A stretch of DNA of 64,000 nt from positions 1,736,001 through 1,800,000 of the forward strand of contig NZ_CP121662.1 of the NCBI RefSeq assembly GCF_029714285.1, in the 5' to 3' direction. The notes beneath the pieces were generated by a model, which saw only the letters and a list, made by a program, of their open reading frames with translations, searched no databases and was not told the origin of the DNA. The position numbers and the translations under genes are program-made. This document shows positions 1 to 64,000 of this stretch, one piece after another. Source of the stretch: Rhizobium sp. CB3090. GTDB lineage: Bacteria; Pseudomonadota; Alphaproteobacteria; Rhizobiales; Rhizobiaceae. The first letter of the stretch is position 1; each line of letters begins with the position of its first letter.

Positions 1-3000
1 TTTCTCATCGATCAGCGCCTGCAATCCGGCTCCATAGGCACCGGGCTTCGAGCCGAAGACGCGGTAGCCGGCTCGCCGGCTGGCCGATGCCTCGTCCAGT
101 CCCGCTGCCGCCAATCGCTTGATCTCGCCTCGCATGCGTGCCGCGATGGGATTGTCTGCGGCGTCCTCATCCAACGCCCCGACCGCACGGACCGCTTTGT
201 CGAACAGCGCGATCTGCTCGGGAAAGGCATCGCGGAAGAAACCGGAAATGCGCAGCGTCACATCGACACGCGGCCGCCCGAGCTTTGCGGGCGCGACGAT
301 CTCGTAGCCGGTAACCCGCCGCGAGGTCATGTCCCAGACCGGCTTGACGCCGATCAGGGCTAACGCCTGGGCAATATCGTCACCGCCAGTACGCATATTC
401 GACGTGCCCCAGGCCGTCAGCCCGAACGAAACCGGCCACTCGCCATGATCCTGCACATAGCGGCGGATCAGCAGTTCCGCCGATTTCTTGCCCAGCTCAT
501 AGGCAGCCGGCGTCGGGACGGCGCGGCTGTCGACAGAGTAGAAATTCCGACCCGTCGGCAAAACATCCGGCCTGCCGCGCGTCGGCGCACCCGATGGTCC
601 GGGCGGCACGAACCGCCCATCGAGGCCCTTCATGAGAGCAGCGATTTCGGCGTCACCACAAGCAAGTATCGAAGGCTTGAGGCGAGATTCGATTTCAGCG
701 AGGACGGCGAGGGTTTGCGGCCAGTCTTCGGGACAGGCGATTTCGCCGGCGACGAGTTTCGCGGCCAAGAGTTCGATGCGCTCGACCGTATCGCCCTGCG
801 TACGCCACGGGGCGTCGGAAATGTCGGCGAGAATATTGGGACGTGAGCCAGTCCATGCTGCGGCCATATCGCAATCCAAAGGATCGAATGGCATATACGG
901 GAGAGCGACAGAGGGGGGTACCGGCTCCTCCGCTTTTTCTGATCCGAACGCATCCCGCGCGATCGCCCGCTGCAGGCTCTGATCGCCGCCCTCGCCCAAG
1001 CTCCGCGGCACACGCGCCAGCGCCACCGTCAAATCCGTCAGCAGCCTTCCAGATGGGGAGACTCCGAAAACATGCAGCCCGTCGCGAATCTGCATTTCCT
1101 TGAGATCGCATAGATAGGCGTCGAGTTTCTTGAGCGCCTCATCCTCGCCTTCGCCCTTGGCAATCCCGGCATCCTGATCGAGGCCGATATCGGTGACCAG
1201 ATCGAGAATCTGCTTGCGCAGCAGCCGAATGCGGCGGGGATCGCCCCCGGAGGCTTCGTAATATTCGTCCACCAACGCTTCCAGATCCTTGAGCGGGCCA
1301 TAGCTTTCGGCACGGGTCAAAGGCGGGGTCAGATGGTCGATGATCACGGCGCTCGCACGGCGCTTGGCCTGCGTGCCCTCGCCGGGGTCGTTGACGATGA
1401 AGGGATAAAGATGCGGCAACGGCCCGAGGACTGCTTCCGGATAGCAGCTCTCCGATAGCGCCAGCGCCTTGCCCGGCAGCCATTCGAGATTGCCGTGCTT
1501 ACCCATGTGAATGACGGCATGTGCACCGAAAGATCGGCGCAGGAACGCGTAGAAAGCGAGATAGCCATGCGGCGGCACGAGATCCGGCGAATGATAGCTT
1601 TCCTTCGGATCGATGTTGTAGCCGCGGGCGGGCTGGATGCCCACCAAGACGTTGCCAAAACATGCGAAGGGCAGCGCAAAGGCGCGCTCGCGAACATAAG
1701 GGTCGCTTTCCGGATCGCCCCAACGGGCAGCGATCTCTTCCTGGATCCGCATGGGAAGAGATGATAGGAAATCCTTGTATTCCCTTAGGGAAAGGGTCTC
1801 GCGCACGATCCTGCCATCATTACCGGAATTGGTCGGCCCGTCCATCAGGTGCCGCATAAGCCCATCGCCATCGGCAGGCAGATCGGCAACCGGATAACCC
1901 GCTGCCCGCATCGCTCTCAACACTTCCATCGTGCCCGCCGGCGTGTCCAGTCCGACGCCGTTGCCGAGCCGTCCGTCGCGGTTCGGATAGTTGGCCATGA
2001 CGAGAGCCACGCGCCGATCCTGCGACGGCGTTTTGCGCAAGTGCGCCCAATTGGCCGCCAATCGGGCGGTGTAGCGCATGCGGTCCACTGCCGGCTCGCT
2101 GCCAACGATATTGGCCTCGACGCGATCATCATAACGCGCCGCCGCCTTAAAGGAGACGGCGCGGGCAAGCACGCGCCCATCCACCTCCGGCAGCGCGACA
2201 TTCATGCCGAGATCGCGCGCGGAAAGGCCCTGTGAGGAGGCTTCCCAAGCCTCCCGGGAGGATGCGGAGAAGATCGCCTGCAGCACCACGGCATCACTCG
2301 CCTCCAACACGGTCGGCTGGCGATCTGCGCCCGGTGCCGAAACGGCAAAACCGGTCGTGTTGATGACGACATCCGGCTTCAGCTCGGCGAAAACGCTTTC
2401 GAGAATGCCGACGGAGACCGGATACTTGAGACTATAGGCAAATACCGGCAGCGGTCGCATGCCCTCAGCGATGAGCGCCTGTATCATGGCTTCGACCGGC
2501 TTGGTTTCGCCGCTCTGCACGAGCGCGCGGTAGAAGGAAATGGCGATGGTCGGGGGGTCGATTCCCGCTGCCTGCTCCGAACCCGGTATCGCCCCCTCAG
2601 CCGGCGCTGTCGCGCCACCCTCTCCCTGCTGGGGCGAGGGTTTGGATGCCGCGTCCTCGATTTTCCCCTTCTCCCCTCGGGGAGAAGGTGCCCGCCCTTC
2701 GACAAGCTCAGGGGCGGATGAGGGGGTGCCTCCACAGTGCGCGGAAAGCGTCTTCCACTCTTCGACCCCAATCACACCCCTGCCCGGCCACCAGATTCCC
2801 GCCTTCATTAGCGGAGCAGCCGGCGCCGGCTTTTCGGCGCCGGACAGCATGGCGCCGGCGTAGCCGAGAAAATCACGGGAATTGGCGTCGCCGCCTTCGA
2901 TCAGATAGGACCACAGCGCATTCAGATCCTCGAGCGCAACGTTGGAAAACGGCGTCAGCCCCGGATCGGGCTTCGAATCCCCCGGCAGCACCGCGATGAG

Positions 3001-3324
3001 CGCGCCGCTGCGGACCGCACAGGCATGCAGCGCTTCGAGCGCATAGTGAAAATAGCTGGCACCGCCAAGCGCCCGCACGATGATCAGCTTCGCATGCCGC
3101 GCCGTCCGTTCGACATAGGTGTCGACGGACATGGGATGCTTGAGGCTCATCAGGCTTGCGAGCCGCAGGGAATGGGCGGCTTCCCCCTGCCCATAGGCAG
3201 CGGCTATCGCCGCAAGTTCGGTATCGGCCGCCGACAGAAACAGGATATCGCCCGGCGACTGACCGAGATCGATCGCCTCCTCGCCGTCGCTGATGGTACC
3301 TTTTTGAGCTAGGAGGAGATGCAT
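1..3324 (-). CDS. cobN: Cobaltochelatase subunit CobN, 3' end cut by window edge
   Basis: Large subunit of the aerobic cobaltochelatase (CobNST), which inserts cobalt into hydrogenobyrinic a,c-diamide in cytoplasmic cobalamin synthesis. One frame stays open from the ATG at 3324 to base 1 (1108 codons); family members are about 1250-1300 residues, so roughly the last 150 are outside the window. CobN-type segments include HMGKHGNLEWLPGK near the middle and SKPGAYGAGLQALIDE at the left edge. The start lies 9 bp after the cobW stop, so it is the third gene of a cobP-cobW-cobN operon. About 45 residues around 190-245 look foreign (PELVEGR, SPRGEKG, PSPQQGEGG) and are encoded by a palindromic repeat listed separately. 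Confidence 0.95.
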   Translation of the reverse strand, partial: MHLLLAQKGTISDGEEAIDLGQSPGDILFLSAADTELAAIAAAYGQGEAAHSLRLASLMSLKHPMSVDTYVERTARHAKLIIVRALGGASYFHYALEALHACAVRSGALIAVLPGDSKPDPGLTPFSNVALEDLNALWSYLIEGGDANSRDFLGYAGAMLSGAEKPAPAAPLMKAGIWWPGRGVIGVEEWKTLSAHCGGTPSSAPELVEGRAPSPRGEKGKIEDAASKPSPQQGEGGATAPAEGAIPGSEQAAGIDPPTIAISFYRALVQSGETKPVEAMIQALIAEGMRPLPVFAYSLKYPVSVGILESVFAELKPDVVINTTGFAVSAPGADRQPTVLEASDAVVLQAIFSASSREAWEASSQGLSARDLGMNVALPEVDGRVLARAVSFKAAARYDDRVEANIVGSEPAVDRMRYTARLAANWAHLRKTPSQDRRVALVMANYPNRDGRLGNGVGLDTPAGTMEVLRAMRAAGYPVADLPADGDGLMRHLMDGPTNSGNDGRIVRETLSLREYKDFLSSLPMRIQEEIAARWGDPESDPYVRERAFALPFACFGNVLVGIQPARGYNIDPKESYHSPDLVPPHGYLAFYAFLRRSFGAHAVIHMGKHGNLEWLPGKALALSESCYPEAVLGPLPHLYPFIVNDPGEGTQAKRRASAVIIDHLTPPLTRAESYGPLKDLEALVDEYYEASGGDPRRIRLLRKQILDLVTDIGLDQDAGIAKGEGEDEALKKLDAYLCDLKEMQIRDGLHVFGVSPSGRLLTDLTVALARVPRSLGEGGDQSLQRAIARDAFGSEKAEEPVPPSVALPYMPFDPLDCDMAAAWTGSRPNILADISDAPWRTQGDTVERIELLAAKLVAGEIACPEDWPQTLAVLAEIESRLKPSILACGDAEIAALMKGLDGRFVPPGPSGAPTRGRPDVLPTGRNFYSVDSRAVPTPAAYELGKKSAELLIRRYVQDHGEWPVSFGLTAWGTSNMRTGGDDIAQALALIGVKPVWDMTSRRVTGYEIVAPAKLGRPRVDVTLRISGFFRDAFPEQIALFDKAVRAVGALDEDAADNPIAARMRGEIKRLAAAGLDEASASRRAGYRVFGSKPGAYGAGLQALIDEK
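2591..2730. repeat. Palindromic repeat element inserted in frame in cobN
   Basis: The stretch contains three GC-rich inverted repeats: one at about 2617-2641 (CCCTCTCC/GGCGAGGG), one at 2665-2690 (CCCCTTCTCCCC facing GGGGAGAAGG), and CCCTTCGACAAGCTCAGGGG at about 2695-2714. Such blocks are common between genes in Rhizobiales and Sphingomonadales and give characteristic spurious peptides such as PELVEGR and LSLSKG. Here the block lies inside cobN, keeps the frame and has no stop codon. Its exact borders cannot be set without an uninterrupted cobN for comparison. Confidence 0.7.
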
Positions 3325-3333
3325 GGCTTCGCC

Positions 3334-4383
3334 TTAGGCCAACGTTTCTATCGCCTTGCGCACAACCCCTTCATCCATCTCATGCAGCCCAATCACCACA
3401 AGCCGGGTCTGACGCTCTTCGCCTGGCGTCCACGCGCGGTCGAAATAATGGTCGATGCGGCTGCCGACGGCCTGGATCTGCAGGCGCATCGGCTTGCCTG
3501 GCACATCGACGAAACCCTTGAGACGCAGGACATCATGTTCCGCAATCACGCCCTTCAGCTTCTCGATAAACAGAGCGGGATCAGCGATCGGGCCGAGATC
3601 GACGACGAAGCTGTCGAATTCGTCGTGATCATGCGGGGCGCCGTCCTCGTGCTCCAGCTCATGATGCGATTTGCGGTTAGCGATATCGCCTTCGGTGCCG
3701 ATGCCGAGGCCAAGGAGGATGGCGGTCGGGACCTCACCGTTTTTCGCTTCGATGATCGTCGGCTTGCGGGCGGTGCGGGAGGCGACTTCGGTACGGACGC
3801 GGCCAAGGCCTGCGACGTCGATCAGGTCGGTCTTGTTGAGAACGATGAGATCGGCGCAGGTCAATTGATCCTCGAACAGCTCCTCGATCGGGCTTTCGTG
3901 ATCGAGCGTTTCGTCCTCGACACGGCGGGCTTCGACGGCATCATGGTCATCGGCAAAACGACCGGCGGCGACAGCGGCGCTGTCAACCACGGTGATGACG
4001 CCGTCGACGGTGACCTGGGTGCGGATATCCGGCCAGTTGAAGGCAGCGACCAGCGGCTGCGGCAGAGCAAGACCCGAGGTCTCGATAACGATATGGTCGG
4101 GACGCGCTTCACGCTCCAAAAGCTTGGTCATGGTGGGAATGAAATCGTCCGCGACGGTGCAGCAGATGCAGCCATTGGTCAGCTCGATAATGTCGTCCTC
4201 GGTGCAGTTCTCCGCGCCGCAACCCTTCAGCACGTCGCCGTCGACGCCCAGATCGCCGAACTCGTTGATGATCAAAGCGATCTTCTTACCGCCGGCGTTC
4301 TGCAAGAGGTTGCGGATCATCGTCGTCTTGCCGGCGCCAAGGAAGCCGGTGATGACGGTGGCGGGAATTTTTTCCTGGTTCAT
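3334..4383 (-). CDS. cobW: Cobalamin biosynthesis protein CobW (COG0523 GTPase)
   Basis: Metal-chaperone GTPase of the COG0523 family, proposed to deliver cobalt to the CobN chelatase. It has an N-terminal P-loop GFLGAGKTT, the metal-binding CICC motif (NGCICCTV), the guanine-specificity motif NKTD, a His/Asp-rich linker (HELEHEDGAPHDHDEFD) and the C-terminal CobW domain. The ATG at 4383 (349 residues) follows an AAGGG ribosome site; a TTG three codons upstream overlaps the cobP stop and is less likely. It lies between cobP and cobN with gaps under 10 bp, so the three are almost certainly one transcript. Confidence 0.95.
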   Translation of the reverse strand: MNQEKIPATVITGFLGAGKTTMIRNLLQNAGGKKIALIINEFGDLGVDGDVLKGCGAENCTEDDIIELTNGCICCTVADDFIPTMTKLLEREARPDHIVIETSGLALPQPLVAAFNWPDIRTQVTVDGVITVVDSAAVAAGRFADDHDAVEARRVEDETLDHESPIEELFEDQLTCADLIVLNKTDLIDVAGLGRVRTEVASRTARKPTIIEAKNGEVPTAILLGLGIGTEGDIANRKSHHELEHEDGAPHDHDEFDSFVVDLGPIADPALFIEKLKGVIAEHDVLRLKGFVDVPGKPMRLQIQAVGSRIDHYFDRAWTPGEERQTRLVVIGLHEMDEGVVRKAIETLA

Positions 4384-4388
4384 TCGGA

Positions 4389-4916
4389 TCAACCCTTCAT
4401 TTTCAGCGGCAATCCCGCCGCGATAAAATAGACTTCGGCGCTCGTCGCCGCGATCATCTGGTGCAATCGGCCAGCATGATCGCGAAACTCGCGCGCCATA
4501 CGGTTCTCGGGCACGATGCCAAGCCCGACCTCATTAGAAACGAGGAAAAGGCGCGACCTGGCGCCCGGTAGAAATTCGGTGAGAGCGGAAAATTCCGCCG
4601 GAATGTTGCGCTCGGCCATCATCAGATTGGTGACCCAGAGCGTCAGGCAATCAACGAGAACAGCGCGGTCTTCGCCGTCGATCGCCGCCAGCCGGGCCGT
4701 CAGATCGAGCGGCTCCTCATGCGTCGTCCAGAGGAGATCGCCCCGATCAGCGCGATGCTGTGCGATGCGATCACGCATTTCATCGTCCCAAGCCTGGCCC
4801 GTCGCGACATAATGGCGAGCAAGGCTAGTGTCCGAGACCAGCGATTCGGCGAATCGGGATTTGCCGGAGCGTGCGCCGCCGAGAACGAAAACGGCGTGGG
4901 ACGATGGGGATGTCAT
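4389..4916 (-). CDS. cobP: Bifunctional adenosylcobinamide kinase / adenosylcobinamide-phosphate guanylyltransferase
   Basis: CobP (CobU) phosphorylates adenosylcobinamide and then transfers GMP, giving GDP-cobinamide for nucleotide loop assembly. The 175-residue length fits the family. The P-loop GGARSGKS is near residue 13, followed by YVATG and [22 protein letters not shown] is the conserved C-terminal block. It is the first enzyme gene after the cobalamin riboswitch. The ATG at 4916 has only a weak GGGGAT ribosome site and sits 3 bases after the stop of a 17-codon leader reading frame, so translational coupling is possible. Confidence 0.95.
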
Positions 4917-4919
4917 GAA

Positions 4920-4973
4920 CTATCCCCGTTCCGAAAACAGGCGCCTGCACGCCAAGAACTTATTTCGCGCCAT
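4920..4973 (-). CDS. Possible 17-residue leader peptide before cobP
   Basis: An ATG at 4973 is preceded by a strong ribosome site (GGAGG, 5 bases away) immediately downstream of the riboswitch. It opens a 17-codon frame, MARNKFLACRRLFSERG, that ends in TAG three bases before the cobP ATG and in the same frame. The best ribosome site in the leader therefore serves this small frame rather than cobP. It may couple translation to cobP, but expression is not shown and it could be fortuitous. Confidence 0.4.
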   Translation of the reverse strand: MARNKFLACRRLFSERG

Positions 4974-5036
4974 GACAACCTCCGTGCTGGCAGCCGAGAC
5001 TTCCGTCTCTGGGGTGGGCCTTGCGCCCGGCACGTA

Positions 5037-5403
5037 TGGCAGGTCTCCTGGCTCGCGGATGAGGCGCAATAAGCGGGGGCGGACCGAAACCGGTCGCCCT
5101 CGATCCTGCACCAGCGGATCTTTCTCGCCTTCCCGGCATACATCATGAAAAGACGGACGATTCGTAGATTTAGAGGCGTCCAGCCCTGGTTGATCATGAC
5201 GCCACGCCAGTGGCTTTTCCGGCTCTAAGCTGCTCTCGCCCGCCCGCACCATGCGGACCGTCAGCGAAATACGCCCGGAACCGAATGAAAGACCCTGACC
5301 GCTCTACAGTCGCGGGGTCGGCTGTGATGAGAGCGCCCGAATTGGGTCCGCCCCTTCACATTCCCTTTTCATCCCATGCGGCAGATCGCCGCTCAGGAAC
5401 CAT
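5037..5403 (-). promoter_or_regulatory. Cobalamin (B12) riboswitch upstream of cobP-cobW-cobN
   Basis: Read on the minus strand, the leader holds the class elements in order: GGTTCC near 5402, AAAAGGGAATGTGA, CCCCGCGACTGTAGAGCGG, AAGCCACTGG near 5215, CGGGAAGGCGAGA, and the B12 box AGCCAGGAGACCTGCC at about 5059-5044. The family binds adenosylcobalamin and represses cobalamin synthesis or transport genes. The segment between the GCCACTG element and GGGAAGG is longer than usual. No clear poly-U terminator follows, and the GGAGG ribosome site lies soon after the aptamer, so control of translation start is the more likely mode. Confidence 0.92.
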
Positions 5404-5600
5404 TCGTTATGCCGCAATGATTAGGCTTTCGGCCTCGGCAAGTCAATCAAGGCGGATCGGTACGACATTGGCTGTCCCAATGGCGAAATATCGCATAAAA
5501 ATCGCAGCCTGCGCTGCTTTTTTTGCCGTATTTCTTTGATGTTAGGAGTTTATAGAAGCCAAGCATATAGCTTTGAGCGCAAAACTGTCGTCTGTTCCCG

Positions 5601-7397
5601 ATGTTGCAGAAATTCCAACCGCGCCGCCTCGGCGTCATCTCGGCTCTATTCGATCTCGGTCGCTTCAGGGCATTGCTGCGTCGTGGCGAACTGGGACTTG
5701 TTTTCGCCGGCGCGCTGGCGGGAATAGCCTCCGGTTGCGCCGTGACGGCGATGAGCTTCATCTCACGCAAACTTCACAGCGTTATCTATGGCATAACCGA
5801 CTATGAGCGCCTCAGTTCTGCGGCGGTGGCGATACCCGATAAGTCGGTGCTGCTGATCGCGCCCATAGCCGGCGGCATCATCCTTGGCATCCTGCTCTAT
5901 GTATTGTCACGCACGCGCAAGAAGCCGATGGTCGACCCGATCGAAGCCAATGCGCTGCACGGCGGCCGCATGTCGCTCACCGACAGTATCCTCGTCGCGG
6001 TGCAGAACCTCATCTCGAACGGATTCGGCGCTTCGGTCGGGCTTGAGGCGGGCTACACGCAGCTTGCCGCCGGCATCGCGTCGAAATTCGGTTACAAGAT
6101 GCAGATGCGCCGTGCGGACCTGCGCATGCTCGTCGGCTGCGGCGCTGCCGGGGCCATCGCCGCCGCATTCAACGCGCCGCTGACCGGTGCCTTCTACGCC
6201 TTCGAGCTTATCATCGGCAGCTATTCCATCCTCACGCTGACACCTGTCGTCGTCTCAGCGCTGATATCGACGATGATCGCAAGACTGCTCGCCGGCGACG
6301 ACTTCGCCATCGACATCGATCATTTCGGCGCGATCGTCCCTGCCGACTATCTTCCGGCCATCCTGCTCGGTGCCTTCTGTGCCGGTATAGGCATCCTGAT
6401 CATGCAAGGCGTCGCATGGGTTGAAGAATTTGCACGCAAGAGCTCCATCGCGCCTCCATTCCGCCCCGCGCTCGGCGGCGTCGTTGTCGGCCTGTTGGCG
6501 CTGATCTCGCCGCAGATTCTGTCCGCCGGCCACGGCGCACTGCATCTCAACCTGTCGACGAATGTGACCCTTGGCGCACTGACCGGGCTTTTCGTCCTGA
6601 AATCATTGGCCTCTGCCGTGTCGATCGGTTCAGGCTTCAGGGGCGGCTTGTTCTTCGCCTCTCTGTTCATGGGCGGGCTGCTTGGCAAGATTTTCGCTTA
6701 CTGCGGTCCCTATTTCGATCACGCAACGCTGACGCCGGCCGTCTACGCCGTGGTCGGCATGAGTTCGCTTGCCGTCGCCATCATCGGCGGCCCCTTGACC
6801 ATGACCTTCCTGGCGCTGGAGATCACCGGCGACTTTCCGATCACCGCCCTGGTACTCGCTGCAGTCATCACCTCGTCCCTGGTCGTGCGCACCACCTTCG
6901 GCTACTCCTTTGCCACATGGCGCTTCCATCTGCGCGGCGAAAGCATTCGCAGCGCCCATGACGTCGGCTGGATCCGCAACCTGACGGTTAACCGTATGAT
7001 GCGTCCGGACGTGCACACGGCACCCGTCGACATGAGCATTGAGGAGTTTCGCCACCGTTTTCCGATCGGCTCGGCGCAGCGCGTCATTCTTATCGACAAG
7101 GACGAGAAATATGCCGGCATGGTGCTGATGCCCGACATCTATGCGAGCCCGGTCGAGAAGGACGATGAAGAACACGGCCTTGCGGACTTCATCCGCCATC
7201 GCAACGACTTCCTGCAGCCGCAGATGAATGCCAAGCAGGCCGCAGCCCTGTTTGACCAGACCGAAAGCGAAGCGCTGGTGGTAGTCAACGACCTGATCGA
7301 GCGCAAGGTCATCGGCCTGCTCACCGAAAGCTATACGCTGCGCCGCTACAGCGAAGAACTCGACCGCCGCCGCCGCGAGGTCTCGGGCGAGCTTTAA
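5601..7397 (+). CDS. ClC-family chloride channel/transporter with C-terminal CBS region
   Basis: Inner-membrane ClC-family anion channel or Cl-/H+ antiporter, 598 residues. About ten or more hydrophobic segments fill residues 30-430. The family signatures are present in diverged form: GFGASVGLEAGYTQL (selectivity region), GCGAAGAIAAAFNAPLTGAFYAFE and GSGFRGGLFFASLFMGGLLG. The last 140 residues are soluble and read like paired CBS domains (NRMMRPDVHTAP, SEALVVVNDL, VIGLLTES), which in this family bind nucleotides. The ATG at 5601 has no good ribosome site, so the exact start is uncertain. It appears monocistronic. Confidence 0.92.
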   Translation: MLQKFQPRRLGVISALFDLGRFRALLRRGELGLVFAGALAGIASGCAVTAMSFISRKLHSVIYGITDYERLSSAAVAIPDKSVLLIAPIAGGIILGILLYVLSRTRKKPMVDPIEANALHGGRMSLTDSILVAVQNLISNGFGASVGLEAGYTQLAAGIASKFGYKMQMRRADLRMLVGCGAAGAIAAAFNAPLTGAFYAFELIIGSYSILTLTPVVVSALISTMIARLLAGDDFAIDIDHFGAIVPADYLPAILLGAFCAGIGILIMQGVAWVEEFARKSSIAPPFRPALGGVVVGLLALISPQILSAGHGALHLNLSTNVTLGALTGLFVLKSLASAVSIGSGFRGGLFFASLFMGGLLGKIFAYCGPYFDHATLTPAVYAVVGMSSLAVAIIGGPLTMTFLALEITGDFPITALVLAAVITSSLVVRTTFGYSFATWRFHLRGESIRSAHDVGWIRNLTVNRMMRPDVHTAPVDMSIEEFRHRFPIGSAQRVILIDKDEKYAGMVLMPDIYASPVEKDDEEHGLADFIRHRNDFLQPQMNAKQAAALFDQTESEALVVVNDLIERKVIGLLTESYTLRRYSEELDRRRREVSGEL

Positions 7398-7547
7398 GTC
7401 CACCTGTAAACTCGCGCAGCTCTCCGAACGAGATGTTGGTTACACCGACGCCGTGCGGAATCCTGCCGCGAGAGCTTTGCAGCCATATCATACTATCTTG
7501 CTGCCGTGGTGCCCTTGAAAACTCCTCGCCTGTTGGTATGATTTTAC

Positions 7548-7886
7548 ATGGAATCCACTCTTGTTGCTCAAGTCCTTGCCTGGACTACACTCGGCTTGAT
7601 ACTGCTCGGCACAGTCGTTCCTGTTGGCTTGAAGCAACACATCGTTGCAGCAGCGAATATCAAGAGCGTTTTTCTTTTTGCATTCATGGGCCTGTTGTTT
7701 GTGGTGGCCTATCCTACCGACCGTCGAGTCATTGCATTGCTATGCATTCTGATGGCCACGGCAAGCGAATCACTGTTGTTGATCTTACCTGATCGACAGA
7801 TTCGAATTGAAAGAATGGTAATAAAAATACTCGGCGTGTCTCTCGGCGTGCTTATTGGTGGAATACTAATGGTAATTGCGAATTAG
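7548..7886 (+). CDS. Small hypothetical membrane protein (VanZ-like)
   Basis: Reading frame of 112 residues with four hydrophobic segments (about residues 8-28, 38-56, 60-80 and 92-110) and a short basic loop (DRQIRIERM). The layout recalls the small VanZ-like membrane proteins of rhizobia, but no motif proves this. The stretch between the channel gene and this start shows no other gene. Function unknown. Confidence 0.6.
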   Translation: MESTLVAQVLAWTTLGLILLGTVVPVGLKQHIVAAANIKSVFLFAFMGLLFVVAYPTDRRVIALLCILMATASESLLLILPDRQIRIERMVIKILGVSLGVLIGGILMVIAN

Positions 7887-8076
7887 ACGTCCATAATGCT
7901 TTCAAATCGAAGTACTCGACCACACGCTACATCCCGTCCAACTTAAAGCCCCTCCTCCGGTAAATTCATAAGTGTTGGGAAGTATATCTGTAGCAATAGC
8001 CTGGCGCACTTTTTGCCGCCCCGGTAGCCGGCCGCGGGGTTTCTAATCGTGAAAACATCGGTTAGATGTATGCTCT

Positions 8077-8367
8077 GTGGGCGCTTTGATAGATCCGATG
8101 GTGATTTCAGTAGTAGTGCTTGGCGTCGCACTGGCGGGTGATATTTCCTTTGATCGTCCTCAGCCGACATTTATTGCGGAGCGGATTTCCGATTGCAGCC
8201 ATATAGTCGAGCGGGTTCTGTCGAAGACAAAAGGCCGCCTCCTGTCAATGAGACCGCATGAAGACCGTTGCACCGTAACAGTGCTTGTTCCACGCGATGG
8301 CGCACGCCCCGAAAAGATCGTGGTCCGGGAGCAGTACTCCGACGACGTGGGTGAGGATAACGAGTAG
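8077..8367 (+). CDS. Hypothetical protein with N-terminal hydrophobic segment
   Basis: Up to 96 residues from a GTG at 8077, or 89 from the ATG at 8098, which puts a signal-like hydrophobic stretch (MVISVVVLGVALAG) at the N terminus. The rest is soluble with two cysteines (SDCSHI and EDRCTVTVLV) that could pair in the periplasm, and an acidic tail. Neither start has a good ribosome site. I do not recognise a family. An IS630 element lies about 60 bp downstream. Confidence 0.5.
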   Translation: MGALIDPMVISVVVLGVALAGDISFDRPQPTFIAERISDCSHIVERVLSKTKGRLLSMRPHEDRCTVTVLVPRDGARPEKIVVREQYSDDVGEDNE

Positions 8368-8441
8368 CCCGGCATCAGGTTTTCTCGGGTCAGTATCGCC
8401 GGAAAACTCGCGCGTCAGGTTTTTATACCAACGCTCAATGA

Positions 8442-8996
8442 TTAGAACTCATCGGCCCATTTTCTGTGGCCGATTGACATGACGCGCCAAGGCTGGCGTT
8501 GGAGCTTGTGCCAAGCATCGCAGCAGTGATCGACGATGTCCTCGTAAGATTTGAAGACGCGGTTGGAGAGCCAGTTTTCGCGCATGAACTGCCAGAGGTT
8601 TTCAACCGGGTTGAGTTCGGGCGACTTTGGCGGCAGCGGCAAGATGGTGACGTTTTCGGGCACGGTGAGATTGTTGGACATGTGCCAGCCCGCCTGATCC
8701 ATGATGAGGATAGCGTGGGCGTCTTCGGCGACATGGCGGGAGATTTCCATCAGATGCTGGTTCATGGCATAGGTGTCGCACCACGGCATGACGAGTGCGG
8801 CGGCCTTGCCGAGCTTCGGGCAAATCGCACCGAAGATATAGGCCGATCTCGTGCGCTGGTCGTGCGGCGCTGAGGGCCGTGTTCCGCGCTTGGCCCAGCG
8901 ACGGGTGATCTTGTTCTTCTGGCCGATGCGGGCTTCGTCCTGGAACCAGATTTCTATTCGTTTTCCTTTAGCGGCTCCGGCAGCGATTTCCGCCAC
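8442..8996 (-). CDS. IS630 transposase, catalytic frame (OrfB)
   Basis: Carries the DDE nuclease of IS630/Tc1-mariner transposases. The three acidic residues are in IEIWFQDEARIG, ILIMDQAGWH and PPKSPELNPVENLWQ. The ATG at 8996 is probably not a true start; the frame is most likely reached by -1 frameshifting from the upstream frame, which overlaps it by about 40 bp. The domain is complete to the stop just inside the left inverted repeat. Confidence 0.88.
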   Translation of the reverse strand: MAEIAAGAAKGKRIEIWFQDEARIGQKNKITRRWAKRGTRPSAPHDQRTRSAYIFGAICPKLGKAAALVMPWCDTYAMNQHLMEISRHVAEDAHAILIMDQAGWHMSNNLTVPENVTILPLPPKSPELNPVENLWQFMRENWLSNRVFKSYEDIVDHCCDAWHKLQRQPWRVMSIGHRKWADEF

Positions 8997-9523
8997 TGCG
9001 GCGGGGAAGTTTTTTTAAATTCCTCGATCGCTTGCGGGTCTTGTGCATGGTGCTTGGGACGTGCGGTGAGTTTGCGATAGCCCATGGCATTCAACTCGCG
9101 CCCCAGCGTCTGGCGGCTCACCAAGACACGATGCTCCTGCCAAAGCCATTGCACCAGATCAACGAGCCTCCAGCGCACGACGCCATCGAGATAGGGAACA
9201 GGACCTTTCTCGACCGCCTCGGCAAGCGCCTTGCGCTGCTTGTCATCGAGCAAGGGCTCCCGCCCCGTCGCCTTGCCTGTCTTCAGACCATCAGGACCGT
9301 GCAGATTGAAACGCTCAACCCAATCGCGGATGATCTGCAAACCCACCCCGCCAATCGACGCCGCCTGGCTCCGCGAACCGCCCTCGTAAATGACCGACAA
9401 GGCAAGCAACCGGCGGGACCAATCTGCATCCCGGCTCTGCCTCGCCAGCCGACGCAATTCATCAGCCGTATAGTCCTCGCGGATCTTCAGTGCTGTTCCC
9501 ATGGCGAAATCTCCTTCCGCCAT
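8954..9523 (-). CDS. IS630 transposase, N-terminal frame (OrfA)
   Basis: 189-residue frame with an N-terminal winged-helix/HTH region (DELRRLARQSRDADWSRRLL, SRSQAASIGGVGLQIIRDW) that would bind the element ends, followed by the start of the linker. A run of A residues near 9016-9010 (TTT AAA AAA ACT in frame) is a plausible -1 slippage site. A -1 shift there gives FKKNFPAAVAEIAAG and joins this frame without a break to the catalytic frame. Full transposase is expected only from the frameshift product. Confidence 0.85.
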   Translation of the reverse strand: MAEGDFAMGTALKIREDYTADELRRLARQSRDADWSRRLLALSVIYEGGSRSQAASIGGVGLQIIRDWVERFNLHGPDGLKTGKATGREPLLDDKQRKALAEAVEKGPVPYLDGVVRWRLVDLVQWLWQEHRVLVSRQTLGRELNAMGYRKLTARPKHHAQDPQAIEEFKKTSPPQWRKSLPEPLKENE

Positions 9524-9706
9524 GTTGAATCATGATTTGACCAAAAACGGAATCCGTTGAGTCAACATCATTGAGCCTCGGTATTACATCCCAGATGCCA
9601 GGCGGCCCATTCCTCAAAAATTGATCTGCGACGCAACTGCTTATTTCAAGGCGGTCGGCTCCGGTCTAAGATATCATTTTGAGGGATTGAAAGAGACGGC
9701 GCAGAA

Positions 9707-10012
9707 ATGGGTACTGTCGTGCAATTCAGACTTAAGAAGACAGATGGTCGTCCCGATTGCGCACGGCTCGAAGAGGAGTTGACGTTTTCCTTGCCTCGAA
9801 CATCGACACCGTTCAGTGCAAGACCTCTTCCCATCGTCGATGATCAGTCCATGGCGCGAAAAGTTGACCATGACGCGAAATTCCCTTCTGCCGGAATTGC
9901 CATCATAGCCTGCGCCATTATCGCATCAGTATTCATCGCATTTCATTTGGCTGGACAGAGCCATTATTCGGCGCGCGCCAATCTGTTGCCACCTGTATTT
10001 GCCGTGAATTGA
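9707..10012 (+). CDS. Hypothetical single-pass membrane protein
   Basis: 101 residues: a polar, charged N-terminal part of about 60 residues, then one transmembrane helix (about 63-83, IAIIACAIIASVFIAFHLAG) and a short tail. No signal-peptide layout, so it would sit with its N terminus inside. No known motif. It lies between the IS630 copy and the convergent cobQ gene, 13 bp from the cobQ stop. Confidence 0.5.
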   Translation: MGTVVQFRLKKTDGRPDCARLEEELTFSLPRTSTPFSARPLPIVDDQSMARKVDHDAKFPSAGIAIIACAIIASVFIAFHLAGQSHYSARANLLPPVFAVN

Positions 10013-10025
10013 TCAAAGCTCAAAT

Positions 10026-11480
10026 CTACTGCACCAGGCTATCGAGCCACGCAGGGTCGAGGACAGCTTCCAGCTCTGTCGCGACCTCGTCCAGAGCGGC
10101 CTCGACGCCGGCGCGGTAGTCCGTCCGCTCGCCGGTCAGGCCGAAGCTTGCCAGCAGCTTTGCCCGATAAGCATCGCTGGTGAAAAGCCCGTGCAGATAG
10201 GTGCCCATGATCAAGCCATCGCTGGAGAGCGCGCCATCGGGCCGGCCGTCGATCATGGTCGAGGGCCGGTCGCAATCGACGCCGCGCGTCACGCCGAGAT
10301 GGATCTCATAGCCCGAGAGCGGCGCGTCGTATTCTCTGGAAAAAGCTACGCTGTTGCGCAGGGTCTTTTCCGGCGCCATCTCGGTCTCGACATCCAGCAG
10401 GCCGAGCCCCGGCGTCGCCGTTACCGATCCCTCTATGCCGAGCGGATCGTGCACCATGCGGCCGAGCATCTGGTAGCCGCCGCAAATGCCGATGACGCGG
10501 CCGCCACGGCGGACATGATCAGCTATATCCCGATCCCAGCCCTGCGCCCGCAGGTCCATGAGATCGCCGATGGTCGACTTCGAGCCTGGCAGGACCACGA
10601 GCCCCGCATCCGCGGGCAACCGCTCACCGGAGCGAACGAAGACCAGATCGACATCCGGCTCGGCGCGCAGCGGATCCAGATCGTCGAAATTGGCGATGCG
10701 CGACAGGACCGGCACGGCGACCTTCAATGCGCCGTCAGAGCCTCGCGCAAGCCGTTCCAACACGACCGAATCCTCCGCCGGCAACCGGCCTGCTGCCTTC
10801 AGCCAGGGCACGACGCCGTAACAGGGCCAGCCGGTAAAGCCTCCGATGGCATCCACACCTTCGCCGAACAGCGAGATATCGCCGCGAAACTTGTTGATCA
10901 GATAGCCGCGGATCATCCGCCGGTCTTCCTCGGGCAGGATATGATGGGTGCCCACCAGCGACGCGATCACGCCACCCCGGTCGATATCGCCGACCAGCAC
11001 GACGGGGACATTGGCGCGGGTGGCAAAACCCATATTGGCGATATCGCCCTGCCTGAGGTTGATCTCGGCCGGCGAACCGGCACCCTCGACGATCACCAGA
11101 TCGGTTCCGGCGCGCATAGTCGCAAAGCTTTCCAGGACAGCGCCGAGCAGTTGCGGTTTGAGCGCTTGATAATCCCGGCCCTTCGCCTGTCCCCAGACCT
11201 TGCCCTGGACGATGATCTGGCTGCCGGTTTCCGATTGCGGCTTCAACAGCACCGGATTCATATGCACCGACGACGGCACGCGCGCGGCCAACGATTGCAG
11301 CCACTGCGCCCGGCCGATCTCGCCGCCGTCTTCGGCCACCGCAGCGTTGTTCGACATGTTCTGAGGCTTGAACGGACGCACCCGGACGCCCCTGTTGGCA
11401 AACAGCCGGCAGAGTCCGGCGACCAATACCGTTTTTCCGACATCGGAGCCGGTCCCCTGCAGCATGATTGCCTTCGTCAT
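10026..11480 (-). CDS. cobQ: Cobyric acid synthase CobQ
   Basis: Glutamine-dependent amidotransferase that amidates carboxylates b, d, e and g of adenosylcobyrinic a,c-diamide to give cobyric acid. The N-terminal ATP-dependent domain is DTB synthetase-like, with P-loop GTGSDVGKT and KPQNMSNNAAV. The C-terminal class I glutaminase domain has the nucleophile Cys in GRVIGICGGYQMLG and a His in SDGLIMGTYLHGLF. Length (484) is typical. It stands apart from the cobP operon; no riboswitch is visible immediately upstream, so its control is unclear. Confidence 0.97.
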   Translation of the reverse strand: MTKAIMLQGTGSDVGKTVLVAGLCRLFANRGVRVRPFKPQNMSNNAAVAEDGGEIGRAQWLQSLAARVPSSVHMNPVLLKPQSETGSQIIVQGKVWGQAKGRDYQALKPQLLGAVLESFATMRAGTDLVIVEGAGSPAEINLRQGDIANMGFATRANVPVVLVGDIDRGGVIASLVGTHHILPEEDRRMIRGYLINKFRGDISLFGEGVDAIGGFTGWPCYGVVPWLKAAGRLPAEDSVVLERLARGSDGALKVAVPVLSRIANFDDLDPLRAEPDVDLVFVRSGERLPADAGLVVLPGSKSTIGDLMDLRAQGWDRDIADHVRRGGRVIGICGGYQMLGRMVHDPLGIEGSVTATPGLGLLDVETEMAPEKTLRNSVAFSREYDAPLSGYEIHLGVTRGVDCDRPSTMIDGRPDGALSSDGLIMGTYLHGLFTSDAYRAKLLASFGLTGERTDYRAGVEAALDEVATELEAVLDPAWLDSLVQ

Positions 11481-11715
11481 CCCTCATTGCTCCGATATGG
11501 CACTACGCCTGAAAACCTTGGATTTTGCCTTGAATCCGCCGCGAAGATTAACAGCGAAACGCCGGGTATCTGAGGCAAAAACGCACCACTCCCAAAAATG
11601 CTCTATTTGCGACAACGCATGACGACTTCATCCATTGTTCCCGATGCCGAAGAGGATTATCTCCATCGCCAATTCGAACAACGAAAGCCGGTCGATCCGG
11701 CACGAGGAAACCCCG

Positions 11716-11859
11716 ATGCTCTTCATCTTCAAAAACAAGAATTCCATTCAGATCGCCTGGAACTCCAAGCTGCCGTCGCGCCGCCCCGACAATCGCCTGC
11801 AGCAGCTCGATACCCGCTTCGGCCTGATTGGCCTCATCCGCACCTATAGCGCCGGCTGA
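11716..11859 (+). CDS. Small hypothetical protein, 47 residues
   Basis: A short frame with GAGGAAA eight bases before its ATG: MLFIFKNKNSIQIAWNSKLP at the start, then a basic, arginine-rich middle (SRRPDNRLQQLDTRFGL) and a stop just before a strong hairpin terminator. Ribosome site, body and terminator together make it a believable gene. I recognise no function. Confidence 0.5.
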   Translation: MLFIFKNKNSIQIAWNSKLPSRRPDNRLQQLDTRFGLIGLIRTYSAG

Positions 11860-11892
11860 TTGGCCGTCAAGGCAGCCAGCCCGCCACACATC

Positions 11893-11930
11893 AAGCCGCC
11901 ATGCGACCGCATAGGCGGCTTTGTTGTTTC
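11893..11930 (+). terminator. Rho-independent terminator
   Basis: A perfect stem AAGCCGCC/GGCGGCTT encloses a loop of about 12 bases (ATGCGACCGCAT, itself partly pairing), followed by TGTTGTTT. It sits 35 bp after the stop of the 47-residue frame and would end that transcript. Confidence 0.75.
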
Positions 11931-12692
11931 CGCCATTCAAATGCGTGCAAATGATCGCATTCGTCCGCTTACGAGCGACATCTTATATCGATTCCAGCAA
12001 ATTCCGTTAGCTGAAGCCCAAAACGCGAAAACCGCGCGATCTCGGGGATCGACGCGGTTTGCCAAAAACGCCGGCTCGCTTGCATCTCACACTGCAAGGC
12101 TCGCTTCCTCCGGTACGCACTACCTGATCCGGAGAGGCAGGAATGTCCCCCGCCGCGTTCTGATTGATAGCCGGACATCGTTACTGGAGGGTTATTAAGG
12201 GCTTAAATAAGAGTGAATCCGGAAATTTTTCGAATTTTTTTCGGCTTGTCTCAAGGAGCCTGAAAAGGCGCGAATGGAATAAAAAAGGTCTTTGCCGGAC
12301 GCGGATTTCAGCGATCATCAATCTTCACCAGCTTACAGCGCGTGATCCTGCATCTTCCATGCCCATTTTACAGCCATGCATAGCAGAAAATAGGCTAAAG
12401 CAAGCGCTTATATAAGCTTTTCGACAAGGTGTGGTAAGTCCATAGAACCGGCTGCAGGTTGATTTCTTCCTTCAAACCCTTAGGCTGCATCCTGTCGATG
12501 CAAAAAGCGCGGCTGCGAGAGGTTCCGTAGCCGCATAAAGAGAAAACGCACGGCAGCAAAACAGGGGACCGGGCAGACGTCGTCAGCGGCGGGTGAACGG
12601 TGTGGTGCGACCACGCTGACGGGGATCGGCAAGGCATCCTATCTGCTGGTGTCGATTCCGGTAACTTAACAAGAACTGGGAGACATTATCCA
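11931..12692. other. Intergenic region with several stem-loops before the betaine transporter
   Basis: About 760 bp with no convincing gene. Stem-loops include AAACCGCG/CGCGGTTT at about 12029-12061, a CTCCGG/CCGGAG hairpin at about 12108-12136, and GCGGCT/AGCCGC at about 12508-12533. The first two lie close together and could belong to a small RNA on either strand, but I cannot match them to a known family. A palindromic AAGCGCTTATATAAGC at about 12400-12416 could be an operator. The proX promoter presumably lies in the right half. Confidence 0.35.
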
Positions 12693-13691
12693 ATGAAGAA
12701 GCTCATCGCTTCCGCCATCTTCGCATTTGGTGCCTATGCCTTGGCTGGCTCGGCACAGGCTGCGGAATGCGGCGACGTATCGATCGCCGAAATGAACTGG
12801 GCATCCGCCGGCGTCGCCGCACAGGTCGATAAGATCATCCTGCAGAACGGCTATGGCTGCAACGTGACGCTGGTCACCGGCGATACGCAGCCAACATTCG
12901 CTTCCATGGACGAAAAGGGCGAGCCCGACGTCGCGCCCGAACTCTGGGTCAATGCCGTGCGCACCGCGCTCGACAAGGCCGTTTCCGAGGGCCGCCTGAT
13001 CGAGGCAGCCCCCCTGCTCAGCGACGGCGGCGTCGAAGGCTGGTGGATTCCGAAATTTCTCGCCGACGCTCACCCGGATATCAAGACCGTTCAGGACGCG
13101 CTGAAGCATCCAGAGCTTTTCCCCGCTCCGGAGGATTCTTCGAAGGGCGCGGTCTACAATTGCCCATCGGGCTGGAACTGCCAGATTTCCACGGCCAACC
13201 TCTATAAGGCGCTCGGCGCCGAGAAGCTCGGCTTCACGCTGGTGGACACGGGTTCGGCTGCCGGGCTCGACGGCTCGATTGCCAATGCCTTCGAAAAGAA
13301 GATTGGCTGGCTCGGCTACTATTGGGCTCCGACCGCCATCCTCGGCAAATACGACATGGTTCGCCTGAGCTTCAACGTGCCGCATGACAAGAAGGAATGG
13401 GACGCGTGCACCTCGCAGCAGGATTGCGCCAATCCGAAAGTCAATTCCTATCCGATTTCTGACGTCTATACCGTCGTAACCAAGTCTTTCGCCTCCAAGG
13501 CGAGCGTTGCCATGGACTACGTCAAGACGCGCAAATGGGACAACGGCACGGTCGGCAAGGTTCTGGCCTGGATGACCGAAAATCAGGGTACGAACGAAGA
13601 CGGCGCAAAATACTTCCTGAAGACCTACCCCGACATGTGGACCAAGTGGGTTTCTCCGGACGTAGCCGCCAAGGTCAAGGCCTCACTTTGA
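12693..13691 (+). CDS. proX: Glycine betaine/proline-type ABC transporter, substrate-binding protein
   Basis: Periplasmic binding protein of the quaternary-amine (OpuAC/ProX) type, 332 residues. It has a Sec signal peptide ending at SAQA near residue 22 and the OpuAC core (IAEMNWASAGVAAQVDKIIL, GEPDVAPELWVN, GWWIPKF, IGWLGYYWAP). Tryptophans and tyrosines of the kind that form the aromatic cage for trimethylammonium groups are present. The ATG at 12693 follows GGGAG and directly precedes the signal peptide; the frame is open further upstream but without a better start. First gene of a three-gene operon. Exact substrate (glycine betaine, proline betaine, choline) cannot be told from sequence alone. 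Confidence 0.88.
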   Translation: MKKLIASAIFAFGAYALAGSAQAAECGDVSIAEMNWASAGVAAQVDKIILQNGYGCNVTLVTGDTQPTFASMDEKGEPDVAPELWVNAVRTALDKAVSEGRLIEAAPLLSDGGVEGWWIPKFLADAHPDIKTVQDALKHPELFPAPEDSSKGAVYNCPSGWNCQISTANLYKALGAEKLGFTLVDTGSAAGLDGSIANAFEKKIGWLGYYWAPTAILGKYDMVRLSFNVPHDKKEWDACTSQQDCANPKVNSYPISDVYTVVTKSFASKASVAMDYVKTRKWDNGTVGKVLAWMTENQGTNEDGAKYFLKTYPDMWTKWVSPDVAAKVKASL

Positions 13692-13923
13692 TATGAGGCG
13701 ACGGAACTGACGGCGGGCAAGCCGCCAGTTCCGCATTCGCAGCCGCTGTCTTGACGCCCATACCGACGAAGCACCGCGGCCTTAGGTCGCAACAAGCGAA
13801 GAATGGCGCCTGCAAATGGTTTAAAACAAAGCAGCCTGACGAACCGGTCGCAGTGCTGCCTACCAGCCACGCGTGAGGGCCACACGCATAGTCTGGCAAA
13901 AACCGGACAAAAAGGGGAAATTC

Positions 13924-14835
13924 ATGGCTATTCAATGCAGTTTTTTGCCGGATGTTCTGTGTAATTTTCCGGCGATCGACGACAGCCTCATTCGCGCCGC
14001 GCGCAAGAACATCGATGATGGCTTCAGGGGAATAGTGCGTGCCTACGGCAATGTCATCGACGCCGTGGTTCAGCCGCTGCAATGGTTTCTGAACTATCTG
14101 GAATGGCTTTTCACCAATACGCCCTGGTTCATCATACTCCTCGTCATGATGGCCGTCGTCTATGCCGCCAGCCGCAATCTCAAGATCGTAGCCGGTACCG
14201 CCATTTCCATGATCCTGATTGGTGTCTGCGGCCTGTGGGGCGATACGATGGTGACGCTCGCCATGGTGACCGTCTGCACCCTCATCGCCATCGTCATCGG
14301 CCTCCCGATCGGCATACTGATGGCGCGTTCCGACCGGCTGCAATCGATCATCAATCCCATTCTCGACGTGATGCAGACGATGCCGAGCTTCGTCTATCTC
14401 ATTCCCGTCGTCGTGATTTTCGGCATCGGCAAAGTCCCTGGCCTTATCGCCGTTGTGATTTATGCCATTCCGCCGATGATCCGGCTCACCAATCTCGGCA
14501 TCCGCCTCGTTGACAAGGAAGTGCTGGAGGCGGCCGACGCCTTCGGCTCGTCGCATAGCCAGAAGCTGTTCAATGTGCAGATCCCGCTGGCGCTGCCCAC
14601 CATCATGGCCGGCATCAATCAGACCATCATGATGTCGCTCGCCATGGTCGTCGTCGCCTCGATGGTCGGCGTCGGTGGGCTCGGCAAGAACACGCTGCAG
14701 GCGATCAACAACCAGTTCTTTACTGTCGGTTTCCTCAACGGCTTCGCCCTGGTCGCGATCGCCATTATTTTCGACCGCACGAGCCAGGCCTATGGCAGAC
14801 GGCTCCAGAAGCACTCGGAGGTCATCCATGGCTAG
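13924..14835 (+). CDS. proW: Betaine-type ABC transporter permease
   Basis: Inner-membrane permease of the ProW/OpuAB family, 303 residues from the ATG at 13924. It has six or seven hydrophobic segments between residues 55 and 285. The EAA loop that touches the ATPase reads LEAADAFGSSHSQKLFNVQIPLALP. An in-frame ATG 17 codons upstream lacks a better ribosome site. The gene follows proX by about 230 bp and overlaps the ATPase gene by 8 bp. Confidence 0.9.
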   Translation: MAIQCSFLPDVLCNFPAIDDSLIRAARKNIDDGFRGIVRAYGNVIDAVVQPLQWFLNYLEWLFTNTPWFIILLVMMAVVYAASRNLKIVAGTAISMILIGVCGLWGDTMVTLAMVTVCTLIAIVIGLPIGILMARSDRLQSIINPILDVMQTMPSFVYLIPVVVIFGIGKVPGLIAVVIYAIPPMIRLTNLGIRLVDKEVLEAADAFGSSHSQKLFNVQIPLALPTIMAGINQTIMMSLAMVVVASMVGVGGLGKNTLQAINNQFFTVGFLNGFALVAIAIIFDRTSQAYGRRLQKHSEVIHG

Positions 14836-15880
14836 TCACGCGATCCAGATCAAAAATCTCTACAAGATCTTCGGCCAGCGCGGGCGCGACTATGTTGATG
14901 CCGTGAAAAACGGCATCGGCAAGGCCGAGCTCAACGAGACGCATGGCCATGTCCTCGGCCTGCAGGATATCAACATCGACATGCCGGCCGGCGCCATCAC
15001 TGTGGTCATGGGTCTATCGGGTTCAGGCAAGTCGACACTGATCCGCCACATCAACAGGCTCATCGAGCCGACCGCCGGCGAAGTGCTGTATGACGGGGTC
15101 GATATCTGCAATATGGGCGAAAACGCGCTGCGCGAGTTTCGTCGCCACAAGACGGCGATGGTGTTCCAGAAATTCGCTCTGCTGCCACACCGTACGGTGA
15201 TGGAAAACACCGTCTACGGCCTGGACATCCAGGGCGTGGCCCGGACCGAAAGCCAGAAGAAAGGCCGATACTGGATCGAGCGTGTCGGCCTGAAGGGGTT
15301 CGAGAACCACTATCCGAACCAGCTTTCCGGCGGCATGCAGCAGCGCGTCGGCCTTGCGCGCGCGCTCACCAACGATGCCGATATTCTGCTGATGGACGAG
15401 GCCTATTCGGCGCTCGACCCGTTGATCCGGGTCGACATGCAGACCGTGCTTCTCGATCTGCAAAAGGAGTTGAAGAAAACCGTCGTCTTCATCACCCACG
15501 ATCTCGACGAAGCACTGCGTCTCGGCGATAAAATTGCCATCCTGCGCGACGGCAAGGTCGTGCAGCAGGGCAGCGGCCAGGAAATCGTGTTGAAACCCGC
15601 CGACGACTACATCACCGCCTTCGTCAAGGAAGTGAACCGCGGCCGCGTCATTCAGGCTCAGACGATCATGAAGCCGATTGCCGGCGAGCCGCACGGAATG
15701 CGCATATCCGGCGACATGACGCTGGAAATCGCGGCAAAACAGATGACCGACGGCGGACAGACCGCTGCCGTCATCACCGATGCCGCCGGCCGGCCGATCG
15801 GCGCGATCGACCTGCAAGGTATCATTGCCGCAATGGTGACGCCGACGACGCATGAAACGGCGGAGATGGCGGCCGCCTAA
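14828..15880 (+). CDS. proV: Betaine-type ABC transporter ATP-binding protein
   Basis: ATPase of the quaternary-amine uptake transporter family (ProV/OpuAA), 350 residues. Walker A GLSGSGKST, signature LSGGMQQRVGLARAL, Walker B ILLMDEAYSALDP and the His loop FITHDLDEAL are all intact. A C-terminal region of about 90 residues looks like a CBS-type regulatory domain (MTLEIAAKQMTDGGQTAAVI, GAIDLQGIIAAM), usual in this family and linked to osmotic sensing. The ATG overlaps the last codons of the permease gene, so translation is probably coupled. Confidence 0.92.
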   Translation: MASHAIQIKNLYKIFGQRGRDYVDAVKNGIGKAELNETHGHVLGLQDINIDMPAGAITVVMGLSGSGKSTLIRHINRLIEPTAGEVLYDGVDICNMGENALREFRRHKTAMVFQKFALLPHRTVMENTVYGLDIQGVARTESQKKGRYWIERVGLKGFENHYPNQLSGGMQQRVGLARALTNDADILLMDEAYSALDPLIRVDMQTVLLDLQKELKKTVVFITHDLDEALRLGDKIAILRDGKVVQQGSGQEIVLKPADDYITAFVKEVNRGRVIQAQTIMKPIAGEPHGMRISGDMTLEIAAKQMTDGGQTAAVITDAAGRPIGAIDLQGIIAAMVTPTTHETAEMAAA

Positions 15881-16030
15881 AACACACCCCACCGCAATAC
15901 AGAAAGCGCCCTGCCCGCCACCCCCTAACTGAAATGTGGAATGCTTTCTGTAACAAATATCTGTCGCGAAACCCCAACTTTTGCGAGTGAGTTTCGCGAC
16001 AATCCATCCTCATAAATAGGCGACACCGGC

Positions 16031-16483
16031 CTACAGTGGCTTTCGGAAGAACACGACGCGCTGTGTCTCCTCAAATCCTAAAGCCGTATGGAGCGCATGG
16101 CTGGTTGAATTCTCAAGCAGCGCGTCTGAGCCAAACTCAACACACCCAAGCGACTTCCCCCAATCGGCAACGGCATTGCAAAGCGATCGAACGATACCCT
16201 TTCGCCTGTCAACGGGCCGGACATAAATCCCTTCGAGGAATAGAACGGGCGAGCTGCTGCATCCATTTACATAATCATGTCGCAAACTGGCTTCAGCAAA
16301 ACCGACAGCTTCGTTCGCAGCATTTCGAGCGATGAACGCGATGGCTTCTCCACTTTCTGAAAGAAACGCGCGGCCCAACTCAGCGCGATGATCTTCAAGA
16401 GAGTGATGTGGCCATAGCGCAACGCGAAGCTGCGCCCATGGTTCAACATCTTTTATAGTCCCAATCTCAATAATCAATTCCAT
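16031..16483 (-). CDS. GNAT acetyltransferase, aminoglycoside 6'-N-acetyltransferase-like
   Basis: 150 residues from an ATG at 16483 with GAAGGGAA upstream; a longer frame exists but its extra N terminus does not fit the family. The pattern matches AAC(6')-I enzymes: WAQLRVALWPHHS near the start, VGFAEASLRHDYVNG, then SSPVLFLEGIYVRP and RKGIVRSLCNAV (acetyl-CoA loop), and GFEETQRVVFFRK at the end. These enzymes acetylate the 6'-amino group of aminoglycosides. The Q/R-x-x-G-x-G/A loop is diverged (RRKGIV), so resistance activity is not certain. It is a lone gene on the opposite strand to its neighbours. Confidence 0.8.
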   Translation of the reverse strand: MELIIEIGTIKDVEPWAQLRVALWPHHSLEDHRAELGRAFLSESGEAIAFIARNAANEAVGFAEASLRHDYVNGCSSSPVLFLEGIYVRPVDRRKGIVRSLCNAVADWGKSLGCVEFGSDALLENSTSHALHTALGFEETQRVVFFRKPL

Positions 16484-16725
16484 ATTGCAGTTCCCTTCTT
16501 GTCGCAAAAACACCAAGCGACAGGTGAGTGCGCAGAATGTTTCACGAAGATTCGGCGCCAGTATCTGGTTGAATTCCACATTTCGGTTAGGGGTTGACCC
16601 ACCCTACCCTGGGCGCTTTTTTTCTTTTATCGAGCAACCTCTGCCTTTATGCGGGATTGTACTCATATAAAGAAATGTTTATATCTGCATTTCAATCCGG
16701 TTTATCTGACATTTGAGGAGACGCC

Positions 16726-17739
16726 ATGACCGTCACAGCCAATCCCTTGACCGATCTTCTTGCCGAAAAGGGCGTGCTGCTCGCTGATGGCGCGACCGGT
16801 ACCAATCTTTTCGCCATGGGCCTGGAGGCCGGCGAAGCGCCGGAACTCTGGATCGAACAGCATCCCGATCGCATCATCAAGCTGCATCAGGATTTCGTCG
16901 ATGCCGGCGCCGACATCATTCTCACCAACACCTTCGGCGGCACCCGCCACCGGCTGAAGCTGCACCACGCGCAGGACCGCGTTCACAGCTTGAACAAGCA
17001 AGCTGCCGAGATTGCCCGCGCCGTCGCCGACAAGGCTGGCCGCAAAGTGATTGTCGCCGGCTCCGTCGGCCCGACCGGCGAATTGCTGATGCCGCTTGGC
17101 GCGCTGACCTATGAGGACGCTGTTGCCGCTTTCGCCGAGCAGATCGAAGGCCTGAAAGCCGGCGGCGTCGATGTCGCCTGGATCGAGACCATGTCGTCGC
17201 CGGAAGAAATCCGCGCTGCCGCGGAAGCCGCCGTCAAGGTTGGCCTGCCCTACACCTATACCGGTTCCTTCGATACCGCCGGCAAGACGATGATGGGCCT
17301 GCATCCGAGAGACATTCACGGTGTTGCCAAGGATGTCGGCGAAGGTCCGCTTGCCGTTGGCGCCAATTGCGGCGTCGGCGCATCGGATATCCTCTCGAGC
17401 CTGCTCGACATGACTGATGCCGATCCGGCTTCGATCGTGATCGTCAAGGGCAACTGTGGCATTCCGGAATATCGCGGTGCCGAGATTCATTATTCCGGCA
17501 CGCCGCCGCTGATGGCCGACTACGCCCGCCTTGCCCGCGACGCCGGCGCCAAGATCATCGGCGGCTGCTGCGGCACCTCCTGCGGCCACCTCGCCGCCAT
17601 GCGCGAAGCGCTCGACACTTACACGCCTGGCCCGCGCCCGACGCTGGAAACGATCATCGATCGGATCGGCCCGCTGCGCAACAAGACTGCCAATGAAGGC
17701 GGGGCCGCTCCGGTGCGCGAGCGCCGTCGCCGAGGATAA
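16726..17739 (+). CDS. bmt: Betaine--homocysteine S-methyltransferase
   Basis: Zinc-dependent methyltransferase that moves a methyl group from glycine betaine to homocysteine, giving methionine and dimethylglycine. 337 residues with the Hcy-binding domain: LLADGATGTNLFAMGLE at the N terminus, LTNTFGG, and the zinc cysteines in IVKGNCGIPEY and the adjacent pair of GGCCGTSCGH. Length and motifs match the rhizobial Bmt proteins. Its ATG follows GAGGAG. The nearby betaine transporter makes imported betaine the likely methyl donor. Confidence 0.92.
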   Translation: MTVTANPLTDLLAEKGVLLADGATGTNLFAMGLEAGEAPELWIEQHPDRIIKLHQDFVDAGADIILTNTFGGTRHRLKLHHAQDRVHSLNKQAAEIARAVADKAGRKVIVAGSVGPTGELLMPLGALTYEDAVAAFAEQIEGLKAGGVDVAWIETMSSPEEIRAAAEAAVKVGLPYTYTGSFDTAGKTMMGLHPRDIHGVAKDVGEGPLAVGANCGVGASDILSSLLDMTDADPASIVIVKGNCGIPEYRGAEIHYSGTPPLMADYARLARDAGAKIIGGCCGTSCGHLAAMREALDTYTPGPRPTLETIIDRIGPLRNKTANEGGAAPVRERRRRG

Positions 17740-17844
17740 AAGCAATCGGGCGGGATGTCCTTTGAATGGTCATCCCGCCCACATCTCGAATGACGGCATC
17801 GTCCGAAGACGATGCGCATCCCGATCTTCCGACCTCAGCAAAGC

Positions 17845-19053
<1,209 letters not shown>

Positions 19054-19106
19054 TCAGCTTGCTGGCCTGGCAGTGCCTACGACATGGGGCCATGCAAGCA
19101 GGCCCA

Positions 19107-20246
19107 TCAGTTCACGCCTGGAATTCTCGTGTAGGTAAACCCATAGCTGTTCCAAAGCGCCGCTTGCTCGGCAATTGCGGAGCGCACGTCATAGCTCGCG
19201 CCGATAGGCCTCGTGTGAACAATGCCGACTCCGTCGATGACGCCCATGCGCGCAGCAGGCCGGCCGAGGAATGAAGGCCACAAATGGTCCAGGCCATAGC
19301 CCGAAACCGCATCCTTGATGCTGCCGATGCAGATGCGGAGCGCGCGTCGCGAAAAGAGCGGGCACATGATCTCGACGAAGGGTTCGAAACGAACCTCTCC
19401 GCCTTGGCGCTGCGCGGTTATCGGATGATTGATGTGGCAGCCAGGCTCCTGGCGAAGCGATGGCTGAGCCAGATCGAGCCCGTATTTGCGCGACAGATGG
19501 AACATCTTGTTCAAATCCGGTCCGCTGCACAACAGATCGTCGTCGGGCAACCAGATGCGATCGTAGTTCCAAAGCGGACTATCGTCATAAAACAGATCGA
19601 AGATCGGCTTGAACTTCCGCTGGTTCGGAGCATGGGTCAGATATTCCGGCGACACCGAGGTCTCGGGAATTTCGTTTCCGTACCAGCTTACGCAGAGATC
19701 CCAGGTGCGTGTATTGTCGTCGAGCCCTTCGAACCAGCGCGGGTGTAACGATGAACCGTTGGCGCGAACGACAACGAGATTTGCCCGACGTTCGCCCGCT
19801 GGCGGCTGTTTGATGAATCTCGCCCGACGTTCCATGTAAGGTGGCGTCGGCGCGACCGGATGCGGCGGATGATCGACAAGGTTCAGAATGTAGATGGCCT
19901 CGACGCCGGCAAGGACGGCATGACCGGCAAGCGCCACAACCGCTGAATTCACGACGCGAGCCGCGGTGAATACGATCGTTGGCATTCCTTGACTATCGAG
20001 GATACAAAGTTTTCCGTTGGCCACGTACCAATGGTCGAGTGATCCGTGAGGGGCATTCCCGACTAGTCCCTCGGGGGCAAGCACAAGGAACGGCAACAAC
20101 TGCCGCCCGTCCAGATCGCTCAATTGCCAGGATGTGCCGGAAAGCATCTCTGCCTGCAAATGCGGAGCATCGGACCACTGTGCGGCAATTGCCACACGCT
20201 CCGCCTGCGTAAGAGTTTGCAGGTTACTCGCTGCGAATGATGTCAT
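19107..20246 (-). CDS. DUF707-like protein, probable glycosyltransferase-type function
   Basis: 379 residues. From about residue 155 the sequence fits the DUF707 pattern: ANLVVVRANGSSLHPRWF, TWDLCVSWYGNE, DRIWLPDDDLLCSGPDLNKMF and GYGLDHLWPSFLG. The DDD motif and the way it specifies a large acceptor resemble family A glycosyltransferases, but no activity is established for the family. The first 150 residues are of unknown type. Located between glf and the capsule transferase fusion on the same strand, which supports a role in polysaccharide assembly. Confidence 0.75.
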   Translation of the reverse strand: MTSFAASNLQTLTQAERVAIAAQWSDAPHLQAEMLSGTSWQLSDLDGRQLLPFLVLAPEGLVGNAPHGSLDHWYVANGKLCILDSQGMPTIVFTAARVVNSAVVALAGHAVLAGVEAIYILNLVDHPPHPVAPTPPYMERRARFIKQPPAGERRANLVVVRANGSSLHPRWFEGLDDNTRTWDLCVSWYGNEIPETSVSPEYLTHAPNQRKFKPIFDLFYDDSPLWNYDRIWLPDDDLLCSGPDLNKMFHLSRKYGLDLAQPSLRQEPGCHINHPITAQRQGGEVRFEPFVEIMCPLFSRRALRICIGSIKDAVSGYGLDHLWPSFLGRPAARMGVIDGVGIVHTRPIGASYDVRSAIAEQAALWNSYGFTYTRIPGVN

Positions 20247-20305
20247 GAATTGCCCCTATTACTCGGCCTGTCTGATTTTGTCCGGCTGCGCTGGCGGGAC
20301 GACAT

Positions 20306-22594
20306 TCAATTGACGCGACGTACCTCGTAGGCTTCACCGTTCAGATTGTTGATCTGCATAACCTGGCCATCCTGAGCCGGCCGCAGCAAATCGATCATCT
20401 TCGAGTTGGTCCAGTTCATGGCGGCGGATCCGTCCGCCATCGGGAACCAGGTGGCGACGACGCGCCCGCCGAGACGGACAGTGAAATCGTTCAAAAATGT
20501 CACTTGCTGACCCGTATTGGTCGCCCAGGTACCCACTATGCGACCGAGGTTCGGAAAACGGTCCAGGGCCGGTTTCAGGTTTGTGATGACGCAAGCCATA
20601 CGATCGGGACGAGAGGGCCGTGTTACCACAGCGGCAAGCTCATAGGCCGGATCGATGCTTTTAAACAGACCGAGCCATTGTCCGGGGTGGAGAACTGCGC
20701 AATGGCTGTGTCCGTCATCGTAGCAGGCAATGACGTGATAGTTGATTCGCGCACTGTCGTGCATTTTGCGCAGGAGTTGCGGCAGCACGCGAGGTTCGAA
20801 ATGTTCAAGAACGTCGGCCGAGCAGCAGATGTCGCCCTGTGGGAGGTTGTCGACGAGAACATTGATCGTCCGGAACATGACGTTGGCCGGAAGTTCTCCC
20901 ATCTGCGGCGAGCGCGCCCAATCGAGCCCGATGACGGTCTCTACACGGCGCGCGATCTCGTGCAGAAACCGGCCATTGCCGCAACCAACCTCTACGACCA
21001 CTCTCGGAGAAGCCATGCTGATGATATCGGAGTGATCCACCAGCCAATTGTTTTCCTGATATCCTCTGTCGGTGTCATGCAGGCGCTGATAGTCATTCGC
21101 GGTGATGTTCCGGCTAGCGAGGTTCGGATCCAAACCCGATGCGTAACCACTTTGCAGCAATTCGGCATCAATAGCCGCCGCGGCCTGCGGATTCTGACGC
21201 ATTTTCACGGCAAGCTCCGCATAGCGTATGAACGCCTCGCGCGAGGTATTTCCGCGGACCATTTCGCCGATGCTTGCCACAAGAGCAGCCTGATGCAGGA
21301 TCATCGCAGCCTGGGTTGCAGTTTCCAGCATGACGTCGGCGTTCGCGGCCTGTCCGGCCGGGCGGACAACTTCATTCTTTTCAGCGGCCAGACGGTCGGC
21401 AAGCTCGACTGCCTGGCGAGCGATTCTCTGCACGTTGGCAAGTTCCGCCTGAGACTGGTTGAACATGCGCCGCATGTCCTCGACCTGGCCGTATGCGCGG
21501 AAGAGCTCTCTGCGGTCGTCGCGGGGCATGATTCCCGTCGGGAGGGAAATCTTCGAAATCGCATGATCCACGCACCGCTCGATGGTTGACATATCGTAGA
21601 TCGAGAAGCAGCAGCGATCGAGATAATATGCGAGAAACCTTGCCGCGCGACCGTCATCAACCGGCAAGGCGGCTGAGAATGCCTGGTTGAGTTCGTCGAG
21701 GGATGAGATCGCGGTCGTTGCCAACTCATATTCGCTCGCCGCGAAGGAAAAAACTGGCTTTCCATAGAGGAGCGCTTCCATTCCAACGCCCGAATTGGCG
21801 ACGATAACGCAATTGCAGCCTTCAAGATGGCGATGAATCGAGGCGTTGGAGATGATAACGTTTTTGAACTTCCGACGCAGATCATCGAGCGTTTGCCCAA
21901 CGACATTGCTGTCGCAAAGAGGGTGACGCTTCACGACCAGCAAAATACCCGTCTGATCCGCCAGTTCGGCCGCGCGGTAAAGAACCTCAAGCGTATTCAG
22001 CCGGCAGAATTCCGAGACCGGGTCGTCGACCTTCTGCAACGGAAAATAGACGTAAGGGCGGGAGACGTCGAAACCTTCCGAGGACTGGTTGTATTTGGAC
22101 AAATTGCGTTTGCGGAGTTCGTCGCGCAATGCCCCGATACGCTGACGCGCAACGTTAGTGTCCATGCTATCGATCGCGGCGGCATGGTTCTGCGGAAAGC
22201 GCGCAAGCGAACTCCAGCCTGAGAAACCATTGGCATCGAAGGAATACCATCCGGCAATAGGGGTCTCCTTGATGCGCCACACATTCGGTTCGTCGCCCAC
22301 TGAATGGTACGAAATCACAATGCCGCCTGGGCGGGCGTTGCGTGGCATATGATGGACGCCAAACATGACAGGCGACATGTTCACCGACACCGGACGCTGT
22401 GCAAGAACGGAACACAGACGCACAAACATCCAGCGATGGCGGTCCCCGTCCTGATCGATTGGAAACCATGTCACCGGAACTTCGAGATCAACGGCGATAC
22501 GAGCCTGATCTGCAGCAACCGATCCTTCCGTCGCTCCAAAAGGCATCAGTTGTTCGCCGGACACAGCGAGATTCCAGCCCGAGTTGATTTGCAT
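20306..22594 (-). CDS. Three-part protein: capsule-type glycosyltransferase, SAM methyltransferase, C-terminal domain
   Basis: 762 residues. Residues 180-345 resemble capsule polysaccharide transferases of the KpsC/KpsS type (YVYFPLQKVDDPVSEF, LLVVKRHPLC, CVIVANSGVGMEALLYGKPV). A predicted coiled segment spans 370-410. Residues 528-650 are a class I methyltransferase with SAM motif VVVEVGCGNGRFL and post-motif GDICCSADVLEHFEP. Residues 690-762 form a small Trp-rich module (TWATNTGQQVTFLND, WTNSKMIDLLRPA) of unknown function, perhaps beta-rich. The fusion suggests that one polypeptide transfers a sugar and methylates the same glycan. It faces the divergent glycosyltransferase gene. Confidence 0.75.
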   Translation of the reverse strand: MQINSGWNLAVSGEQLMPFGATEGSVAADQARIAVDLEVPVTWFPIDQDGDRHRWMFVRLCSVLAQRPVSVNMSPVMFGVHHMPRNARPGGIVISYHSVGDEPNVWRIKETPIAGWYSFDANGFSGWSSLARFPQNHAAAIDSMDTNVARQRIGALRDELRKRNLSKYNQSSEGFDVSRPYVYFPLQKVDDPVSEFCRLNTLEVLYRAAELADQTGILLVVKRHPLCDSNVVGQTLDDLRRKFKNVIISNASIHRHLEGCNCVIVANSGVGMEALLYGKPVFSFAASEYELATTAISSLDELNQAFSAALPVDDGRAARFLAYYLDRCCFSIYDMSTIERCVDHAISKISLPTGIMPRDDRRELFRAYGQVEDMRRMFNQSQAELANVQRIARQAVELADRLAAEKNEVVRPAGQAANADVMLETATQAAMILHQAALVASIGEMVRGNTSREAFIRYAELAVKMRQNPQAAAAIDAELLQSGYASGLDPNLASRNITANDYQRLHDTDRGYQENNWLVDHSDIISMASPRVVVEVGCGNGRFLHEIARRVETVIGLDWARSPQMGELPANVMFRTINVLVDNLPQGDICCSADVLEHFEPRVLPQLLRKMHDSARINYHVIACYDDGHSHCAVLHPGQWLGLFKSIDPAYELAAVVTRPSRPDRMACVITNLKPALDRFPNLGRIVGTWATNTGQQVTFLNDFTVRLGGRVVATWFPMADGSAAMNWTNSKMIDLLRPAQDGQVMQINNLNGEAYEVRRVN

Positions 22595-22817
22595 AAAAAG
22601 TCCTTCCTTGACCCCACCCTATTGCGCACAGGATTCCAGCCATGGCTTGCGTCAAGCTGTCTGAGATATGTTTTGATCGTTTGTTCTGATTGGATCGAAG
22701 CCGCTCCGCACGGTCAAAGAGGATCAAAGGCGGACAAGGACAGCCTCGCGAAAGCAATCTCTCCTATCGAACGGCAAAGCTTGCGCTCCGAATCGCGCCG
22801 ATGCCCTGGAGAAGTCG

Positions 22818-24029
22818 ATGTCCTCTATTGAATCCCCCGTCCTTTCGATCTGCGTTCCGACCTACAATCGTCAGTTCATGCTTGAGCGCAACGTAAGCTT
22901 CCACCTGGATTCTTTTCGCCGGCTAAACATTCCCTTCGAGATCGTGATCGTCGATGACTGCTCGACGGACAACACCGCGGCCTATGTCCAATCCATCTCG
23001 CATCACCCGGAAATCAGCGCCTACCGCCGCGCAAGCAATTCCGGTTTTCTCAGCAATTATGCCTTCGCCATGCAGCGTGCCCGCGGTCAATACGCGGTCT
23101 TCCTCGGAGATGACGACTTGCTCATTCCGGAAAAGGTCGTCGAGTATATCCGCTTGATGGCGGACGACCAGAGGATCGGCATGGTGCAGGCGCCGTGGAT
23201 GCTCGTTGATGGAAGGCCCGGCGGCGGAGACATGCAGCCCTTTTATCACCTGTCCTATCCGACGCGTCATGCGAAGGGCGATTTCCATTCGATGCTGGAA
23301 TTCATTCTGGAGCGGCACGTCTTTCCCGAGTTCATGATCATCCGACGTGATGTTCTGGCCAAGTCGATCTCCAGCCCGACGCCCTTCATCTTCTGGGCGT
23401 TTCTCTATACGACCCGTGCGCTCGACAAGGCCGACATCCTCTTCATGCCGGAGCCCTTCGCACGCGTAACGGCTGTTTCCGACGACCCGCGCCTGCAGCA
23501 GGGCAACAAGGAATGCATGTTCCAATGGGACACCTACAGAGGCGGCCTGGAATATCTTGCCTCGCAAGCCCTTCGCGACGGCCGGCTTCCTGCCGATTAC
23601 CGGACATCCCTGGTGCACCGCATCACGCAATTCATGTTGCAACGCCAGGCGGTCGCCATGCGCCTGCACGTCAACGCGCAGAATTGGGTCGAGGCCTACA
23701 TCATGTATCATCGCATGGCGGCCTATCACCCTTCGCCGCTGCCGCCGGAATCCTACGACCAGATTCGCAAGCTCGCCGGCATCGCGACCGCCGCAACGGA
23801 AGCGATCGCATTCAACGGCGAACCCGTCATTCTCGAGCCGATCGTCGACGACACGACGATCAATCTTCTGCCGCCATCGATCCGGGAACGTCTGAGCCGG
23901 GAAGCTCCCGAACTCGATAGGTCCGACAAGCCACGGGCTTTCCTTCGCTTCACGCAGAACTTTCCGCCCAATCCTGGTCCGAAGGACGGTTTGTTTGATA
24001 TTCTCACCTATATCGAACAGTTCGTCTAA
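22818..24029 (+). CDS. Family 2 glycosyltransferase
   Basis: 403 residues with a GT-A fold at the N terminus: LSICVPTYNRQFMLERNV, IVIVDDCSTDNTAAYV, and the metal-binding motif YAVFLGDDDLLIPEK near residue 97. The last 180 residues are of no known family and may decide the acceptor. No transmembrane helix. It is transcribed divergently from the capsule-transferase fusion and belongs by position to the same polysaccharide block. Sugar specificity cannot be inferred. Confidence 0.88.
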   Translation: MSSIESPVLSICVPTYNRQFMLERNVSFHLDSFRRLNIPFEIVIVDDCSTDNTAAYVQSISHHPEISAYRRASNSGFLSNYAFAMQRARGQYAVFLGDDDLLIPEKVVEYIRLMADDQRIGMVQAPWMLVDGRPGGGDMQPFYHLSYPTRHAKGDFHSMLEFILERHVFPEFMIIRRDVLAKSISSPTPFIFWAFLYTTRALDKADILFMPEPFARVTAVSDDPRLQQGNKECMFQWDTYRGGLEYLASQALRDGRLPADYRTSLVHRITQFMLQRQAVAMRLHVNAQNWVEAYIMYHRMAAYHPSPLPPESYDQIRKLAGIATAATEAIAFNGEPVILEPIVDDTTINLLPPSIRERLSREAPELDRSDKPRAFLRFTQNFPPNPGPKDGLFDILTYIEQFV

Positions 24030-24035
24030 GACTCC

Positions 24036-24776
24036 TCAGCCCGGCAGCAGTTCCGTCACCGCGATGATCGGGCCGAGCGGGAATAGCTCATCCCGCCTCT
24101 GCCATTCCGGTATATCGAGGCTGGAGATGCTGCCGTCGAGGAAGAGTGCATTAGCACAGCGCAGATCGTCACGGAACAGAGTCGCAAAATCGTGGAAGCG
24201 GACGGCGCCGTCCGACACGGCAAAGATGACCTTGCCGTCTGCGGAGACGCCGACGCCATTGCGAATCTTGAAACTGGTGCTGTCGGCAAGGAACGACGGA
24301 TGCAGCTTGCCGTCGATCACCAGCATCGGGCCGGATTGCGTCGCGTAGATCGGCTTGATGCCGGAGGCCACGAAGGCCTTGCTCTCCATGATGCCGGCAC
24401 GGCCCTGCTCAATATAGAAGACGCCATTCGGCAGCAGATGAAAATTGCCCCAGCCCTTGTTGGTGTTGATCGCTCTCTGCTGTTTGCCTTCTTCGATGTA
24501 GAGGCCGACCGGCGACTGATCATCCCTGTACATGCCGCCGTTCATCGCAAATCGGATTTGGATGCGGTCCTGGCGGAGATCGTTTTCCAGCGCCCGGAAC
24601 GAACCGTAGGGCTTGCCGCTACGGTCGTTCTCATAAAGCCGGATACCGTCTTTGGCGGGATCGAAGGTGCAGACCGTATAGCTGTCGCCGAGATGCTGAA
24701 CCTTGCGGCAGGCCTCATCAGCAAACGCCGTGGTGGCGCAGATGAGGATGGCAAGCATGGTCAGCAACCGAATCAA
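24036..24776 (-). CDS. Phosphodiester glycosidase family protein, secreted
   Basis: 246 residues with a Sec signal peptide (cleavage likely after TTAFA near residue 19). The rest matches the NAGPA-like phosphodiester glycosidase domain: IRFAMNGGMYRDDQSPVGLYIEEGK, SGPMLVIDGKLHP, GVGVSADGKVIFAVSDG and CANALFLDGSISSLD. Members remove N-acetylglucosamine in phosphodiester linkage or act on other wall glycans. It would act in the periplasm. It converges on the glycosyltransferase gene with a 6-bp gap. Confidence 0.87.
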   Translation of the reverse strand: MIRLLTMLAILICATTAFADEACRKVQHLGDSYTVCTFDPAKDGIRLYENDRSGKPYGSFRALENDLRQDRIQIRFAMNGGMYRDDQSPVGLYIEEGKQQRAINTNKGWGNFHLLPNGVFYIEQGRAGIMESKAFVASGIKPIYATQSGPMLVIDGKLHPSFLADSTSFKIRNGVGVSADGKVIFAVSDGAVRFHDFATLFRDDLRCANALFLDGSISSLDIPEWQRRDELFPLGPIIAVTELLPG

Positions 24777-24856
24777 ACGCTTGGGCTCCGCAGCGAATTT
24801 CGCAAGCTTTAAGGGCGCAACGAAAATGCGGCAAAAGAAGGAAATTCCTCTCCTTC

Positions 24857-25549
24857 TCAGGATCGAAGTGCCGCCATGTGAAAAGCAAGCTGCGCCGGCG
24901 AGTAGCGATAAGCCGATCCCACTGGACAGGCATTGCGCGCCAGACAGCCACCGATCATGCAGCCGGTTTTCCCTGCATCCGTCTGAAGATGCGACCGACA
25001 GGCGGCAACATCAAAACCGACCGATGTGATAGCGTCGACGGGACAGGCGGTCAGGCAGGGCTTTTCGGCGCAATGATCGCAGGGATGCGCAGCGATCCTA
25101 CCTGGACCATCCTCTTCGATCGTGCCGGCAAACCCGAGTGCCCCGCGATAGCCGTGCCATAAGCCATAATCCGGATGGATCAGGATGCCGAGCGGCGATG
25201 CCTTCAAACCTTCCGCCTGCATTGCCCATCGCTGGAACGGCTGCCACGGCGGATCAGAGGGGAAATAGGCTGTCGCTTCGAATGCCGAGGCAAGAGGCTT
25301 TATAATCGCCTTCGACCACTCATCTAACGGATCGGTATGGCCGGAATTTTCGGACGCTTGTCGCCACCGGGAAAACGGCTCCCAGATGGAGCCGCCGATA
25401 TTGCCGAGCAGGATCACGCTCCGCGCCGGCATCCCGTCGGCCAGTAGCGGTCCCTCGCCTTCATCGAAGGAAATGATCCCGCGAATAAAAACTCCGTGCG
25501 GCGCAAGCGCCGCACGGAGTTCGCTGACAATCACGGAGCCGCCGCTCAT
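24857..25549 (-). CDS. Ferredoxin-like iron-sulfur protein near the methyltransferase locus
   Basis: 230 residues. The C-terminal part carries CDHCAEKPCLTACPVDAI (a C-x2-C-x4-C-x3-C cluster ligand set) and more cysteines in CRSHL and CMIGGCLARNACPVG, suggesting two 4Fe-4S clusters. The N-terminal 130 residues look like the electron-transfer proteins related to epoxyqueuosine reductase but are much shorter. The gene follows the MttB-family gene by 101 bp on the same strand. A role in reducing inactive cob(II)alamin, together with the reductive activase, is a reasonable guess. Confidence 0.75.
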   Translation of the reverse strand: MSGGSVIVSELRAALAPHGVFIRGIISFDEGEGPLLADGMPARSVILLGNIGGSIWEPFSRWRQASENSGHTDPLDEWSKAIIKPLASAFEATAYFPSDPPWQPFQRWAMQAEGLKASPLGILIHPDYGLWHGYRGALGFAGTIEEDGPGRIAAHPCDHCAEKPCLTACPVDAITSVGFDVAACRSHLQTDAGKTGCMIGGCLARNACPVGSAYRYSPAQLAFHMAALRS

Positions 25550-25650
25550 CGCGGCCCCTTATATTGATAGTGCGGCCGCCAGACCTCTTTCTGAATTAGA
25601 TCGGCGACGCGTACTGCGCCGCCTTGCTCCCTGGCGGCTTCGGGCTCTCT

Positions 25651-27228
25651 TCAGGTGAAAGCGTCCGGCATCGAATCCTTGCGCTTCTGGATGTAGGCCA
25701 GCAGCGCTTCATCGATCGCGGGATCGAGCGGCGGTGCTTCGTAATGGTCGAGCCAGGAGCGGCAAAGCGCATTGGCGCGTTCCTCAATGCGCTTCTGACC
25801 TTCGATTTCCCACTGCTCGAAGGAATTGTTGTCGGCCAGCGCCGAGCGGTAGAAGGCGGTCTGGAAGTTGGCCTGCGTATGGCCGCAGCCGAGATAGTGA
25901 CTGCCGGGACCAACTTCGCGGATAGCGTCCAGCGCCTGGCCGTTTTCTGAGAGATCGACGCCCTCGGCCATCTTCTGCATCATGCCGAGCTGATCCTGAT
26001 CAATCATGAACTTCTCGTAGGAGCTGACGAGACCGCCTTCGAGCCAGCCAGCGGCATGCAGCACGAAATTCGTGCCGGCAAGCAGCGTCATGTTCAGCGT
26101 GCTGGCCGATTCGTGCGCCGCCTGCGCATCCGGCACCTTGGAGGCGCAGAGCGAACCGCCGGTACGGAACGGTAGGCCGAGACGACGGGCGAGCTGAGCT
26201 GAGCCGTAGGATACCAACGACGGTTCCGGCGTGCCGAAGGTCGGTGCGCCCGACTGCATGGAGATGGAGGCGGCGAAGGTGCCGTAAAGCACCGGCGATC
26301 CCTTGCGAATCAACTGCGTGAAGGAAGCGCCAGCCAGAACTTCGGCCAGGATCTGCGTCAGCGTGCCGGCAACCGTCACCGGGCTCATCGCGCCGGAGAG
26401 AATGAAGGGCGAGACGACGGAGGCCTGGTTGTGCCGTGCGTAGACCTTCAATGCACCGAGCATGGTCTCGTCGAACACCATCGGCGAATTGGCATTGATC
26501 AGGTTCAGCGTAACGCAATTGTTTTCGACGAACTGGTCACCGAAAACGATCTTCGCCATGGCAATCGTATCTTCGGCGCGTTCCGGCGCGGTCACCGAAC
26601 CCATGAACGGTTTGTCCGAATACTTGATATGGCTGTAGACCATATCGAGATGGCGCTTGTTGACGGGGATGTCCACCGGCTCGCAGACCGTGCCACCGGA
26701 CGAGTGGATCGACGGCGCCATATAGGCGAGCTTCACGAAATTGCGGAAGTCCTCGATCGTCGCGTAACGGCGATTGCCTTCGAGATCGCGAACGAAGGGC
26801 GGGCCATAGACCGGCGCGAAGATCGTTGCCTTGCCGCCGACCTGAGCGTTGCGGGCGCTGTTGCGTGCATGCCAGGTGAATTCCTTTGGCGCTGTCTTCA
26901 GGAGTTCGCGGCAGAGCCCTTTCGGGAAATGCACCCGCTGACCCTTAACATCGGCGCCGGCTTCCTTCCAGAGTTCCAGTGCTTCCGCATCGTCGCGAAA
27001 CTCGATGCCGATTTCTTCGAGTACGGTATCGGCATTGCGCTCGATGAGCTGCAGGCCTTCCTCGTCCAGCACTTCGTAGACGCCGATCTTGCGCTGAATA
27101 TACGGAAGCGACGGACCTGGTCCGCCACCGCTACGTGATGCGCGTCGCGCCGCCGCCCCCCTGCCCTCGCCGCGCGAACGCCGTCCGCCACCATCACCTG
27201 CGGCCGGTTGCTCAATCATATCGTCCAT
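25651..27228 (-). CDS. MttB-family (trimethylamine methyltransferase-like) corrinoid methyltransferase
   Basis: 525 residues of the MttB superfamily, which moves a methyl group from a methylated amine to a cognate corrinoid protein. Typical blocks are VLEEIGIEFRDD, SSGGTVCEPVDIPV, KPFMGSVTAPERAEDTIAMA and SGAMSPVTVAGTLTQILAEVLAG. There is no in-frame amber codon, so it is a non-pyrrolysine member; the characterised example MtgB uses glycine betaine. The first 35 residues are Arg/Gly-rich low complexity. It is transcribed divergently from its likely corrinoid partner, sharing a 260-bp control region. The substrate here is inferred, not shown. Confidence 0.88.
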   Translation of the reverse strand: MDDMIEQPAAGDGGGRRSRGEGRGAAARRASRSGGGPGPSLPYIQRKIGVYEVLDEEGLQLIERNADTVLEEIGIEFRDDAEALELWKEAGADVKGQRVHFPKGLCRELLKTAPKEFTWHARNSARNAQVGGKATIFAPVYGPPFVRDLEGNRRYATIEDFRNFVKLAYMAPSIHSSGGTVCEPVDIPVNKRHLDMVYSHIKYSDKPFMGSVTAPERAEDTIAMAKIVFGDQFVENNCVTLNLINANSPMVFDETMLGALKVYARHNQASVVSPFILSGAMSPVTVAGTLTQILAEVLAGASFTQLIRKGSPVLYGTFAASISMQSGAPTFGTPEPSLVSYGSAQLARRLGLPFRTGGSLCASKVPDAQAAHESASTLNMTLLAGTNFVLHAAGWLEGGLVSSYEKFMIDQDQLGMMQKMAEGVDLSENGQALDAIREVGPGSHYLGCGHTQANFQTAFYRSALADNNSFEQWEIEGQKRIEERANALCRSWLDHYEAPPLDPAIDEALLAYIQKRKDSMPDAFT

Positions 27229-27491
27229 GATGCTTCCTCACTCTTGCGCATGAATGCGTCTGTACACTTGCCCCATGCTACTCGATTCCGTCGCACGGAC
27301 ATTCCTTTATGCGCCAGTGACTAGCATAGGACAGACATGGCCGGGGCGAAATTGCTTCATATCCATCCATTCCATCCGTCGCGATTTATCTGCGCTACGT
27401 CGCTTTCGAAAAGGGTTTTGTTAGGCTTCCGGTCTATCGGTAGTAACAGCATTGTTTTATAGAAGCCCCTGATGCATCGCACGAAAACGGG
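27229..27491. promoter_or_regulatory. Divergent promoter region of the methyl-transfer locus
   Basis: 263 bp between the start codons of the MttB-family gene (minus) and the corrinoid protein gene (plus). Nothing coding is seen. The region must hold both promoters and is the natural place for binding by the LysR regulator encoded at the far end of the locus, but I could not fix a -35/-10 pair or a clear LysR box by eye. Confidence 0.45.
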
Positions 27492-27500
27492 ATGGAGCGC

Positions 27501-28202
27501 ATGTCTGACGAAGAAATCATTCTCTCGGAACTTTCAGATGAGGAACTTGTGCAGCAAATGCACGACGACCTCTATGACGGACTGAAGGAGGAAATCGAGG
27601 AAGCGACCAATATCCTCCTCGAACGCGGCTGGGCACCTTACGACGTCCTGACCCAGGCGCTTGTCGAAGGCATGCGCATCGTCGGCATCGACTTCCGCGA
27701 CGGCATTCTCTTCGTTCCCGAAGTTCTGCTTTCCGCCAACGCGATGAAGGCCGGCATGTCGATCCTGCGTCCGCTGCTGGCGCAGACCGGTGCGCCGAAG
27801 CTCGGCAAGATGGTGATCGGCACCGTCAAGGGCGACATTCACGACATCGGCAAGAACCTCGTCGGCATGATGATGGAAGGCGCCGGCTTCGATGTCATCG
27901 ACCTCGGCATCAACAACCCGGTCGAAAACTATCTCGACGCCATCGAGCGCGAACAGCCCGATATTCTCGGCATGTCGGCGCTGCTGACGACGACTATGCC
28001 CTACATGAAGGTCGTCATCGACACGCTCAAGGAAAAGGGCATGCGGGATGACTATGTCGTCCTCGTCGGCGGCGCGCCGTTGAACGAAGAGTTCGGCAAA
28101 GCTGTCGGTGCCGATGCCTACTGCCGTGACGCGGCCGTGGCCGTCGAAACCGCCAAGGACTTCATGAAGCGCAAGCACAACAGCCACGCTGCCAGCGCCT
28201 GA
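27501..28202 (+). CDS. Corrinoid (methyl-B12 carrier) protein
   Basis: 233 residues from the ATG at 27501 (an ATG three codons upstream is also possible). The N-terminal helical cap has LLERGWAPYDVLTQALVEGM and FVPEVLLSANAMKAGM. The Rossmann B12 domain has the D-x-H-x-x-G cobalt-ligand motif at residues 112-117 (GTVKGDIHDIGKN) and ends with VLVGGAPLNEEFGKAVGADAY. It is of the MtbC/MtgC type that accepts the methyl group from an MttB-family enzyme and passes it to a pterin-dependent methyltransferase. Divergent partner of the MttB-family gene. Confidence 0.93.
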   Translation: MSDEEIILSELSDEELVQQMHDDLYDGLKEEIEEATNILLERGWAPYDVLTQALVEGMRIVGIDFRDGILFVPEVLLSANAMKAGMSILRPLLAQTGAPKLGKMVIGTVKGDIHDIGKNLVGMMMEGAGFDVIDLGINNPVENYLDAIEREQPDILGMSALLTTTMPYMKVVIDTLKEKGMRDDYVVLVGGAPLNEEFGKAVGADAYCRDAAVAVETAKDFMKRKHNSHAASA

Positions 28203-28264
28203 TCGCGACGAATGCCAAGACGGCGGCATCCATAGGGTTGCCGCCGTCCGATCGGCACCCCAAA

Positions 28265-28426
28265 TCAGTTGGTAGCCGCTTTCTTGACCTTGTGGCCGGC
28301 ATCCTCGGTCGCGTTGACGGCATTGGCGGTATCCCTGCCGATGCCGCGAATCGTGTTGGCGCATGAAGCGAGTACCATGAGGACTGCGCAGGCGGTGGCG
28401 ATTTTGGTAAGTGTCGGTGCGGTCAT
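28265..28426 (-). CDS. Entericidin-like small lipoprotein
   Basis: 53 residues, ATG at 28426 after GAGGG. The signal peptide ends in a lipobox (VLASC), so Cys near residue 22 would be lipidated. The mature part NTIRGIGRDTANAVNATEDA is the pattern of entericidin A/B family peptides. It lies on the opposite strand inside the methyl-transfer gene cluster, with only 20 bp to the divergent DUF1638 gene, and has no clear link to that pathway. Confidence 0.85.
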   Translation of the reverse strand: MTAPTLTKIATACAVLMVLASCANTIRGIGRDTANAVNATEDAGHKVKKAATN

Positions 28427-28446
28427 GATCGGAAGCCCTCTCGGAA

Positions 28447-29085
28447 ATGGATATTGATCGACAAAAGGCGGAGACAACAACTCCGCGAGACAAACGCACA
28501 AGCGTGCAAAAGGTTTATGTGATCGCGTGCGGCGCAATCGCGCGCGAAATACTCGCGATCGTCAGAATTAATAACCTCGATCACATCGACCTGCACTGTC
28601 TTCCCGCGATCTACCATTCCTATCCACAGAAGATTGCCCCTGCCCTCAGGGAGGCGATTGCGGATGCCCGCTCACGCGGATTCGAGAAGATTTTCATCGG
28701 CTACGCCGATTGCGGCACCGGCGGCGATATCGACAAGATCTGCGAGCAAGAAGGCATCGAGCGTCTTTCCGGCCCGCACTGCTATTCCTTCTTCAGCGGC
28801 AACGAAGCCTTTGCCGCTCGCGACGATGACATCACCTCGTTTTTCCTAACCGATTTCCTGGCCCGCCAGTTCGAATCCTTCGTCATCGTGCCGCTCGGCC
28901 TCGACCGGCATCCGGAGTTGAAGGAAATGTATTTCGGCAATTATCGCAAGGTCGTCTATCTCTCACAGGAAGAGGATCCGGCGCTGCAGGAAAAGGCAAA
29001 AGCAGCAGCAGCCTATCTCGGCCTGGACTACGAATACCGCTTCACCGGCTATGGCGATCTTGCCCGTGAGTTGCCGGCCGTCTGA
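28447..29085 (+). CDS. DUF1638 protein of the methyl-transfer locus
   Basis: Up to 212 residues; a GTG at 28504 would begin the conserved part directly (VQKVYVIACGAIAREIL). Conserved features are IACGAIAREI, HCLPAIYHSYPQKI, IGYADCGTGGDID, GPHCYSFFSG and LDRHPELKEMYFGNY. Several Cys/His residues could bind metal. DUF1638 genes occur beside corrinoid methyltransferases, but their role is unknown. Neither start has a good ribosome site. Its own promoter would overlap the divergent entericidin gene. Confidence 0.82.
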   Translation: MDIDRQKAETTTPRDKRTSVQKVYVIACGAIAREILAIVRINNLDHIDLHCLPAIYHSYPQKIAPALREAIADARSRGFEKIFIGYADCGTGGDIDKICEQEGIERLSGPHCYSFFSGNEAFAARDDDITSFFLTDFLARQFESFVIVPLGLDRHPELKEMYFGNYRKVVYLSQEEDPALQEKAKAAAAYLGLDYEYRFTGYGDLARELPAV

Positions 29086-29314
29086 TTACGACATTGTCCG
29101 TTGCCGCCCCACTTGCGGCGGCCGCTGGACATCGCCATGCTGAAAGCCCCGAATCTCAGCGAAAAACAAGACGATGTCACTCAGAGGTGACGAGAGGTGT
29201 CGGTTGTGTGAAGACAGTTTCGACGCCGCGTCGTTTTTTGGCATGGGCCGCGTCGCCGCAAGCGCAGTCTCCGGATCGGCGGACGTGCATTCTTGTTCAA
29301 AGAGGAGAATTTGC

Positions 29315-29617
29315 ATGGCAGATCGCATTGTCGTCTACTGGCGGGACATTCCTGCCCAGATCATCATTAAGAAAGGACGGCAATCGGCCAAGCGTGAATT
29401 GTCGCTGCGCTTCACGGAAGCGATCGACATGTGCGCCATGCGCACCGGCGCCGCCGAAACCGACGACTATCTGGCCGAATGGCGCAAGGCCGATCCCGTG
29501 CCGGTCTCCGATGATCTGGAAGCAGAGGCCGACAAGGCCGCAAGCGAACTCGAAGCAGCCTATGATCGCGAGCGCCTCGTGGCATTGGTAAAAGCCGGAG
29601 GACGTGACAATGGCTGA
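29315..29617 (+). CDS. Virulence-factor family small protein
   Basis: 100 residues from the ATG at 29315, preceded by GAGGAG. The start MADRIVVYWRDIPAQIIIKK and the following KRELSLRFTEAIDMCAMR fit the short family named virulence factor, found beside MTHFR-C domain proteins. The rest is helical and acidic (DDLEAEADKAASELEAAYDRE). Its stop overlaps the next gene by 8 bp, so the two are coupled. No biochemical role is known; by context it belongs to the methyl-transfer pathway. Confidence 0.8.
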   Translation: MADRIVVYWRDIPAQIIIKKGRQSAKRELSLRFTEAIDMCAMRTGAAETDDYLAEWRKADPVPVSDDLEAEADKAASELEAAYDRERLVALVKAGGRDNG

Positions 29618-30188
29618 TGCAGTCCAAAAGCCGGGCAACGCCGCAGCGGGTGCAAAGGCGGCCAGCGGCGCCTATACGCCATCAGGTGTTTCGCCGAACC
29701 GCCGTGCACGGCGCAAATACACTGTCCGTCTCTGGGCCGTGCGTCATTCGCGTTTCCTCGAGTGGTTTTATCATCGCTTTGCCGACGCCTTCCTCCTGCT
29801 GCATCCGCTCTGGAACTCCATCGGTTATGCCCGCGTCGAACGGCCGATCACCTTCGTCGAGCGCAATGTGAAGGGCTTTCTCTTCGATTGCCGCATGTGC
29901 GGCCAGTGCGCCTTGTCGTCGACCGGCATGTCCTGTCCGATGAACTGTCCGAAGCAGTTGCGCAACGGCCCCTGCGGCGGCGTGCGCGCCAACGGCAATT
30001 GCGAAGTCGAGCCCGACATGCCCTGCGTCTGGGTTCAGGCCTGGAAGGGCTCGCGCAATATGAACGGTGGCGATGCGATCTTGAACGTGCAGAAGCCGGT
30101 AAACCAGTCGCTGCGGGAAACCTCCTCCTGGCTGCGCGTGACGGCGGAAGCTGCGGCAGCGCGCGAAGCGAAGAAGAAGGAAGCCTGA
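29610..30188 (+). CDS. Methylenetetrahydrofolate reductase C-terminal domain protein
   Basis: 192 residues. Its core is the cysteine-rich MTHFR-C domain: DCRMCGQCALSSTGMSCPMNCPKQLRNGPCGGVRANGNCEV, here split over residues about 92-130, with enough cysteines for an Fe-S cluster. In bacterial methyl-branch pathways such zinc or iron-sulfur proteins pair with MetF-type reductases and may carry electrons. ATG at 29610 overlaps the upstream gene; the MetF-like gene begins 4 bp after its stop, so a two-subunit enzyme is likely. Confidence 0.88.
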   Translation: MADAVQKPGNAAAGAKAASGAYTPSGVSPNRRARRKYTVRLWAVRHSRFLEWFYHRFADAFLLLHPLWNSIGYARVERPITFVERNVKGFLFDCRMCGQCALSSTGMSCPMNCPKQLRNGPCGGVRANGNCEVEPDMPCVWVQAWKGSRNMNGGDAILNVQKPVNQSLRETSSWLRVTAEAAAAREAKKKEA

Positions 30189-30192
30189 TCGA

Positions 30193-31299
30193 ATGGCGCA
30201 TATTGATGAAAATCCGCTTGGCGCGCATTTGCCGCTCGATCCCCTGCCGGGCCACTCGTCGCTTGGGCGGCTGGAGCGCGTGCTGCGCCGCGGCGAGTTC
30301 GCCGTCACGGCCGAGCTGAACCCGCCCGACAGCGCCAATGCCGAAGATGTCTACGAGCGCGCCTCCATTTTCGACGGCTGGGTGGACGGCATCAACGCCG
30401 TCGATGCCTCCGGCGCCAATTGCCATATGTCCTCGGTCGGCATCTGTGCGCTGCTGACGCGCATGGGCTATGCGCCGATTATGCAGATCGCCTGCCGCGA
30501 CAAGAACCGCATCGCTATCCAGGGCGATGTGCTGGGCGCGGCCGCCATGGGCGTCTGCAACATCATGTGCCTGACCGGTGACGGCGTGCAGGCCGGCGAC
30601 CAGCCGGGCGCCAAGCCGGTTTTCGACCTCGACTGCATGTCGCTGCTCGAAACCGTGCGGATGATGCGCGACAATGCAAAGTTCCTCTCCGGCCGCAAAC
30701 TGACCTCGCCGCCGAAGGTTTTTCTGGGCGCCGCCATCAACCCTTTTGCGCCGCCTTACGACTTCAGGCCGCATCGCCTGGCAAAGAAAATCGAAGCCGG
30801 CGCGCAATTTGTCCAAAGCCAATATTGCTACGACGTGCCGATGTTTCGCGAATACATGAAGAAGGTCAGGGATCTCGGCCTGGATGAGAAATGCTTCATC
30901 ATGGTCGGTGTCGGACCGTTGGCTTCTGCCAAAACCGCGCGCTGGATGCGCTCGAACGTTCCGGGCGTGCATATTCCGGACGCAGTGATCAAGCGCATCG
31001 AAGGCGCTCAGGATCAGAAGAAGGAAGGCAAGCAGCTCTGCATCGACATCATCAACGAGGTGAAGGAGATCGAGGGCGTTTCCGGCATCCATGTCATGGC
31101 CTACCGCCAGGAAGAATATGTCGCCGAGATGGTGCACGATTCGGGCGTCTTGAAAGGTCGCCAGCCGTGGAAGCATGAATCGAGCCGCACCGATGCGCTC
31201 GTCGCCGAGCGACTGGAGCATATTCGCGGCGGCATGGAGGAAAACCAACAGCAAATGGCCGAAGCCGCCGCCCATCATCCGCCGCACCTGGCGCATTGA
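30193..31299 (+). CDS. metF: Methylenetetrahydrofolate reductase (MetF-like)
   Basis: 368 residues of the MTHFR fold: RRGEFAVTAELNPPDSANAEDV at the start, PIMQIACRDKNRIAIQGDVLGA, NIMCLTGDG, and GAQFVQSQYCYDVPMFREYM for flavin and folate contacts. It interconverts methylene- and methyl-tetrahydrofolate. In this operon the likely direction is oxidation of methyl-tetrahydrofolate coming from the corrinoid route. The C-terminal 50 residues (from WKHESSRTDALV) are an extension rich in His. Tightly spaced with the MTHFR-C gene. Confidence 0.9.
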   Translation: MAHIDENPLGAHLPLDPLPGHSSLGRLERVLRRGEFAVTAELNPPDSANAEDVYERASIFDGWVDGINAVDASGANCHMSSVGICALLTRMGYAPIMQIACRDKNRIAIQGDVLGAAAMGVCNIMCLTGDGVQAGDQPGAKPVFDLDCMSLLETVRMMRDNAKFLSGRKLTSPPKVFLGAAINPFAPPYDFRPHRLAKKIEAGAQFVQSQYCYDVPMFREYMKKVRDLGLDEKCFIMVGVGPLASAKTARWMRSNVPGVHIPDAVIKRIEGAQDQKKEGKQLCIDIINEVKEIEGVSGIHVMAYRQEEYVAEMVHDSGVLKGRQPWKHESSRTDALVAERLEHIRGGMEENQQQMAEAAAHHPPHLAH

Positions 31300-31404
31300 A
31301 CCAGAATGTTTTTAACAGGCCCGCAGAGGAGCCGGCCTGGCTTGTAACCGAAATCATCGCACGATAGACCACCTTTATCGGGCCAACTGACCAGAGGATC
31401 AGAC

Positions 31405-32373
31405 ATGACGCGCACCATCGTTGCTTCAGCCACTCGCGAAATCATCATCGGTTTCGACCAACCCTTTTGCGTGATCGGCGAACGCATCAACCCGACGGGG
31501 CGCAAAAAGCTGGCCGCCGAGATGATCGAGGGCAATTTCGAGACGGTCATCAAGGACGCGCTGGAACAGGTAGCCGCTGGCGCCACCATGCTCGACGTCA
31601 ACGCCGGCGTCACCTCGGTCAACCCGAACGAGACCGAGCCGGGCCTGCTGGTGAAGACGCTGGAAATCGTTCAGGGTCTCGTCGATGTGCCGCTCTCGAT
31701 CGACAGCTCGGTAACGGCCGCCATCGAGGCTGGCTTGAAGGTCGCCAAGGGCCGGCCGCTGGTCAATTCCGTGACCGGCGAAGAAGAGAAGCTTGAAGCC
31801 ATCCTGCCGCTGGTGAAGAAATACGACGTACCCGTGGTCGCCATCTCCAATGACGAGACCGGCATTTCCATGGACCCCGACGTGCGTTTCGCCGTCGCCA
31901 AGAAGATCGTCGAACGCGCCATGGACCACGGCATCAAGCCGCATGATATCGTCGTCGATCCGCTCGTCATGCCGATCGGCGCGCTGGGCGATGCCGGCCG
32001 TCAGGTTTTTGCACTGCTGCACCGCCTGCGCAACGAGCTGAAGGTCAACACCACCTGCGGCCTCTCCAACATTTCCTTCGGCCTGCCGCACCGCCATGGC
32101 ATCAATGCCGGCTTCATCCCCATGGTGATCGGCGCCGGCATGACCTCGGCGATCATGAACCCCTGCCGCCCGCAGGAAATGGAAGCCGTTCGCGCCGCCA
32201 ACGTGCTGAACGGCACCGACGCGAATTGCACCAATTGGATCATGACCTATCGCGATTACAAGCCAGCCGAAGGCGGCGCTTTAGCTGCTGCCTCCACGGC
32301 AGCGCCGGCAGCAGGCGGCGGTCGACGTGGGGGACGCGCGGCGCGTGCGGGCGCGGGCGCTTCGAGAGAATAA
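31405..32373 (+). CDS. Pterin-dependent methyltransferase (MtgA/AcsE-like)
   Basis: 322 residues with a TIM-barrel pterin-binding domain: CVIGERINPTGRKKLAAEM, AAGATMLDVNAGV, VPLSIDSSV, PLVNSVTGEEEKL and TTCGLSNISFGLPHR. These match methyltetrahydrofolate:corrinoid methyltransferases, the step that passes the methyl group from the corrinoid protein to tetrahydrofolate. A Gly/Arg/Ala-rich tail of about 35 residues follows, similar in nature to the N-terminal tail of the MttB-family protein and the tail of the activase. Confidence 0.9.
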   Translation: MTRTIVASATREIIIGFDQPFCVIGERINPTGRKKLAAEMIEGNFETVIKDALEQVAAGATMLDVNAGVTSVNPNETEPGLLVKTLEIVQGLVDVPLSIDSSVTAAIEAGLKVAKGRPLVNSVTGEEEKLEAILPLVKKYDVPVVAISNDETGISMDPDVRFAVAKKIVERAMDHGIKPHDIVVDPLVMPIGALGDAGRQVFALLHRLRNELKVNTTCGLSNISFGLPHRHGINAGFIPMVIGAGMTSAIMNPCRPQEMEAVRAANVLNGTDANCTNWIMTYRDYKPAEGGALAAASTAAPAAGGGRRGGRAARAGAGASRE

Positions 32374-32375
32374 CG

Positions 32376-32726
32376 ATGTATCCGAGCAGCCGCCTTTCCA
32401 ACCATCTTGCGACGTTGTGGCTTCAAGCGCCCATCGTCATTGCGATGCGTACGCAGCAGATGTGGATGGCGGCGATAACCGGCGGTACCTTGAACATCGC
32501 GGAATTCAACCGGATGATCTCGGAAAAAATGATGGCTGCGGCGGAAAGCGCCGTCGCAGTCAACATAGCCATTATCAAACAGAACGTCATGGCGATGACG
32601 GCGATGGCAACGGGCAGCAGCTCCTCATCGCGTCGCGCAGCCGATGCGATCGCTCAAGCCGCCGTCAAGCCTTACAGCAAGCGCGTCCGATCGAACGTGC
32701 GCCGCCTCACCAGACAGAAAGGCTGA
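32376..32726 (+). CDS. Small Ala/Met-rich hypothetical protein in methyl-transfer operon
   Basis: 116 residues in a tight operon position (2 bp after the methyltransferase, 3 bp before the activase). It is largely helical and rich in Met, Ala and Ser (VIAMRTQQMWMAAITGG, MISEKMMAAAESAVAVNIAI, MAMTAMATGSSSS) with a basic C terminus. The pattern recalls phasin-like or amphipathic scaffold proteins, but no family is certain. Its position argues for a role in the pathway. Confidence 0.7.
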   Translation: MYPSSRLSNHLATLWLQAPIVIAMRTQQMWMAAITGGTLNIAEFNRMISEKMMAAAESAVAVNIAIIKQNVMAMTAMATGSSSSSRRAADAIAQAAVKPYSKRVRSNVRRLTRQKG

Positions 32727-32729
32727 TCC

Positions 32730-34775
32730 GTGGCCCAAGCCAGCGACAGCACGAATCCCCTCGTCCTTTTCATGCCCTCCGGCAAGCGTGGCCGTTTTGC
32801 GGTCGGCACACCGGTGCTGGAGGCAGCACGGCAGCTTGGCGTCTATGTCGAGAGCGTCTGCGGCGGCCGCGCGACATGCGGGCGCTGCCAAGTGTCGGTG
32901 CAGGAAGGCAATTTCGCCAAGCACAAGATCGTCTCCGCCAACGACCACCTCTCGCCGATCGGCCCCAAGGAAAAGCGTTACGCCGAAGTCCGCGACTTAC
33001 CCGACGGGCGTCGCCTCTCCTGTTCGGCCTTGATCCAGGGCGATCTGGTCATCGACGTGCCGCAGGATACGGTGATCAATGCGCAGGTGGTCCGCAAGGC
33101 CGCCGACGAGCGCGTCATCGCCCGCGATACGGCCGTGCACATGTGCTACGTCGAGGTCGAAGAGCCGGATATGCACAAGCCATCGGGCGATCTCGACCGG
33201 CTGAAAGCCGCATTGGCCGCCGACTGGAAATACGACAACCTCGAAATCGATTTTCATATCATCCCGCAGGTACAATCGATCCTGCGCAAGGGCGAGTGGA
33301 AGGTTACGGCCGCGATTCATAGGGATAGTGAGGGCGACCGTCCGCGCTTGATCGCACTTTATCCCGGCCTGAAGAACGAGGCCTATGGCATTGCCTGCGA
33401 TATCGGCTCGACGACAATCGCCATGCATCTCTCTTCGCTGCTGTCGGGTCGCACGGTGGCGTCCGCAGGCGCTTCCAATCCGCAGATCCGCTTCGGCGAA
33501 GACCTGATGAGCCGCGTCTCCTATGTGATGATGAATCCGGATGGCCGCGGCGCCATGACGAATGCCGTGCGCGAGGCGCTGAACGGGCTGATCGACAAGG
33601 TCTGCGCCGAGGGCGGCGCATCTCGCGAGGATATTCTGGACGCCGTCTTCGTCGGCAACCCGATCATGCACCACCTCTTCCTCGGCATCGATCCGACCGA
33701 ACTCGGCGGTGCCCCCTTCGCACTTGCCGTCTCCGGCGCCGTGCATCTGACAGCGGCCGAAATCGGCCTGCCGATGAATGCCGGCACGCGCATCTATATG
33801 CTGCCTTGCATTGCGGGCCATGTCGGCGCCGATGCTGCCGCCGCGACGCTGGCCGAAGGGCCGCACAGGCAGGACGAAATGATGCTGCTGGTCGATATCG
33901 GCACCAATGCCGAGATCGTGCTCGGCAACAGCAATCGTGTTGTCGCAGCCTCCTCGCCGACCGGTCCAGCCTTCGAAGGCGCCGAGATTTCCAGCGGCCA
34001 ACGCGCCGCTCCCGGTGCCATCGAGCGTGTGCGCATCGATCCCGTCACACTGGAGCCGCGCTATCGCGTGATCGGCGTTGAGCCGTGGTCGGATGAGCCT
34101 GGCTTCGAAGAAGCCGCAGCCAAGGTCGGCGTTACCGGCATCTGCGGCTCGGCCATCATCGAAGTGGTCGCCGAGATGTTCCTGACCGGCATCATCTCTG
34201 AAGACGGCGTCGTCGACGGCAACATGACGGCGCGCTCGCCGCGCATCCTGCAGAACGGCCGTACCTTCTCCTATCTGCTGCGCCACGGCGAACCCCGTAT
34301 CACGGTGACGCAGAATGATATCCGCGCCATTCAGCTCGCCAAGGCCGCGCTTTATGCCGGCGTCAAGCTGCTGATGGACAAGCAGGGCATCACCCATGTC
34401 GACCGCATCGGCCTTGCAGGTGCCTTCGGTTCCTTCATCGATCCGAAATATGCCATGGTGCTGGGTCTGATACCGGATTGTACCCTCGACAAGGTCAAGG
34501 CGGTCGGTAATGCCGCCGGCACCGGCGCACGCATGGCGCTCCTCAATCGCGGCCACCGCCGCGAAATCGAGGAAACCGTCAGCAAAATCGAGAAAATAGA
34601 GACGGCGCTTGAATCAAAGTTTCAGGAGCATTTCGTCTACGCCATGGCCCTGCCGAACAAGGTCGATGCCTTCCCCGAACTGTCGAAGGTCGTGACATTG
34701 CCGGAGCGCAAGCAGCTTGCCGACGATACCGCTGGCGAAGGCGGCGGACGCAGACGTCGCCGCAGCCGCGAGTAA
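32730..34775 (+). CDS. Reductive activator of corrinoid protein (RACo/RamA-type ASKHA ATPase)
   Basis: 681 residues from a GTG. The N-terminal 2Fe-2S ferredoxin domain has ligands Cys44, Cys50, Cys53 and Cys98 (SVCGGRATCGRCQ, RRLSCSA). The long C-terminal ASKHA ATPase domain has ACDIGSTTIAMHL, FVGNPIMHHL, LLVDIGTNAEIVLG and GLAGAFGSFIDP. Such proteins use ATP to reduce oxidised cob(II)alamin back to the active cob(I) state. An Arg-rich tail (GGGRRRRRSRE) ends the protein. Last gene of the operon; the LysR gene faces it 18 bp away. Confidence 0.9.
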   Translation: MAQASDSTNPLVLFMPSGKRGRFAVGTPVLEAARQLGVYVESVCGGRATCGRCQVSVQEGNFAKHKIVSANDHLSPIGPKEKRYAEVRDLPDGRRLSCSALIQGDLVIDVPQDTVINAQVVRKAADERVIARDTAVHMCYVEVEEPDMHKPSGDLDRLKAALAADWKYDNLEIDFHIIPQVQSILRKGEWKVTAAIHRDSEGDRPRLIALYPGLKNEAYGIACDIGSTTIAMHLSSLLSGRTVASAGASNPQIRFGEDLMSRVSYVMMNPDGRGAMTNAVREALNGLIDKVCAEGGASREDILDAVFVGNPIMHHLFLGIDPTELGGAPFALAVSGAVHLTAAEIGLPMNAGTRIYMLPCIAGHVGADAAAATLAEGPHRQDEMMLLVDIGTNAEIVLGNSNRVVAASSPTGPAFEGAEISSGQRAAPGAIERVRIDPVTLEPRYRVIGVEPWSDEPGFEEAAAKVGVTGICGSAIIEVVAEMFLTGIISEDGVVDGNMTARSPRILQNGRTFSYLLRHGEPRITVTQNDIRAIQLAKAALYAGVKLLMDKQGITHVDRIGLAGAFGSFIDPKYAMVLGLIPDCTLDKVKAVGNAAGTGARMALLNRGHRREIEETVSKIEKIETALESKFQEHFVYAMALPNKVDAFPELSKVVTLPERKQLADDTAGEGGGRRRRRSRE

Positions 34776-34793
34776 TACGCGACTGACGGCGGC

Positions 34794-35693
34794 TCATGCG
34801 GCCATTTTCCGCCCAATCTCTATGAATGCCTGACGGATGCTGTCGGCGACCGCCTTCATTGGACCGGTCATCTGCGAGGCGGTCAGCAAGCGAATGTCGA
34901 AGGGTGTGAGTTCCGGCAGCCCCTCATTCGGCCCAAGGATTTCCATATCCTCCGTGACGTAAGAGCGCGGAAACGGCGCAACCGCCAGGTCCGAGACGAC
35001 GGCGGCGCGCTGTGCCATCGTATGAGCGCTGAGATAAGAAACGCGGTAAGGCCGCTTTTGCCGATCGAGCTGCGCCAAAGCCTCCGATCGCCAGATACAG
35101 CCATCTTCCCAAATCGAGATCGGCAACGGATCACGGCGATAGGCCGTACCGCACTTTGCGCCGGCCCAGACCAAGCGTTCGGTATAGATAACCTCGCCCT
35201 CGGTCGGGAAAGGCCGCGTTGCGCAGTTGATCAACGCCAGATCCAGTCGCTGCTCTACGATACGCCTCTTCAACTGAAGACTCATGTCGACGGTAACGTC
35301 GACCATGATGCCGGGATAACTTTCCGAAAAACTCCTCAGAATGCTCGGCAGCAGGCGCTCGCCGATATCGTCGGGGGCGCCGAGCCGCACGACGCCGCTG
35401 AGCTCAGGCATGATGAAGCGTGACACGGCCTCGTTGGAGAGCGCCAGGATGTTGCGAGCATAGGAGAGCAGCATTTCACCATGCTGCGTCAGGCTGACGG
35501 AGCGCGCATCGCGCAGGAATAACGTCACGCCAAGTTGCTCTTCCAGCTTCTTGATCTGCATCGAGACAGCAGACGGCGTGCGATAGACCGCATCGGCAGC
35601 AGTCGAGAAATTGCCGGTTTCGGCAATGGCGACGAAAGTGCGCAGAACTTCATTGTCGAGCAACGGTATGGGCCGGCGAAGCGGTACGGTCAT
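34794..35693 (-). CDS. LysR-family transcriptional regulator
   Basis: 299 residues from the ATG at 35693 (GAAGGA upstream); the frame extends 14 codons further but that part is not family-like. The N-terminal winged HTH reads EVLRTFVAIAETGNFSTAADAVYRTPSAVSMQIKKLE (two parts of one domain), followed by a LysR substrate domain (VVRLGAPDDIGERLLPSIL, LDLALINC). It converges on the methyl-transfer operon and is the probable regulator of that operon. The inducer is unknown. Confidence 0.93.
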   Translation of the reverse strand: MTVPLRRPIPLLDNEVLRTFVAIAETGNFSTAADAVYRTPSAVSMQIKKLEEQLGVTLFLRDARSVSLTQHGEMLLSYARNILALSNEAVSRFIMPELSGVVRLGAPDDIGERLLPSILRSFSESYPGIMVDVTVDMSLQLKRRIVEQRLDLALINCATRPFPTEGEVIYTERLVWAGAKCGTAYRRDPLPISIWEDGCIWRSEALAQLDRQKRPYRVSYLSAHTMAQRAAVVSDLAVAPFPRSYVTEDMEILGPNEGLPELTPFDIRLLTASQMTGPMKAVADSIRQAFIEIGRKMAA

Positions 35694-35813
35694 AACGGCG
35701 TCCTTCAATTTTTCTGATTTTAAACACCATATCATTTCATTTGTCTGAATGTCAACGAAGCACCATATTAGACCTAACGAAATTGATGAGACAGCCGAAA
35801 GGAGCTACGAACC

Positions 35814-35981
35814 ATGGCTGACACAGCACTTCACGAAGCATCTCGCCTGTTCAATCTCATGCGCGCCCGCGAGATTCGGCGCACCGCACAGCACACACTC
35901 GATGAAATCGCCGCGCGTTTCCCGGCGCATCTGATTGACGACGTCAATGCCCGCGGCCTGCCGCCGGATCGTGTGATTTGA
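35814..35981 (+). CDS. Small hypothetical protein, 55 residues
   Basis: An ATG at 35814 with AAAGGAG upstream opens a 55-codon frame (MADTALHEASRLFNLMRAR at the start, then TAQHTLDEIAARFPAHLIDD). It is predicted to be helical and soluble. It is divergent from the LysR gene. Composition and ribosome site favour a real gene; function unknown. It is the last gene of ordinary chromosomal character before the mobile region. Confidence 0.5.
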   Translation: MADTALHEASRLFNLMRAREIRRTAQHTLDEIAARFPAHLIDDVNARGLPPDRVI

Positions 35982-36189
35982 AGAACTCGGCTTAAAGAGA
36001 ATCAACTAACTAATTAATTTAAAAGGGCTTAGATGCCTCTATAGCGAATCTTTAAAGGGCTTATCCCGTTCGTACAGGTGTCAAGTACATCTAGCGTTCA
36101 CGCATAACATGTCTCTCCTGCTCGGCTATACAAGCAGCACGAGCGAAAGCCTGTTTTCAACGCGTAGGGCGGAGGATCGTTCGCCGTCT

Positions 36190-36335
36190 CGGGATTCGCC
36201 GATGACAGCGCGTGTGCCGTACCTAGCGAAGAAGCGGTGGCGGAACGGCTTCAGATGCCCGAGGTGCGGCAGGGAACCGCGCCTAGCGGCTGTGGGCGCT
36301 TCGGTGGGTCTGGGAGTGCCAAGACGTTAGGGTGA
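36190..36335 (+). pseudogene. IS1595-like transposase remnant (zinc-ribbon part)
   Basis: The translation contains VPYLAKKRWRNGFRCPRCGRE, close to the N-terminal zinc ribbon of IS1595-family transposases, where KRWPNGFxCPxCG is usual. The frame decays on both sides and no catalytic domain remains. The 200 bp before it (35982-36190) show no gene; two copies of AAAGGGCTTA occur at 36022 and 36053. Confidence 0.5.
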
Positions 36336-36398
36336 ACGGCAATGCGAGACGAGTGACATCTCCGCCATATCCCGCCGGAACCGAGAACTTGGTAAGCC

Positions 36399-36580
36399 TT
36401 AAGCCGGATCGATGATGCCAACCACTCTGCCCACGATTTCATCGACCGTATCTGCATCAAGCGTGTCAACAAAACGTGCGGTTTTTTGCTGAACACGGGA
36501 CACGATGTCGAAGCTCCTGACGTGGTTGCAGAGCGCAACTCCGTTGGTTTCATGCCCCGTGATATTCACGGCCATCCCGA
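36399..36580 (-). pseudogene. PemK/MazF-type toxin remnant (C-terminal part)
   Basis: The minus-strand frame reads GMAVNITGHETNGVALCNHV, then RSFDIVSRVQQKTARFVDTL and ends with VDEIVGRVVGIIDPA. This fits the C-terminal half of PemK/ChpB-type endoribonucleases (a Val-Ala-Leu-Cys-x-x-Val-Arg strand, then Asp-Ile and a final helix). The N-terminal half with the catalytic Arg/Thr region is missing, and upstream the same frame runs into IS5-like sequence, so it is a fused fragment. No antitoxin remains nearby. Confidence 0.5.
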
Positions 36581-36770
36581 TTCCGGGCGCTCGCCGCGCG
36601 CCGCTCGACGAGCGGTACGCCTTGCAGATCGTCGCGTCCACCATCACGACGCCGTCGGCCGCGGCCGCCGGGCGCAGCGCATCGAAGACGCGCCGCCTCA
36701 CGCCCTTGAGTGCCCAGCGGCGATAGCGGCGGCGGATCGCGTCGGTGTCGGCGCGGGATAGGCCTTAGCT
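36581..36770 (-). pseudogene. IS5-family transposase remnant
   Basis: On the minus strand the translation RRRYRRWALKGVRRRVFDAL followed by VVMVDATICKAYRSSSGARR matches the region of IS5-family (IS1031/IS427 type) transposases around the first catalytic Asp (MVDAT). Only this part is left; it is joined to the toxin remnant on one side and ends before the tniQ stop on the other. Confidence 0.6.
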
Positions 36771-36829
36771 TTAATTCAAAAAAACAGCCTTGTTCGTAGT
36801 GAAATGCGAAGGAAATCAATGGCGACCGT

Positions 36830-38719
36830 TCATTCGATGCAGGGGATTAACGCTGCCCCAAAGTATCGCTCAACGTCCGACCGGCGCCACACTCGACACC
36901 CATTGGAGTAAGTCATTACGGGCTCAACTCCCGCACTGAGCATTGGGATAAGAATGCTTCGCGTCAGTCTTCCCCCAGTGCAACTCGGCACGCGCACGCC
37001 TAACAGGCTGCTCAATTCGAACTCCGACCGAAACTTCATAATCGACTCTGCAGTAAAAGGCGGCGTGACAAGGCCGGCCGTCGTCGCATTTTGGAACCCA
37101 AACGTGTTAAGTCCAGTGCTCGTATAGAATTCACGCTTGGAGAGTGGAAGCTTGTGCCAGGAGTCTGTCTCTTCATTTTGTTCGGCCAAGAGGAGAGAGA
37201 GCCCGTCCAGGTCCTGGATATAGAGCCTCTCCAATGCGGAGAAGCTGACGCTTCTCGTCCACCAGTACCGGACACGCCCGGAAAGCAGCCAATTGAAAAT
37301 GCGCCCCCATGGATCGTCAGTTCGATTGAAGAGTGCGGAAACCACTCGTCGCAACTGTATTGCGTCGATTGGCAAATGCGTTTTCGATGAATTTGAGGCT
37401 AGTCGGTGAACAAAATCCCTAGCTGCGATGGCGAACGTCGATTTCGTTGACTCTTCGGAGTCGGGGAGAGGGAGCAATCCGCCGCTGGCCATCGCCATAA
37501 GGCTCGGCACCGAAACCCCAATGTGCTTTGTAAATTGACGGACGTCCGCCCGTGACCGAAGCACGACAGCCTCCGCAAGTAGCTTTGGGTTACAATCGGC
37601 AACCCTTCGAGCTATCCACTTTCTGAAAGGTGGATACTCCACATCAAATGCAGTTAATTTCGAAACCTGGAACGAAATCTCGCTCAGGCCGGATCGAATT
37701 TTCGCGGTGCGAACCAACTGCTTCATGCTGCTCCGAATCCTGGCATCTAATCGGGTATTGAAAAACAAGGACTTTGCTGAAGGGAAAGTCGCTTTTTCAG
37801 TTTGATAAAGAAGCTTCTCTTCGAATGCTGCGGGCCACCCACGTACGATTTCCGCGGCGACCGCAAGATCGCAAGCCGAAATCTGCAAGCGAGGACCGGT
37901 TGGCTTTTTGTCTGAGATTATTTTTGATAGCGCGACCATGAGGCCGAACACTTCGCCGTCGCGTAAATTGTCGAAGTCAGCATGAAGCTCTGATCTAAAA
38001 CCAGCACGTTTGTTCCGCGAGCCTGGATCCACAAAACTGGTAGCAAAATCAAGGTTTTCCCAGTAGCATTCTTCAACAAGATCCTGGGGATGCTCTCTCA
38101 GGTCGACAGCTAGGAGTTTCCCCTCTGGAGTGATTCTGCTGCACTGGTCACAACACCAGATATCTCCCATGAATTTATATCCCAATTGCCGCCGGCAAAT
38201 CGGACAGTCCTGCAAAAGAATTTCCTTAGTTTCCGGATCGAACCCGATCGGCCAAACACGCCATATGCTCCTCAGATACGGAGCTTCCCTCAAAGCCAGA
38301 GGAGATACGCGTCGGATCGGCGAAAAAAACTTCTTGTCCAGCCACACGTCGAAGAACGGCCGTAAATATTTGGCGGGTGGCGAGTATGTGTGCAGAAGAG
38401 GTCTCAATTCGTCAGGTCCTTTTGCATTGCCGAGCAATACTGAAAGTGCTTCTGCCGTGATACCGTATCTGTCTATTCCGGGCGTCGACCTCTTAGTTAT
38501 CCCTTTGGACAGCGCCAAGAGTTTACACGACATCGCGGGATGAAAGCCGTTTTCACATGCCGCCCTGATAAGTAGGTCTTCCAGGCATTCCCCCGGATAC
38601 GGATTGACCGGGACACAATAGGAACTCCCCTTTGTCCGGTGGCGGCGAAGGTAGTAGTCCGGCTCGAATTCCGAAGATGGATCGACACTATGCATGCGCG
38701 AACTCCTCCGCCTCGTCAC
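36830..38719 (-). CDS. tniQ: TniQ/TnsD-like target-site selection protein
   Basis: 629 residues. The N terminus has the TniQ pattern VPVNPYPGECLEDLLIRAA. A zinc-finger region at about 170-195 reads CPICRRQLGYKFMGDIWCCD and ends QC, with the C-x2-C pairs expected of the family. The long C-terminal extension is typical of TnsD-type members that recognise a specific attachment site, not of the short TniQ of CRISPR-linked elements. The start overlaps the tniB 3' end by about 30 bp. Target site unknown. Confidence 0.85.
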   Translation of the reverse strand: MTRRRSSRMHSVDPSSEFEPDYYLRRHRTKGSSYCVPVNPYPGECLEDLLIRAACENGFHPAMSCKLLALSKGITKRSTPGIDRYGITAEALSVLLGNAKGPDELRPLLHTYSPPAKYLRPFFDVWLDKKFFSPIRRVSPLALREAPYLRSIWRVWPIGFDPETKEILLQDCPICRRQLGYKFMGDIWCCDQCSRITPEGKLLAVDLREHPQDLVEECYWENLDFATSFVDPGSRNKRAGFRSELHADFDNLRDGEVFGLMVALSKIISDKKPTGPRLQISACDLAVAAEIVRGWPAAFEEKLLYQTEKATFPSAKSLFFNTRLDARIRSSMKQLVRTAKIRSGLSEISFQVSKLTAFDVEYPPFRKWIARRVADCNPKLLAEAVVLRSRADVRQFTKHIGVSVPSLMAMASGGLLPLPDSEESTKSTFAIAARDFVHRLASNSSKTHLPIDAIQLRRVVSALFNRTDDPWGRIFNWLLSGRVRYWWTRSVSFSALERLYIQDLDGLSLLLAEQNEETDSWHKLPLSKREFYTSTGLNTFGFQNATTAGLVTPPFTAESIMKFRSEFELSSLLGVRVPSCTGGRLTRSILIPMLSAGVEPVMTYSNGCRVWRRSDVERYFGAALIPCIE

Positions 38720-39297
38720 GCAAATATTCCTTCATGGAAGGAATATGGACAGGACCTTCGATGAAAGGATTGTAAGAGCAGAGACCGATTCGAAGAGGCA
38801 GCTTTTGAACGGCTCCGGCCAGATGTTCAACTGTGAGAACGCTCTCACTCTTCAAAACCATAAGTTCTAGCGCGTCGCGAACGATAATCGCCACTAGGCC
38901 GAGGCGTCCCTTTGAAGCGATGTTAAGACAAAGCGGTGTGTCGCCCTGGACCAGCAGCGTCGGTCTCTCCGGCAAGATGCCATGCTCTACGATCTTCAAG
39001 ACAAGCCTGCCGCAGAATTCGTTGAATATCTCCATATCCCTTTTTATGGACGGATGAAGCGGTCCGAACTTGATCGGCTCTTCGGATCGAGTAAGAACCT
39101 GATGCTCGAAGATCACCCTTTCCGCATGCTGGGTTCCGACGAAGACGATGGGCCATCTCTTCACCCAGTTCTTCAAAGTGTTTTGCAGTTCCGAAGCGTC
39201 GTCCCGCCGGTTGATCGGTCCGGAAGACCCCTGTCGTTTGATATGCTGCGTCTCGTCCAAGAATATGATTTGATATCCTTTCTGCGCTAGAATCTTT
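38688..39297 (-). pseudogene. tniB: TnsC/TniB ATPase, C-terminal part (cut by IS66)
   Basis: The frame enters from the IS66 border as ILAQKGYQIIFLDETQHI, which holds the Walker B acid pair, and continues to DEAEEFAHA at the stop; sensor-type VFVGTQHAE follows about 45 residues later. Removing the IS66 copy and one 8-bp duplicate (39290-39297) joins it in frame to the N-terminal part at 42122-42551, giving a 343-residue AAA+ protein. Such ATPases bridge TniQ and the transposase. Alone this piece lacks the P-loop and cannot work. Confidence 0.88.
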
Positions 39298-39396
39298 GTA
39301 ACCGCCCGATTGTGGCCGCCTGTCGGAGATCGGCTTACTTGTTTATGACCCGTCTATAACGACGTCGTTAGCGACGTGCTTTAGGCGAGACCTGCG

Positions 39397-39777
39397 ATGC
39401 GCGTGGAAATTCTCGGCGATGAACGTCGCCGACGTTGGAGTGATGAGAGCAAGCTGGAGGTCGTGCTGTCGGTAGGCGTCGACGGCGCGTCGGTGACAGA
39501 GGTGGCGCGCCGGTATTCGGTCACGCGGCAGCAGGTTTACACCTGGCGGCGTGAATTGCGGAAGAAGGGCCTGCTGTCGCCGCCGTCGACGACGGTGTTT
39601 CTGCCGCTGGACATGCCGCCGGCAGGGGACAGCAAAGAGGCTCGGGCTTTTGATGGCATGCAGGTTTTGCCTGCAATGATGGAATTGCAACTGCGCTGCG
39701 GACGAAGCCTTCGCTTCAGTGGCGATGTTGATGTGGTTGCACTGAAGCGCCTGATCCGGGCAATCGAGGCGGCATGA
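39397..39777 (+). CDS. tnpA: IS66 TnpA-type protein (HTH)
   Basis: 126 residues. Helix-turn-helix of the IS66 OrfA/IS3 OrfA type near the N terminus (RRWSDESKLEVVLSVGVDGA, VTEVARRYSVTRQQVYTWRRE). It is needed with TnpB for IS66 transposition and probably binds DNA. Its stop overlaps the tnpB start as ATGA, so translation is coupled. Confidence 0.9.
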   Translation: MRVEILGDERRRRWSDESKLEVVLSVGVDGASVTEVARRYSVTRQQVYTWRRELRKKGLLSPPSTTVFLPLDMPPAGDSKEARAFDGMQVLPAMMELQLRCGRSLRFSGDVDVVALKRLIRAIEAA

Positions 39778-40121
39778 TCGGGCCTGGGACAGGTGTTCGG
39801 GTTTATATCGCCTGCGGTGTCACGGACATGCGCAAGGGGATAGAGGGGCTGGCTGCTCTTGCCCAGGATGTGCTGCGCCAGAAGCCGACGGGAGGTGCGG
39901 TCTTCGCGTTTCGGGGCAAGCGGGGCGACCGTTTGAAGCTATTGTATTTTGACGGCCAGGGGTTCTGCCTTTATTACAAAATCTTGCAGAAAGGGCGGTT
40001 TCCATGGCCCTTGGCAGCAGATGGAGCAGCCCGGTTGACGTCTGCTCAACTGGCAATGCTGTGGGAAGGGATTGATTGGCGACGGCCCGACTGGGGCGTT
40101 CCTCCGGCCCGTGTCGGTTGA
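39774..40121 (+). CDS. tnpB: IS66 Orf2-like TnpB
   Basis: 115 residues, the conserved IS66 TnpB: GTGVRVYIACGVTDMRKGIE at the start, GAVFAFRGKRGDRLKLLYFD and WPLAADGAARLTSAQLAML. Required for transposition, biochemical role not known. Overlaps tnpA by 4 bp. Confidence 0.93.
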   Translation: MIGPGTGVRVYIACGVTDMRKGIEGLAALAQDVLRQKPTGGAVFAFRGKRGDRLKLLYFDGQGFCLYYKILQKGRFPWPLAADGAARLTSAQLAMLWEGIDWRRPDWGVPPARVG

Positions 40122-40184
40122 CTTTATCTCACTGAATTTGCGTGTTTTTATGGATATTGACCCTGACCTGTGGTAGTCAGGTTC

Positions 40185-41810
40185 ATGTCAAACGCGAGCC
40201 AAAATCTTCCCGATGATCCGGCCTTCCTGAAGGCGATGATCGCCTCGCTTGAGGCGAAGAACGCGAAGATGTCTGCGACCTTGCAGGCGCATGATCAGTT
40301 GATCCAGTCCCTGCGGCTGCGCATCGCCAGGCTGAAGAAACATGGCTTCGGCAAGTCGTCGGAAAAGATCGAGCGGGAAATCCAGCAGTTGGAACTGGCG
40401 CTCGAGGACCTGATGATTGCCGCTTCGGAAGGCAGCAGCGAGCCACTCGCCGAGGACGAAGAAACGGAGCCTGCCGCGCCTGAGGAAAGCATGCCTGAAA
40501 AGACCATGCGCCGCCGTCCGCGCGTGTCGGACAAGGCCGCTCGCGAGCGCAGGGAACTTGATCCCGGAACGTGCTGCCCCGCTTGTGGTGGCGAACTGCG
40601 GCTTGTCGGCGAAGACGTCAGCAAAATCCTCGACATGATCGCCGCACAGATGAAGGTCATCGAGATCGCCCGGCTGAAGAAGTCCTGCCGCTGCTGCGAG
40701 AAGATGGTGCAGTTGCCCGCGCCCAGCCGTCCGATATCGGGCAGCATGGCGGGCGCTGGTCTTCTGGCCTATATCCTGGTCTCGAAGTTCGACGACCACT
40801 TGCCGCTCTATCGCCTGAACGAAATCTTCGCCCGCATGGGCGTTGATATCCCCGACAGCACGTTGGTCGATTGGTGTGGCCGCGCCATGCAGGTGCTCCT
40901 GCCGCTGATCGAGTTGATCGAAGCCGCGATCATGAGCAGCGACCTTCTCCACGCCGACGACACGCCGATCCGGGTTCTGGATCGTTCTCTACGCGACAAG
41001 GGGCTGGGGAAAGGGGTGAAGAAGGGCAGGCTCTGGACCTATGTCCGGGACCAGCGCCCATGGGCGGGCATAGCTCCGCCCGGTGCGGTCTATTATTTTG
41101 CTCCCGACTGGAAGGAAGAGCACGTTCACCGTCACCTCAAGGAGGCGAGCGGCATCCTTCAGGCCGATGGCTACAAAGGCTATGCGAAGTTATATGAGGC
41201 CGGAACGGACGGGAAACGCCGCTTCCGGGAGGCTTCATGTTGGGCGCATTGGCGGCGCGACTTCCACGATATCTGGACCTCGAACAAATCCGAGATTGCC
41301 CGCGAGGCTCTCGACCGTATCGGCGCGCTTTACGACATCGAGCGCGGCATTGCAGGCAAGTCTGCCGATATCCGTCTTGCCGCGCGCCAGAAGCACAGCA
41401 AGGCAAAGGTCGAAGCATTCCGCGTCTGGGCCGAAGCGCAACTGACCCGTATCCCCGGCAAGAGCGATCTGGCGGGCGCTTTCCGGTACGGCTTGAGCAG
41501 GTGGTCTTCATTCTGCCTGTTCCTGGAAGATGGCCGTGTCGCAATCGATAACAACGCCGCCGAGCGGGCGTTGCGTCCTATCGGCGTTGGAAGACGAAAC
41601 TGGCTCTTCGCGGGTGCCGACACTGGAGCAGAAACCCTGGCGCGGGCCATGACGATTATCGAAACCGCCAAGATGAATGGCCTTGATCCGCAGGCCTATC
41701 TGGCTGATGTGCTCGACCGCATTCAGGATCACAAGATCAATCGCCTCGCGGAGCTGCTTCCATGGAACTGGAAGCCGACAGCGGCAATCATCTGCGCCGA
41801 GGCCGCTTGA
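40185..41810 (+). CDS. tnpC: IS66 transposase TnpC
   Basis: 541 residues from the ATG at 40185. Order of parts: N-terminal coiled coil (ASLEAKNAKMSATLQAHDQLI), zinc-finger (DPGTCCPACGGEL to KKSCRCCEKM), and the DDE domain with LLHADDTPIRVLDR, YKGYAKLYE and the Glu in GRVAIDNNAAERALRPIGV. The C-terminal IS66 region ends at PWNWKPT. All key motifs are intact. Confidence 0.95.
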   Translation: MSNASQNLPDDPAFLKAMIASLEAKNAKMSATLQAHDQLIQSLRLRIARLKKHGFGKSSEKIEREIQQLELALEDLMIAASEGSSEPLAEDEETEPAAPEESMPEKTMRRRPRVSDKAARERRELDPGTCCPACGGELRLVGEDVSKILDMIAAQMKVIEIARLKKSCRCCEKMVQLPAPSRPISGSMAGAGLLAYILVSKFDDHLPLYRLNEIFARMGVDIPDSTLVDWCGRAMQVLLPLIELIEAAIMSSDLLHADDTPIRVLDRSLRDKGLGKGVKKGRLWTYVRDQRPWAGIAPPGAVYYFAPDWKEEHVHRHLKEASGILQADGYKGYAKLYEAGTDGKRRFREASCWAHWRRDFHDIWTSNKSEIAREALDRIGALYDIERGIAGKSADIRLAARQKHSKAKVEAFRVWAEAQLTRIPGKSDLAGAFRYGLSRWSSFCLFLEDGRVAIDNNAAERALRPIGVGRRNWLFAGADTGAETLARAMTIIETAKMNGLDPQAYLADVLDRIQDHKINRLAELLPWNWKPTAAIICAEAA

Positions 41811-42106
41811 TGGCAACGGTCAGCTTCGTCTTCACCATCGACTATGTCGCCGAAATCCTCGATGAGGACGTCGACCTCCTCAGGGAGATCATCAGCAATG
41901 ATGACAACCTGACCTATGGGAATATCATCAGCGTCGTGACCGGAGATGACGAGAGCACACCCGCTCTGACAGACGATGGCATCGACGAACTTAGGCAGAT
42001 GCTGACTGAGGCGCGTCGGTCAGCCGAAAAATGGCAGGAGTTCCTCGATTGCTTTGTCCTCGACGAAGAGATCGCCGCACGCGTCAAGCCATATTCCCCG
42101 CGGTAG
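41810..42106 (+). CDS. IS66 passenger protein, 98 residues
   Basis: The ATG overlaps the last base of the tnpC stop (TGATG), so it is coupled to the transposase. The protein is acidic (DYVAEILDEDVDLLREIISN, SVVTGDDESTPALTDDGIDE), ends 15 bp before the right inverted repeat and is part of the element. Function unknown. Confidence 0.8.
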   Translation: MATVSFVFTIDYVAEILDEDVDLLREIISNDDNLTYGNIISVVTGDDESTPALTDDGIDELRQMLTEARRSAEKWQEFLDCFVLDEEIAARVKPYSPR

Positions 42107-42121
42107 CAATCGGGCCGTTAC

Positions 42122-42551
42122 GAATCTTTTCCACACGAAAGCGTTTGCTCATGGTGGTTCCGCCAAACGGGTCCGGATCACCGAGCGCTTTCAGGAAGTC
42201 TGACATCAATCCGGTAGTTGTAGTCGAACCGCTCAACTCGACGTGCAGCGCCAGGGTCTGCAACTCCCTCAAGACCTTCCGGGGAGCGTTGTCCTTCAAC
42301 AAACCCTGCCTGATACACTCCTCGACGATGATCGTCTCAATGTACCACAGGACAGTGGTGCTTTTCCCGGAACCCGAGCCCGCGAACAGGCTCGTCGCCG
42401 TCTGCTGGGCGTCCGGGGCTTCGACTTTCCGCCTTCTCAGCTTTTCGAACATGGCGACGGCGGCCTCCTGGTGCGGATGCTTGATGCGCATCGTGCTGAA
42501 TTCCCTGAAGATGTCGTATTCCGAAATCACAAGCGGGGGGTGGACCGGCAT
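42122..42551 (-). pseudogene. tniB: TnsC/TniB ATPase, N-terminal part (cut by IS66)
   Basis: Begins at an ATG at 42551 with AAAGGAG upstream, 28 bp after the tnsB stop. It has YDIFREFSTMRIKHPHQEAA and the P-loop SLFAGSGSGKST of AAA+ transposition regulators. The frame runs to the IS66 border in KRFRVEKI and would there continue as LAQKGYQ in the piece at 38688-39297. Read on into IS66 it gains about 10 foreign residues and stops, leaving a P-loop without Walker B. Confidence 0.88.
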
Positions 42552-42579
42552 GGCTTCTCCTTTGGTCGGGAGTCGGAAC

Positions 42580-44868
42580 TCAGTCGAGATCGTCTGCAAG
42601 CGCATCGAGGAAGCTTGAAGCGTCATCGATGATAGGAAGTGCGTGAGGCCTGGCGTTGGCGGGTCTCTCGACACGTACGGAAGCGCTGGCCGCTTTCCTG
42701 AGCTCGTCTATTAGCTTGTTTTTCTGGCGCGTTTCCTGCGCCTTCCGGGCGCCGCGCTGTTGATCCTTGTGGGAGACCAGGGGGGACTTGCGGACAATTG
42801 CCGGCATCTCCTGGGGGATGTCGTATGGAGCATCGCCGTTGATGGTCGGATCGACGGTTCCCATTTCGATGTCGTCGCCCTCGGCCAAGGTATAGACGAC
42901 GAGCTCCCCTTCCGCGGCCACCTTCTTGTTCGCCTTTCTAGCCTGAAGGATCGCACGTTCCGCTCGGGCCAGGTCCCGCGCCCTGTCGCGGAGCCTTAGA
43001 AATTCGCATTTTGCGAGGATCAACTCCTCCTCGCTCACGAAGTGCCTGTCGAGCCTGCGGTCCGCCTCCCTGATGAGTCTGGCTTCATTGTAGCTTAGGC
43101 CCTCGGCGAACCTCGGCTTGCTGTTGGGCAGCCGCACAAATCTGTTCCTTACATGATCTACGATATAGATGTGTGAGCAGTCATGCGGATAGATGATCGC
43201 CTCGACAGCCACCTTTCCGCCCTTCCTCCGGCTGGACCGCATTTCCGCGGGCAGCGTCGCGCGAAGAAAATCTTCAGTCACATCCTTATGGTGGAACACG
43301 TGGGTGTCATAGGCGACTCCCGCCCCATTGAACCACAGCCGCTTGCGGATTCCGCAAAGGATGTCGAAAAGGTCTAACCGCTTCGGCACGGAGCGCCCCA
43401 CCATTGCGTCGTTCACCTTTTCGGACCACAACCTGGCCGGAATACCCTCCAGCGTCCGATTCCTACCGAGATGGTGGACGTTGACGATCCAATGCCACAT
43501 TACCCCAGTAGCGAAATCGAGGGCCCACTGCGCCTTCTCCTCGGGCTTCAGCCTTCGTGCCGCCAGAGCTTGGGGCTTGTATGGTATGCCGCCCGGAGCG
43601 TTGTGCCAGAGGGAATGGTTGTAAGTGTTGAATCCCCTCTCCACGATGGCCTTCGCCTTCGGGGTTCCTTTGGGCGCCAGCTCCATGTCAATGCCTGAGT
43701 CCGCGAGCAGCGTCCGTGAGGAGAATCCGATATTCTCGACGCCATTGTCGAAGGTCATCTCCTTTGGCATGCCACTGCCATCGGTCGCCCCCTTCTTCTT
43801 GCCGAAGCGCTCTATCAGGAAGAGCTTCGGTCGTAGCATCTGCTTGATCGCCAGTTGGACCGTCAATGCCGATGGCTTTTCGAAGGTCAGGATCGCGGCA
43901 AGTATCATGCGAGAGTAGACGTCGAAGATCGAGACGAGCCACGGCCGCCTGCGGTCTTCTATATTGCCGTCCTCGTCGTAGATGTTGATCCAGGTGTCGA
44001 CGAGGGTCTGATCGATCTGGACGCGCTGGAGCGGGAAGTCCGCCGACGCGCCCTTGGCCCTTCCGCCGTATTCCTGCAGGGCTCGACGGGGTTCCCGTTT
44101 GGCGAGTCGCTCCTCGGTCTCCTGTCCCCGGATATGGTCTTCGACGGCCGTGCGTCTCGGATATTTCAGCGATGATTCGCCGCGCTGCTGTCGAGCCCGG
44201 TCCTCCAATATCGCGTCGCCAAGGAACTTGTCCACGACATCCTTGAGCGTCGGAGGTTTCGGAATCCCCTCGCTGTAGAACTCATCGACGGCGTTCTTGA
44301 GCCTCCGCAGGACCCATGGATCGGTCCACTTGCGCTTGCTGTGTGCTCCCCTTTGGCTGATATAATCCGCCAGGCAGCGGTTATGAGGGACGCCCTTCTC
44401 CAATGCGCGACGGAGGGCCGAATAGGACGGCTTGTGAAAGTGGCCCGCCGCCTCCGCGGCGGGGTAGGTTCGGTCAATGAACGCCGTGTAGCCAGCATTG
44501 GATCTGGACACTTCGTCGGGCGCGGCGTCGAAGCGCTTCACGTAGAATAGGAGCATGGCCGCTTCCGCGACCTTCACCTGAGCAGCGTGGATTTTCTTGC
44601 GGGTCTCAAGCGGCGTTTTCGGCAGCGAAGGATCCATTAGCGCGTGGATGTCGATGCGATCCACCCAGTTCGACGAGAGCTGCCGGACCGCAGCCCTGTC
44701 TTTGATCATTTTCGAGAGCTTGCCCTCGTCGAACGGCACGGGTCTTCCCGTAGTCCCGTCGACAAATATCATCTGCCCGCCGGCGACCTGCTTCACGAAG
44801 GTGTACTCCCTCGTGACGCCCTCGAACGGGATACGGTAGCAATCACCTCTCGCGAGCTTTAGTGTCAT
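42580..44868 (-). CDS. tnsB: TnsB/TniA-type DDE transposase
   Basis: 762 residues of the Mu/Tn7 integrase class. The RNase H-fold catalytic triad is visible: Asp286 (LQRVQIDQTLVDTW), Asp374 (EMTFDNGVENIGF) and Glu410 (AKAIVERGFNTYN). A Mu-type C-terminal beta-barrel follows. The N-terminal 250 residues hold DNA-binding helical domains. It would cut and join the 3' ends of the element, with TnsA cutting the 5' ends. It is separated from tnsA by 8 bp. Intact as read. Confidence 0.92.
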   Translation of the reverse strand: MTLKLARGDCYRIPFEGVTREYTFVKQVAGGQMIFVDGTTGRPVPFDEGKLSKMIKDRAAVRQLSSNWVDRIDIHALMDPSLPKTPLETRKKIHAAQVKVAEAAMLLFYVKRFDAAPDEVSRSNAGYTAFIDRTYPAAEAAGHFHKPSYSALRRALEKGVPHNRCLADYISQRGAHSKRKWTDPWVLRRLKNAVDEFYSEGIPKPPTLKDVVDKFLGDAILEDRARQQRGESSLKYPRRTAVEDHIRGQETEERLAKREPRRALQEYGGRAKGASADFPLQRVQIDQTLVDTWINIYDEDGNIEDRRRPWLVSIFDVYSRMILAAILTFEKPSALTVQLAIKQMLRPKLFLIERFGKKKGATDGSGMPKEMTFDNGVENIGFSSRTLLADSGIDMELAPKGTPKAKAIVERGFNTYNHSLWHNAPGGIPYKPQALAARRLKPEEKAQWALDFATGVMWHWIVNVHHLGRNRTLEGIPARLWSEKVNDAMVGRSVPKRLDLFDILCGIRKRLWFNGAGVAYDTHVFHHKDVTEDFLRATLPAEMRSSRRKGGKVAVEAIIYPHDCSHIYIVDHVRNRFVRLPNSKPRFAEGLSYNEARLIREADRRLDRHFVSEEELILAKCEFLRLRDRARDLARAERAILQARKANKKVAAEGELVVYTLAEGDDIEMGTVDPTINGDAPYDIPQEMPAIVRKSPLVSHKDQQRGARKAQETRQKNKLIDELRKAASASVRVERPANARPHALPIIDDASSFLDALADDLD

Positions 44869-44876
44869 GGCCGTGG

Positions 44877-45794
44877 TCAGGAGTTCGTGAGAATCTTCAG
44901 GGAGTTATTCTGCGGAAGCATGACCATTGTCTCGGACGACACCACATCGGTCAGGTCCATCGCCAGGATCCGCCTGACGTGAAGCGCCCTGAGCTTGGCC
45001 CATCCAACAGGTCCGTCCCCCAATGCTGCAACGATCTCCGCGGCGGGTTTGCCCCCGTGCCGAAGTGCCAGCTCGACTGCCCAGACGTCCGTCTGGTTTA
45101 CGTCGGTGTGTCGCCATGAGACAACGCTAGCCGCGATGCCAAGATCGCCCTCGAACAGATCTTCCGCCCTCTGGATGACAGCGAACTCGAAGCCCAGTCT
45201 TCGGTACACCTCCTTGGCCAGTTCCAGCTTGCGAATGTATTTCGGGTCCCACTGACGGGTATCTCGCTCATCCTTGATCTCGACGATGACTATCTTGAGT
45301 AGGTCATCCGGCTCGTCCTGCGAAGGGGCAAGGGCCGCGGTCGAGAACGGAATGCCGTTTCGGAGATCGTCCAGGAACGAAGGATGGACCTTGAGCAGAA
45401 GATCTGGAAAATACCGAAGTGGAGATTTCTGCTCCCGGACGTTGATCTCCAGCCGGTGAGGCTGAGCAAGCAATTTCACCACTCTGCTGGACGCCTCGGC
45501 CAACACCATTGCGGCCTTTTCCCCATGTCGCGACTCCCAGGGCATCTGTGCAAAATCCGCCTTCACCGAGATGAAGAAGCCCGTATATTTCGTCTGACGG
45601 CCGTTCACGATCCGTCGGACTGGCCCTCCGTCGACCGACGTCAGTATCCGCGCGACGGGCTTGGCCTCTCCCAAACGCCGATCCGATCGCAGTTTGACGC
45701 CAGTCGAAGACAGCAGCCTTGCGACCGCCTTCCTGTCGGCTCGGCGAATGCGCTTTGCTTCGGGTTCCACGAGCATCTTACGATCCTTTTCCAT
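44877..45794 (-). CDS. tnsA: TnsA-type endonuclease of a Tn7-like element
   Basis: 305 residues from the ATG at 45794 (AAGGG upstream). The restriction-like fold residues are visible: Glu87 in MPWESRHGEKAAM, Asp131 in LRYFPDLLLKV, and Glu172-x-Lys174 in VIVEIKDERDT. These match TnsA, which cleaves the 5' ends for cut-and-paste transposition. The C-terminal half should contact TnsC. First gene of the transposition operon. The 276 bp upstream (45795-46070) hold no gene and presumably the promoter. Confidence 0.85.
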   Translation of the reverse strand: MEKDRKMLVEPEAKRIRRADRKAVARLLSSTGVKLRSDRRLGEAKPVARILTSVDGGPVRRIVNGRQTKYTGFFISVKADFAQMPWESRHGEKAAMVLAEASSRVVKLLAQPHRLEINVREQKSPLRYFPDLLLKVHPSFLDDLRNGIPFSTAALAPSQDEPDDLLKIVIVEIKDERDTRQWDPKYIRKLELAKEVYRRLGFEFAVIQRAEDLFEGDLGIAASVVSWRHTDVNQTDVWAVELALRHGGKPAAEIVAALGDGPVGWAKLRALHVRRILAMDLTDVVSSETMVMLPQNNSLKILTNS

Positions 45795-46070
45795 GTTGAT
45801 GCCCTTGCACGCGGGCGCACGTGTTCGAACACGCAATACTCGGACCGCCGCAGTCTGACGGATTCAATTTGACCCAAGCGGAGGGCGCAAGCAGACGCTC
45901 CCGGCGGGGCACGCCGGGGAACTATGCCCTCGAAATCGAGGTGCTTGTTTTCAAGCGAGCGACATCCACCAGCAACTTGATCCGGCCGGCTGACTAAAGC
46001 TCCAAATTACTGTAGTGTTACTGCCAAGGTGATTTTCTCAACGCGACTCACCTTCCTTTAGATAATAAAA

Positions 46071-46652
46071 GTGAACCCCATAAGAGTCCAATGGCATTCC
46101 GATATGCAACAAAATCGTTCGCTTTTGACTGATATAATTGCGCTGACTAAACCAGGAAGAGCCGGCGCGCGGGAGGACGAGACTGCATTGGTTTCTGCGT
46201 CCCGCGAGAATGTTCGGGAAGCGATCCAGATCGTCAGGTCCGAAATCGATGACCTCACCTCGATCCTCGTCAGCGTGCAGACACTTCTGGGGCAACGAAA
46301 AGAGCGCGAAGAACAGCTCATTAGAGCCCAAGCGCTTCTTGACGAGACGGACGATGGCCAGACCCGCATCCCGGACAACTTCGCCTCGAGACGACGAGAA
46401 AGGCGTTCCAGTCTGGCCTGGGCGGTTCGACGCGAAGCGTATCTTGCTCTAAAGAGGATCGGCAGACCGCTCAGTCGAAGGGAAATCCATCAAGAGCTGG
46501 TACTGGCCGGCGTGGAATTCAAAACCGAACCAGGTGAGCCGACGCTCCAAGCGATCACAAAAATCATGTGGAAGGCTTCCGAATTCGTATCGACCGATGA
46601 CGGGTACTGGCTCGCGGACGAGACCGCAACGCCACGCAGACAGGACGCATAA
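46071..46652 (+). CDS. Hypothetical protein with coiled coil and winged-helix-like C terminus
   Basis: 193 residues (an internal ATG at 46104 is also possible). Residues about 40-100 are a likely coiled coil (VREAIQIVRSEIDDLTSILV, RKEREEQLIRAQALLDE). Residues 120-180 read like a winged helix (AVRREAYLALKRIGRPLSRREIHQELVLAG), similar to HTH-HARE type domains. It is transcribed away from tnsA and lies between tnsA and the repeat array, so it may be transposon cargo or a regulator. Family not certain. Confidence 0.65.
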   Translation: MNPIRVQWHSDMQQNRSLLTDIIALTKPGRAGAREDETALVSASRENVREAIQIVRSEIDDLTSILVSVQTLLGQRKEREEQLIRAQALLDETDDGQTRIPDNFASRRRERRSSLAWAVRREAYLALKRIGRPLSRREIHQELVLAGVEFKTEPGEPTLQAITKIMWKASEFVSTDDGYWLADETATPRRQDA

Positions 46653-46752
46653 GCTGTCTTTCTTTGATCGTTTCGGGCCTGAGCAATCTTCTGTCTCGCT
46701 TCCATGGCATTGGCGGCGGACCGCGACTCCTACGCTTGCACGAGCACATTCC

Positions 46753-46925
46753 AAGGCTCAATTTCAGACATTCCTTTAAACGAAAGGATTCAATCCCTGT
46801 TTTTCGGAAATAGATTCTCCCTGTGGCGAAGGATTCGTCTCTTTTGTTTGGGAAGGACTCGTCATCATTTTTGGTAAAAGGCTCCATTGTCCAGCAAGGA
46901 TTCGCGACCGATCGCGAAAAAGACA
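46753..46925. repeat. Array of short direct repeats, candidate Tn7-like right end
   Basis: Six same-direction copies of AAGG(A/C)(T/C)TC start at 46753, 46784, 46829, 46853, 46878 and 46896. Spacings are 31, 45, 24, 25 and 18 bp. Several copies are followed by a T-rich run ending GG. Clustered sites of this size next to tnsA are what TnsB-binding sites look like. The array ends near GACA at 46922-46925, a possible 5'-TGTC tip read inward. The rest of 46653-47161 shows no gene. No matching inverted array was found on the other side. Confidence 0.5.
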
Positions 46926-47161
46926 TAGGAGAGCCTCGCCCGCGAAAGCCCATATGATAACGCTGTGTTCCGGCGTGCAAATTTGGCCTTGGCTATCAAA
47001 CACCGACGCCCTATGCGGCTCAGGTCACCCCGATCGACTAACGGTCCGCGCAATGGCAGCGCTGCGCATCTTGCCCATCGCTTCAAGTTAACCTCCGGCC
47101 TCCAGCCGCGAAGGGGCGAGCATCTACGTTCACGGAAAGACCATCTGGCCGTCGCCGCGGC

Positions 47162-47848
47162 TCATACCTTTGTAAGGACCAATCCGTAGAACAGGCCCTT
47201 GCCGGAGGCACTAAGCTCCTGATTGCTCTGGATCGAGCCGCCGAACGCCGCCAGCAGCGCCTTGAGCACCAGTCCCTTCGCTTCCGCCGACGCGCCCATC
47301 TTCATCTGTATCGAATACGTCACGTCGGCGCGAATGGCCTGTTGAGTCTGGTACGCCAGTGACCTCGACGAGAAATCCGCCAGGATCGCCTGGCAGTCGG
47401 GGCCGAGCGTGCTTCGAATATGGTGGAGATCATCGAGGGCCAGTTGTTCGACGGTCACATCCGTCAGCTCCAGCGTGACCGAGTCGACGTAGTTCAGGCT
47501 AGCCCCGAGGCCCATCTTCGTCAGCGTTCCCGGATCGAGTGACAGGGAGGTGCTCAGCGAGCGCGAGGCGGTCTGCGTCGCGGCGGGGTCCACGATCGGT
47601 GGAGGCGCGTGTGTGAAGTCGGGGCGGCACAGATAGGTGAGCTTCAGGGGCGGAGAAAACCCCGTTCCCTTAGCGGACGTCACTAGCGAGCCCGGACCGA
47701 ACGCCGTGGACGGGAGTGCAACCGCGTCGTAGCCCAAGGCCGTGAGGGTCGAGTTAAGATCTGCCGTCTCTTTGGCCTGCTGCTGCCCGATGGTGTTGCA
47801 GGACGTCGCCATCAGGCAGAGCAACAGAAGCATAGCGTGACGTTTCAT
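47162..47848 (-). CDS. Predicted lipoprotein of the caspase island
   Basis: 228 residues with a lipoprotein signal (MKRHAMLLLLCLMATSC), so Cys17 is the likely lipidation site. The mature part begins with TLTALGYDAVALPSTAFGPGSLV, a pattern seen at the start of several secreted proteins of unknown function. Later are repeated helical and Thr/Ser-rich strands (YVDSVTLELTDVTVEQLALD, IRADVTYSIQMKMG). No catalytic motif. It follows the secreted protein at 47966 on the same strand by 117 bp and may be its partner at the membrane. Confidence 0.65.
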   Translation of the reverse strand: MKRHAMLLLLCLMATSCNTIGQQQAKETADLNSTLTALGYDAVALPSTAFGPGSLVTSAKGTGFSPPLKLTYLCRPDFTHAPPPIVDPAATQTASRSLSTSLSLDPGTLTKMGLGASLNYVDSVTLELTDVTVEQLALDDLHHIRSTLGPDCQAILADFSSRSLAYQTQQAIRADVTYSIQMKMGASAEAKGLVLKALLAAFGGSIQSNQELSASGKGLFYGLVLTKV

Positions 47849-47965
47849 CGGTGAATGTCCCTGGTCATTTAAGGTCGACGGCGAGATATTTCGGTTCAGC
47901 TGTTTCGGGGACGGGTGTGCATTGTCCTTCAGCCAAATTCAGTTTTCGATTGATCGCGCGGACAC

Positions 47966-49072
47966 TCAGTTTCCCGGCTGGATGCTGTCGTAGGCCGCGC
48001 CGAGACGCTGCATCATCTGATGTCGGCGTTCGTGGCCGTAGCTTACGAGCTCACGGGCGATACGTTTTCGTGGGTCTGCTTGGGCGCCAGCCGTCTTGAC
48101 TGCGGCATCCGCCGCGCCTTTCGAGGTGCTCCAGATTCGCGCGACGACAAACGCCTCGTCGGTCGGGTCCACGTTTTTCTCGAAGGCAAGGCGTTCGAGC
48201 GTCGGGTGCCACACTTTCCGCAGCCAGTAATCCACAATCCACTGCTGGACCTCTCTGTCTCGAAGTCCCGCGCGGGCCCAAGTGCGAAGGACCTGCCACC
48301 GTTCTGGATCGAGTTCGTTGGTCGGGTTGTGGTCATGGCAGTACTTCTGGCCACCCCACATAACGGCATCGTGCCGGAAGGGCTCCCCATTCAAATCGGC
48401 CATGATCACGGCAGAATGTCCTGAGCATGGTCCGCCTCTGGCTCTAACTGAGTCGTATCGGAAGCCCTGTCGAAACTGCTTCAGGTCATTTGCGGAGGCG
48501 GGAATGCGCTGCGCTATCTCGTCGAAAAGGTCTTGTGCCATGCCCGTGTCGAGGTGCGGCAGTCCGAGTCCGCCAAGCGCGTAGCTCATCACATGCTTGC
48601 CGACAGTGATGTCTTTCGGCCCCGCCCAGTCCCGCCCAGCAGGATCCTTCGGTGCCGGGCCGTCCCATGCGACACCCCACTCGGCGACAGATACCGCTAA
48701 TGTCAGCTCGCCTAAGGCATCAGTCGCGTCGGCGATGGCCGCATCCGCCTTGTTGCACTCGGGCGGGCGGTCCGACACGGCGCACTTGGCGGCCATGTCG
48801 TGAGCGGTGCGGCGCGCCAACTTGTATGCCTGTATCACCTCGACAATTGTTGCGCCGGGTAGACGCTCATTCTTTCCGTTGTCGTCGGCATTGTCAGACC
48901 AGCCCTGCTCGAGCACTGTCTCGAAAACTTGATTCTTCAAAGGCGAGTCCGCGAGCGCTGGTACCGACGACGGAGAAACGAGGACAAACGAAAGAAGACA
49001 TCGCGACGCAACCCTGGCGTTCCGCAGTGGACCGCACCAGATGGACGACCCAGTTTCGCGAGACAAATGCAT
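47966..49072 (-). CDS. Secreted protein of unknown fold, candidate envelope-acting enzyme
   Basis: 368 residues from an ATG at 49072 with a strong GGGAGG site; a TTG-started longer frame upstream is unlikely. A long signal peptide ends near SSVPALA (residue 40). The body has blocks that look enzymatic: FRYDSVRARGGPCSGHSAVI, HDAVMWGGQKYCHDHNPTNE and WQVLRTWARAGL, with several His and Cys residues that could be catalytic or metal-binding. I do not recognise the family. Its setting beside secreted hydrolases and caspases suggests action in the periplasm. Confidence 0.6.
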   Translation of the reverse strand: MHLSRETGSSIWCGPLRNARVASRCLLSFVLVSPSSVPALADSPLKNQVFETVLEQGWSDNADDNGKNERLPGATIVEVIQAYKLARRTAHDMAAKCAVSDRPPECNKADAAIADATDALGELTLAVSVAEWGVAWDGPAPKDPAGRDWAGPKDITVGKHVMSYALGGLGLPHLDTGMAQDLFDEIAQRIPASANDLKQFRQGFRYDSVRARGGPCSGHSAVIMADLNGEPFRHDAVMWGGQKYCHDHNPTNELDPERWQVLRTWARAGLRDREVQQWIVDYWLRKVWHPTLERLAFEKNVDPTDEAFVVARIWSTSKGAADAAVKTAGAQADPRKRIARELVSYGHERRHQMMQRLGAAYDSIQPGN

Positions 49073-49972
49073 GGATTCCCTCCCGGTCCGCTTTCGAGAT
49101 GTGTGGCATGTGCGAATTTGGGCGCGACGGGCGGAGGACGCCAAGCGACGCAGCATATACAACAACGGCGTCCAATCCACGTCGACCGCGGCTTGCAGAT
49201 CGCCATTTCTCGCTTCTACCACGAACGCAATTCGCTCGAGCTGCTTGTTAGGATCCTCGCAGCGGCACCCAGTCGTCTGACTTTGCCTCTCAAGCGGCCA
49301 AAGTAGCAAGTAGAATAGCAAGCAATAGCAACCGTCCCATGCGTGTCCCCTTCGAGGACATGTTGGATAACTATACTTTCTGTATGCTTTACACGAAAGA
49401 GTTACACGTTTGCATGCATCTGTAAATAGGCATTATTCTGCACGTTGCGATATCAATACTTTGAATTCGTTAAAGCGTTCGTACCCACACCTTATCCACC
49501 GGTGTACCAATCGGGCGTCGAATACCATATCGATAGTGAGGCTTACATATCCGCTGCCCGTGAACTGTAGCCGGGCGAGAGCAGTTGCCGTAGAGCAGTC
49601 AAGTGTCTCCACCGACGTAGCGGGATCCTTGCCGTCGACATGGGCGAGTCAAACATCTTCGTCATTAAGGAATAGGCTGTGGTAAGGAGCTGAGATTGGC
49701 GGAGACACTTTGAGGTTCCTGATCTTTTTTGGGGGGTGACACAAAGCATGCGTCGATGTTCGGCTGAACGTTGCCCTCAGGTTTTCGACGGGCCTTCAAA
49801 TCCTCAACGTCCAGGAATAAACGCTGCTCGACGGCGAATGTAGCACATCGACGAGCGACGCGATTCGACAACTCATCGAGCCATCTTAGCTTAGCTCCAA
49901 CACCGGGCCCCAGGTGACCTGAAACGAACCCAATGACAAAGTAAGGGGTCGGAATTGATTGGGCTTTGGAAG
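49073..49972. other. Gene-poor 900-bp spacer between secreted-protein genes
   Basis: No convincing coding region. A small minus-strand frame at 49665-49871 has no ribosome site or family. The stretch 49322-49560 is AT-richer than its surroundings and may hold the promoter for the minus-strand genes at 49072. Nothing else is recognised. Confidence 0.4.
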
Positions 49973-51853
49973 CTACTTGCAGGCCTTCTCCCCGGCCGGA
50001 GCGCTCTTGCAGACTGTGATTTTCGCCCCTGAGAGGTTCTCGACCAATTCCTTGCCCTTGCTATATGGAATTTTATTGGCAGCCGAAAGGGCCAGGTCGA
50101 ATTCCTTAGCGGAGATTGCCGCATCTTCTGCAGGCATCGTAAGAGACTGCCCGGCGAGAGCCACACCTAGCCCGAGCTGATAGCGATATGTCTTCCGGGA
50201 GAGCTGGTGTGAGAGAAGCGTAACGATTCGGCCGCGCGTACTCTCCTGTTCCGAGAGCAGCGCTTGTCGGAGGTCTAGTCTCGACTGGTGGCGTGTAGGC
50301 GCATCTTCGGACAAGAGGAGGTCGGTTAGATTTCTGTAACGGTCTAACGCGTCTGGATCCACCGTAACCGAAGTTTCCGGCTGGTCGGTCGGTTTAAGAG
50401 TCAAATCAGAATACTGCTGATAGGCGTCAATCTTGGCCTTGAATTGCGTCGTCGCCTCCCGGACGCTCTGCGCGCCGGGATCGTTATCCTTGCCTGCAAT
50501 GGCCAGAATCGCGTCAGCTTGTTTGACTTGGCTGTTAGCGTCATTTCCGAGAGGGGTGACGTGCCGTGCAAAAACGGAGGACCATTGAGAAGGATCGCCA
50601 GGCAAGTTTCTCACGCTGGTCGTCGTCATGTCGGCACTCAATTCGCTGAGCTGACGGCTATTAAGCGACGTCTTGTAATTCAGGAGGACATCGGCATAGG
50701 TGGCCTTGTCCTTTTGCAAGCCTACTGCCGTGACATCAAACGTAGATGCCTCAACTTGTTTCCAAGCTTCGACAAACCGATCATCTTCGACCAGCGACTG
50801 TAAGGCCGTGTCGTCGCGAAAGAAAACCATGCTCCCTTCTTGATAGTAGATATCATCGGGAAGATATCTGAACACTGGGAAGGCAACTTTGTCAGGGCCT
50901 AGCTTTCTCGAGATTCGTGGCGGTGTCTGACTCTCAAGGTAGGGACCGATTTCCCCGAAAGTCGTCCAGCGTGAGAAGTCGGTAAATTCGGTATTTCGAC
51001 CGAGCAGGATGTCCGACAGCAGATCTGTCATCACGGAGGACGTCGGAGCGACGTCGGTGCCTGTTCCTGCGGCGAGGAAAATACGCGCGGGCTTGCCCGA
51101 ATGCACCAAGGCGAAGAATGGCAAATCAATACCTTCCTTGTCGCTCGGCTTGTAGATCCAGTTGCCCTGCGCGTCCATCGGGAATACATCGGTCTGTTCT
51201 TTTGCCTTCGCGGAGAAGGGTTCAGAAAACTGAGCGTCGGATGGGTTCCCTTCGAATCCGAAGAACGAACCGGAAAAGCACGAGTCAAAAATGAAAAGTA
51301 CGTGCCGGGGATCCGGCATCTCGGCCCAACTGGCAAACATCGAAAGCGGAATCGCACGCTGTGCCACCTCCGTTTCCTCGGCATTCTGCGGATCCTTTGC
51401 GTCAACGGGAACGAAATATCCAACTTTGTATCTGATCATCTGTCGTGTGTAGCCATGCCCACTGAGGTACACGATCAGCCTTGAGTTGTGAATTGTCCCG
51501 TACTTTCGCATGAACTGATCGATGACGCTGATCAGATCAGCCGATTTCAAATCAAAGTGGACCTCCACCTTGAAATGCTGATGTTCAAGTCCCTTAGTCA
51601 GCTTCTTAATTTCTGGCGGGATCAAGGTTAAGCTGTCCCATCCCTCTGTATAGTTGACTTCTCCGACAACGAGAGCGTGGCTTTCGGAGTAATAGATTTC
51701 AGGCTGACCATTGTTATCAGCAATCGTCATAGCCGTAGCGGCGTCTTCAATCGCAGTTTCGTAATATGGCTTCGGCAGCGCATCTTGCGCCAGCACCGTT
51801 CCGGAGGCGCCAAGGCTTAACGCAAAGAGGAGACCGATCACCCCACGCATCAT
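49973..51853 (-). CDS. Secreted caspase-like protease (peptidase C14) with long C-terminal domain
   Basis: 626 residues. Sec signal peptide (MMRGVIGLLFALSLGASGTVLA). The caspase fold at about 55-280 has ALVVGEVNYTEGWDSL, the catalytic His133 in IVYLSGHGYTRQ and Cys192 in LFIFDSCFSGSFFGFEG. The 340-residue C-terminal part is of unknown family, possibly helical repeats (FVEAWKQVEASTFD, NSRQLSELSADMTT). Export makes it a periplasmic caspase, unlike the cytoplasmic caspases of known phage-defence systems. Its start overlaps the stop of the upstream hydrolase gene by 4 bp, so both are translated together. Confidence 0.85.
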   Translation of the reverse strand: MMRGVIGLLFALSLGASGTVLAQDALPKPYYETAIEDAATAMTIADNNGQPEIYYSESHALVVGEVNYTEGWDSLTLIPPEIKKLTKGLEHQHFKVEVHFDLKSADLISVIDQFMRKYGTIHNSRLIVYLSGHGYTRQMIRYKVGYFVPVDAKDPQNAEETEVAQRAIPLSMFASWAEMPDPRHVLFIFDSCFSGSFFGFEGNPSDAQFSEPFSAKAKEQTDVFPMDAQGNWIYKPSDKEGIDLPFFALVHSGKPARIFLAAGTGTDVAPTSSVMTDLLSDILLGRNTEFTDFSRWTTFGEIGPYLESQTPPRISRKLGPDKVAFPVFRYLPDDIYYQEGSMVFFRDDTALQSLVEDDRFVEAWKQVEASTFDVTAVGLQKDKATYADVLLNYKTSLNSRQLSELSADMTTTSVRNLPGDPSQWSSVFARHVTPLGNDANSQVKQADAILAIAGKDNDPGAQSVREATTQFKAKIDAYQQYSDLTLKPTDQPETSVTVDPDALDRYRNLTDLLLSEDAPTRHQSRLDLRQALLSEQESTRGRIVTLLSHQLSRKTYRYQLGLGVALAGQSLTMPAEDAAISAKEFDLALSAANKIPYSKGKELVENLSGAKITVCKSAPAGEKACK

Positions 51854-52596
51854 TTTGTCGGTCTCCGGATTGCGACAAGCCGTTTGGGGCCGGCGTAGAG
51901 CCTGAACTGCTGACGCGAGAGCTGATCATGTTGGTTGCCGCCAACGCACCAGGCTACCGTCTTTTCATCATCTGCCCAGCCGTCGAAGAATGCGACATGT
52001 CCATGGGCGGTATCCCCCACATCCCTAAACACGATAATATCTCCCGTCTTTTCAGGCACAGTGTCTGCCGCAGCCGGATGTTTCTGATCTCCCAGTGCAA
52101 CGGGGAATTTATCGAAGTCTCGATATGAGGCCGACGCCGCACTGCCCGAGCTCGGATAATTGCAGCGGCGCAAGACCCATCCCATGAAGGCCGCGCACCA
52201 AGGCGTGACATCTCCCTCGGGTTTTGTGCTAGTCGCGGCAAAGAACGCCACGATTAGCGGGTTGGCCGGAGACATATTATTCTCGCTCGGCCATTCCCAT
52301 ACCCCGCCATATGTGGGATCTTTCATCATTATCTTGGCAAGCTCGACAGGAGCCTTATCCTTCGGGAGCCCGATGAGGTATTTTGCCGCGTCGATTACAC
52401 GCTGATCGCTTGGCGCGAGTATTCTAGATCCTTTTCCGGGCTCGCTTTCAACGGAGATCCATTCCGCATTGCCAGCGATCCACTCTCTCATTACGCCGAT
52501 GAGTTCATCCTGCTCCTGCGCGAGCGCTCGGCCCGGCAGAAATGCCGCCGTCGCGAGGATCGATGCGGTCCCTAAGTTGAACTGTCTTCTTAGCAC
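51850..52596 (-). CDS. Exported NlpC/P60-like (CHAP-type) peptidoglycan hydrolase
   Basis: 248 residues from a GTG at 52596 that is preceded by GGAGGGG; an ATG four codons upstream lacks a site. The N terminus MLRRQFNLGTASILATAAFLPGRALA (twin Arg, then hydrophobic core) looks like a Tat signal. The enzyme core has the Cys in VTPWCAAFMGWVLRRC, the His in TAHGHVAFFDGW and a further WCVGGNQ strand, as in cysteine amidases/endopeptidases that cleave wall peptides. It forms a two-gene operon with the caspase (ATGA overlap). Confidence 0.82.
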   Translation of the reverse strand: MLRRQFNLGTASILATAAFLPGRALAQEQDELIGVMREWIAGNAEWISVESEPGKGSRILAPSDQRVIDAAKYLIGLPKDKAPVELAKIMMKDPTYGGVWEWPSENNMSPANPLIVAFFAATSTKPEGDVTPWCAAFMGWVLRRCNYPSSGSAASASYRDFDKFPVALGDQKHPAAADTVPEKTGDIIVFRDVGDTAHGHVAFFDGWADDEKTVAWCVGGNQHDQLSRQQFRLYAGPKRLVAIRRPTK

Positions 52597-53776
52597 ATCC
52601 CCCTCCATTTGCTAATTTAGATAATAATGCATTACCTTCGATTGTGTAGTAAATCGAAAAACGCGCAATCTGCTCGCGTGATTTATCAAAAAATTTGAGA
52701 GAAGCCGAGGAATGCAACTTCTTTCGCGACAAAGTAAAATTGGACCGACGGCTTGCGATTACCCATCTTTGGAGGACCCACCAACGCGGCAGATTTAAGT
52801 TACTTAGAGATCGTCGCTCGGCGTTACTTTGTGTGCTGCGCATGATTTTTTAGGTTTCTTACAACCATTCCTAGGCAAACTTCTGCATTTGTCTAGGCAG
52901 TTTCCCGCGCTTCGCAATGAAATCCTACCATCGATAGATCCGGTGTCGATTGGCCCTCGCCTGCCAACGGTCCGCACCTCTATCCCTGCCGTTGCTCTCC
53001 GATGCGATTTTGCATTCGTCGCCCCGGCAGCATGACACTTCGGAGCCATCGCGCCTCCCCAGATCGACAATGTCGTCATCGATGGCCGAGATCCATCCAT
53101 CCCGAGCACGAACTCAGCCACACCTTGTAGTAGTACGATCTTTGCGGAAGATGAAGTTCCGTAACCACATCTTCAATTTCAGCAAAAAGATGGACGCCCG
53201 CGTGAGCCCGCCGAAGAGGGCCGGAAGCAAAGCGGAGCCGCCGCAGGAGATCAACGCGACGACAAGATCGTCTTCGCGCAGCACATGGGCCATGTCCTGG
53301 ATTCGCTGGACGGCTCTCAGACCCGCATCGTCGGGAACCGGATGAGACACCTCGATGATCTGGATCCACTTGTCTCTGCCGCATGTCCATATCGCATGAC
53401 CACAAGCCCCGTAACCGGGTTTAGTCTTATGTCTAACGAGTTTCGACAGGTTGATTTGATGATCGGTGCCGTTTGTTGGGATTTTGGAGGTGCGCCTTGA
53501 GGTCTCAACGATCGAAACTTCGTCTTCCGTATCCCAGTCATAAGACTGCGAACAGGTTCGAAATCCGCGTGCGATGAACGCTGCATTGCTGTCTTGCGAT
53601 CCTTTTATTGGCGCGCGTAATCCAGAATTGCATAATTATTTACCTAATTTGGCTGCCTTTTTTTCCGCCAAACTTCCGCTACCATGACGCGAGCTGAGGG
53701 TCATGAGCTGAGGAGTAGACGAGTATTCTCCGGCAGCGCGGGAAGGCAAAACAAACCACTATTTCAGGAGGACGAG
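52597..53776. other. Divergent control region of the two hydrolase-caspase operons, with gene debris
   Basis: About 1.2 kb between the divergently transcribed hydrolase genes. It must hold both promoters; stretches near 52610-52720 and 53620-53680 are AT-rich and suitable. The only coding trace is a glycerate kinase-like fragment at 53165-53480. No binding-site repeat was recognised. Confidence 0.45.
53165..53480 (-). pseudogene. Glycerate 2-kinase/hydroxypyruvate reductase (TtuD-like) fragment, frameshifted
   Basis: One minus-strand frame gives GLVVMRYGHAAE; a second continues with VSHPVPDDAGLRAVQRIQDM and DDLVVALISCGGSALLPALF. Together they match the GLVVTRYGHA...HPVPDAAG...LISGGGSALLPAP signature of MOFRL-family glycerate 2-kinases. 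A frameshift separates the two parts, and the rest of the gene is absent. Confidence 0.65.
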
Positions 53777-54625
53777 ATGAATAGGCGTGAGATTTTGCGA
53801 GGTTTGGCATGCATTTCCTTCTTGTCATCAAATATTAAATATGCCTTGTCTGAAGACCAAACGCTAGCTTCTTCGATTGATAGCAGGCTGGACGCCCTAT
53901 CGAATAATCCAAGACTTATAGACTTGTTGCGCCAAGTCGGGCCTTCAGAGGGAGTTACATTCCTACGAGGTATATTGACTCATGGTATTGCAGGGCGGCA
54001 CAGATCAGATAGGCCGATTTCTGAGCGAGCTAAAAAATTAATCGTCACATTCGAAGTATCCAACGAGAAACACTACACTGCCTCCTTACAGAAGCTAACC
54101 TGGCCTTACGGTAGCTCCGGCCCGACGCTGGGAATTGGATACGACATCGGTTACGTTAACAAAAAGATATTCGACGAGGACTGGACGGACTATATCGACA
54201 AAAATCGGATTGATGTCATTTCGGCCGGTTGTGGCCTTACCGCTGCCAATGGTAGGGACTTTGTCAAGAAGAATCAGCAAGTGTCGATATCTTGGGATGA
54301 AGCGAACAAGCAATTCCGCGATCAGATGTCGCCGTTTCTTGTTGGAGAGACTTTAGCTGCCCTCCCCAAAAACGCCGAGCAGCTATCGCCAGACAGTTTA
54401 GGCGCCCTGTGTTCGCTCGTCTACAACCGCGGCGCCAGTTTTCAAGTCGCGGATGATCGGCACACCGAAATGCGGAACATCCGCCGGCTAATTGCTCAAG
54501 GTCGGTTTAAAGACGTTCCAAACGAAATAACCAATATGAAACGCATATGGCGGGGCGTCCCCAACATGGAAGGACTTCTGATCCGTCGTGACCTGGAAGC
54601 TAAGCTTTTCCGGGCTGGCTTATGA
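53777..54625 (+). CDS. Exported lysozyme-like (GH24-type) protein
   Basis: 282 residues from the ATG at 53777 after CAGGAGG. The N terminus MNRREILRGLACISFLSSNI has an RR-x-x-L pattern suggesting Tat or Sec export. The core resembles phage/pesticin-type lysozymes: KLIVTFEVSNEKHY (candidate catalytic Glu), SGPTLGIGYDIGY, LGALCSLVYNRGASF, and GLLIRRDLEAKLF at the end. Predicted to cut peptidoglycan glycan strands. It is followed after 31 bp by a caspase gene on the same strand, mirroring the operon on the other side. Confidence 0.75.
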   Translation: MNRREILRGLACISFLSSNIKYALSEDQTLASSIDSRLDALSNNPRLIDLLRQVGPSEGVTFLRGILTHGIAGRHRSDRPISERAKKLIVTFEVSNEKHYTASLQKLTWPYGSSGPTLGIGYDIGYVNKKIFDEDWTDYIDKNRIDVISAGCGLTAANGRDFVKKNQQVSISWDEANKQFRDQMSPFLVGETLAALPKNAEQLSPDSLGALCSLVYNRGASFQVADDRHTEMRNIRRLIAQGRFKDVPNEITNMKRIWRGVPNMEGLLIRRDLEAKLFRAGL

Positions 54626-54656
54626 TCAACAGGATGTCTGTGGGAGGACTCACACC

Positions 54657-55937
54657 ATGCGCTTGCTTCAAATTGCGTTATTGTTGTTGGCGTATCTATG
54701 CACATTCTCATCCGCGTATGCTGAGCGAAGAGCGGTAGTAATCGGGATCAAAGACTACCAAAACAATGGTATACCGCATCTAGTAAACAGCTTAACCGAT
54801 GCTGATCTGATTTCCCAAAAACTATCGTCCGTAGGTTTTAACGTCAGCGTTCTAAAAAACGAAGATGCAACGGCTCCAAAGTTCGCCACCTTTTGGCAGG
54901 GTTTTAAAGAAAATACAAATCCTGGCGACGAAGTCGTCATTTATTTTTCTGGACATGGTTTCTCCAAGGACGGCTCGAACTTCATTGCGCTGCAGGACAT
55001 GCCATCGCCCACAAGTGATATGCCATTTTCAAAGTTGAGAACGAAGCTGATTAACATCACCGATTTGTCCAGAGAATTAGAAGAACTTGATGTACAAATC
55101 GGAGTGATAATACTTGAAGCATGTCGCGAGAATATCTTTGATCCTTCGACCCACGCCCCCATAGGTTCTGGAGGGCTCGTTGTCAAAACGGAAAATAGAG
55201 GTACGGTGATTTGGTATGCCGCATCAAACGGAGAGGTAGCAAAAGATTCTGACGCGACGGATTCCGTTTCGAAGGGATCAACATTCACAAGAGTGATTGT
55301 CGATAATTTCGATCAATACAAAACTACCGACATCGAGCGCTTCGGAAAAGAGATGCGCAAACCCGTGTATGATGCCGCGCAACCCATTGCCCAACATTCT
55401 GAAATGGCGTCTAACATATTTTTTGACTGGTGCTTCACCAGTTGCGGTACAACTACGCAAGCTTTGTCTGTTAAAGTGTTTAACGCCGATAGACCTAGCT
55501 TAGCGAGCTATAGCGCCGTTTCCGAGGAAAAACTCACGAATTTCATCGCATCCCAAGATTTGGTCAGTAATAATACCATTCACGTCGTGCCGATCGACCC
55601 AAAATTTGCAAACGTGCGGTTGTACCCCAAATACTCCGGCAATAATCAACTTCAGGCAGCGACGGGGATTATTGCTAAGCTTCAGGAGTCTGGAATTTAT
55701 GCGGCGACACCGGATCAAGATGATATTGGCCTGTGCAAAAAGTACTCGGTCCCAACCGTCATCTATCACGCGGATCAGGAGAAAGATGCAGCGCAGGCAT
55801 CCGCGGATCTAGTAACCGCTGCAATCTCCGCGGTTGAAAACCAGTCCCACATCACAGCCGCTACCGAGCAGCATCCAGAATCGACCGGCAAATTTACACC
55901 TTTTAGATTTGCCTTATGCATGTCGGGCCTTCGCTGA
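54657..55937 (+). CDS. Secreted caspase-like protease (peptidase C14)
   Basis: 426 residues from the ATG at 54657 (GGGAGG upstream). Sec signal peptide MRLLQIALLLLAYLCTFSSAYA. Caspase fold begins directly after it: ERRAVVIGIKDYQ, the catalytic His100 in VVIYFSGHGFSKD and Cys156 in GVIILEACRENIF. The region after residue 260 is of unknown family, and its cysteines (FFDWCFTSCG) could form disulfides in the periplasm. Second gene of a hydrolase-caspase operon. Only partly similar to the caspase at 49973, so the two modules are related in plan but not recent duplicates. Confidence 0.85.
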   Translation: MRLLQIALLLLAYLCTFSSAYAERRAVVIGIKDYQNNGIPHLVNSLTDADLISQKLSSVGFNVSVLKNEDATAPKFATFWQGFKENTNPGDEVVIYFSGHGFSKDGSNFIALQDMPSPTSDMPFSKLRTKLINITDLSRELEELDVQIGVIILEACRENIFDPSTHAPIGSGGLVVKTENRGTVIWYAASNGEVAKDSDATDSVSKGSTFTRVIVDNFDQYKTTDIERFGKEMRKPVYDAAQPIAQHSEMASNIFFDWCFTSCGTTTQALSVKVFNADRPSLASYSAVSEEKLTNFIASQDLVSNNTIHVVPIDPKFANVRLYPKYSGNNQLQAATGIIAKLQESGIYAATPDQDDIGLCKKYSVPTVIYHADQEKDAAQASADLVTAAISAVENQSHITAATEQHPESTGKFTPFRFALCMSGLR

Positions 55938-56124
55938 ACTAATGAACAGTGCCATTGGCTCGGGGACGATGGCGACCGAACGAACGGCGGGCGTGTAAAG
56001 CCATCCGATCCGCTACGAAACGAGCCGCTGTGACCACCATGGCCATGGGATGCGGCACAGATAGGATTCGTACGAGCATTTCCGCCCTTAGCAGATGGTG
56101 CTGGGAGGCTGGTCGTAACATTGG

Positions 56125-56551
56125 TCAATCACCATGACAGAAGAAGGCGGCGGAGCCGGCGATGATCCTAACCAATAGATTCCGGTCAAGAAAGACATTT
56201 CGTTGCTCGCAACTTGTTTCCGCGATGAGAAGGCAGCCGTGGCACGCCGCGCCATGGAGCGCTCTGTCCTCTGATGCCTTGGTTGGGTCGTGATCAGCAC
56301 AGATGGGATCACCAGAACATAGCCCGAGACGGCTGAGAGCAGACGCAATGACGTTCGGTAAGCGGCGGGTGACCTCAACCAGGCCACCGAGCGTTCCCTG
56401 ATTGCCGGCGCTTGCGGTGTAGATGAGGATACCGCATTCCTTCGGCTGGCCTGGTACACCAGGAATGAGATAAAGGCGCTCCTTCAACGAGCTTGCGGGA
56501 TAGCCGCAGTCGATCGCCACCTCATTGATCAGAGCATGAGAAAGGCTGTGC
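56125..56551 (-). pseudogene. drmB: DISARM DrmB (DUF1998) C-terminal part, cut by IS66
   Basis: The frame reads SLSHALINEVAIDCGYPASSL, GILIYTASAGNQGTLGGLVE and ACHGCLLIAETSCEQRNVFL, the DUF1998-type C terminus of DrmB with its Cys ligands (LCSGDPIC, CHGC, SCE). It abuts the IS66 left end at 56552. Removal of IS66 and one GGCTGTGC copy joins it in frame (MAHS-LSHAL) to the central drmB piece at 60033-60862. DrmB is a core protein of DISARM, a phage-defence system. Confidence 0.8.
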
Positions 56552-56638
56552 GTATCCATACGAGGTGAGCCGCCTTTTAAATTCTAGCGAAGCGTTTCAA
56601 ACCTGTCCTTATTCCCAGGCATAAGGACAGTTGCGCAC

Positions 56639-57073
56639 ATGGAGATTTTTGAAGGGGACAGCGGCTCTCGGGTGTCCCGTCTTGAGGTCATCCATACCGG
56701 TCGGCGGCGTCGGTTTACGGAAGACGAGAAGCTGAGGATTGTGGCAGAAAGCTTCGCAGGGAGAGGCCGGGCGTCGGCCATAGCCCGTCAGTACGGCATT
56801 AGCCGATCTCTTTTGAACCGTTGGCGCAAATCTGTTCGACAGGGTTTGCATGGCAAGAAACAAAGCGATGGTTTTGTGCCCGCCTACCTCGTGGGGGAAA
56901 CTTTTGCGGCGGTGACGTGTGGCCCTGGACCGGTTGCGGTGGAACCGGCGTTATCGGCCGCTGACGAGCGCATGGAAGTTGTGAGTTCAAACGGTCGTCG
57001 GGTGATTGTGGGTAGCGGTGTCGATATTGAAGCGCTGCTTCGGATCGTGCGCGGACTGGAGACGTTGCGATGA
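56639..57073 (+). CDS. tnpA: IS66 TnpA-type protein (HTH)
   Basis: 144 residues. HTH of the IS66 OrfA class: [20 protein letters not shown] and [20 protein letters not shown]. The C-terminal part ends with the usual [20 protein letters not shown]. Overlaps tnpB by 4 bp. Confidence 0.92.
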
Positions 57074-57423
57074 TCCCGCTTCCTTCGGGCCAAGGTGTGC
57101 GGGTATGGATTGCGACGGGCCATACGGACATGCGGTGTGGGTTCGCATCGCTGGCATTGCGGGTGCAGGAAATTTTGAAGCTGAACCCTCTGGACGGCAA
57201 TCTTTTTGTGTTTCGCGGTCGCAGCGGATCGCTGTTAAAAGTGATCTGGAGTGACGGCCAAGGGAGCTGCCTTTTTACAAAAAGATTAGACCGTGGCCGG
57301 TTCGTCTGGCCTTCTGCCGAAGGCGGAGCGATCGCGATATCACCCGCGCAGCTCAGTTATCTTCTGTCCGGGATCGACTGGAGGCATCCTCAAGAAACCT
57401 GGCGGCCGACGAAGGTCGGCTAG
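57070..57423 (+). CDS. tnpB: IS66 Orf2-like TnpB
   Basis: 117 residues, IS66 TnpB family: [40 protein letters not shown], and [20 protein letters not shown]. Start overlaps tnpA (ATGA). Confidence 0.93.
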
Positions 57424-57468
57424 CATTATTCAATTGAAAATACAGGGGAAATCTGATCGAATGGCTTG

Positions 57469-59127
57469 ATGATCTCAAAGCCTGTCGATCTTCCTGCGGA
57501 TGTTGTTGGCGCTTATCTGGCGCTGCGTGGCGAGCATGAAGCCTTGCAGGTTAAACACGCTATCGCCGTCGCGGAAGCCGCCAATGCGCAGGCGATGCTC
57601 TCTGACAACGAGGCGCTGATCGTTGCTCTGGAATTGAAGATCGAGAAGCTCAGGCGCGAGTTGCGGGGCCAGCGCTCTGAGCGCACGGCGCGCCTGCTCG
57701 ACCAGTTGGAACTGCAACTCGAGGAACTCGTGGCGGCGGCGACGGAGGATGAGGTCGCGGCACAAGCAGCAAGCGCCAGAACCTCGAGCGTACGTTCGTT
57801 CACGCGCAAACGGCCGGTGCGCAAACCATGGCCGGACGATATCGAGCGCGAACGTATCGTCATCGAGCCGCCGACGACTTGCGCCTGCTGTGGTGGTTCG
57901 CGCCTGTCGAAGCTGGGCGAGGACGTCACCGAGACGCTGGAGGAGATCCCACGCCGGTTCAAAGTGATCGAGACGGTGCGGGAAAAATTTACCTGCCGTG
58001 ACTGTGAGGCGATCAGTCAGCCGCCGGCACCCTTCCATGCCACGCCGCGCGGCTTTATCGGACCGAACCTGCTGGCGACGATCCTCTTCGACAAGTTCGG
58101 CATGCACAGCCCGCTCAACCGGCAGAGTGCCCGGTTCAAATGCGAGGGCATCGATCTTTCGACCTCGACGCTGGCCGACCAGGTCGGGTACGCAACAGCC
58201 GCTCTCATGCCTGTCTTCGATCTGATCGAGGCGCATGTCTTCGCGGCCGAGCGTCTTCACGGTGATGACACCACCATTCCCATTCAGGCCAAGGACAAAT
58301 GCGTGACCGGGCGCATATGGACTTACGTCCGGGCCGATCAGCCGTTCGGGGGAACGGATGCGCCGGCGGCGATCTATTATGCGTCGAGTGACCGGCGCGG
58401 CGAACATCCGCAGAAACACCTGGCCGGATACGGCGGCATTCTGCAGAGCGATTGCTACAATGGCTTCGAGCCGATCGCTGTTGCCGCAACGAAAGAGGTC
58501 CCGATCACATTCGCCTTTTGCCACGCGCATGCGCGGCGGAAGTTCTTTGAGCTGGCCGATATCCAGAAAAATGCTCGGGATCACAAGCGGAGGGGCAAGC
58601 CGATCTCGCCGATCGCATTGGAAGCCGTCAAGCGCTATGACGAGTTGTTCGAAATCGAGCGCCAGATCAACGGATTGAGCGCCGAAGAACGACTGGCTGT
58701 GCGGCAGGAGAAGAGCAAGCCACTGTTCGATGACATGCACGAGTGGTTGACGAAGGAGCGCGCCACGCTCAGCAGATCGTCCGAGGTCATCGAGCCGATC
58801 GATTACATGCTCAAGCGCTGGGAGGGCTTTGCTCTCTTCCTCGAAGATGGAAGGGTCTGTCTTACGAACAATGCAGCGGAAAGAGCGTTGCGCGGTGTGG
58901 CGTTAGGAAGGAAAAACTGGACCTTCGCCGGTTCTCAGCGCGGGGCCGATCGTGCCGCTGTCATGCTGACCGTCATCACCACCTGCCGCCTCAACGACGT
59001 CGACCCAAAGGCGTGGCTTGCAGACGTGCTGGCTCGCATCGCCGACCATCCTGTCACGCGCCTGTACGAACTGCTGCCCTGGGAGTGGAAACGTGCATCG
59101 GCGGCAACCGTCATGCTGGCGGCCTGA
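57469..59127 (+). CDS. tnpC: IS66 transposase TnpC
   Basis: 552 residues from the ATG at 57469. Coiled coil at about 20-70, zinc-finger PPTTCACCGGSRL to FTCRDCEAI, DDE domain with RLHGDDTTIPIQ, SDCYNGFEPIAV and the Glu in DGRVCLTNNAAERALRGVAL, and C-terminal PWEWKRA. Complete. Confidence 0.95.
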   Translation: MISKPVDLPADVVGAYLALRGEHEALQVKHAIAVAEAANAQAMLSDNEALIVALELKIEKLRRELRGQRSERTARLLDQLELQLEELVAAATEDEVAAQAASARTSSVRSFTRKRPVRKPWPDDIERERIVIEPPTTCACCGGSRLSKLGEDVTETLEEIPRRFKVIETVREKFTCRDCEAISQPPAPFHATPRGFIGPNLLATILFDKFGMHSPLNRQSARFKCEGIDLSTSTLADQVGYATAALMPVFDLIEAHVFAAERLHGDDTTIPIQAKDKCVTGRIWTYVRADQPFGGTDAPAAIYYASSDRRGEHPQKHLAGYGGILQSDCYNGFEPIAVAATKEVPITFAFCHAHARRKFFELADIQKNARDHKRRGKPISPIALEAVKRYDELFEIERQINGLSAEERLAVRQEKSKPLFDDMHEWLTKERATLSRSSEVIEPIDYMLKRWEGFALFLEDGRVCLTNNAAERALRGVALGRKNWTFAGSQRGADRAAVMLTVITTCRLNDVDPKAWLADVLARIADHPVTRLYELLPWEWKRASAATVMLAA

Positions 59128-59129
59128 CG

Positions 59130-59714
59130 ATGGTGGCTTCTGTCGTCCGCCTGAAGGTCACCCTCGATCATGTCGAGCCGATAGTGATGCGGCGCGTTGT
59201 CGTGCCATTCAGCATCAGGCTCAGTCGGCTGCACGAGGTGTTGCAGGCGGCGATCGGCTGGACCAACAGCCACCTTTACGAATTCCGCATGCGTGACGTC
59301 GGCTTTGGTTTGCCTGACGAGGAATGGGGCGATGGTCCGATCGATGCCCGCAGGGTCTCGCTGCTGTCGGCAGTCCAGGACACCGGCGCGAAATCGTTCA
59401 AATACCTTTACGACTTTGGCGACGGCTGGGAACACAGCATCAAGATCGAGCGCACCTTTCCTGCAGTCGGCACGGAAGGACCGATGCTCCTCGAAGCAAC
59501 GGGGCACTGCCCGCCCGAAGACGTTGGTGGTCCATGGGGTTATCAGGAGTTCTGCGAGGCGCTTGCAGACCCGGCGCACGAGCGACATGCCGAAACCCTC
59601 GAATGGTGGGGCAGCAGCGATTATGATTCCGCCGCCGCCAACTTCTCGCAGCTCAACAAAGCCGTCGATGACCTGGCTGCAAAATGGGCCCGAAAAGCGC
59701 GCCGTAAGACCTGA
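59130..59714 (+). CDS. Plasmid pRiA4b ORF-3 family protein (IS66 passenger)
   Basis: 194 residues, ATG 3 bp after the tnpC stop. The family pattern is clear: LKVTLDHVEPIVMRRVVVPF, LHEVLQAAIGWTNSHLYEF, KYLYDFGDGWEHSIKIE and CPPEDVGGPWGYQEF. It travels inside this IS66 element. The family is widespread on rhizobial plasmids; its biochemical role is not established. Confidence 0.92.
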   Translation: MVASVVRLKVTLDHVEPIVMRRVVVPFSIRLSRLHEVLQAAIGWTNSHLYEFRMRDVGFGLPDEEWGDGPIDARRVSLLSAVQDTGAKSFKYLYDFGDGWEHSIKIERTFPAVGTEGPMLLEATGHCPPEDVGGPWGYQEFCEALADPAHERHAETLEWWGSSDYDSAAANFSQLNKAVDDLAAKWARKARRKT

Positions 59715-59749
59715 GCGCCGGGGCTGTGGCCGAAGGCCGAAAGTGGATT

Positions 59750-59974
59750 TTAGCGTGTAAACAACCGGCGGAACAGTTCTTCCGAGCGCCGTAGACCTTC
59801 GTCCGTCAGGACCAGCGACTTCGACTTGTTCACCGGATCACAGATCAGTCCCTTCTCATGCAACCGGTCCGTCGTCGCCCAGTCAAATCCCTTCCAGGCG
59901 CAACGCTCGTTGTGGAGCGTCAGCCATAACAGTGCCAGGACCGCGTCATCGATTTTGTCCTCGTCGATCTCCAT
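59750..59974 (-). CDS. DUF6429-like small protein (IS66 passenger)
   Basis: 74 residues on the minus strand near the right end of the IS66 element: KIDDAVLALLWLTLHNERCA, WATTDRLHEKGLICDPVNKS and SLVLTDEGLRRSEELFRRLF. The pattern is that of small winged-helix-like proteins often found beside IS66 genes. The start lies 58 bp inside the right inverted repeat. Function unknown. Confidence 0.8.
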   Translation of the reverse strand: MEIDEDKIDDAVLALLWLTLHNERCAWKGFDWATTDRLHEKGLICDPVNKSKSLVLTDEGLRRSEELFRRLFTR

Positions 59975-60032
59975 TCTGCTATCCTACCACGCGCGAGCCC
60001 CCCAAGTCCCGCGGCCCACCTCGGATGGATAC

Positions 60033-60862
60033 GGCTGTGCGCCATCGTGTACTCGATGTGCTCTCCTTCCCACGCCATCTTGTCCGAAGCGCCACGGTCG
60101 CGACGCGATTTCTTCCAGGCTCTGAGACCTCCATCCAAGATGGATCTGCGATCTCGTACCGCCGATCGCGATGCCCATGTCATCAGCGCAACAGGATCGA
60201 AGCGTATGAAGAAACCTTCACCGTACTGCTCGATCGCCGGCAACCATTCCGGAACCTCGCCTAGCGGCGCGCCGTTCACAGCGAGACCAACATCCTCCAC
60301 CCCATCGTCAGCCAATGGGGCCGGTTCGAAGCGCGTGAAACCATAGAGGCAGGACACCTCCCGAAGCCGGTGGACCGCCACGAGGTCCTTGATCCCGGCA
60401 AGCATAGGTTCACGTTTCGGATCCCAGAGGTTTCGATTGAGCGTTTCTGCGTGGAGTCTGGCGTCGGGGCGGTTTTCGCCGATTAGCGCGCGCCCACTCG
60501 CTAGCAACTGGAACTCGGCGATCCGAGGATTCATCTGGTCAGTCTGATCCGCATTCTTTCCGGCCGCCCTACGAGCTTCTATTCGAGCGAAAACGTCGGG
60601 ATCTGCGAATGGTCCCAGGTTCGCTGCGACGACAGGGTTGAACCTTTTCGCCATGGCTACCTCAATGGCGGACGAGCAGGTGCTTACGTTCGACCACACT
60701 GCGTCGAGCGCCTTGTCGAGCGCGTCGTTCGCTTCCGGCAGCGAGATCACGCGTACAATCTGAGGGAAGTATGTATTGGTTGCGCTGCGGGTGAGGAGCC
60801 GCAGGGAGTTGTCGCAGCCGTCAGGATCGTCCGGGCCGATCCAAGGTCGCTTAGCCGTAGTA
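60033..60862 (-). pseudogene. drmB: DISARM DrmB (DUF1998) central part, cut at both ends
   Basis: Frame text AKRPWIGPDDPDGC, LRLLTRSATNTYFPQIVRVI, CLYGFTRFEPAP, AIEQYGEGFFIRFDPVAL and EGEHIEYTMAHS follows the order of DrmB between its zinc region and C-terminal DUF1998 domain. It stops at the IS66 right end (60033) and would continue at 56551. The N-terminal half of DrmB, about 400-500 residues, is missing: the frame runs directly into the end of the drmA-like segment near 60862, so a deletion joined the two genes. Confidence 0.78.
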
Positions 60863-62038
60863 GAGTTTCTCCGCGTTCCCGCGGCGGTCGTCGGCGATCC
60901 GTCGCCAGGTGTCGAGCAACCCCTCCACGATCATCTTCAGCGCGGCGTGCCCTCCGACAACTGCGTCCGGAGGTGCGCGGGAGAGGATCACGTCGACGAT
61001 CTCCTGCGCCCTCACATGGTCGGGCATCTCCACAGCGTTGCGCTCGTCAGTCAGCTCCGAATGCAGATGCCGAACACAGGCCACGACGACGGCGGCAAGT
61101 GCTCGGTCGATCGCTCGTGCCGCCCAAGGCGTTACGCTGGTCGGTTCGACGACGCGGTAGAAGGCTGCATGGAATTGGCGGAAGTGCTCGAAGTGTAGGC
61201 GATCGCGCGGCTTTTGTGCGTTGAGGAGTGTCACCACCAGTCCTGGCTTGTCTGGCAATCGCCCGACGCGGCTCGATGCCTGAATACCGCCCAATGCAGC
61301 CGTCGAAGGTTCGTATCCGACGATGAAAAAACTGTCGCTCTGAACGCATTTGATCTTAAGCCAATCGCCGCGCCGATCGGAATGATGGGGAACGTCCAGC
61401 TTTTTGGCGATGATGCCCTCGAGGCCATGTTCGCACGCCGCCGCAAACAGCTCGTCGCCATCGCCCTCGATCGCTTCGGAAAACCGGATGGCACCGAAAG
61501 CCTCTGTCGGAACGATGCTCTCGAGTATTTGCCGACGCTCGGAAAGAGCCATTCTCCGAAGATCGTGCCCGTCAAGATACAGGATATCGAAGGCGAAGAA
61601 GACCGCTTCGTCGGCACTTCGCTTGCCGCCGCGACCACCCAGTGCCTGTTGCAGAGCACCGAAGTCGGAGCGCCCTTGATCGTCCAACACCACGGCCTCG
61701 CCGTCGAGGATCATCGTGCCGCCGAGCCAGGCTGCCGCTTTCGCGATCGACGGAAAGCGATGGGTCCAATCGTGGCCACCACGCGTGATGATGCGGACGC
61801 GTGCTGGCTCGACGTGGATCGCCAGACGATAGCCGTCCCATTTCACTTCGTATGCCCATTGCGGCCCCTTTGGCGGCTTGGAAGCCGACAGCGCGAGGCA
61901 CGGCTCGATGCGCTGCGGCATTGGATCGAACGGAAGTCTTGGCTGGCCTGGATCACGCGGCTTGCGCGGGCGGGTGCGGAGCGGCGGCTCTGCCCCTTGC
62001 AGCAGTGGAAGAGATGACTTACGAGGAACCTTTGTCAC
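60851..62038 (-). CDS. Chimera: ATP-dependent DNA ligase N-terminal part fused to DrmA C-terminal part
   Basis: 395 residues. Residues about 45-250 are a LigD-type ATP-dependent ligase: catalytic Lys in YEVKWDGYRLAIHVE, ILDGEAVVLD, FFAFDILYLDGHDL, EGIIAKKLD and WLKIKCVQSDSFFIVGYEPS. At about 61280 the frame changes in sense, without interruption, to QASSRVGRLPDKPGLVVTLL, LHFEHFRQFHAAFYRVVEPT and SVTPWAARAIDRALAAVVVA, the helicase C-terminal end of DISARM DrmA. The ligase OB-fold domain is lost. The protein may be made but neither half is complete; most likely a deletion product. Confidence 0.75.
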   Translation of the reverse strand: MTKVPRKSSLPLLQGAEPPLRTRPRKPRDPGQPRLPFDPMPQRIEPCLALSASKPPKGPQWAYEVKWDGYRLAIHVEPARVRIITRGGHDWTHRFPSIAKAAAWLGGTMILDGEAVVLDDQGRSDFGALQQALGGRGGKRSADEAVFFAFDILYLDGHDLRRMALSERRQILESIVPTEAFGAIRFSEAIEGDGDELFAAACEHGLEGIIAKKLDVPHHSDRRGDWLKIKCVQSDSFFIVGYEPSTAALGGIQASSRVGRLPDKPGLVVTLLNAQKPRDRLHFEHFRQFHAAFYRVVEPTSVTPWAARAIDRALAAVVVACVRHLHSELTDERNAVEMPDHVRAQEIVDVILSRAPPDAVVGGHAALKMIVEGLLDTWRRIADDRRGNAEKLYYG

Positions 62039-62089
62039 GACAGCAGTGCAGCAGACAAAGCGTGAAGAGTCGAGTCTATTGACGTCGCC

Positions 62090-62347
62090 ATGTCATCCAG
62101 CGACATTTCAGCGATGAGCGATATTCCATCACCCCCGATTTCTGATGATCATCCCGACCGGCACGTCTGGTGCCAGTTCGCGTTATCGTCGGCATTTAGC
62201 CAAGTGGCTGCCGCTGCCGCGGCGGCCGGATGGAAAGAGCGAGAGATCGCAGCCGCTCTTGTCGACCTGGCCGACAATCACATGCTTGGGTTGATCGCTG
62301 CTGGCGAATTCGAAAATCTGCTCAGCGCGATCAAAAAGCGTTCTTGA
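62090..62347 (+). CDS. Small hypothetical protein next to ligase fragment
   Basis: 85 residues (or 77 from the ATG at 62114). The middle is Ala-rich helical (FSQVAAAAAAAGWKEREIAA) followed by LVDLADNHMLGLIAAGEFEN. No signal peptide. It is divergent from the ligase-type gene with a 51-bp gap. Function unknown. Confidence 0.55.
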   Translation: MSSSDISAMSDIPSPPISDDHPDRHVWCQFALSSAFSQVAAAAAAAGWKEREIAAALVDLADNHMLGLIAAGEFENLLSAIKKRS

Positions 62348-62470
62348 CTCTCCGTCAAACGAGAACATAATGAGAACAAATTGACGGCGGATTGATCTGC
62401 CGTTCAGCCTGCCAATCTATTTTTGTGATGAAACTCCCTGGCGACAGCGGAGAAGGAAGATGTTTGCTCA

Positions 62471-62680
62471 ATGAATACCGCAGTCGCCCAAACCGAAGAA
62501 CGAGAAATTGATCCTGTCGAGGCCGCCCTTGCCCTTTGCGGCGGTGACGCCCGTGCAACAATCGTCACGCTGCTGGAGGAGCTGCACTTCGTCCGCAAGC
62601 AATTGGCACTCACCCAGGCTGGAATGTCGGTTGGCTTTACGCGGGGCTGGAAGCCGTCCTTTGAAATCGAAGGAGAGTAG
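62471..62680 (+). CDS. Small hypothetical protein, rhizobial type
   Basis: 69 residues: EREIDPVEAALALCGGDARA, TIVTLLEELHFVRKQLALTQ and GMSVGFTRGWKPSFEIE. Acidic and helical, with an in-frame Cys. It lies 2 bp before the next gene, forming an operon. I do not know its function. Confidence 0.65.
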   Translation: MNTAVAQTEEREIDPVEAALALCGGDARATIVTLLEELHFVRKQLALTQAGMSVGFTRGWKPSFEIEGE

Positions 62681-62682
62681 TC

Positions 62683-63441
62683 ATGTTTGACGTTAAATAT
62701 AATCCTGAGTGGCATCCGACGCCAAAGGAAGGCGTCTTAACGGTCAGCCAGGCAGACATCGATGCCATCGATGCTCTGATCAAATACGTCAGCGACGACG
62801 CATTTGATCATGTCCATGGAAGCCGGCTTGAATTCCGCGAAAAGTCCGAGGCGTTTTTGGGTAATATTCAGCGTGTCGGCGCTATTGTCGCCGGCCTGAC
62901 GCCTGACTCGGTCATCAGCCAAGACGATGTCATCGCCATCTACGTCATGACGACATTCATCGGCTTCAACGTCTTCGATGTTTTCGGAGATCCGCCTGGT
63001 CATCGCGGCAAGTCGTTAAAGCTTCAGGATCTGGAGCGTCAGGTAGATGCGATGCTTGCGAAGCTCATGAACCCCGTGCCACCGGATTTCGAAGGTTTTT
63101 TCTGGATGGATCCTTTGCCGCTCACCGACGATGAAGCGCACCCAAAGCTCCTCGATGAGATCGGCAATCGTGACCTGGGGATGCTGCAGGTTGAATTGTC
63201 TTATCAAAGCGAAGAGTTTCGCCTTGGCTCTCTCCAACTTGCCTTCGACGACGAGGCCGGCAAGGTGTGCGGGCTATTCTGGTTCAATTGCAAAGATGAC
63301 GACATTATAGCCGGCCCCACATGGATAGAGGCCAAGGCTGATATAAACGACGTCATCCAGACATTCGCCAATGGAATACCGGTCGATAGATTTACTGCTT
63401 TAATGTGCGGGGAAGACGGACCGGCGCATGAGGCCGCCTGA
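62683..63441 (+). CDS. Hypothetical protein, 252 residues
   Basis: Soluble acidic protein without signal peptide. Regions such as YNPEWHPTPKEGVLTVSQAD, YVMTTFIGFNVFDVFGDPPG and EFRLGSLQLAFDDEAGKVCG show no motif I know. It sits between two small genes with 2-bp gaps, so the three form one operon. Function unknown. Confidence 0.65.
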   Translation: MFDVKYNPEWHPTPKEGVLTVSQADIDAIDALIKYVSDDAFDHVHGSRLEFREKSEAFLGNIQRVGAIVAGLTPDSVISQDDVIAIYVMTTFIGFNVFDVFGDPPGHRGKSLKLQDLERQVDAMLAKLMNPVPPDFEGFFWMDPLPLTDDEAHPKLLDEIGNRDLGMLQVELSYQSEEFRLGSLQLAFDDEAGKVCGLFWFNCKDDDIIAGPTWIEAKADINDVIQTFANGIPVDRFTALMCGEDGPAHEAA

Positions 63442-63443
63442 TT

Positions 63444-63779
63444 GTGCCGGAGACTCGCAGACCTTCCTATATGTCGCCCACCAAGCTTGCACAACTGCCG
63501 AAACTGTCGAGCTTCGCGGGCAGTCAATATGTCAAGATCACCTGCACGTGGTGCAGAATAACCCACCTATACGAGCCAGAGGATCTGATTAAACTCTTCG
63601 GAGACGTGCCACTACTCGACATTGAACGGCAGTTTCGCTGCGAAGGATGCGGCCGAAAAGATTATCTGGATGCCAGGCTGCACAGTCCTTTGGGCGCGGA
63701 TGCGATCGGATTGACGATCCGCCAACTCGTGGAGATCAGGATGGTTCGCCGGCCGGTCTGGAAAGATGTGAAGCGGTAA
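63444..63779 (+). CDS. Zinc-ribbon-like hypothetical protein
   Basis: 111 residues. Two Cys pairs, ITCTWCRITH and FRCEGCGRKDYLDAR, are spaced like a zinc ribbon. The start may be the GTG at 63444 or the ATG at 63471, which begins MSPTKLAQLPKLSSFAGSQY. Last gene of the small operon with the 69- and 252-residue proteins. No known partner. Confidence 0.6.
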   Translation: MPETRRPSYMSPTKLAQLPKLSSFAGSQYVKITCTWCRITHLYEPEDLIKLFGDVPLLDIERQFRCEGCGRKDYLDARLHSPLGADAIGLTIRQLVEIRMVRRPVWKDVKR

Positions 63780-63823
63780 CAGGAAACGGCAATGGCTTCC
63801 CGAAGGGACAATCCGCTTGCACG

Positions 63824-64000
63824 ATGGAAGATCAATTCGGAACTGCCTCACCATATCATCCTTTGGTGGAGCAATTATCGAAGCGGCGAATCCCGCTTCA
63901 CCTTATCCGAGAGGTATACGTGATACGGTCTGCCTCGGAAATCGACGCCGCCTCAAAAAGCTATCGGGCAAATATCGACTGGGACGAGTACGTCGTTTTT
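63824..64000 (+). CDS. Partial hypothetical frame running off the right edge
   Basis: From an ATG at 63824 a frame stays open to the last base (59 codons): MEDQFGTASPYHPLVEQLSK at the start and IREVYVIRSASEIDAASKSY later. There is no clear ribosome site, and only the N terminus is visible, so gene status is uncertain. Confidence 0.3.
   Translation, partial: MEDQFGTASPYHPLVEQLSKRRIPLHLIREVYVIRSASEIDAASKSYRANIDWDEYVVF

Follow-up and report, generated by a model that had tools for sequence, protein, structure and literature searches.

Two divergent hydrolase-caspase operons beside a gasdermin-like lipoprotein gene in Rhizobium: a candidate envelope-side self-lysis module

A gene cluster of Rhizobium sp. 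CB3090 comprises two divergent operons, each of which combines an exported-looking wall hydrolase (CHAP in one, GH24 in the other) with an exported-looking caspase, as judged from open reading frames (ORFs), Pfam and hydropathy. We regard an envelope-side self-lysis module as the best explanation, with a probability of roughly 0.5. What the sequence shows is the genes and their order, catalytic residues, signal-like N-termini, a predicted gasdermin-like fold and hydrolase-protease pairs that recur with swapped partners; the cleavage step, trigger, target membrane and role in defence are inferred. The host is a soil bacterium, and related bacteria carry similar sets with parts exchanged. The following features were identified in the window, i.e., the whole stretch of 64,000 nucleotides that was analysed.

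47162..47848, minus strand: predicted gasdermin-like pore lipoprotein (228 aa, lipobox Cys17)
47966..49072, minus strand: LYS48, a conserved exported-looking protein of unassigned family (ATG at 49072, giving 368 aa; ORF to 49321)
49973..51853, minus strand: caspase A (626 aa, signal-like N-terminus, His133/Cys192)
51850..52608, minus strand: CHAP wall hydrolase (252 aa, twin-arginine signal-like N-terminus, Cys138/His204)
52609..53776, no strand: inter-operon region, containing an IS3-like remnant (53422-53472)
53777..54625, plus strand: GH24-type lysozyme (282 aa, twin-arginine signal-like N-terminus)
54657..55937, plus strand: caspase B (426 aa, signal-like N-terminus, His100/Cys156)

The CHAP and caspase A genes share 4 bp on the minus strand, and 31 bp separate the GH24 lysozyme gene from caspase B on the plus strand. 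Both values agree with the first-pass annotation, which had also positioned all four genes correctly. Its limits for the cluster were too narrow, as the cluster runs on to 47162, and its list of four genes holds except that the lipoprotein gasdermin and LYS48 were overlooked. The start of the lysozyme was set at the in-frame ATG at 53777 (the ORF as listed begins at 53684); the ORF of caspase B as listed begins at 54588.

By megablast, the IS3-like remnant aligns over 47-51 bases to 21 plasmid records; among the 20 of 21 listed, four annotate it as IS3 transposase. Transfer of the whole region was rejected, as the plasmid search matched these 47-51 bases alone among the same 20 records. IS66 genes are also located near the cluster. 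A Tn7-like cargo was likewise rejected: the TnsA/TnsB-like genes at 42580-45836 both score below the Pfam cut-off, and TnsA and TnsB queries gave zero matches across eight gasdermin loci. PADLOC returned only generic caspase and bGSDM matches on the window.

Both hydrolases have their catalytic residues in place and barely exceed the Pfam cut-offs (CHAP, 27.5 bits versus 26; Phage_lysozyme for the GH24 enzyme, 25.5 bits versus 22.3), and their activity is predicted from sequence. The minus-strand enzyme had been labeled NlpC/P60-like; Cys138 and His204 were rightly assigned, whereas the family is CHAP according to its Pfam match. CHAP and NlpC/P60 form one superfamily. The twin arginine, Cys138 and His204 are invariant in 6/6 CHAP relatives, and the twin arginine and Glu93 in 4/4 GH24 relatives. 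Because of this invariant twin arginine, Tat export fits both hydrolases. The GH24 lysozyme additionally matches Pesticin, below the Pfam cut-off.

Both caspases of the window contain a Peptidase_C14 domain (44.6 bits for caspase A and 71.0 bits for caspase B, cut-off 21.4) with the His-Cys dyad in place, at the residues proposed earlier. His133 and Cys192 of caspase A are invariant in five aligned relatives, and His100 and Cys156 of caspase B in seven. Export was called from hydropathy and from N-termini read by eye. A hydropathy score of at least 2.4 was obtained for 28/40 control caspases, indicating that an export-like N-terminus is widespread among caspases of the family, so that export by itself is nothing unusual. 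The first-pass view that known defence caspases are cytoplasmic is therefore too narrow for rhizobia, where signal-bearing caspases look common; moreover, passages of a 2012 survey note a caspase homologue fused to, or in an operon with, the peptidoglycan hydrolase Amidase_2 (PMC3501461). The caspase B profile was matched in 163/397 genomes of the order, which is not a pair count because none of the listed matches beyond the window extends past profile position 320 of 435. When contigs were scanned with the caspase B alignment, no match could be confirmed as a relative.

For the product of 47162-47848 (minus strand), bacterial gasdermins are the best predicted-fold match (TM-scores 0.31-0.45), and the modeled structure is consistent with a gasdermin pore-forming fold. 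The PADLOC bGSDM models match 30/40 relatives of the lipoprotein at E ≤ 0.1 (best 1.7e-6), and a PDB sequence-profile search with the gasdermin-like profile (A3) gave no chain at E ≤ 1. The lipobox-type signal has Cys17 invariant in 40/40 alignment rows. The final residue, 228, aligns to residue 218 of 7n50, whose chain continues further and has its inhibitory residues at 245-258 according to the consulted part of PMC10989679. The short C-terminal inhibitory peptide is thus absent, for which reason we class the protein as gasdermin-like rather than as a characterised bGSDM, and activation by tail removal is probably not how it is switched on. Instead of a palmitoylated N-terminal Cys on a cytoplasmic protein, it has a lipobox signal, from which its location is predicted. 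The lipoprotein gasdermin occurs in 3/297 genomes of the family. Within the genus, 4/148 genomes carry it, all four with adjoining caspases.

LYS48 has a signal-like N-terminus (read by eye) and relatives at loci L035, L052, L053 and L076. Every Pfam family scored below its cut-off, the profile (A5) found no match in the PDB, and structure prediction for two sequences gave no usable fold (pLDDT 34). Its identity as a lysozyme, suspected by eye, was rejected on the Pfam and PDB results and on its dissimilarity to the GH24 profile. Viral contigs were searched with gasdermin patterns (41 stretches) and LYS48 patterns (24 stretches); neither set of matches could be confirmed as relatives, and a phage origin was rejected.

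The hydrolase-protease plan recurs, which supports this part of the first-pass interpretation. Eleven of 15 CHAP records were examined (coverage ≥ 60%, best place in each), and in 6/11 of these plasmid records the CHAP relative lies directly 5' of a protease gene (caspase in four, trypsin-like in two); an adjoining protease is absent in 5/11, with one pair among these having a twin-arginine signal. Among the GH24 records, of which 5/9 were examined, the relative in Mesorhizobium AR07 overlaps a trypsin-like gene. A third exported-looking Cys/His protein lies directly 5' of a caspase at three loci, and caspase and GH25 lysozyme are fused at six loci, with one additional split copy; the His and Cys motifs are retained in 5/5 fusions inspected. 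The fusion profile matched 267/297 family genomes, a number swamped by GH25, with no full-length fusion among the rows listed, all of which start at profile position 344 or beyond. At the gasdermin loci, caspase genes are close by in 6/11 and CHAP, GH24 or GH25 genes in 6/11. In BK418, LYS48 (92%) and the gasdermin (94%) are flanked by a different caspase and a different hydrolase-protease unit. The dN/dS values of 0.06-0.28 were counted in favour of the self-lysis module.

At other caspase loci, local HMMs detected these hydrolase families in 0/40 cases. This control comprised one locus per genome, with flanks of about 1.1-3 kb, drawn from the best matches of an E-value-ranked listing, and hence leans to canonical caspases; the focal loci had contributed to the hydrolase and caspase HMMs, whose scores at those loci are therefore not independent. 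Pfam analysis of 19 control neighbours (same-strand ORFs ≤ 200 bp away, crude gene caller) gave one Peptidase_M23 among 25 of 28 families listed. A candidate hydrolase adjoins only 1/6 distant caspase A relatives. Homologous caspases thus generally lack hydrolase neighbours, which the first-pass annotation had named as grounds for abandoning the association; taken together, these counts place the link in particular lineages.

Under the self-lysis reading, the hydrolases would be exported folded by Tat and kept latent by the segment on the N-terminal side of the catalytic domain. The caspases would be exported by Sec, sense an envelope event through their C-terminal part, and each cleave and so free the partner hydrolase. 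The freed enzyme would open the wall while the lipid-anchored gasdermin perforates a membrane from the periplasmic side, and pore and wall enzyme would jointly lyse the cell; the likeliest use would be the death of a phage-hit or envelope-damaged cell. Phage holin-endolysin cassettes combine a membrane pore with a wall hydrolase. The proposed outcome resembles theirs, whereas here the pore is a gasdermin-like lipoprotein, the hydrolases have their own signals and proteases are added. In its most specific form, the proposal is a periplasmic, pyroptosis-like device in which exported proteases, caspase or trypsin-like, unlock wall hydrolases that were exported beforehand and a tail-less lipoprotein gasdermin perforates the inner or outer membrane, giving holin-endolysin-like lysis under protease control with swappable parts that spread among rhizobia via plasmids and islands; this form we offer only tentatively. 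Precedents are a protease of caspase or trypsin-like type that unlocks the pro-nuclease paired with it (in the consulted part of PMC12799240) and an endolysin aided across the Gram-negative outer membrane by mammalian gasdermin D (in that of PMC11748493).

Counted against the self-lysis module are the CHAP genes that lack a protease, the single candidate hydrolase among six distant caspase A relatives, the 3/7 fusion loci with no gasdermin in the stretch examined, an identification of the gasdermin by fold with no PDB match to its sequence profile, the unassigned family of LYS48, localisation by eye and hydropathy, and the 4/11 gasdermin loci that have neither caspase nor CHAP, GH24 or GH25 genes. 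These solitary gasdermins favour a rather unlikely alternative, namely that the protease-hydrolase pairs are genuine two-gene units and that gasdermin and LYS48 form a separate system, present on the same mobile island since defence-like genes gather there. Insertion sequences around the cluster agree with this, as do loci in which gasdermin was not detected, i.e., the CHAP-caspase pairs L048-L050 and 3/7 fusion loci in the stretch examined (L052, L076 and L077). Two separate systems would nevertheless have to account for the caspases adjoining gasdermin at all four loci of the genus and for BK418, which has the same plan built from other parts.

Lysis may also serve other ends than defence, such as release of gene transfer agent (GTA) or prophage particles, competitor killing after release or developmental lysis, e.g., in nodules. 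In the alphaproteobacterium Caulobacter, the immunity-like LypABC controls GTA lysis, as stated in the consulted part of PMC13236601; many carriers are nodule isolates, and the Pesticin match of the GH24 lysozyme points the same way. We nonetheless deem this improbable, as phage or GTA genes were not recognised beside the pairs and gasdermin and LYS48 relatives were unconfirmed in viral contigs, while location on plasmids and islands suits defence equally. In a further alternative, routine remodelling of the wall or quality control of the envelope, the caspases would trim or degrade the hydrolases (negative control) rather than activate them. This would suit the commonness of exported-looking caspases, and sequence cannot tell the direction of control; the patchy, plasmid- or island-borne distribution, the rarity of the gasdermin in the family and the fusion of caspase to lysozyme make it very unlikely. 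Chance grouping on an insertion-rich island, which the nearby IS66 genes and IS3 remnant might suggest, is hardly credible given pairs that recur across plasmids and as fusions versus none at the control loci.

The self-lysis module shares with bGSDMs and their paired proteases a gasdermin-type predicted fold and protease genes adjoining at 6/11 loci. Known bGSDMs are described in PMC10989679, in the part consulted, as cytoplasmic proteins that carry a palmitoylation close to the N-terminus and are released once a C-terminal peptide has been cleaved away, in contrast to the lipobox signal, missing inhibitory tail, exported-looking proteases and adjoining wall hydrolases found here. The canu caspase-nuclease and trypsin-nuclease pairs, as outlined in the same part of PMC12799240, are alike in placing a hydrolytic effector beside a swappable protease type. 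Here, no MBL-type pro-nuclease lies beside the caspase; the partners are CHAP and GH24, both look exported, and activation by cleavage is proposed by analogy. From the metacaspase-amidase arrangement of 2012, the present loci differ by CHAP, GH24 and GH25, trypsin-like swaps and the gasdermin-like lipoprotein.

If the self-lysis reading is correct, gasdermin-and-caspase death in bacteria would extend beyond the cytoplasm, with protease and effectors located where a phage makes first contact and the wall targeted by programme. Phage lysis genes and cytoplasmic gasdermins would be joined by a further lysis route, one that includes gasdermins lacking the tail. A function would thereby be assigned to some of the numerous rhizobial caspases that look exported.

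The caspases studied here are arranged in two divergent operons, each opening with the gene of a wall hydrolase:

51850-52608, minus strand: CHAP hydrolase (just above the curated Pfam cut-off)
49973-51853, minus strand: caspase A (above the curated Pfam cut-off; 4-bp overlap with the CHAP gene)
53777-54625, plus strand: GH24-type lysozyme (just above the curated Pfam cut-off)
54657-55937, plus strand: caspase B (above the curated Pfam cut-off; 31 bp after the lysozyme gene)

The positions, strands, overlap and gap described in the first-pass annotation were all borne out, with Pfam backing all four genes. The host genome (6.49 Mb, 4 contigs) contains three Peptidase_C14 matches, two of which lie in this cluster. 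Both hydrolases start with a twin arginine followed by a hydrophobic run, and the twin arginine is kept in all aligned relatives (6/6 for CHAP, 4/4 for GH24). The caspases display predicted Sec-like N-terminal signals, based on hydropathy and reading of the N-termini. Signal and catalytic domain are separated by ~100 residues in CHAP and ~60 in the lysozyme, segments that could be pro-regions. The region is flanked by two IS66 transposase genes (40170-41810 and 57466-59127, plus strand). Adjoining the gasdermin gene, at 42580-45836 (minus strand), a Tn7-like element is represented by genes resembling TnsB (rve) and TnsA, both below the Pfam cut-off; neither had a match in eight gasdermin loci.

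A tblastn search for CHAP relatives in plasmids returned 15 records, of which the 11 covering ≥ 60% of the query were examined. A caspase gene is directly downstream of CHAP in four of these 11 records (L048, L049, L050 and L084, the last three having similar surroundings and not being independent) and that of a trypsin-like protease in two, namely Methylobacterium oryzae (L082, above the Pfam cut-off) and R. leguminosarum OyaliB (L083, just under it). The remaining five, without a recognisable caspase or trypsin-like protease directly downstream, comprise two rhizobial plasmids sharing one CHAP neighbourhood and three P. aeruginosa plasmids, two of which share another.

For the lysozyme, five of nine tblastn records were examined. 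In Mesorhizobium AR07 a trypsin-like gene lies upstream of the GH24 relative with a 4-bp overlap, and its counterpart in Rhizobium BT03 has a divergent neighbour with weak trypsin-like character; no recognisable protease was found at the locus in P. putida, Rhodovastum or Methylobacterium indicum. The M. indicum relative is part of a 520-aa protein (L079, 4311-5873). In S. medicae pSMED03 (L074, 4141-5861), the gene downstream of an exported-looking GH24 lysozyme encodes a 306-aa protein that matches Peptidase_M48 weakly; the gasdermin lies a few kb away, on the other side of the record start. A third partner class is represented by P0117, which looks exported, carries Cys and His motifs and has no Pfam family. 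It is encoded directly upstream of a caspase in a genome of the same family (L005), and its relatives take the same position in Rhizobium ASV8 and on R. lusitanum p_4. We infer that P0117 is a hydrolase.

At six loci (L035, L036, L044, L047, L052 and L076) a single ORF combines a caspase domain with a GH25 lysozyme, whereas L077, the seventh locus, encodes caspase and lysozyme in two ORFs. All seven have a further, free-standing GH25 gene immediately upstream. All five fusions inspected (L035, L036, L044, L047 and L052) have the catalytic His and Cys motifs. Among four fusions scanned with Pfam, both domains exceed the cut-off in L047 and L076; the L035 caspase domain falls below it and L044 matches GH25 alone. 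Profile comparison of the fusion with two caspase alignments gave probabilities of 80% and 65%. It is difficult to account for such a fusion unless caspase and lysozyme are functionally linked. Pairwise dN/dS values of 0.06-0.28 (gasdermin, fusion, caspase and LYS48; five comparisons) indicate that these genes are kept. On R. ruizarguesonis pRL10 (L052; 9117-12422, 6917-7942), a relative of LYS48, the exported-looking conserved protein of the window, lies within ~10 kb of CHAT-TPR, GH25 and caspase-GH25 fusion genes; no gasdermin was detected near this fusion.

The best comparison locus is that of Rhizobium sp. BK418 (L035), which retains LYS48 (92%) and the gasdermin (94%). The slot upstream of these genes holds a different caspase (31% identical over 280 residues), and the divergent operon encodes GH25 and caspase-GH25 in place of GH24 and caspase B. 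The plan of the cluster thus remains constant while its parts change. In BK418, caspase and LYS48 are separated by a DUF4956 membrane-type gene (5508-6182).

As control, 40 caspase loci were inspected, each from a different genome of the same family and all taken from the upper end of the match list. CHAP, GH24, GH25, LYS48 and P0117-type genes, counted as five hydrolase families, occurred at 0/40 within flanks of ~1.1-3 kb, and 28/40 control caspases reached the hydropathy score for a signal. Exported caspases are therefore ordinary in the family and the pairing is unusual. A Pfam scan of 19 adjacent same-strand control neighbours (25 of 28 families listed) matched, for example, prolidase, adenylosuccinate synthetase and RNA polymerase; the matches listed also include a single Peptidase_M23 domain, a type that is often a wall endopeptidase. 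Distant caspase A relatives occur at six places outside the window (397 genomes of the order), with a candidate hydrolase beside one (L005); the other five were judged from ORF starts in 1.5-kb flanks. The first-pass annotation had let its reading depend on homologous caspases generally having hydrolase neighbours. Pairs do recur in the CHAP, GH24 and P0117-type records, but such neighbours are not general among control caspases or distant relatives.

The tail-less, lipobox gasdermin-like protein was examined at 11 distinct loci (window, L035, L036, L037, L041 (=L038), L042 (=L039), L040, L044, L045+L075, L046+L074 and L047), some ending early at contig or record ends. A caspase-domain gene lies within ~10 kb at six loci and a CHAP, GH24 or GH25 gene nearby at six; four (two Mesorhizobium, Pseudaminobacter, Aquabacter) have neither. 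Conversely, four of the seven fusion loci carry the gasdermin, with none in the examined stretch of the other three. Within the window's genus it occurs in 4/148 genomes (the window genome and, judged by coordinates, R. lusitanum, BK418 and ASV8), each time beside caspases, and in the family in 3/297. R. leguminosarum Tp73_4 (L075, record coordinates 421-10142) has three long caspase-family genes ~1-10 kb from the gasdermin, across the circular record start. In Variovorax (L053, 5854-6948), a LYS48 relative has Dpd-like and type I-E CRISPR genes as neighbours.

Metacaspase-amidase fusions were already noted in 2012 (PMC3501461), which lowers the novelty of the caspase-hydrolase link. No description of a lipoprotein gasdermin or of exported protease-hydrolase pairs was recognised among the matches listed from open-licence PubMed Central literature. 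Cytoplasmic defence pairs of pro-enzyme and protease, as described in PMC12799240, swap caspase and trypsin-like partners, resembling the swap beside one hydrolase here. PMC11748493 provides a laboratory precedent in which mammalian gasdermin D aids an endolysin across the Gram-negative outer membrane, a combination of pore and hydrolase like that proposed for the cluster. Among the possible readings, the likeliest is that the cluster encodes a protease-controlled lysis module working in the envelope.
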